Shown here in pieces: positions 1-25,801 of a stretch of 25,801 bases of DNA. The translations under genes were made by a program, and so were the position numbers. The stretch comes from a virus. A model generated the notes under the pieces. The model saw only the letters and a program-made list of their open reading frames with translations. It ran no database searches and was not told the DNA's origin. Each line of letters begins with the position of its first letter. Position 1 is the stretch's first letter. The stretch spans positions 1-25,801 of IMG/VR virus record IMGVR_UViG_3300047667_000461; one strand, written 5' to 3'.

Positions 1-6
1 AATCAA

Positions 7-264
7 ATGAGTAAAGATCAAAAAATTACAAAAAAAGAATTAGAAGCAGTCAAAGAACAACAAAAGAAAATTCAAACAGTTGTTTATGACTTAGGAAGTT
101 TAGAAGCTAGGAAATTTGAAATTTCAGGAGCATTAAAAGACTTCACAGAAGAACTTAACAAAACTAAAAAAGAATTAGAAGAAAAGTACGGACAAGTTAA
201 TATTAACTTAGAAGACGGATCTTACGAGGAAATAGTAGAAGAAGTAGCTACAGAAGAAGTATAA
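7..264 (+). CDS. Small coiled-coil protein, function unknown
   Basis: An 85-residue, highly charged protein, rich in Lys and Glu. Residues 5-60 look like a nearly continuous helix with heptad-like spacing, so a coiled coil is likely. The C-terminus (residues 63-85) is acidic, with a DGSYEEI segment before a run of Glu and Val. It has no signal peptide and no enzyme motif. Small coiled-coil proteins of this kind are common just upstream of the terminase in marine tailed phages, from memory of such genomes; no function is known to me. The ATG lies 6 nt from the window edge, so upstream signals cannot be judged and a slightly longer start outside the window cannot be excluded. It is the first gene of a tight + strand series, 5 nt before the next start. 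Confidence 0.8.
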   Translation: MSKDQKITKKELEAVKEQQKKIQTVVYDLGSLEARKFEISGALKDFTEELNKTKKELEEKYGQVNINLEDGSYEEIVEEVATEEV

Positions 265-269
265 CAGCA

Positions 270-497
270 ATGGACTCTATTATAAGAAAGATAAGTATAG
301 GCTCGGACTATAAAAACGAAGCAATGCATTATTCCGTAGGTCAGTCAGTTTATGGCGGACACACGATTAACAACATTACTTTAGATGAATCTGATAATTC
401 TTATAATATTTTTATAAAAAAGAACAACGAGATAATGCCATGGAAGAAATTCAACTCTAACATGGCTATATCCGTTGAGTATGATTTAGAATATTAA
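270..497 (+). CDS. Conserved small phage protein, function unknown
   Basis: A 75-residue protein of mixed charge with predicted beta strands. Notable features are an N-terminal IIRKISIGSDYK segment, an AMHYSVGQ segment near residue 20, and the tryptophan of a PWKKF segment near residue 57. The pattern resembles a family of short proteins I have seen in marine phages next to packaging genes, but I cannot assign a role. There are no membrane segments or catalytic motifs. The stop TAA shares its last A with the ATG of the next gene (TAATG), which suggests translational coupling. The start is the only reasonable ATG and lies 5 nt after the preceding stop. Confidence 0.75.
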   Translation: MDSIIRKISIGSDYKNEAMHYSVGQSVYGGHTINNITLDESDNSYNIFIKKNNEIMPWKKFNSNMAISVEYDLEY

Positions 498-1102
498 TGA
501 ACAGTATATATGATTTTATTATAACTCCTAAAAATAGTAGGTATAATAATGAAAAAAAAATTGGTGATAAAACTTTAATAGTTAACACTAGTATTGAAGA
601 TCATAAGCTTGTTAGTAAAGAAGCTATTATAGTATCAGTGCCATTAGCGTTTAAAACTACTTTAAAAGTTGGTGACGAAATAATGGTACATCACAACATC
701 TTTAGAAGATGGTATGACGTACGTGGCGCTTCAAGAAACAGTGGTCAATATTTTAAAGAAGAATTATATTTTTGTAAACCAGATCAACTATATTTATATA
801 AAAGAGATAACAAATGGTTGTCTATTGGTCAAAGATGTTTTATAAAACCCATAAAAAACAATAACAATCTAACGCTAGAAAAAGAACAAAAGCATATTGG
901 AATACTAAAGATAGGTAATAGTTCATTAGAAGCGCTAGGAATCAATCCAGGGGATCTTGTAGGTTTTAAGGCCGGTAGAGAATGGGAATTTATTGTAGAC
1001 GGTCAACGTCTTTATTGTATGAAATCAAATGATATTATTTTAAAATATGAACACGAAGGAAACGAAGTTGAATATAATCCAAGCTGGGCATGTAGCAGTT
1101 GA
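497..1102 (+). CDS. Tandem GroES-like (co-chaperonin-type) protein, tentative
   Basis: A 201-residue protein that reads as two successive small beta-barrel units. In the first, residues 44-66 hold IIVSVP followed by LKVGDEIMVHH, and residues 90-101 hold LYF..DQLYLY. In the second, residues 114-119 are CFIKPI, 148-157 are GINPGDLVGF and 172-185 give LY....NDI.LKYE. GroES subunits share this order: a proline-containing first strand, a variable mobile loop, a K-x-G-D turn before a hydrophobic strand, and a late acidic strand. The variable stretches at residues 13-43 and 120-133 would be the mobile loops. Phage-encoded co-chaperonins (T4 gp31 is the classic case) help the host GroEL fold the capsid protein, which fits a gene near the head module. 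This is fold recognition by eye and unproven. It ends in the window's only TGA stop and overlaps the next gene by 56 nt. Confidence 0.5.
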   Translation: MNSIYDFIITPKNSRYNNEKKIGDKTLIVNTSIEDHKLVSKEAIIVSVPLAFKTTLKVGDEIMVHHNIFRRWYDVRGASRNSGQYFKEELYFCKPDQLYLYKRDNKWLSIGQRCFIKPIKNNNNLTLEKEQKHIGILKIGNSSLEALGINPGDLVGFKAGREWEFIVDGQRLYCMKSNDIILKYEHEGNEVEYNPSWACSS

Positions 1103-1322
1103 GGAACTTATTAAAGTTGCTAAAGAAGCTATTGTAGATTCAGACGATGACATATCAGCTGACAGACTTAAAAATGCTGCAGCTACAAAAAAACTAGCTA
1201 TATTTGATGCTTTTGAAATACTTAACCGTATTGTTGCAGAACAAGATATGTTAGATGAAAAACCTAAAGAAGTTAAAAAAGAAGTTGCATTTCGTGGCTT
1301 TGCTGAAGGAAGATCTAAATAA
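1047..1322 (+). CDS. Putative small terminase-type protein upstream of TerL
   Basis: A 91-residue, mostly helical protein. Residues 6-26 (LNIIQAGHVAVEELIKVAKE) form one amphipathic helix, followed by an acidic SDDDIS turn. A second helical region lies at residues 38-68 (ADRLKNAAATKKLAIFDAFEIL), with a basic tail ending GFAEGRSK. Size, helical content and position directly before TerL fit a small terminase subunit that recognises DNA and regulates the motor. No clear helix-turn-helix is visible, so this rests mainly on position. The only ATG before residue 68 is the one chosen, which forces a 56-nt overlap with the preceding gene in another frame. The N-terminal helix lies mostly inside the overlap and looks like real protein, so I keep that start. 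The stop overlaps the TerL ATG (TAATG). Confidence 0.6.
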   Translation: MNTKETKLNIIQAGHVAVEELIKVAKEAIVDSDDDISADRLKNAAATKKLAIFDAFEILNRIVAEQDMLDEKPKEVKKEVAFRGFAEGRSK

Positions 1323-3532
1323 TGTACGAGCAAACACTATATAAAGTATTACCTGATCACGTTAAACCTAAGATTCTTAAACGAATGAATAGGTATAACA
1401 AATGGGAGTATGGATACAACGAAGATCATGATATGATTGTTATATCTAAGACTGGACAAATTGGAGAAGTATACGAAATACAAAATCTTAAGATAGCTTT
1501 ACCTAAAGAAAAAGAAGTAGAGAAGTTTAAAGAAAATAGATGGACACCATTCAATTATCCTAAAGAATTAAAAAGAATTAAAACTGTGTTCGACTGGAGA
1601 GAGTACCCAGAAGAATTCAAAGAAAAATATTACGACTATATTGATAATGAGTTTAAGCGTCGCGAAGAAGGTTTCTGGTATATCAACAAAGATATTCCTA
1701 CTTATGTTACTGGTACGCATTACATGTATTTACAATGGTCTAAGATTGATGTAGGTCAACCAGATTTTAGAGAATCAAATAGATTATTCTTTATATTTTG
1801 GGAAGCTTGCAGAGCAGATTACAGGTGTTATGGTATGTCATACCTTAAAAACAGACGTTCAGGATTTTCTTTTATGGCATCAGGTGAGTGTGTTAACATG
1901 GCTACAATATCAACCGATGCTAGATTTGGTATATTATCTAAATCAGGTGCTGATGCGAAGAAGATGTTTACAGATAAAGTAGTTCCTATTTCAGTTAATT
2001 ATCCTTTCTTCTTTAAACCAATACAAGACGGTATGGATCGTCCAAAAACAGAACTAGCTTACAGAGTTCCAGCTAGTAAATTTACTAGAAGAAGTATTGT
2101 TTCTACTGATAAACCAGAAGATTTAGAAGGATTAGATACGACCATTGATTGGAAAAACACAGGTGACAACGCTTATGATGGTGAAAAACTAAAGTTATTA
2201 GTACATGATGAATCAGGTAAATGGGAAAGACCAAATGATATTCTTAATAACTGGAGGGTTACAAAAACCACTCTTAGATTAGGATCAAGAATTATTGGTA
2301 AGTGTATGATGGGATCAACATCAAATGCTTTAGACAAAGGAGGTAGAAACTTTAAAAAATTATATGATAGCTCAGATGTTAAAAAAAGAAACGCAAATGG
2401 ACAAACACGTTCAGGACTCTATTCTTTGTTCATTCCTATGGAATGGAATTACGAAGGATACATTGACTCTTATGGCTATCCTGTATTCGACACCCCACAA
2501 GAAAAAGTGTTTGGACCTCATGGAACTCCAATCAAGTTTGGGGTTATTGAATACTGGGAGAATGAGGTAGAAGGTCTTAAAGATGACCAAGATGGATTAA
2601 ACGAATTTTATAGACAGTTTCCACGTACTACAAAACACGCGTTCAGAGATGAGTCTAAAATGTCTCTATTTAATCTAACTAAAATATACCAACAAATAGA
2701 TTACAATGAAGAAGCAACTTCTGCTGCAATTGTAACTCAAGGTAATTTTCAATGGGAAAGAGGTATTGTAGATACTAGAGTTATATTTTCACCAAATAAA
2801 AACGGAAGATTTTATATAACTTGGGTACCACCAATAAACTTACAAAACAGATTTATAATTAAAAATGGTATTAAATATCCAGGCAACGAACACATGGGTG
2901 CTTTTGGTTGTGATAGTTATGATATATCAGGCACAGTAGATGGAAGAGGTTCTAATGGATCTTTACATGGTTTAACTAAGTTCAGTATGGAAGATGCTCC
3001 TGCTGATCATTTTTTCTTAGAGTATATCGCTCGTCCACAAACTGCTGAAATATTTTTTGAAGATGTTCTTATGGCTTGTATTTTTTATGGCATGCCAATA
3101 CTAGCAGAGAACAATAAGCCTAGATTGTTATATCATTTTAAAAGAAGAGGTTACAGAGGTTTTAGCATTAATAGACCAGATAAAGTCTATGCTAAGTTGT
3201 CTATAACAGAAAGAGAGATTGGTGGAATACCTAACTCTAGTCAAGATATAATACAAGCGCACGCTGCTGCAATTGAAACTTATATAGAAAATGCTGTAGG
3301 ATTTGATGGTGAAAATTATGGAGATGTTTACTTCCAAAGAACACTAGAAGATTGGGCTCAGTTTGATATAAACAAAAGAACAAAGTTTGATGCATCTATT
3401 AGTTCGGGACTTGCTATAATGGCTTGTAACAAAAGTAGATATGCTCCAGTAAATAGAAAAAAGAGAGAGCCAGTAGATATTGGTATAAAGAAATATGATA
3501 ATAAAGGTTTATTATCTAAAATAATCAAGTAA
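1322..3532 (+). CDS. terL: Large terminase subunit (TerL): packaging ATPase and nuclease
   Basis: The DNA-packaging motor: an N-terminal ATPase pumps the genome through the portal and a C-terminal RNase H-like nuclease cuts concatemers. Its 736 residues exceed most TerLs (roughly 450-650), with about 150 extra N-terminal residues, as in crAss-like phages. The probable Walker A is deviant: K176-N-R-R-S-G-F-S183, where Phe replaces the usual Lys before Ser. Walker B is LLVHDE with D296 and E297. The coupling motif is GSTSN at 331-335. Nuclease acidic residues are probably D531 (GCDSYD), E596 (ILAENNK) and a late Asp near 642 (QDII..H). The gene starts on a TAATG overlap and ends directly against the portal ATG. 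Unlike many crAss-like packaging genes in recoded genomes, it contains no in-frame TAG or TGA. A short 68-residue frame inside it is a shadow. Confidence 0.93.
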   Translation: MYEQTLYKVLPDHVKPKILKRMNRYNKWEYGYNEDHDMIVISKTGQIGEVYEIQNLKIALPKEKEVEKFKENRWTPFNYPKELKRIKTVFDWREYPEEFKEKYYDYIDNEFKRREEGFWYINKDIPTYVTGTHYMYLQWSKIDVGQPDFRESNRLFFIFWEACRADYRCYGMSYLKNRRSGFSFMASGECVNMATISTDARFGILSKSGADAKKMFTDKVVPISVNYPFFFKPIQDGMDRPKTELAYRVPASKFTRRSIVSTDKPEDLEGLDTTIDWKNTGDNAYDGEKLKLLVHDESGKWERPNDILNNWRVTKTTLRLGSRIIGKCMMGSTSNALDKGGRNFKKLYDSSDVKKRNANGQTRSGLYSLFIPMEWNYEGYIDSYGYPVFDTPQEKVFGPHGTPIKFGVIEYWENEVEGLKDDQDGLNEFYRQFPRTTKHAFRDESKMSLFNLTKIYQQIDYNEEATSAAIVTQGNFQWERGIVDTRVIFSPNKNGRFYITWVPPINLQNRFIIKNGIKYPGNEHMGAFGCDSYDISGTVDGRGSNGSLHGLTKFSMEDAPADHFFLEYIARPQTAEIFFEDVLMACIFYGMPILAENNKPRLLYHFKRRGYRGFSINRPDKVYAKLSITEREIGGIPNSSQDIIQAHAAAIETYIENAVGFDGENYGDVYFQRTLEDWAQFDINKRTKFDASISSGLAIMACNKSRYAPVNRKKREPVDIGIKKYDNKGLLSKIIK

Positions 3533-5902
3533 ATGAATACATACGCAAATCCAAATAGTGCCTTTCCAAGCCAAACTGTGCCAGATGCTGAAAAAGCTTC
3601 CCAAGAATACGGGAGGCAGGTTGCACAAGCTATTGAAAGCGAATGGTGGAGACAAGGTGGTAATGGAACTAGATTTGCTACTACTTATAATAGATTCCAT
3701 AGCTTAAGATTATATGCTAGAGGAGAACAACCAGTTCAAAAATACAAAGATGAATTAGCTATTAATGGTGACATGTCTTATCTTAATTTAGACTGGAAAC
3801 CTGTACCTGTTATTTCTAAGTTTGTTGATATCGTAGCAAACGGTATGAACAACAAGCATTATGAAATAAAAGCTTTTGCTCAAGATCCAGTATCGTTAAA
3901 AAAGAGAACTGATTACGCTAACTCTATATTGCAAGATATGAGAGCTAAACCTTATCTACAAAACATGCAAACTACTTTAGGCATCGATCAGTTTAATACT
4001 GATAGTCCTGATACTCTTCCTGAATCAGAAGATGAATTAGATTTGCACATGCAGCTTAGTTACAAGCAATCAATTGAAATAGCTGAAGAAGAAGTTATTA
4101 ATACTACTTTAAAGAAAAACAGGTTTGATAATATAAAGAAAAGATTTAATTATGACCTTGTTACTATAGGTATTGGAGCTTGTAAAACTCATTGGAATAA
4201 AGCTAATGGAGTTACATTACATTACGTAGACCCTTGTGATTTAATATATTCTTACACAGAAGATCCAAATTTTGAAGACATATACTATATAGGTGAAGTT
4301 AAAAGTTTAACTATACCAGAAATTGCAAAACAATTCCCACAGTTAACAGAAGAAGAATTAAAAAAAATACAACAAACTAAAGGTTATCAAAGAGAACAAT
4401 TGTACGGTTGGAACGGTTATGATCAAAACACTTGTCAAGTTTTATACTTTGAATACAAAACTTATAATGAACAAGTATTTAAAATAAAAGAAACTGAACA
4501 AGGTTTAGAAAAAGCTTTAGAAAAAACAGATCAATTTAATCCACCACCAAGTGATGGGTTTAAAAGAGTTAGTAGGAAAATAGAAGTATTATATAAAGGA
4601 GTTAAGATACTAGGTAACAACCAACTTATTGAATGGGAGTTATCAGAAAATATGACAAGACCTTTTGCTGATACTACTAAGGTTGAAATGAGTTATACTA
4701 TATGTGCTCCTAGACTTTACAAAGGTAAAATAGAATCATTAGTAAGTAAGATAACAGGTTTTGCTGACATGATACAATTAACACATTTAAAACTACAACA
4801 AGTTATGTCTAGAATAGTACCTGATGGTGTGTTCTTAGATATGGATGGTTTAGCTGAGGTTGATTTAGGTAATGGAACAAATTATAATCCAGCAGAAGCA
4901 CTTAATATGTATTTCCAAACTGGTTCGATAGTTGGTAGATCACTTACTCAAGAAGGTCAAATGAACGCTGGTAAAGTACCTATACAAGAGTTAGCTACGT
5001 CTAGTGGTCAAGCTAAAATAGGTAGTTTAATACAAACCTATCAGTATTATTTACAAATGATACGTGACGTAACCGGACTTAATGAAGCTAGAGATGGTAG
5101 TGCTCCAGAAAAAGATACATTAGTTGGTTTACAAAAAATGGCAGTTAACGCGTCTAACACAGCTACAAGGCATTTAATGCAAGGTAGTTTATGGTTAACA
5201 CTTAGAACGTGTGAAAATATTTCATTAAAAATAGCTGATTCATTAAATTTTCCACTTACTTTAAATTCTTTAAAAAATTCTATATCAACTTACAACTCTG
5301 CTACATTATCAGAGATACAAAATCTGAACATGCATGATTTTGGAATATTCTTAGAACTAGAACCAGATGAAGAAGAAAAAGCTGTACTAGAACAAAACAT
5401 ACAAATGTCAATACAACAAGGTGGTATTGATTTAGAAGATGCTATTGATATTAGAAGGATTAAAAATCTTAAACTTGCTAACGACGTTTTAAAACAAAAA
5501 CGTAAAAAGAAACAAAAAGATGATCAAGCTAATCAACAAGCTATGATTAAAGCTCAAGCTGATGCTAACGCAGAAGCTTCTGAAAGAGCTGCTCAAGCAG
5601 AGATGCAAAAAGCTCAAGCTTTAGTTGAAAGCGATGTTCAGTTAGAACAAGCTAAGTCTCAAATGGAAATACAAAGAATGCAAACAGCATCTCAAATAAA
5701 ACAACAAGAGATGCAAATACAGTTTGAATACGATATGCAACTTAAAGAAGCTGAATTAAAAGCTATGTCTGAAAAAGAAGCTTTAATTGAAAATCGTAAA
5801 GACAAAAGAATCAAGATAGAAGGTAATCAACAAAGTCAAATGATTGATCAAAGAAACAATGATTTGATGCCTATAGATTTTGAACAACAAGGTACTATGT
5901 AG
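3533..5902 (+). CDS. Portal protein
   Basis: Forms the dodecameric ring at the capsid vertex through which DNA enters and leaves. At 789 residues it fits crAss-like portals. The N-terminal 130 residues include WWRQGGNG and a YLNLDWKPVPV segment. The central region has YVDPCDLIYSYTEDP from residue 231, then YYIGEVKS, patterns I recognise from portals of crAss-like and other marine phages. Residues 395-540 (IESLVSKITGFADMI, DVTGLNEARDGS) match the helical stem and wing region of portals. Residues 651-789 are a long Gln/Ala/Lys/Glu-rich helix, a predicted coiled coil, possibly the barrel. The ATG follows the TerL TAA with no gap, implying coupled translation. It ends with the only TAG stop in the window. 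Confidence 0.9.
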   Translation: MNTYANPNSAFPSQTVPDAEKASQEYGRQVAQAIESEWWRQGGNGTRFATTYNRFHSLRLYARGEQPVQKYKDELAINGDMSYLNLDWKPVPVISKFVDIVANGMNNKHYEIKAFAQDPVSLKKRTDYANSILQDMRAKPYLQNMQTTLGIDQFNTDSPDTLPESEDELDLHMQLSYKQSIEIAEEEVINTTLKKNRFDNIKKRFNYDLVTIGIGACKTHWNKANGVTLHYVDPCDLIYSYTEDPNFEDIYYIGEVKSLTIPEIAKQFPQLTEEELKKIQQTKGYQREQLYGWNGYDQNTCQVLYFEYKTYNEQVFKIKETEQGLEKALEKTDQFNPPPSDGFKRVSRKIEVLYKGVKILGNNQLIEWELSENMTRPFADTTKVEMSYTICAPRLYKGKIESLVSKITGFADMIQLTHLKLQQVMSRIVPDGVFLDMDGLAEVDLGNGTNYNPAEALNMYFQTGSIVGRSLTQEGQMNAGKVPIQELATSSGQAKIGSLIQTYQYYLQMIRDVTGLNEARDGSAPEKDTLVGLQKMAVNASNTATRHLMQGSLWLTLRTCENISLKIADSLNFPLTLNSLKNSISTYNSATLSEIQNLNMHDFGIFLELEPDEEEKAVLEQNIQMSIQQGGIDLEDAIDIRRIKNLKLANDVLKQKRKKKQKDDQANQQAMIKAQADANAEASERAAQAEMQKAQALVESDVQLEQAKSQMEIQRMQTASQIKQQEMQIQFEYDMQLKEAELKAMSEKEALIENRKDKRIKIEGNQQSQMIDQRNNDLMPIDFEQQGTM

Positions 5903-5933
5903 TACTTATTAATTAATTTTATATTATCATATT
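5903..5933 (+). promoter_or_regulatory. AT-rich leader before the scaffold gene
   Basis: The 31 nt between the portal stop and the scaffold ATG are nearly all A and T (ttattaattaattttatattat core). There is no Shine-Dalgarno sequence and no stable hairpin. Similar tracts precede two other genes in this window that start new parts of the module. It could be a phage promoter or simply an unstructured leader; the sequence alone cannot tell. Confidence 0.25.
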
Positions 5934-7151
5934 ATGTCAGAAACAACAAAAACAAATCCTGAGGTGACTCAACCAGTTGCTGCAGAAGGCGGGGAAATGA
6001 AAATGAAATCAAAACCTAAGCCAAAGAAATTTAAAGCTACAAAAGAACAACCAATAAAAATTGATCTTTCTAAAGTAGACACTTCGTTGGAAGCTAACGC
6101 AAAAGTAGAAGCTCCTATTAAAGTAGATTTAACTAAAAAATTAGAAACAGATGCCATTCAAATCGGAGAAACAAAGACGGTGGATGTGGGCGAACAAGCC
6201 GGAGATGGCGAAATCGTGGACATTGGAGGAGACAAACCCGTTGCAGAGTCCAGCTCGCCTCTTGAAGAAGTTACCGAGGTGGAAGAAAAGCAAGTACAAC
6301 AACCAGTAGCGCAAAGTCCAAAAGTAGAACTACCTGAAAATATTGAAAAATTAGTTAGCTTCATGCAAGACACTGGCGGAACAGTTCAAGATTATGTTAG
6401 ATTAAACGCTGACTATTCAACTGTTAATGAAGATACATTATTAAAAGAATATTATAAAAAAGCAAAACCACATTTAGATCAAGAAGAAGTAGAATTTGTT
6501 CTAGAAGAAGCGTTTAGCTTTGACGATGAAATTGATGAAGAGCGAGACATCAAAAAGAAAAAACTCGCTAAGAAGGAAGCTGTTGTAGAAGCACGTGAAT
6601 TTTTAGAAGACTTGAAAAAAGAATATTACGACGAGATTAAGTTAAGACCGGGCGTAAATCAAGAACAACAAAAAGCCATGGAGTTTTTCAACCGTTACAA
6701 CGACGAACAACAATTAGCTACGCAAAAGCATGAGCAATTTATTGATAACACTAAACAACTTTTAAACGATGAATTCAAAGGTTTTGATTTCGAGGTCGGT
6801 GAAAAAAAGTTTAGATATGGTGTCAAAGATCCTAATGCAGTTGCAGAAAATCAATCAAATTTAAATAACTTTGTCGGGAAGTTCCTAGACAACGAAGGTA
6901 ATGTTAAAGATACGAAAGGTTATCACAAAGCTATGTACGCTGCTCAAAATATAGATAAAATAGTAAATCATTTTTACGAACAAGGGAAAACAGATGGTAT
7001 TAAAAATGTAGTTGAAGGATCTAAAAATCCATCAACAACAGTGCGTCAAGAAGGTGTGCAAGACATATTTATCGGTGGACTTAAAGTTCGAGCTATAGAT
7101 GGAGTTAGTAGTTCAAAACTGAAAATTAAAAAAAGTAAATTTAACAATTAA
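5934..7151 (+). CDS. Probable scaffolding protein
   Basis: A 405-residue hydrophilic protein between portal and capsid genes, the usual place for a scaffold that directs capsid assembly and then leaves the head. Residues 1-130 are low-complexity and probably disordered. They are Lys/Pro-rich at first, with a repeated PIK(I/V)DL element at residues 41-46 and 61-66, then acidic Val/Glu-rich. Residues 135-260 are helical and very acidic, with EEVEFVLEEAF and DDEIDEERDIKKKKL. The remainder is mixed, ending in a basic tail (SSKLKIKKSKF), as scaffolds often do because the basic end contacts the coat protein. No protease motif is visible. Bases 6171-6290 are unusually GC-rich against the surrounding gene. 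Identity rests on position, charge pattern and coiled-coil content, not on a diagnostic motif. Confidence 0.7.
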   Translation: MSETTKTNPEVTQPVAAEGGEMKMKSKPKPKKFKATKEQPIKIDLSKVDTSLEANAKVEAPIKVDLTKKLETDAIQIGETKTVDVGEQAGDGEIVDIGGDKPVAESSSPLEEVTEVEEKQVQQPVAQSPKVELPENIEKLVSFMQDTGGTVQDYVRLNADYSTVNEDTLLKEYYKKAKPHLDQEEVEFVLEEAFSFDDEIDEERDIKKKKLAKKEAVVEAREFLEDLKKEYYDEIKLRPGVNQEQQKAMEFFNRYNDEQQLATQKHEQFIDNTKQLLNDEFKGFDFEVGEKKFRYGVKDPNAVAENQSNLNNFVGKFLDNEGNVKDTKGYHKAMYAAQNIDKIVNHFYEQGKTDGIKNVVEGSKNPSTTVRQEGVQDIFIGGLKVRAIDGVSSSKLKIKKSKFNN

Positions 7152-7164
7152 AAACTAAAAAAAA

Positions 7165-8667
7165 ATGGGTGTATTAAGTCCTCAATTGGGAAGTATAGTA
7201 CCTTCGTCCATACAAGCAACATTAACAAGTAACTACTTGAATTTTGCTAATGGAGGTGGAAACGACTTCGCACAACAATATCTACCGGAAATATATGAAG
7301 CAGAGGTAGAGCGTTATGGAAACAGAACGTTAGCTGGCTTCTTAAGAATGGTTGGCGCTGAAATGCCAATGATGTCTGATCAAGTAGTTTGGTCTGAGCA
7401 AAACAGATTACACATTTCTTACGAAGGTGTATCTTGTCAAGCTGTAGGTGGCGCACAAGTTGGAAATAGATTAACTCTTCCTGTAACTGCTGCTCCAAAC
7501 ACTAATGTTAGAAATGTAATATTTCAAAACATGACAGTTGTAATTATGGATCCTGCAAATCCTGCTTTCACAGTAAAAGCTATCGTTACTCAATCAGGAG
7601 CGAATGGTGCTATTGGAGCAAATTTTGTAGATGTAATTCCTTACACAAGAGCTGCTGTTAACGCTGGAGCTTTAGCAACTGCTGCAACACTTAAAGTGTT
7701 TGTATATGGTTCTGAATATGAAAAAGGATCTACATTAGCTACGGCTTCTGGACAATCTATCGAGCCTCAATTATCAGTATTCTCTAACAAACCAATTATT
7801 ATCAGAAACAGATACGCTGTAAGTGGATCTGATACTGCTCAAATCGGTTGGGTTGAAGTTGCTGCTGAAGACGGAACTTCTGGATACTTATGGTATTTAA
7901 AAGCTGAAGGTGAAACTAGATTACGTTTCGAAGATTACTTAGAAATGGCAATGATTGAAGGTGAATTAGCTAATGCTGCACAAGCAACTGCTATCGCTGG
8001 AAATGCTCAACTTGCATTCCCTGCTGCTGCTGCTGCACCAGCTGGTACTATTGGTACTGAAGGTTTATTTGCTGCTATTAATAATGGTGGTAATGTACTT
8101 TCTGGTTATGCTGGATCTTTACAGGATTTTGATTCTGTATTAGAGAATTTAGATTCTCAAGGAGCAATTGAAGAAAACATGCTTTTCTTAGATAGAAAAA
8201 CTGAGTTGTTATTTGACAACATGTTAGCACAACAAAACTCTTACGGAGCTGGTGGTACATCTTACGGTGTATTCGAAAACTCTGAAGACATGGCGCTTAA
8301 CTTAGGTTTCTCTGGATTTAGAAGAGGTTCTTATGATTTCTACAAGACTTCATGGAAATACTTAAATGATGCTTCAACAAGAGGTGGTTCTGCTAACTTT
8401 GTTAACGGTGACAATATTGATGGTGTATTAGTTCCTGCTGGAACTTCTACAGTATACGATCAGTTACTTGGAACAAACATCAGACGTCCTTTCTTACATG
8501 TAAGATACAGAGCTTCTCAAGCAGATGACAGAAGAATGAAATCATGGTTAACAGGTTCTGTTGGCGGTGCTTCTACTTCTACATTAGATGCAATGGAAGT
8601 AAACTTCTTATCTGAAAGATGTTTATGTGTACAAGCTAGAAATAACTTTGTGTTATTCACAGCTTAA
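7165..8667 (+). CDS. Major capsid protein (HK97-fold type)
   Basis: The shell-forming protein, 500 residues, close to the size of crAss-like capsid proteins. After a short Ser/Gln-rich N-terminus, residues 42-54 read EIYEAEVERYGNR and 71-79 read SDQVVWSEQ, segments I recognise from capsid proteins of crAss-like and related marine Bacteroidota phages. The remainder is Gly/Ala-rich with strand-loop content expected of an HK97 fold: a long low-complexity Ala stretch near residues 280-300, and a conserved-looking C-terminus containing RRPFLHVRYRASQADDRRMKSW. Codon use in this gene is cleaner and Ala/Gly codons are more frequent than in its neighbours, as expected for the most highly expressed protein. 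The A-rich leader lacks a Shine-Dalgarno sequence. A strong hairpin terminator follows the stop. Confidence 0.92.
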   Translation: MGVLSPQLGSIVPSSIQATLTSNYLNFANGGGNDFAQQYLPEIYEAEVERYGNRTLAGFLRMVGAEMPMMSDQVVWSEQNRLHISYEGVSCQAVGGAQVGNRLTLPVTAAPNTNVRNVIFQNMTVVIMDPANPAFTVKAIVTQSGANGAIGANFVDVIPYTRAAVNAGALATAATLKVFVYGSEYEKGSTLATASGQSIEPQLSVFSNKPIIIRNRYAVSGSDTAQIGWVEVAAEDGTSGYLWYLKAEGETRLRFEDYLEMAMIEGELANAAQATAIAGNAQLAFPAAAAAPAGTIGTEGLFAAINNGGNVLSGYAGSLQDFDSVLENLDSQGAIEENMLFLDRKTELLFDNMLAQQNSYGAGGTSYGVFENSEDMALNLGFSGFRRGSYDFYKTSWKYLNDASTRGGSANFVNGDNIDGVLVPAGTSTVYDQLLGTNIRRPFLHVRYRASQADDRRMKSWLTGSVGGASTSTLDAMEVNFLSERCLCVQARNNFVLFTA

Positions 8668-8675
8668 TATTTATT

Positions 8676-8716
8676 GTAATAGTTACCCTCGTAAAAACTA
8701 CGGGGGTAATTGTTAC
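8676..8716 (+). terminator. Rho-independent terminator after the capsid gene
   Basis: Bases 8676-8693 pair with 8699-8716 to form an 18-bp stem with three G-U wobbles and a 5-base AAAAC loop. The core is TTACCCTCGTA against TACGGGGGTAA. A T-rich run (tcttattttt) follows at once. It begins 8 nt after the capsid stop. This is the strongest intergenic hairpin in the window. It would end or reduce transcription after the capsid gene, so capsid mRNA could exceed that of the neck and tail genes. Confidence 0.85.
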
Positions 8717-8719
8717 TCT

Positions 8720-8749
8720 TATTTTTACTAATTTTTATTATATTATATC
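8720..8749 (+). promoter_or_regulatory. AT-only leader, possible promoter for the neck/tail genes
   Basis: Between the terminator and the next ATG lie about 30 nt of almost pure A and T, including ctaatttttattatattatat. If the preceding terminator is efficient, downstream genes need either readthrough or a promoter here. A similar AT tract stands before the scaffold gene (5903-5933) and the 537-residue tail gene (15603-15632), each with a TAATTAAT or TAAT-T-TTAT element. No sigma-type -35/-10 pair or Bacteroidota TAnnTTTG box is clear, so this is a weak call. Confidence 0.25.
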
Positions 8750-9523
8750 ATGTCAAAAACAAAAGAAACAATACCTCATCCAGAAGATGGATGGGAAGTA
8801 AAAGATAGAACATATTTTTTATTAGGTGATAGAGAACCTTTAACGTTTACGTTAAAATCAAGACACACGGAAAAATACCCGTTGTTATATTTTGATCCAG
8901 TAAAAAAAGAACAAAGAGCTATTCGATACGCAACAAATCAAGCGTCACCATTTCAAGATGCTCAAAAAGGTGAAGCTACATTAAAGCATATCATATTTAA
9001 AGATGGCACTTTAATTGTTCCAAGAGAACACCAAAGCTTACAAAAGCTTTTATCATTATATCACCCTGACAGAAACAAAAGATTTGCTGAATTACAACCT
9101 CAAGCTATAGCTCAAGATGAGTTAATTAGTTTAGAGTTGGAAATTTTAGCTTTGACTGCGGCAAGAGATATGCAAGTAGAACAATCAGAAGCTATACTAA
9201 GAGTAGAAATGGGAAGTAGTGTTGGTGAATTATCTTCTAAAGAATTAAGAAGAGATTTATTAATGTTTGCTAAAAGAAACCCTAAGCTATTTATTGAATT
9301 AGCTAAAGATGAAAACGTTATGTTAAGAAACTTTGGTATAAAAGCAGCTGAACAAGGAATAATAAGTATATCACAAGATCAAAGAACGTTCCAGTTTGGT
9401 AAAAACAAACGTAAACTATTTACAATACCATTTGATGAAAACCCATATTCAGCATTAGCTGCTTGGTTTAAAACAGATGAAGGAGTAGAAGTTTATAAGA
9501 CTATAGAGAAAAAACTCTACTAA
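8750..9523 (+). CDS. Conserved phage structural-module protein, function unknown
   Basis: A 257-residue soluble protein. The N-terminal half is beta-rich with DGWEVKDRTYFLLG near residue 13, SRHTEKYPLLYFD near 38 and RYATNQ near 59, then a FLSLYHPD-like segment (LLSLYHPDRNKRF). The C-terminal half is helical, with a very regular SSKELRRDLLMFAKRNPKLFIELAKDE stretch. It ends in a conserved-looking PFDENPYSALAAWFKTDEGVEVYK segment. I recognise this protein type from marine phage genomes, always just downstream of the capsid gene, but know of no assigned function. A head-completion, decoration or neck role is inferred from position only. It is the first gene after the terminator and has no Shine-Dalgarno site. 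Confidence 0.8.
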   Translation: MSKTKETIPHPEDGWEVKDRTYFLLGDREPLTFTLKSRHTEKYPLLYFDPVKKEQRAIRYATNQASPFQDAQKGEATLKHIIFKDGTLIVPREHQSLQKLLSLYHPDRNKRFAELQPQAIAQDELISLELEILALTAARDMQVEQSEAILRVEMGSSVGELSSKELRRDLLMFAKRNPKLFIELAKDENVMLRNFGIKAAEQGIISISQDQRTFQFGKNKRKLFTIPFDENPYSALAAWFKTDEGVEVYKTIEKKLY

Positions 9524-9535
9524 ACATGTAATACT

Positions 9536-9567
9536 AATATAGGGCTCGTTCACTCGGGCCCAATATT
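9536..9567 (+). other. Intergenic RNA hairpin without a U-tract
   Basis: AATAT at 9536-9540 pairs with ATATT at 9563-9567. Inside it, GGGCTCG at 9542-9548 pairs with CGGGCCC at 9555-9561 (one G-U wobble), leaving an A-A mismatch and a 6-base loop. It lies 12 nt after the preceding stop and 17 nt before the next ATG. The sequence after it is attataataaaaatactcca, with no T-run, so it is a poor rho-independent terminator on this strand. It may be an RNA processing or stabilising hairpin, or a translation control element for the ring-protein gene. Confidence 0.6.
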
Positions 9568-9584
9568 ATAATAAAAATACTCCA

Positions 9585-10277
9585 ATGGCAATAAACGTAA
9601 ACGCTGTATATAAAACAGTCTTATTAATACTTAACCAACAACAGAGAGGATATATGACTCCTGACGAGTTCAACAAAGTTGCGACTCAGGTTCAGTTAAA
9701 TATATTTGAAAGGTATGAAGATGACCTTAATCAAATGTATCGTGTGCCACAAAATGATACTGAATACGCTAATCGCGTTAAAAATATTGAAGAAAATTTA
9801 CAATTCTTCCAAAGAACAGGTGCTACAGCTTACGTAGGACCTCACTTTACTTTAACACCTACAGACATATATAGACTAGGATCTGTAATGTATCAAAGTG
9901 CTGAGCTAACTCAATATGCTCAAAGAAACGAATTATTACAAATTCTAAAATCTCCTTTAACACAGCCAACAAATAGTTTCCCTATATATTTATATGAGAA
10001 TAATTTACTATATGTATATCCAAATACTATACAGTCTAGTATAACTGTGTCTTACCTGAAAACACCTGCAGATGTTGTATGGGGTTATTCAGTTGGTGCA
10101 TTAGGACAATTCCAATACGCAGCTGGAACTTCAATAAATTTTGAATTAAATATTTCAGAGCAAACAAATGTTATAACTAGAGTGTTAGCTTATGCTGGGG
10201 TTATAATAAATGATCCTACTATAATACAAGTGGCTCAAGGAGAAATACAACAAGAAGAACAAAACTCAAAAATATAA
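9585..10277 (+). CDS. Probable ring/neck (head-tail connector) protein
   Basis: A 230-residue protein. The N-terminal 45 residues are helical with a GYMTPDEFNKVATQVQ segment (residues 22-37) followed by LNIFERY, a pattern I recognise from a conserved structural protein of crAss-like phages. In the crAss001 virion structure, several small ring proteins form the neck under the portal, and this gene sits in the corresponding place. The middle region is strand-rich with PIYLYENNLLYVYPNT, and the C-terminal third has a helix (VITRVLAYAGVII) and a Gln/Glu-rich tail. It ends 3 nt before the next gene, so both are probably coupled. There are no catalytic or membrane features. The exact ring identity is not decided by sequence reading alone. 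Confidence 0.7.
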   Translation: MAINVNAVYKTVLLILNQQQRGYMTPDEFNKVATQVQLNIFERYEDDLNQMYRVPQNDTEYANRVKNIEENLQFFQRTGATAYVGPHFTLTPTDIYRLGSVMYQSAELTQYAQRNELLQILKSPLTQPTNSFPIYLYENNLLYVYPNTIQSSITVSYLKTPADVVWGYSVGALGQFQYAAGTSINFELNISEQTNVITRVLAYAGVIINDPTIIQVAQGEIQQEEQNSKI

Positions 10278-10280
10278 CAA

Positions 10281-11492
10281 ATGGCAAGACCTGATGGAGG
10301 ATTAATCCAAGAAACAAATCTACAATATTACGCGGGCGCGCAGATTATATATACTTCAGTTAACGGAACTACTGCTTATACGTTTACTTTTAATACTATA
10401 TTAAACTTAGGTAGCGCTACAAGTTTCGCACCAACAGACCCTGCTTTTGGTTTAAATAATTTTAGAATATATACAAGTCCTAATGGATTAGCTAATTGGA
10501 CAGAATACATAACAACATACACGTTAGTAAATGGACCTACAGGTAGTGTAATAAATTTAGCAGCTCAAAATATTGGTACGTATGTAAAAGTACAATTAAA
10601 AAGTGATGCTGTAGCAAACAATTACGGAGGTTACCAATACACTAGTTTAAACGATATAGTTAATAATTTTATTGTAGGTTACGTTGGCCAAGATAAATTA
10701 ATACCAAGAGTTAATAGAACTGATGTAATATTTCATGCTAAGCGTGGATTACAAGAGTTTAGTTTTGATACGTTAAAAAGTATTAAATCACAAGAGTTAA
10801 GTGTACCACCTAGTTTAGGAGTTACTATACCACAAGATTACGTCAACTACGTTAAGTTATCATGGATAGATGGATCAGGTGTTAAACACACTATATATCC
10901 TACGCAACTAACTAGCAGTCCTTCTAACGCGCCTATTCAAGATCAAGCTGGTAACATAATACAAGATAACTTTTCTGAAAATATAGATGGAACATCAATA
11001 ACAAACGAAAGATGGAGAGGTAATAACACGTCTAATATAACTGGTTTAGGCTTTGCAACTTCTAATGCTCCAGAGGTTTGGATGTATGATTGGTGGGGTG
11101 AAAACGCTTGGGGAGCTGGAGGTTACTACGGTCAAAGATACGGTGGAGATCCAGTTAACATGCAAATGAACGGATGGTTTAATATAGATGAAGCACAGGG
11201 AACATTTAATTTTTCTAGTGACTTAGCTGGTAAATTAATAATATTAGAATATATATCTGATGGACTTGCTTATGACTTAGATTCTAAAGTCCCTAAGATG
11301 GCTGAAGAAGCAATGTACCAACATTTACTATATAGTATATTGTCTACAAGAAGAGATACAGTTTCTATCGCTCCACAATATAAACAACAAAGATACGCTG
11401 CTTTGCGTAATGCTAAAATAAGATTATCTAATATCAAGCTAGATGAAATCGTTCAGGTAATGAGAGGTAAATCTAAATGGATAAAATCATAA
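10281..11492 (+). CDS. Probable tail-tube/neck protein of crAss-like type
   Basis: A 403-residue protein. Residues 15-120 form a beta-rich N-terminal domain. Residues 151-162 (FHAKRGLQEFSF) and 183-195 (IPQDYVNYVKLSW) are the parts I recognise from a conserved structural gene of crAss-like and related phages, sometimes annotated as P22 gp4-like or tail tubular. A Gly/Trp/Tyr-rich region near 265-300 (WWGENAWGAGGYYGQRYGG) follows. A helical C-terminus includes LLYSILSTRRDTVSIAPQYKQQRYAALRNAKIRLS and ends in a basic KSKWIKS. The role suggested is joining portal or ring to the tail. The start is 3 nt after the preceding stop and the next gene starts 3 nt after this one ends, so the three genes form a translational series. 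Confidence 0.65.
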   Translation: MARPDGGLIQETNLQYYAGAQIIYTSVNGTTAYTFTFNTILNLGSATSFAPTDPAFGLNNFRIYTSPNGLANWTEYITTYTLVNGPTGSVINLAAQNIGTYVKVQLKSDAVANNYGGYQYTSLNDIVNNFIVGYVGQDKLIPRVNRTDVIFHAKRGLQEFSFDTLKSIKSQELSVPPSLGVTIPQDYVNYVKLSWIDGSGVKHTIYPTQLTSSPSNAPIQDQAGNIIQDNFSENIDGTSITNERWRGNNTSNITGLGFATSNAPEVWMYDWWGENAWGAGGYYGQRYGGDPVNMQMNGWFNIDEAQGTFNFSSDLAGKLIILEYISDGLAYDLDSKVPKMAEEAMYQHLLYSILSTRRDTVSIAPQYKQQRYAALRNAKIRLSNIKLDEIVQVMRGKSKWIKS

Positions 11493-11495
11493 TAA

Positions 11496-14400
11496 ATGGC
11501 TGAAATCAAAAACACTTTTCTAAAGCAGAGAATGAATCAAGACATTGACTCTCGTATATTACCTAACGGTGAGTATAGAGAAGCTATAAACTTAATGATT
11601 AGTAGATCAGAAGGATCAACTGTTGGTGAGTTTGAAAACGCTCTTGGTAATAGCTCTATACGTAGTTTAAACACTAGTAACTCTGTTATAATTGGTCATT
11701 ATGTAAACGAAACTACTAATAAAGTTTATTTATTTGCTAGTGACTATGATAATGCAAATGGTGTTAGGTCTACTAGTGCCAATAACTTTATATATGAGTT
11801 GACGCTAGAAGGTTCTTTTAATTTAATAACTTTGGTTACCGGTAATTTTTTAAACTTTAATAAATCTTTTCCTGTAATTGGAGTTAATCTAGTTGAAGAA
11901 TTATTATTTTTTACAGACAATTTAAACCAACCTAGAAAAATAAATATATCTTTAGCCAACCCAACACAGTTAGCTACACCTATTCATTACGTAAATGAAG
12001 ACCAAATATCAGTAGCTAAATACGCCCCTTGTGACCCAATTGTTACAATGCAAAGAGTTAAGTTTGCTATAACAGGAACAGCTGCTTCTGATGACACTAC
12101 TATTAGCATTAATGATTCAGCTGGTATAAAAATAGGAGATTTTATATCTCCATATGACACTATAAGTCCTTCTACTTTTCCAACGCCATTGTCTCAATGG
12201 AACAAAGCTAATTATGTTGTAGATGTACCTGCTGATGGAGTTTCTTTAGTTTTATCAAAACCTATGACGGCTCCTAATAGTTTTGATTTAATAGCGCAAA
12301 GATCTACAATGACCAATAAAACATCATTGTTTAATTCTAATGGTCTTGCGGCATCAGCTACGGTAGCCGGTAATAGTACTGGTGGAGCGGCAGGTTCTTT
12401 AAGTGCTACTTATCAATTCAGCGTGGACGCTACAAACTTTTCACCAAATGTAATACCTAGAATAGGCGACATAGTAACTGGTACTGGCGTATCTGCTAAC
12501 ACAACAATATTAACTACCTCAGCTTCTTACGGAGCAACTACCACGGTATGGACAGTTACTTTATCCAAAATAACAGCTATAGCTGATGGAACTGGTAATG
12601 CTATTAACGTAGCTGTTAACCAAAATTATGACGCTAGTTGGCAAGGTGACGCTGCTTTCTTAGAAGATAAATTTGTTAGATTTAGTTATAGATTTAAATT
12701 TGAAGATAATGAGTATTCTTTAATGGCTCCTTTTTCTCAACCAATGTTTATACCTAAGCAATACAGTGAGTTTGGCGCAGGCCAAAATCCAGACTTTGTT
12801 GATATGGACAATGCCTATAAATCAACTATACTTAATTGGTTTGAAAACAGTGTAGACAATATAGTTCTAAGAACTCCAATGCCTTTTAGCACTCCGGCTT
12901 TAATGACGTCAGAACTTTTAGCTATTGAAGTAGATTTATTATACAAAGAATCTGACGCGTTAGCGGTTAAAGTTTTAGATACTGTTAGGTTTTCTGATTT
13001 ACAAAGTAGTGCTTTTGATGAAATAATATATTCTGATCCTATTCACGGAGAAGTTGTTACGCAAGATTTTTATGATTACAACTACGCTTCTAGTAAACCA
13101 TATAAAACATTACCAACAAGTCAAACAACTAGAGTTTATGATAAAGTTCCTATAAAAGCTTTAGCACAAGAACTTATAGGCAATAGAGTAGTGTATGGTA
13201 ATTATGTAGACAAACATAGTAGCCCTGATTCAATACAATTTAGTGCTTTGATTAGTGACAAAAGACCTTATAATGATAACTTTATACAATATCCTTATCA
13301 TAATTTAAAACAAAGTAGAACCTATCAAGTTGGCTTTGTGTTATCAGATAGATACGGAAGACAGTCAGATGTTATATTATCTTCTTATGACAATGTTGAC
13401 GGGGTAAACGGATCAACTGTTTTTGCTCCTTATAATAGTATTACAGAACAAATAAATAATCCTATAATAGATTGGTTAGGAACTTCACTTAATGTAAGGG
13501 TAGATTCAGCAATAGGCCAAGCTACAACTGGTGGACAACCTGGAATATGGAATGCTACAACAAATCCTTTAGGATGGTACTCATACAAGGTAGTTGTTAA
13601 GCAACAAGAGCAAGAGTATTACAATGTTTACTTACCTGGTTTTGTAAATGGTTTACCTATAGTAGGAACTGATGAAGAAAATAAATCTTCTTTTTCTGTA
13701 TTACTAAGTGATAACATAAACAAAGTACCTAGAAATTTAAATGAAGTTGGGCCAACAGACACAGAATATAGTAGTAGTGAGCTTTTATATATTAGAGTAA
13801 ATAACCCCAATATAAACGCGAAGTCAGGTAGACCGTATGGTTACCCATTAAAAACAACACCTTGGAATCAGCAATATTATCCAGGTTTTTTTAACCAAGA
13901 AGTATTGTCTATAGCTACTATTAAAGACATGGAAATATCAGGAATACCTTTTAAGCCAAACGCACCTGAAGGTGATTATGGTCAAGTTGGTAGTCTTTTT
14001 GATAATGCCACAGGTGAAACAACACCAGTAAGTATTGGATCTATTCCGTGGGGAGTATCTCCTAAGTTACAACCTTTTTACAACTCTGATTTAAATCCTT
14101 TTGCAATTAAAATAGATACAACGGCTAACGGTAAAGTTGCTTTAGTAGCTACAGCGCCTATTGTACCAGGTGGAGTGGGTGCAGATACTAATGCTGAAGA
14201 TGGAACTTCTGCTACCCCTGGAATTATTACAATGCAACCTTTCTTAAGTGTTGCAGAAACAAAACCTGTGTATTCTTTATTGGAAATATTCTGGGAAACT
14301 TCTTTGCAGGGAAAGATAAACACTTTAAACAATTTAATAGATGCTCAATACGCTGGTATAACAACAATGAGTAGTACTGCTGCTGCATTTTTAGAAAGTG

Positions 14401-15602
14401 ATACTACTGCAACTCAAATTGGTAATTCACTTACTTTTGCGACAGGTGGTGGCACAACGGTAACAGACGCGAGTCTAATAACAGTAACTTTATTGTCTGC
14501 TTTTAGACAAAGTGATGTTAACCAGACTACCGATGTAAAGACTAATTTTGATTTAGCTTTAAAAACTGGTCAAGCTCTAGCTGTCTATGATTTAGACACT
14601 GCGACAACTTTTTTCTATAGCACTACTTCACAGTTAGCTTTATCTACAGATGTTTACGACATAACAGTACAAACAGTATACGACGACGGTAGTGGTAACG
14701 CAGGTTTTCCGTTTACTGATACACATAGTTACGTGGCAACACTTGACAATGTGGCTCCTTCGTTTACAACAAACCCTATGAATCCTAGCGGTATAACAAT
14801 TGCTAGCACAACCATAAAGCAATACGCTGCCGTAAATGGAACTGCTACCGCGGCTAATGAAACAGATCAATTAGTATTTTCTTTAGGATCTGGTAACCCA
14901 TCTTCAGTAACTAGTCAATTTGCAATGAGTTCTTCTGGACTACTAACAACAAACAGCGCTTTAACTGAAGGCGATACTTGGTCAATTATAATCACAGTAA
15001 CAGATGTAGATGGTAATGGAATTTCTACTAACGCAACTATAACGTTTACCGTAGGCGTGCAACACGTGCCGCAAGCTATATGTAACAACAATCAGCTTAG
15101 CGCTGTAGCTACTTGTACACAAAGCTACGAAGTTTTCTTTGGTGTTAGCTCTACAACAACATCAACAGGTACTTACGGAACAGTAGGCGGCGTGTTTTAT
15201 CCAGGAAACTCTATACAGTTTTACAACGTAAGAGCTAATTTTTCAAACGCAACAACCGGAGCTTTAACACAAGGTGTTATGGCTTTAACACCATTACTAA
15301 CCTCTATTGGTGGTAGTGGTGGTGGTGATTTATCAGTTTACTACACTGTTCAATATAGAGCAAACGCCCAAGCTAACTGGACACAAGCTGTTGACACTGG
15401 TGGTAACAGCATATCGTCAAGACAAATAACAGCTTCAACTGGTTTTCCAGGAACAGAGACTTTAAACTTTTCTATACCAGGAGAATACAGAGCATTCTCA
15501 ACTAATGTAACAGGTGAAGGTTGTACTGGAAACACAGGAGGTTTAAAGTTTAACTTTACCGACGCGACATATAGTGGGTCATGTAACCTAGGACCACTGT
15601 AA
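11496..15602 (+). CDS. Large tail 'stabilization'/muzzle-type protein, N-terminal part
   Basis: A 1368-residue protein. The N-terminus (FLKQRMNQDIDSRILPNGEY, then ISRSEGSTVGEFENALGN) and the VEELLFFTDNLNQPRKIN segment near residue 133 resemble the N-terminus of the protein annotated 'stabilization protein' in crAss-like phages, probably equivalent to the large tail-end component. Two beta-rich modules interrupt the conserved part, at about residues 190-265 and 286-375. Residues 385-830 resume the conserved body with KFVRFSYRFKFEDNEYSLMAPFSQP. Residues 940-1080 are Thr/Ala-rich. Residues 1082-1187 look cadherin-like (SSGLLTTNSALTEGDTWSI, then VTVTDVDGNG-type strands), and the final 180 residues contain several Cys. 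The gene is 30 nt before its probable partner. Tail and host-contact role is inferred. Confidence 0.7.
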   Translation: MAEIKNTFLKQRMNQDIDSRILPNGEYREAINLMISRSEGSTVGEFENALGNSSIRSLNTSNSVIIGHYVNETTNKVYLFASDYDNANGVRSTSANNFIYELTLEGSFNLITLVTGNFLNFNKSFPVIGVNLVEELLFFTDNLNQPRKINISLANPTQLATPIHYVNEDQISVAKYAPCDPIVTMQRVKFAITGTAASDDTTISINDSAGIKIGDFISPYDTISPSTFPTPLSQWNKANYVVDVPADGVSLVLSKPMTAPNSFDLIAQRSTMTNKTSLFNSNGLAASATVAGNSTGGAAGSLSATYQFSVDATNFSPNVIPRIGDIVTGTGVSANTTILTTSASYGATTTVWTVTLSKITAIADGTGNAINVAVNQNYDASWQGDAAFLEDKFVRFSYRFKFEDNEYSLMAPFSQPMFIPKQYSEFGAGQNPDFVDMDNAYKSTILNWFENSVDNIVLRTPMPFSTPALMTSELLAIEVDLLYKESDALAVKVLDTVRFSDLQSSAFDEIIYSDPIHGEVVTQDFYDYNYASSKPYKTLPTSQTTRVYDKVPIKALAQELIGNRVVYGNYVDKHSSPDSIQFSALISDKRPYNDNFIQYPYHNLKQSRTYQVGFVLSDRYGRQSDVILSSYDNVDGVNGSTVFAPYNSITEQINNPIIDWLGTSLNVRVDSAIGQATTGGQPGIWNATTNPLGWYSYKVVVKQQEQEYYNVYLPGFVNGLPIVGTDEENKSSFSVLLSDNINKVPRNLNEVGPTDTEYSSSELLYIRVNNPNINAKSGRPYGYPLKTTPWNQQYYPGFFNQEVLSIATIKDMEISGIPFKPNAPEGDYGQVGSLFDNATGETTPVSIGSIPWGVSPKLQPFYNSDLNPFAIKIDTTANGKVALVATAPIVPGGVGADTNAEDGTSATPGIITMQPFLSVAETKPVYSLLEIFWETSLQGKINTLNNLIDAQYAGITTMSSTAAAFLESDTTATQIGNSLTFATGGGTTVTDASLITVTLLSAFRQSDVNQTTDVKTNFDLALKTGQALAVYDLDTATTFFYSTTSQLALSTDVYDITVQTVYDDGSGNAGFPFTDTHSYVATLDNVAPSFTTNPMNPSGITIASTTIKQYAAVNGTATAANETDQLVFSLGSGNPSSVTSQFAMSSSGLLTTNSALTEGDTWSIIITVTDVDGNGISTNATITFTVGVQHVPQAICNNNQLSAVATCTQSYEVFFGVSSTTTSTGTYGTVGGVFYPGNSIQFYNVRANFSNATTGALTQGVMALTPLLTSIGGSGGGDLSVYYTVQYRANAQANWTQAVDTGGNSISSRQITASTGFPGTETLNFSIPGEYRAFSTNVTGEGCTGNTGGLKFNFTDATYSGSCNLGPL

Positions 15603-15632
15603 TAATCAACAAAAACAAGTAATTAATATAAT
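15603..15632 (+). promoter_or_regulatory. AT-rich leader before the second tail gene
   Basis: The 30 nt between the two tail genes read taatcaacaaaaacaagtaattaatataat with no Shine-Dalgarno sequence and no hairpin. The element taattaatataat just before the ATG resembles the AT tract before the scaffold gene at 5903-5933. It may be a leader that aids initiation in a Bacteroidota-type host or a phage promoter. No function is shown. Confidence 0.2.
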
Positions 15633-17246
15633 ATGCCACTAACACTAGAAGTTTCTTATTTTAACTCATATTACGTGAAGAGACTAGCGGATGTTCCTTA
15701 CATACCTGATGTAGGAGCGGAAAGAAATGCTGTGACTACAGGTTCAGTTCCCGCTGGAAGTAATGCTACGTTTGGTGGTACTGGAATTGGTACCCCGGTT
15801 GTTGGTATGGCTATTAATGGAGCCGGTGTTGTTGGTGAGACAAAAATAGTTACAGTAAATCAAAACCAAACTATAATAACGTTCGATAAAGACGTGACCT
15901 TTACCGCTACTAATTATACGTTTACTTATGCGTGGGTTGGGCCTCAAGTATCTAATCCAGATGAGGATTGGTACATAGAAGAATCACGCATTAGAGGAGG
16001 TTATAATAACACCTCCACTGATTATGGTGTAAAAGCATATATAGTTGAAGAACAAGATTCTCAGGCGCGTAGAGGTAACTCTCTTATATACTCTGGTATA
16101 TTCAACTCAAGAACAGGTATAAACCAAACTAATCAATTTAGTGTAGCAGACGAAATAACTAGAAGTGTAGATCCAATAAGTGGATCAATACAAAAGTTGT
16201 TTGCTGAAGACACTAACTTGCTTATATTTCAAGAGCGTAAAGTTAATAACGCATTGATAGATAAAGACGCTATATTCACAGCAGAAGGTTCTGCAATAAC
16301 CACGTCAGGTAGATTAGTAATAGGACAAATAACTCCTATAGCTGGTAACTGGGGAATAAGTAAAGATCCTTTATCGTTTGCCGTATATGGTTATCAAAAA
16401 TACTTTGTTGATAGAAACAGAAACGCTGTGTTAAGATTAGCAGGTGGACAAATAGCAGAAATATCTGGTATGGGGATGGTTGATTTTTTTAGAGATACTT
16501 TATCAGCTGTTACAAGTACTGGTGTTATATTAGGTGCTTATGATAATCATAATCAAAATTATGTTTTATCTATACAACCTAATAATAGATACGAAATAGA
16601 CGGAACAAGTTTTAAAACTTTAACCTTTGACGAAAGATCACAAGGTTGGACTAGTTTTTTTACATACAAACCAGATGCTATATTTAGTTCACAAGGTAGT
16701 TTTTACTCTGCAAAAGACAAAGGAAATAATAGTAGAATATTTAAGCATTATACTAATCAAACTAGAAATAGTTTTTACGGATCAACAAGTAGCTCCTCTG
16801 TTCAGTTTGTATTTAATCCATCACCTAGTAATATAAAAACATTTCAAACAATAAACTACGAAGGAACTAATGGCTGGGAAGTAACAGCGTTTCTTTCTGA
16901 TGAAACAGGGTTTGATGCAGTTGCTGGTAATTGGATTAATCATGTAGATACAATTGTAGAAGGAGCAGGAGCAAACCAATATAGAAAAATATATAGCTAC
17001 GACGAAGGAGCTTATACAGAAGATAATATCCAGTACAGAGCTGGATTTGATAGAAAACAAAATAAATATATGGCAGTTATACCAAACAATACTCAAACAC
17101 CTATTCCTGGAGAAGTGGTATTTGGTAATCAAACATCAGGTATAAAAGCTTATTACGCAACAGTCACTATGAAAACAGATGCAACTACTGATCCTAATGG
17201 ATTAAAAGAATTGTTTGCTGTCAGTAGTACGTTTGCGCCAAGATAA
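15633..17246 (+). CDS. Tail 'stabilization'/muzzle-type protein, C-terminal part
   Basis: A 537-residue protein. Residues 1-16 (PLTLEVSYFNSYYVKR) lead into a beta module at about 33-105, with VGMAING and ITFDKDVTFTA. From residue 114 the conserved body begins: YIEESRIRGGYNNT, then SNALIYSGIFNSR-like and GSIQKLFAEDTNLLIFQE. Next come WGISKDPLSFAVYGYQKYFVDRNRNAVLRL, then FFRDTL, FDERSQGWTSFF and FKHY. This is a clear match in pattern to the second half of crAss-like tail 'stabilization' proteins, built of propeller-like repeated strands. In several relatives I recall this region joined to the sequence that here forms the preceding 1368-residue gene. The two genes probably form one tail-end structure. 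It is followed by an A/T-only leader and the internal-protein genes. Confidence 0.72.
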   Translation: MPLTLEVSYFNSYYVKRLADVPYIPDVGAERNAVTTGSVPAGSNATFGGTGIGTPVVGMAINGAGVVGETKIVTVNQNQTIITFDKDVTFTATNYTFTYAWVGPQVSNPDEDWYIEESRIRGGYNNTSTDYGVKAYIVEEQDSQARRGNSLIYSGIFNSRTGINQTNQFSVADEITRSVDPISGSIQKLFAEDTNLLIFQERKVNNALIDKDAIFTAEGSAITTSGRLVIGQITPIAGNWGISKDPLSFAVYGYQKYFVDRNRNAVLRLAGGQIAEISGMGMVDFFRDTLSAVTSTGVILGAYDNHNQNYVLSIQPNNRYEIDGTSFKTLTFDERSQGWTSFFTYKPDAIFSSQGSFYSAKDKGNNSRIFKHYTNQTRNSFYGSTSSSSVQFVFNPSPSNIKTFQTINYEGTNGWEVTAFLSDETGFDAVAGNWINHVDTIVEGAGANQYRKIYSYDEGAYTEDNIQYRAGFDRKQNKYMAVIPNNTQTPIPGEVVFGNQTSGIKAYYATVTMKTDATTDPNGLKELFAVSSTFAPR

Positions 17247-17265
17247 TAAATTAAAATAAATAAAT

Positions 17266-17997
17266 ATGCCATTAGCAACAACACTAGGAGTAGCTTCAAG
17301 CGTGATAACTGGAATCATAGGTGGAGCGGCTGCTAAAAAAGCAAAGAGAGCCGCTGCAAAAAAAGCCAGAGCTTTATCCAAAAAACTAGATTTTTTAGAA
17401 AACAATAGACAAGATATAGTTAATCCTTATGAAGGTATTAGTGATCTGTCTAGCATGGCTACCGATAGATCTGGGCAAATGTCAAATGCATATAATAATT
17501 TATCTGTAGCTACTCAAGCAGCTGAGATGCAAATAGAAGAAGCTGATATTGCGTTAGCAAATACTTTAGACACGTTAATGGCAAGTGGTGCTGGTGCTGG
17601 AGGAGCAACCGCTTTAGCTCAAGCAGCTTTGCAATCTAAGAAAAGCGTAGCAGCAAGTATTGAAAGTCAAGAAAAATCTAATGAAGATAAAAGAGCACAA
17701 GGTGAAGCTGATTTAGAAAGAAGACAGCTAGCTGAGAAACAAAGAATAGAAGGTATATCAATGAGTCAAGCAGAAAAAGTTCAACAAGCAGAAGTATCTG
17801 GAGCTCAATTTGTTTTCAGTGCAACCGAACAAAGAGAAGATGCCAAAATAGATAGAGTAGCTGGTCAATTAGATAATGCTCAAGCTCAAATGGCACAAGC
17901 AAGAGCAGATGGAACAGCTGCAATAACAGGAGCAATTGGCGGTATAGCAACCGCGTTTACACCAAGTTCAGGAACCCCAGCAACTAACAAAGATTAA
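17266..17997 (+). CDS. Probable internal virion (ejection) protein
   Basis: A 243-residue, Ala/Gln/Glu-rich protein. Residues 4-22 (ATTLGVASSVITGIIGGAA) are a hydrophobic Gly/Ala helix followed by a very basic, Ala-rich stretch (KKAKRAAAKKARALSKKLD). The rest is long helix with heptad character, with a small Gly-rich break (GAGAGGATALAQ) near 107. The hydrophobic end plus basic patch plus coiled coil resembles T7 gp14-type internal core proteins, which are packaged and inserted into the host envelope during DNA ejection. The N-terminal stretch lacks a signal-peptidase site, so export by the host is not indicated. Placement after the tail genes and before the giant protein supports the class. 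It is 2 nt before the next gene. Confidence in the gene is high, in the role moderate. Confidence 0.65.
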   Translation: MPLATTLGVASSVITGIIGGAAAKKAKRAAAKKARALSKKLDFLENNRQDIVNPYEGISDLSSMATDRSGQMSNAYNNLSVATQAAEMQIEEADIALANTLDTLMASGAGAGGATALAQAALQSKKSVAASIESQEKSNEDKRAQGEADLERRQLAEKQRIEGISMSQAEKVQQAEVSGAQFVFSATEQREDAKIDRVAGQLDNAQAQMAQARADGTAAITGAIGGIATAFTPSSGTPATNKD

Positions 17998-17999
17998 TT

Positions 18000-19277
18000 A
18001 TGTCATATAGAAATCCAAAATATATAAATCAATCAGTTCAAGGTTCTTTTGATAAACTTCAAAACACTATTAACGCTAGTGTTACACAAGCTAAAAGAGT
18101 AGAAAAAGACCAAGAGTTAAAAAGCGAAGCTGATACAAATAGAGGCATATTAGCCGCGTCAATCCAAAGTCAAGCTACAATAACTAAAAACGCTGAAAGC
18201 AACGTAGTAGGTAACCAAATGAGTCGTGGTAAAGTTGGAGATTATTTTAGTTCATATCCTGCTAGAGCTGCTGAAATAGCTATGGAGATGGCTAAAACAC
18301 CTAAGCCAGAAAACTATGGAGAGCTACAATCAGAATTACAGTGGATAAATAGTTCTCCAGAAACAATGAAAGGTATGTTAACTAATGCTCAGTCGTTTTT
18401 AAACACAAAAGACATGAGCGACATTGATCCAAATCAAAACAAAGATATACTTTTAGCATCTCAAGTTTTTAACGGAGAGCTAGGTTTTACGGAAGAAAAT
18501 GGATTTTCATATGATTTTCAAAAAGGTGAAGGTAATTCTATAGAAATGGTTTTTAAAGGAGAAGGTTATATACCACCAATGAAAAATGGTAAAGCTAATA
18601 CAGATCCTAATGATTTAGTTAGTTTTCCGACTGACGGTTATTCTATGAATAGTGCTGGTATGGAAGCTATGCAAGTACAAGATCAATCTTTAATTGTTAG
18701 TACACCTAAAATGAGTAAACAAATAAACAGCGCGTTACAAGGTACAAATATACTAGCTGGTGCGAATTTTAATGACAAAGGAGTTTACACTAGTGGTGGT
18801 ACATTTAATAAAACATTATTAGGTACAGAAACAGAGGAACATACAGGCCCAGATGGTGGAATTGTTATGCTAAAATTAGTTGATCCTGATAAAGTTGCTA
18901 GCGCAATGAATTTAGAACTTACACAACAGGTAGATTCTTTTATTGGTCCAGAAGGTGACAATGGCCAAGCTAGATCCGTGTGGAATATGCGTATCGCTAA
19001 AGATAGTCAAGCCACTGTTTTTAACGAAGATTTAGCTAAGCAAGCTTTCCCTAAATTAGGAGATGATACAGAAGCTTTAAAAGCAGCATGGGCAAAAGGA
19101 TCAGGTATTTGGAATTATAAAGATGACTTAGGGGAAGAACAAAAAGCGGTTTTTAATGTTATGTATAGAAAATTTATAGTAGACGATGTAGTAGAAACTA
19201 TGGAATCAAACGAATTAGTTAATCAAAGAATTGATTTACTGTTAACAGAACCTACTAAAACTGGCAATAAAGGATAA
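18000..19277 (+). CDS. Unknown virion-module protein, possibly internal
   Basis: A 425-residue soluble protein. Residues 1-70 are helical and Gln/Ser/Lys-rich (SVQGSFDKLQNTINASVTQAKR, then AASIQSQATITKNAE). The middle (about 155-260) is strand-rich with many Asp/Asn/Gly, including GFTEENGFSYDF and VSFPTDGYSMNS. Residues 330-390 are helical. No catalytic motif, membrane segment or signal peptide is visible, and I do not recognise the family. Its place between an internal-virion-like gene and the giant protein suggests a packaged or tail-core component, as in the three-gene core sets of T7-like phages. The ATG uses the last base of the 2-nt gap after the preceding TAA, so the pair is probably co-translated. 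The stop lies 13 nt before the giant gene. Confidence 0.7.
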   Translation: MSYRNPKYINQSVQGSFDKLQNTINASVTQAKRVEKDQELKSEADTNRGILAASIQSQATITKNAESNVVGNQMSRGKVGDYFSSYPARAAEIAMEMAKTPKPENYGELQSELQWINSSPETMKGMLTNAQSFLNTKDMSDIDPNQNKDILLASQVFNGELGFTEENGFSYDFQKGEGNSIEMVFKGEGYIPPMKNGKANTDPNDLVSFPTDGYSMNSAGMEAMQVQDQSLIVSTPKMSKQINSALQGTNILAGANFNDKGVYTSGGTFNKTLLGTETEEHTGPDGGIVMLKLVDPDKVASAMNLELTQQVDSFIGPEGDNGQARSVWNMRIAKDSQATVFNEDLAKQAFPKLGDDTEALKAAWAKGSGIWNYKDDLGEEQKAVFNVMYRKFIVDDVVETMESNELVNQRIDLLLTEPTKTGNKG

Positions 19278-19290
19278 AAATTTAATAAAT

Positions 19291-22200
19291 ATGGCAAATA
19301 CAAACAGGGACTTTGAGAAATTAAAAAAGGACGCTATAGAAGCAAATTGGCCAGGATTGAAGTCATCAAACAGATATTCTTTTGCTGACTATGATAAGAT
19401 GCAGAAGTTTTTAGATGACAAAAAAGAATTAGAAGTAAAAGAGTTAGAAGTAAAAGAAAATGAAGTAAAAGAAGAAAAAGAAAAAAACAAGTTTAAAGGA
19501 AATAGAGAAGTTGCTAAAAATATTTGGAAACATTTAAGATACAGGCGTGAAACAAATTCAGATTTTGAAACCTGGCTTAGTAATACAAAGGGTGACAAAT
19601 CCATAAGACAAAATATACACGATTATTTAGTTGATCAAGGTGAGGTAACTAATGATTACAATACTTGGAATAAAAACGTTTATAACGATCAAATAGAAAA
19701 TGTAGAAGAGGAAGAAGAAGAGGTGTTTGATCAAAAAACAGATTCTGGCATGGTTCAAGATCCTTCTATAGAAGTTCTTGGAGTTCCTTTTGACATTAAT
19801 ATAAATGCAGAAATAGAAGAAGACGAAATTGACACCGATAACTATGAAACTGAGTTAAACGATTTAGTAAGTAGAATTGAAACTCTTAAAGATCAACCTA
19901 TATTAAACAAAGAAACAGGTAAAGTTGATAGACAAGCTACTAAAGATGCTATAAAAGAATTAACTGATCAATTTCCTAGTAGTTTTAATTACAAAGAACC
20001 TGAGTTTACTGCTGAAGAATTACCAAACTTAGATATTGATTTATTTAAAAATATAAATTTAAAAGAAGTAGTTGTAGATGATGTAACATCAGGTAAAGTG
20101 CTAATTGGCAAAAACAGAGGTGAAGATATTGTAGACACAAGAAGTACTGAAATAAGAAAAATAAAGGCTACAGAAAAAAGAGACGTTGAAGTTGCTTCAA
20201 GTTTAAAAAATCAGTTAAACGAACAATTTAAAAACACAGGGTATAGTTTTGATGTAGACCATAGAGAATCTGTAGCGGGTTTAACTACCACTCAAGGGGC
20301 AAACATGTATGGTGTTGGTATGACAGTAACTGCTCCTAATGGTGAAACATTATCTATAGACACAAGAAACGACGGTTTTAATGATGAGAATCAAAAGCTT
20401 ATTAAAGATTTCATGAGAGATAACAAAGCTAAAACTCCTAAAGAAATTGAAAAAGAAAGAGAAAGACTTAGACAATACAATGCTGGAGAAATAGATTTAT
20501 CTACTGAAGAACTAAATAGAATCGCTACTCCAGACAAGTCAGCTGTAGCTTTGATTAGAAAATATGCTCCAAACATTAAAGATATACCAGAAGATGACAC
20601 AGACGCTTTTAAAGAAGCTTACTCAGACGCTTTAAGAAAAGCAAATGATTCAGATCCTAGATTTAAACTTATCACAAACTCTATTAAGGACGAAGTGTTT
20701 TCAGGTGCTGAAACTAAAAGTGAAGAACTAAGGAACTCATATGATACTTCAACAGAAGAAGGATTAGCTTTAGCTAGTGCAGATTTTTCTAGTTGGTATA
20801 ACGAAGAGTTTCAAAAAAGATTAAAAGAAAACAAAGATGCTAAAAGAATATTTCAAGAATATGGATTAGCTGGCAAAGAATTTTTTGGTGAATATTCAAA
20901 AGAGTACACAAGATACAATTATGATACCTGGTTAAGAGACAATGTTCTTAGAGGTATAGACGAAAGTATTAAAGAAGACAATGGTGAACAAAGTTTTTTA
21001 AGCAAGCAAAATGAAGCTTTTGCTAGTATTCCTAGTGGTTTCACCGCTATGACCAACAAAGTTGAAGTAGCAATGCAAGAATGGTTTGAGTGGGAAAAAA
21101 GATCTGAAGTGTATAATGGAATGGAAAGAGGATTTAAAGACGGATCTTTAAACAGAAAAATGACACTTAGAGAAGCTAAAAAAATAAATCCAGAAGTAGG
21201 CAGCTTTTTGAAATGGCGTATACACGGTTGGGATAATAATGATACTTTAGGTGAGTTTTATGATACACGTAAAAAACGTTGGGAAAACACTAGAGATGAT
21301 ATGAAGGAAGATCTTGACGAAATGCAAGAAGCTGAGATGATTCAAAGTGCTTTTAATACTTTTGATAGTAATGACTTTTCAGACACGGTTGCTAATGCTA
21401 TAAAACAAGCACCACATATGGCGCCTACAATGTTAGGTAGTCTTATGATTGCTACTGGCACCGCTGCAACAGTGGCTTCTGGTGGTAGTGCTACACCTAT
21501 AACGGCTGGTGTTATTGGAGCTGGTAAGATTCTTCTTGGAGTTGGTACCGCGGTTATGGCTGCTCAGACGTATGGAGATACTTTTATAGAAGGTACTAGA
21601 CGTCAAATGGAAGAGGAATACGGTGAGGATGGTTTTACAACTCAAGAATATTTAGATGCTTTAGGTCAACAAAAGTACGGTGATCAATTTGAACCTATAT
21701 TAACCGCTGCAGCAGTAGCTGGTACAGAATATTTAGCTGGAAGCGCTGGTAGTAAATTAATTGGTCAAGGAGTAGGTAATATACTAAAATCAAATATTGG
21801 TAAAAAGCTACTAGGTAAAACTTTTTCTAATTATATTGGAACTGTTGGAGGAACTGTAGCAGGTATGTACGCAGGTGCTGCAGAAGAAGCTGTTACTGAA
21901 GGTTTTCAATCTTACTTAGAACAAGTAGGCCAAAACGCAATGAACATAAGTGGAGCTGGTGACATGATAGGTAAAAACGCTTTTAATGATAACATTGACA
22001 TGGACCAAATACAGCAAGAAGCTAGAATGGGTTGGAACATGGGTAAACTATTTGGCGTATCTGGTGTTGCGGGTAGTATGTTGAGTGCTAATGTAGACAA
22101 CTCTTATGCTGGCCAAGCTATGCGAATAGCATCAGGTATAGATTTTTCTAGAGGAAGCAAAAATTATAAAGTTGGTCAAGAATACTTTAAAGATCTTGTT

Positions 22201-25200
22201 CAAAAAGTTCTTGAAGATAAAAATTTGTCTGATGAGCAAAAAGCAAGTCAAATAAAAGATATTTCAGCAATACGAAACGCCTCTATGAAAGTTCCAAAAG
22301 GTATAGACCCGAATGTTAGAGGTAAACTGATTAATCTTATCAAAGAAAGAAATCTTATTGATGGAAAAATTAAAGAAGTAAACGACAAAGATCTAACCCA
22401 ATCAGAAATTGCTAGAAGTGAAGAAATATCTAATGAAATTAAAGACATTGTAGCTAACAACACTGCGGAGAATGCTTTAATGAGAAATATTAATACTGTA
22501 AAAAACATTATTGGTAAGTCTAGTAAAGGAAAAACAGAGTTATTAGATTTTAAAAATGCTAAAGAGCTTAATGCTTATGTTAAAAAAGAAGGTTTAAAAG
22601 GTTTTACTAGAAAAATGTCTGGTAATCAAGGTAACATACTTATTAATCCTAAAACTGGTGAAAAAAAGATTTTAATAAACAGAGAGGTATCTATAGCAGA
22701 TCAAAACGTTAACGTAGCTGGTCATGAGTTTCTACATGGTTTACTGTATGAAACATTACAATCTAGTCCTGAAACAATGGATCAACTAGGTAGTTCTTTA
22801 GATACGTATTTAGCAAAATTAAAAGGTGTTGATGCTACTCAAGTAGCTATGAGCAAGTATCAAACAAGAGTTAATCAATATTTACAAAGCGGAAATGAAT
22901 TTACTAATGAAGAAAAATTAACTTTATTTTCTGATGCTTTAACTAACGGTGACATAAAATTTGAGCAAACTATTTTTACAGATATGATGGATGGTCTTCG
23001 TAGAATACTTCAAAACATGGGGGTATCTGTTAAATTTAACGACGCTAAGGATGTTTATAATTTTATTAAAGATTATAACAAGTCTATTGAAAAAGGCGAG
23101 CTAACAACTGCTCAATCAGATCTACAAACAACAGCCGCTACAGGAACTTTAGTAGATAACAAAAGTAAGTCAGAAAACAAAACAGTAGTCAAAGAAAGCG
23201 TTAGTGATTCATATGATCAAACTAATGAATTAATGTCTGATGAAGATTTTGATATTACAGCTCCTTTTGATACAAAAAGAGCATTAAAAGCTGCAGGTGC
23301 CGTTATAGAAACAACTACCAAAAGACTATTTGATGGTGTTTTACCCATGAATAGACAAGGTGTAAGTAGAAATGATTTTAAAAGAATTCTTGAAAGTGAG
23401 TATATTAATGTTCTTGGTGAATACAATGCAGATCAAGATACTAATATGCAGGGTGCTGGAAAACAAACAAGCACTTTGTTTAATTTAAGAGCAAACAAAC
23501 TAGCTACTGAAAACTTTAAACAAACGCAAACGCAAAGTCTTGACGACGAAAAAGCTAGTCAAGTAGTTGATGAAACTAGCGGTCAAGAATTTGATGAGAC
23601 TGCAAAAGAAGATAAAGGTAGAAAAAAAGTATACGCTTCTCAAACAGATCAAGTTGGAGAATTAGATACGGCAGAAACTAAAGCTATTATAAAAGATGAG
23701 GTTTCTAAAGACATACTATTAGCTGCCAACAAAGGTAAAAACGCTGCGGACACAGCTAAAGATATAGCTGACGAGTCTAAGAAAAACTATTTTAAAAGAC
23801 TTAGAAAAGATATAGGTACTTTTGCTAGTCAAAAATACAAAGACTTTGTAAATTCACTAGATAAAAACTTTATAAAATCTTTACCTGTTGGAACTATAAA
23901 AAGAAGGTTTGGTAAGTTGTTTGGTATAAAACAAACAGGTACAACACCTACTAAACAAACTAGCAAGACAGGAAAACCTAGTTACTTTAACAAACCAGTT
24001 TACAATGTGCCTAAGGTTACAGTGCAAGGTTTACAAGATTTTAAAGATTATTTTTTAGGTGGTGAAAAAAGACAACAATCTTTATATAATATATTAGCTA
24101 CTGATTTTGCGTTAGAGTCTATACAAGAACTAATGGCTGATAAGGCTTTTATGAAAAAGCTAGACACAGCTTTAGGTAATGATGGTATCACTAGCGTGGA
24201 GTTCATGGAAAACATCGAAAACAAACTTGATGCAAGAACTGCAGAAGATAGTTCTTTTGATGTTGTTAAAGCTAGTGTTTCAGATGATGTAAAGGCTAAA
24301 GAAGAATTAAAGACAAAAAACCAACAAGCAAAAAATAAAATAAATAAAAATACATCTAAAATTTTAGCGCCAATCAAAGGTCAAGGAAAAGTAAGTAAAA
24401 CATTAGACAAATTTGCTGAAACTTTAGGGTTAACTCCATTTCCGGATTTGAGTAGAAAAGATCAGTTAATTAGATTAACAGATTTTTTAACTAAAGACTT
24501 TAATAAAATATTTAATTTAAAACAATTTGCAACTTCTAAAAATTTAGCTTCTGCTGGAAATAAATTTTCTACAACTGAAAAATATAAACAGCTATACGTA
24601 AATACCATAAAAGGTTTAGAGACTCTATATAGCAAAGGTGTTGATCAAAATTTAATAAACGATACTCTGATAGCTTTAAAAGAAGGCGATCTAGGAACTG
24701 TAGAAAATTTATTAGAATTAGCTGGGAAATCTACTGTAGAGACTAGCGGAAATATAACTAAGGCAATTTCTAAAAAAGAATTATTTAAACAAATAGAATT
24801 TGTAAAAGAAAATATAACATCAATTAACCTTGGAAGAGTCGAAATTTTAGACGGAATAAGAAAAGCTTTAAATAAAGATGTTTTAAATAATTTAGGTCCT
24901 GTAAGGTATTTATTACAAAGTGGTAATAATAACTATAATTGGTTTAGAAATTTATCTACATTGAAAGGTTTTATGGATGGTTTTTCAGGTAAAAACGACG
25001 AACACGTTTTACAAGCTGGTGTAGCGGCTGGTTATACTTTAGACGCGATGCTCGCTTCTGATAAAATATATAGTGACTATAAAGGTTATTTTTTAGAAAA
25101 TTATTTTCAAGTTCAAACAGGAAAAAACTTTACAGAAGCAGAAACTACATATTTAGAGCGTAGTAAAAATATATTTAATGGTGAATACAATGAAGATTCT

Positions 25201-25801
25201 TGGGCAGCTAAAGATCAAGCATATCCTTTGCTAAACCAACAAATGATAAGATTTTTAAAAGGTGAAATATCCATCAACCAAGTGCCTGATTCTTTGATAA
25301 GATATTTTAATAAATATTTTGCAGCTGATCCTTCTAGTATGTACGTAGTTGATAACAAAGGCGACTTAGTTACAGTTGCAGAACTTTATAATGTTGTTCT
25401 TCCTAAAGATTTACAAAACAATCCACAAGCTAAATTAGCTCAACAAAAAGCTTTGTTTGACTTAATGTCAAAAGTTAATTTAAATGAAGACATTGCTGTA
25501 AATGAAAAACTAGCAAGACAAAACTTTAAAAATGAACTTAAATTATCTAAAGAAAAACAATCTAACGTAGTTTCTAGAGCTAGTTTAAGTGATGGTATTT
25601 TTACTGAACAACAAACTAGTTTAGAGCAAAAAAATATAATGATTAATTCATTAGAAACTGTTGTAAAAGCTTCTTTACCAGATCAAAAGTCTAAAGGAAT
25701 AAGTGTTTTTGATTTTGACGATACGTTAGCTAAAACTAATAGTAAAGTTATTGTTACAATGCCTGATGGCAACACAAGCAAAATCGACGCTACTGAGTTT
25801 G
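19291..25801 (+). CDS. Giant multidomain virion-associated protein with zinc-peptidase and HAD motifs (3' end outside window)
   Basis: An open frame of 2170 codons with no stop up to the window edge, so the C-terminus is missing. I translated it fully. Residues 45-65 are a charged Lys/Glu repeat. Residues 311-377 look like a small alpha/beta domain (GMTVTAPNGETLSIDTRNDG). Residues 711-765 are hydrophobic and Gly/Ala-rich, possibly membrane-active. Residues 851-880 contain an AAEEAVTEGFQSYLEQ helix. At 1145-1149 lies HEFLH, a zincin motif, with E1207 or E1208 (NEEKL..FSDAL) as a plausible third ligand. Residues 1410-1800 are helical and Lys-rich. At 2141-2145 lies DFDDT, HAD motif I. Large proteins with mixed enzyme modules in this position are usually packaged and injected to remodel the envelope or host metabolism, as with crAss-like cargo proteins. 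The role is inferred. Confidence 0.85.
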   Translation, partial: MANTNRDFEKLKKDAIEANWPGLKSSNRYSFADYDKMQKFLDDKKELEVKELEVKENEVKEEKEKNKFKGNREVAKNIWKHLRYRRETNSDFETWLSNTKGDKSIRQNIHDYLVDQGEVTNDYNTWNKNVYNDQIENVEEEEEEVFDQKTDSGMVQDPSIEVLGVPFDININAEIEEDEIDTDNYETELNDLVSRIETLKDQPILNKETGKVDRQATKDAIKELTDQFPSSFNYKEPEFTAEELPNLDIDLFKNINLKEVVVDDVTSGKVLIGKNRGEDIVDTRSTEIRKIKATEKRDVEVASSLKNQLNEQFKNTGYSFDVDHRESVAGLTTTQGANMYGVGMTVTAPNGETLSIDTRNDGFNDENQKLIKDFMRDNKAKTPKEIEKERERLRQYNAGEIDLSTEELNRIATPDKSAVALIRKYAPNIKDIPEDDTDAFKEAYSDALRKANDSDPRFKLITNSIKDEVFSGAETKSEELRNSYDTSTEEGLALASADFSSWYNEEFQKRLKENKDAKRIFQEYGLAGKEFFGEYSKEYTRYNYDTWLRDNVLRGIDESIKEDNGEQSFLSKQNEAFASIPSGFTAMTNKVEVAMQEWFEWEKRSEVYNGMERGFKDGSLNRKMTLREAKKINPEVGSFLKWRIHGWDNNDTLGEFYDTRKKRWENTRDDMKEDLDEMQEAEMIQSAFNTFDSNDFSDTVANAIKQAPHMAPTMLGSLMIATGTAATVASGGSATPITAGVIGAGKILLGVGTAVMAAQTYGDTFIEGTRRQMEEEYGEDGFTTQEYLDALGQQKYGDQFEPILTAAAVAGTEYLAGSAGSKLIGQGVGNILKSNIGKKLLGKTFSNYIGTVGGTVAGMYAGAAEEAVTEGFQSYLEQVGQNAMNISGAGDMIGKNAFNDNIDMDQIQQEARMGWNMGKLFGVSGVAGSMLSANVDNSYAGQAMRIASGIDFSRGSKNYKVGQEYFKDLVQKVLEDKNLSDEQKASQIKDISAIRNASMKVPKGIDPNVRGKLINLIKERNLIDGKIKEVNDKDLTQSEIARSEEISNEIKDIVANNTAENALMRNINTVKNIIGKSSKGKTELLDFKNAKELNAYVKKEGLKGFTRKMSGNQGNILINPKTGEKKILINREVSIADQNVNVAGHEFLHGLLYETLQSSPETMDQLGSSLDTYLAKLKGVDATQVAMSKYQTRVNQYLQSGNEFTNEEKLTLFSDALTNGDIKFEQTIFTDMMDGLRRILQNMGVSVKFNDAKDVYNFIKDYNKSIEKGELTTAQSDLQTTAATGTLVDNKSKSENKTVVKESVSDSYDQTNELMSDEDFDITAPFDTKRALKAAGAVIETTTKRLFDGVLPMNRQGVSRNDFKRILESEYINVLGEYNADQDTNMQGAGKQTSTLFNLRANKLATENFKQTQTQSLDDEKASQVVDETSGQEFDETAKEDKGRKKVYASQTDQVGELDTAETKAIIKDEVSKDILLAANKGKNAADTAKDIADESKKNYFKRLRKDIGTFASQKYKDFVNSLDKNFIKSLPVGTIKRRFGKLFGIKQTGTTPTKQTSKTGKPSYFNKPVYNVPKVTVQGLQDFKDYFLGGEKRQQSLYNILATDFALESIQELMADKAFMKKLDTALGNDGITSVEFMENIENKLDARTAEDSSFDVVKASVSDDVKAKEELKTKNQQAKNKINKNTSKILAPIKGQGKVSKTLDKFAETLGLTPFPDLSRKDQLIRLTDFLTKDFNKIFNLKQFATSKNLASAGNKFSTTEKYKQLYVNTIKGLETLYSKGVDQNLINDTLIALKEGDLGTVENLLELAGKSTVETSGNITKAISKKELFKQIEFVKENITSINLGRVEILDGIRKALNKDVLNNLGPVRYLLQSGNNNYNWFRNLSTLKGFMDGFSGKNDEHVLQAGVAAGYTLDAMLASDKIYSDYKGYFLENYFQVQTGKNFTEAETTYLERSKNIFNGEYNEDSWAAKDQAYPLLNQQMIRFLKGEISINQVPDSLIRYFNKYFAADPSSMYVVDNKGDLVTVAELYNVVLPKDLQNNPQAKLAQQKALFDLMSKVNLNEDIAVNEKLARQNFKNELKLSKEKQSNVVSRASLSDGIFTEQQTSLEQKNIMINSLETVVKASLPDQKSKGISVFDFDDTLAKTNSKVIVTMPDGNTSKIDATEF
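19426..19470 (+). repeat. Three tandem 15-nt units encoding E-x-E-V-K
   Basis: Three in-frame units, gaattagaagtaaaa, gagttagaagtaaaa and gaaaatgaagtaaaa, encode ELEVK, ELEVK and ENEVK, followed by a degraded unit (EEKEK). The repeat lies near the N-terminus of the giant protein and probably gives a flexible charged helix or linker. Unit number may vary between related phages by slippage. It has no spacer structure, so it is unrelated to CRISPR. Confidence 0.8.

Follow-up and report, generated by a model that had tools for sequence, protein, structure and literature searches.

A giant phage protein with a predicted zincin-type site and the start of a HAD phosphatase domain: a probable large ejection protein

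What kind of protein is encoded by the very long gene that closes a 25,801-nucleotide viral sequence (IMG/VR record IMGVR_UViG_3300047667_000461; the window, below, is this whole stretch)? Its frame shows no stop codon through the window end (2170 codons read), and since the record is a viral contig of 25,801 bases, the rest of the gene is missing. The original prediction took the product for an unusual injected effector that could insert in the envelope, cleave a host protein and act on a phosphate substrate. The unbroken frame of at least 2170 codons and the positions of the HEFLH and DFDDT motifs on which it was built are reproduced here. The hydrophobic stretch that it placed at residues 711-765 corresponds to Kyte-Doolittle 19-residue peaks at 710-729 (1.22) and 733-760 (1.67). 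The parts of the gene are as follows.

19291..25800, + strand: giant gene, 2170 codons, ATG start, 3′ end beyond the record
19291..20610, + strand: N-terminal ~440 residues, lineage-specific (BLASTP coverage)
21325..22083, + strand: Gly/Ala-rich helical block, residues ~679-931, probably membrane-associated (homology, hydropathy)
22498..23130, + strand: zincin-like metallopeptidase core, residues 1070-1280 (alignment, model, profile match)
22723..22737, + strand: HEFLH zinc-binding motif, residues 1145-1149 (H/E/H invariant in aligned cores)
22912..22914, + strand: E1208, predicted third zinc ligand (invariant in 41 aligned cores)
23188..25680, + strand: variable region from zincin to HAD, residues ~1300-2130 (BLASTP coverage, identity)
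25684..25800, + strand: first residues (2132-2170) of the HAD phosphatase domain, which the record end truncates (BLASTP, motif alignment)
25711..25725, + strand: DFDDT, HAD motif I, residues 2141-2145 (motif alignment)

By composition, HEXXH is expected 0.0024 times in the window giant. Among the 54 relatives whose available length exceeds 1,900 residues the expectation is 0.37, against 47 occurrences seen, in 47 of the 54; a chance motif is thereby ruled out. Eight of 13 long relatives first scored as zincin-less do have HEXXH. Of the seven long relatives that lack it, four (L026, L039, L054 and L115) are complete ahead of the HAD, and L026 matches the zincin profile all the same. The profile had 46 hits, 44 of them with HEXXH, from which 41 cores were aligned after two near-copies (L118, L089), a fragment (L025) and two sequences without the motif (L085, L026) were dropped. 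The median pairwise identity of these cores is 22.5%, and their sole invariant residues are the H, E and H of the motif and one downstream E. In the model (confidence 76-95) the order is strand, helix and three strands, the HEXXH helix (model residues 488-502) and a later helix carrying the second E (552-564), which agrees with the sheet, HEXXH helix and second-helix Glu described for polyvalent MPTases. Alignment and model together indicate that the motif marks a real zincin-type site.

Elemovirus gp21, at its HEIFH region, is also matched by the zincin profile (95.2%, E 2.8e-8). Foldseek with the zincin-bearing model gave no PDB match under E 0.001, the list being filled by long-helix proteins, and a second structural search returned a weak zincin match (Z 5.9, rmsd 5.2). 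PDB sequences searched with the HAD, front-plus-zincin and zincin profiles yielded nothing useful, and Pfam had no good match to the 41 cores; PF18818 (MPTase-PolyVal) and PF18857 (LPD38) each matched 0 of 11 records, LPD38 being silent in the controls as well. In both structure searches the model's strand region resembles glyoxalase-fold proteins over about 50 residues, which we read as a probable shared sub-arrangement.

The HAD is represented in the window by only 39 residues and, of its motifs, by motif I alone. The pattern DxDx[TV] is expected 1.55 times by chance in the giant and is uninformative by itself; DFDDT is read as HAD because the 36-40-residue stretch around it has up to 80% identity to relatives in which a complete HAD follows. 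In these relatives the motif residues D, D, T, K and DD are invariant (38 of 38; motif I was the search key for this set, motifs II-IV were not). Motifs I-IV are also found in all 35 relatives preselected by a motif II + IV pattern, and a script pattern finds motif II in 67 of 67 relatives and motif IV in 63 of 67. The Rossmann-type HAD fold expected near the end of the chain is present in the model of one relative, L087 (model residues 304-469). In the second structural search with this domain HADs top the list at Z 8-10. The closest solved phosphatase fold is the phosphatase part of Pnkp1 (4xru_A; Z 10.4, 126 residues, 3.1 A), with other HADs within 1-2 Z units of it. Foldseek with the L087 model gave no PDB match under E 0.001, long-helix proteins again filling the list; Pfam had no good match to 17 giants or to the L087 HAD, and PHROGs and NCBIfam returned nothing strong against the peptidase and HAD cores. 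An RNA polymerase loop of the DxDGD type is found in crAss-like phages; DFDDT was considered as such a loop and the candidate was rejected, as relatives continue with HAD motifs II-IV. By alignment and model, a HAD of the L087 type and the zincin are two unrelated predicted enzyme domains in one chain.

From the HAD motif onward relatives run for 836-978 residues (median 901; 37 relatives, hand-picked, with a stop and without a large insert), which suggests a total of about 3,000 residues for the window giant. Median identity among relatives is highest in the HAD (60%), lower in the C-terminal part (43.8%) and lowest ahead of the HAD (15.4%), and the N-terminal ~440 residues find a BLASTP match in none of 91 HAD-bearing ORFs. 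The part of the L087 model that corresponds to the variable region consists of helices and a few strands. The front block is homologous to Cellulophaga phi38:1 gp101 (96.6%, E 7e-10) and to Elemovirus gp21 (95.4%, E 1.8e-8); model confidence is low across most of it. As for a segment inserting in the envelope, the hydrophobic stretch does exist, but its hydrophobicity is moderate and only 8 of 21 complete relatives have a front hydrophobic segment at a threshold of 1.4.

Where the gene stands gives a further clue to its role. The recognizable genes ahead of it are:

1322..3532, + strand: terminase large subunit (phrog_6681, E 8e-161)
3533..5902, + strand: portal protein (phrog_6547, E 1e-139)
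7165..8667, + strand: probable major capsid protein (phrog_13704, virion structural protein, E 5e-86; capsid by its Calle_1-like place)
17266..17997, + strand: small Ala-rich protein, 243 aa, predicted ejection partner by gene order
18000..19277, + strand: 425-aa protein, predicted ejection partner by gene order

Ahead of the giant lie the structural genes, among them those for terminase, portal, capsid and the tail region, and then two smaller genes, in keeping with its predicted place after tail and internal-protein genes. In 5 of 5 relatives that were chosen on the terminase only and extend far enough to show the giant, it lies 22-26 kb downstream of the terminase on the same strand. The small Ala-rich protein is present in 21 of 23 relatives searched (six only at E 5e-5 to 2e-4) and the 425-aa protein in 6 of the 23. 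The window terminase was found in 42 of 50 records tried and the capsid protein in 49 of the 50; by these shared proteins the bearers of the giant appear to form one clade. They are uncultured phages akin to the cultured flavophages Flavobacterium Elemovirus and Cellulophaga phi38:1, and in them the giant closes the structural module. The clade is frequent among viral contigs from metagenomes, with at least 600 terminase matches among these.

Searches with three giants (the window's, L087's and L051's; tblastn) found no match in 50,697 phage records; the L087 HAD alone had two weak matches, in records of 634,780 and 642,428 bases (E 0.01-0.02). Short peptides of the window protein found no close relative in viral_contigs, whereas the HAD pattern did find relatives. 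Thirteen loci come from MAGs labelled Aliivibrio, Woesearchaeota, Flavobacteriaceae, Bacteroidetes, Ilumatobacteraceae or Clostridiales; we take these for viral contigs placed in the wrong bins, and hence as no firm guide to the host. PADLOC detected nothing on four sequences.

In 7 of 8 annotated relatives opened, a giant occupies the same gene position, and five of the seven are labelled structural, a label given by the depositors (in phi38:1 by similarity); those of MW202828 and Panino carry other labels. In Gundel_1 the giant is located elsewhere. Gp21 of Elemovirus (Flavobacterium phage elemoA) shares the gene position, the homologous front block and the zincin. Gp101 of phi38:1 shares the position and the front block without HEXXH. 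The HAD and C-terminal part were looked for in the Elemovirus, MW202828 and phi38:1 giants and were not found.

The cassette order of small, medium and giant gene resembles the ejection cassette of phage N4. In N4 the portal, capsid, gp52, gp51 and gp50 genes show the order seen in the window. In PMC12633501 the roles of gp51 and gp52 are opposed between the abstract and the body and legend, the latter being followed here. As described there, gp50 (3,500 residues) is the last of three ejection genes and has a membrane-associated front, a HExxH subdomain and a very large helical C-terminal part; the window giant would be alike in these respects. The two differ in that gp50 is the virion RNA polymerase, whereas the giant has a HAD and no recognised polymerase (no Pfam, PHROG or NCBIfam polymerase match in family searches), and in that the zincin lies ahead of the other enzyme in the giant and after it in gp50. 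The zincin and HAD profiles show no sequence similarity to gp50.

A second likeness is to the polyvalent proteins of phages and conjugative elements (Iyer et al., 2017; PMC5512222). The available text describes these likewise as giant chains of unrelated enzyme domains, encoded beside virion genes, with zincins that have HEXXH and a second-helix Glu, and distinguishes 12 MPTase clades among them. In the structure search the modelled C-terminal part shows a weak likeness to viral proteins named polyvalent (E 8e-7 to 2e-3, TM-scores 0.15-0.36, large rmsd). As differences, Pfam MPTase-PolyVal and LPD38 gave no match in the 11 records, and the family of the window giant has a HAD phosphatase, of which we found none in the available text of PMC5512222. 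Rather than an unusual singleton, then, the protein is the giant of a phage clade, within the known polyvalent theme.

Taken together, we consider it probable that the giant serves a podovirus-like phage as its large ejection protein and belongs to the polyvalent kind, with a membrane front, a zincin and a delivered HAD. Gene position and homology to giants labelled structural by depositors favour a virion protein, as had been predicted; its packaging and ejection are inferred. The alternative of a cytoplasmic protein synthesized during infection we regard as improbable: the giant comes after the structural genes, and in the five relatives above it lies on the same strand downstream of the terminase. 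That the protein is purely structural, a tunnel or core scaffold with enzyme-like motifs as relics, agrees with the mostly structural labels of its positional counterparts and with the HEXXH-less giants of phi38:1, phi19:3, phi13:2 and Panino. Relics, however, would lose catalytic residues, and these are the invariant ones in both domains, which leaves the scaffold reading highly improbable. For the zincin itself, an effector that cuts a host protein after entry would fit the divergence outside the active site (the 22.5% median identity), as in an arms race, and PMC5512222 lists host targets among the possibilities. Against this, no target or specificity feature was seen in the giant, a multi-domain layout calls for processing, and the case documented in the available text of PMC5512222, P1 DdrB, is processing before packaging. 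The same text says that N4 gp50 and some plasmid proteins travel unprocessed. Host-protein cleavage is possible but not favoured, and as an effector role we hold it unlikely; by analogy, the zincin most likely processes the giant's own chain. What stands of the original interpretation is the conserved zincin-type site, the HAD and a position that favours the virion; nothing shows the cleavage of a host protein, for which own-chain processing is the better precedented alternative.

The packaging, ejection, processing and substrate that we infer for the probable ejection protein can be put as a course of events. The head would hold chains of ~3,000 residues together with the proteins encoded by the two immediately preceding genes. 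Upon infection the ejected proteins would form a channel across the envelope, and the giant would have its Gly/Ala-rich front in or against the inner membrane. Cleavage by the zincin, most likely of its own chain, would take place either inside the virion or upon arrival, and the HAD with a helical tail of ~700 residues would reach the cytoplasm, free or anchored there. The HAD may then dephosphorylate a small or nucleic-acid substrate, the likeliest being a nucleotide or the 3′ end of a damaged nucleic acid.

Two readings of the HAD, both tentative, bear on that substrate. It may be a Pnkp-like 3′ phosphatase that shields host tRNAs or phage DNA from nuclease defences at entry: the phosphatase part of Pnkp1 tops its structural matches, five relatives have a P-loop kinase nested inside the HAD, making a kinase-phosphatase pair, and phrog_415, whose given name is polynucleotide kinase, has matches in 2 of 17 giants (best E 1.6e-6) and in related stand-alone HADs. 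Other HADs trail Pnkp1 closely, however; phrog_415 reaches just E 0.096 with the L087 HAD itself, and both nested kinases tested have Zeta_toxin matches beside those to AAA_33. RNA repair would lead one to expect an RNA ligase, and this is nearly absent (one of 19 long records, below its cut-off; a search for the T4-ligase family had no positive control). Pnkp1, a bacterial RNA-repair enzyme, has its kinase and phosphatase in tandem, whereas the giants' kinases are nested in the HAD. Alternatively, and with a comparable claim, the domain may be a phosphatase of proteins or small molecules, resetting the host's signalling or its nucleotide pools. The bacterial effectors Lem4 and Ceg4 and phosphoserine and acid phosphatases are among its structural matches, but these are fold-level matches only, Lem4 and Ceg4 lying at Z 6.6-8.3. 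The fullest version of the first reading, a virion-shipped, self-processing peptidase-phosphatase whose HAD, in some relatives with a nested kinase, heals ends before phage gene expression, seems to us distinctly unlikely. If end healing at entry were true, nuclease defences, tRNA-cleaving ones above all, would be undone upon entry.

Polyvalent proteins with zincins are already known. The HAD, the nested kinases of some relatives and the recurrence of the giant through the clade look new; we found no description in the literature searched of a HAD phosphatase part in a polyvalent-type protein. If the ejection-protein reading is true, the clade offers testable enzymes for its action during the opening minutes of infection, and the injected polyvalent domains would then include a HAD phosphatase, one that has a cassette-like insertion point within it. 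Four deposited proteins of uncultured viruses, A0A218MMX7, A0A218MLT5, A0A218ML07 and A0A7S9STY3 (Virus NIOZ-UU157), are 30-42% identical to the modelled HAD and C-terminal part in the structure alignment and are members of the family already on deposit. One of them is named 'UDP-N-acetylglucosamine kinase'; the others are uncharacterized.

The giant gene starts with ATG and is still open where the record, itself a viral contig of 25,801 bases, ends. The 2170-codon frame, the two motifs and the Gly/Ala-rich hydrophobic stretch named in the original prediction were each found again in the sequence:

19291-25800, + strand: giant gene, ATG start, 2170 codons, stop absent up to the record end
Window protein residues 710-760: Gly/Ala-rich hydrophobic peaks
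Window protein residue 1145: HEFLH, read from the translation
Window protein residue 2141: DFDDT, read from the translation

By composition, HEXXH is expected 0.0024 times in the window protein and DxDx[TV] 1.55 times, so the DFDDT motif on its own is no proof. Relatives were sought in viral contigs with a DNA pattern encoding VFDFDDTLA[KR]T, which gave at least 119 stretches; 91 of the 119 listed carry an ORF with the peptide. Among these matches, 54 of the 91 ORFs exceed 1,900 residues as recovered (the L053 giant has 4504, 1,729 of them from the HAD motif on), and nine are short proteins consisting of a stand-alone HAD, which runs for 158-187 residues from the motif onward. BLASTP with the window protein found 84 of the 91, many at the HAD start only; the best match among them, the L087 ORF, is 41% identical over 1,000 residues.

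In 50 records hand-picked mostly for long ORFs, the window terminase was found in 42 (full-length copies 72-86% identical) and the capsid protein in 49 (mostly 53-74%), so these viruses form one clade. Its giants, with a median pairwise identity of 27.6% (n=17), diverge much more rapidly than the head genes. Both the family and the 50 records were reached through the HAD motif; 17 loci tested out of 80 terminase loci listed form a set with less bias. Five of the 17 have the HAD and the C-terminal part, four of them also with a zincin match, the fifth (G054) matching only upstream of the zincin. By contig coordinates, the other 12 contigs extend less than 20 kb beyond the terminase start and stop before the gene would reach the HAD and C-terminal part.

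Within the window the HAD is represented by motif I, its only motif there, plus 25 further residues. The relatives continue it: in 38 aligned, picked for length and absence of a large insert, T, K and DD past motif I are invariant, and a script pattern applied to 67 ORFs long enough found motif II in all 67 and the motif III lysine and motif IV in 63 each. With a median identity of 60%, the HAD is by sequence comparison the best conserved part of the giant; the C-terminal part has 43.8% and the region before the HAD 15.4%. In the L087 model (mean pLDDT 75, HAD blocks about 57-84) the HAD domain is seen at model residues 304-469. Its first structural match is Pnkp1 (Z 10.4, 126 residues, 3.1 A), followed by Nir2, a plant storage protein, phosphoserine phosphatase, acid phosphatases and effector HADs. 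Because of the Pnkp1 match, a nucleic-acid end or a nucleotide is the favoured substrate of the HAD. The HAD could more specifically act in RNA repair, as Pnkp1 does; RNA ligase is almost absent in the 19 long records searched (one match, below the cut-off), which counts a little against this. In two contigs of MAGs labelled Flavobacteriaceae (L221, L223) there are stretches, some 150 residues long, that resemble the giant's HAD at 35-38% identity and could be its source or a sister.

The spacing of motifs I and II was measurable in 60 of 73 relatives. Eight of them have about 140-200 residues more there, in an insert at one point directly after motif I. Five inserts (L034, L050, L065, L073, L098) have a GGPGxGKTN-like P-loop; those of L050 and L065 have matches in AAA_33, Zeta_toxin and the polynucleotide kinase family phrog_505, and the other three were assigned by eye. 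On this assignment, a predicted P-loop kinase is nested at a fixed point in the HAD, a kinase within a phosphatase. Another kind of insert, of about 140-185 residues and beginning VYYHGTS or VRVFHGG, occupies the same point in L013, L089 and L126, the first two apparent near-copies. Pfam and PHROG gave no match for the L013 and L126 inserts; by look, this kind may resemble ADP-ribosyltransferases.

The zinc-peptidase motif of the original prediction is borne out. Of the 21 ORFs with both ends present, 20 have HEXXH, and so do 47 of the 54 long ORFs, one apiece, against 0.37 expected in all. The motif lies 854-1715 residues (median 1017) before the HAD motif. A core profile built from 17 giants matches 41 of the 54, and eight of the remaining 13 do have HEXXH. 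Of 46 profile matches (44 with HEXXH), 41 were aligned, leaving out two near-copies, one fragment and two without the motif; the only invariant positions are H1145, E1146, H1149 and E1208. An AlphaFold2 model of residues 655-1295 (mean pLDDT 68, 76-95 in the core) gives a strand followed by a helix, then three strands, the HEXXH helix and, after it, a helix bearing E1208, a layout matching that given for polyvalent MPTases by Iyer et al. (PMC5512222). Solved zincins are matched weakly; a further match of the core is to Elemovirus gp21, at HEIFH (95.2%, E 2.8e-8), and a weak one (40.8%) to the MW202828 giant, at one of its two HEXXH sites. Four of the seven long ORFs without HEXXH contain everything that precedes the HAD, so a giant can lack the peptidase; L054, complete at 2980 residues, keeps the HAD without HEXXH, so loss or replacement of the peptidase can occur. 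The likeliest role of the zincin would be to cut its own chain; cleavage of a host protein, as originally proposed, is possible and ranks below such processing.

For terminase, portal and capsid, the window's matches lie in flavophages: terminase identity is 63% with MW202828 (Manatee Spring) and 45% with Flavobacterium elemoA, and portal identity 33% with Cellulophaga phi38:1. In seven of eight annotated relatives examined, a giant gene lies downstream of the structural genes, five of the seven being labelled structural.

Giant genes in the annotated relatives
MW202828: 3859 aa, annotated rhoptry-like protein
elemoA: 3694 aa
phi38:1: 1691 aa
phi19:3: 1871 aa
phi13:2: 1990 aa
Panino: 1829 aa, annotated tRNA methyltransferase
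Calle_1: spans the start of the record
Gundel_1 (the eighth): upstream of the terminase

The MW202828 giant (741-12320 of record L003) has its HEXXH sites at 1615 and 2500 and lacks the DFDDT motif. Both phi38:1 gp101 (96.6%, E 7e-10) and Elemovirus gp21 (95.4%, E 1.8e-8) contain homologues of a block at about residues 679-931 of the window protein; the match to phi19:3 is weaker (55.8%, E 1e-4). Two genes lie upstream of the giant: one, of 243 aa and Ala-rich, has matches in 21 of 23 relatives tested (six of them at E 5e-5 to 2e-4), the other, of 425 aa, in six of the 23. The gene order portal, capsid, gp52, gp51, gp50 of N4 is that of the window. As described in PMC12633501, gp52 is the pore, gp51 the tunnel and gp50 the ejected polymerase of 3,500 residues, with a membrane-spanning front, an HExxH subdomain and a large helical end. 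Comparison of gp50 with the zincin and HAD profiles found no sequence similarity; the likeness is thus one of layout and does not imply kinship. We consider it probable that the giant is a virion-delivered polyvalent protein.

The roughly 700 residues after the HAD are mostly helical in the L087 model. In a viral structure library the nearest matches come from uncultured viruses, with 30-42% identity and E values as low as 8.5e-60. Proteins whose names refer to polyvalent-associated, ART-PolyVal or MuF domains follow, with E values between 8e-7 and 2e-3 and low TM-scores, so that kinship of the modelled part with polyvalent-type proteins is only suggested. Pfam LPD38 gave no match in the 11 records searched. 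Family members are already in UniProt, without description.

Zincin-bearing injected giants are already known. The words "haloacid" and "phosphatase" do not occur in the available text of PMC5512222, and our literature search found no HAD in such giants. As far as could be seen, what is apparently new is a HAD in a polyvalent-type giant, kinases nested in that HAD, and a clade for which three giant queries found no giant-family member among 50,697 phage records.

Two further observations concern the neighbouring genes. A GroES-like co-chaperonin (497-1102; phrog_13932, E 7e-21) lies upstream of the terminase, as is likewise annotated in Elemovirus and Calle_1. The adjacent genes 11496-15602 and 15633-17246 match positions 1-175 and 940-1227, respectively, of phrog_14478, a structural family of 1474 positions; since they match its start and a later part, the window seems to have in two pieces what elsewhere is one gene.
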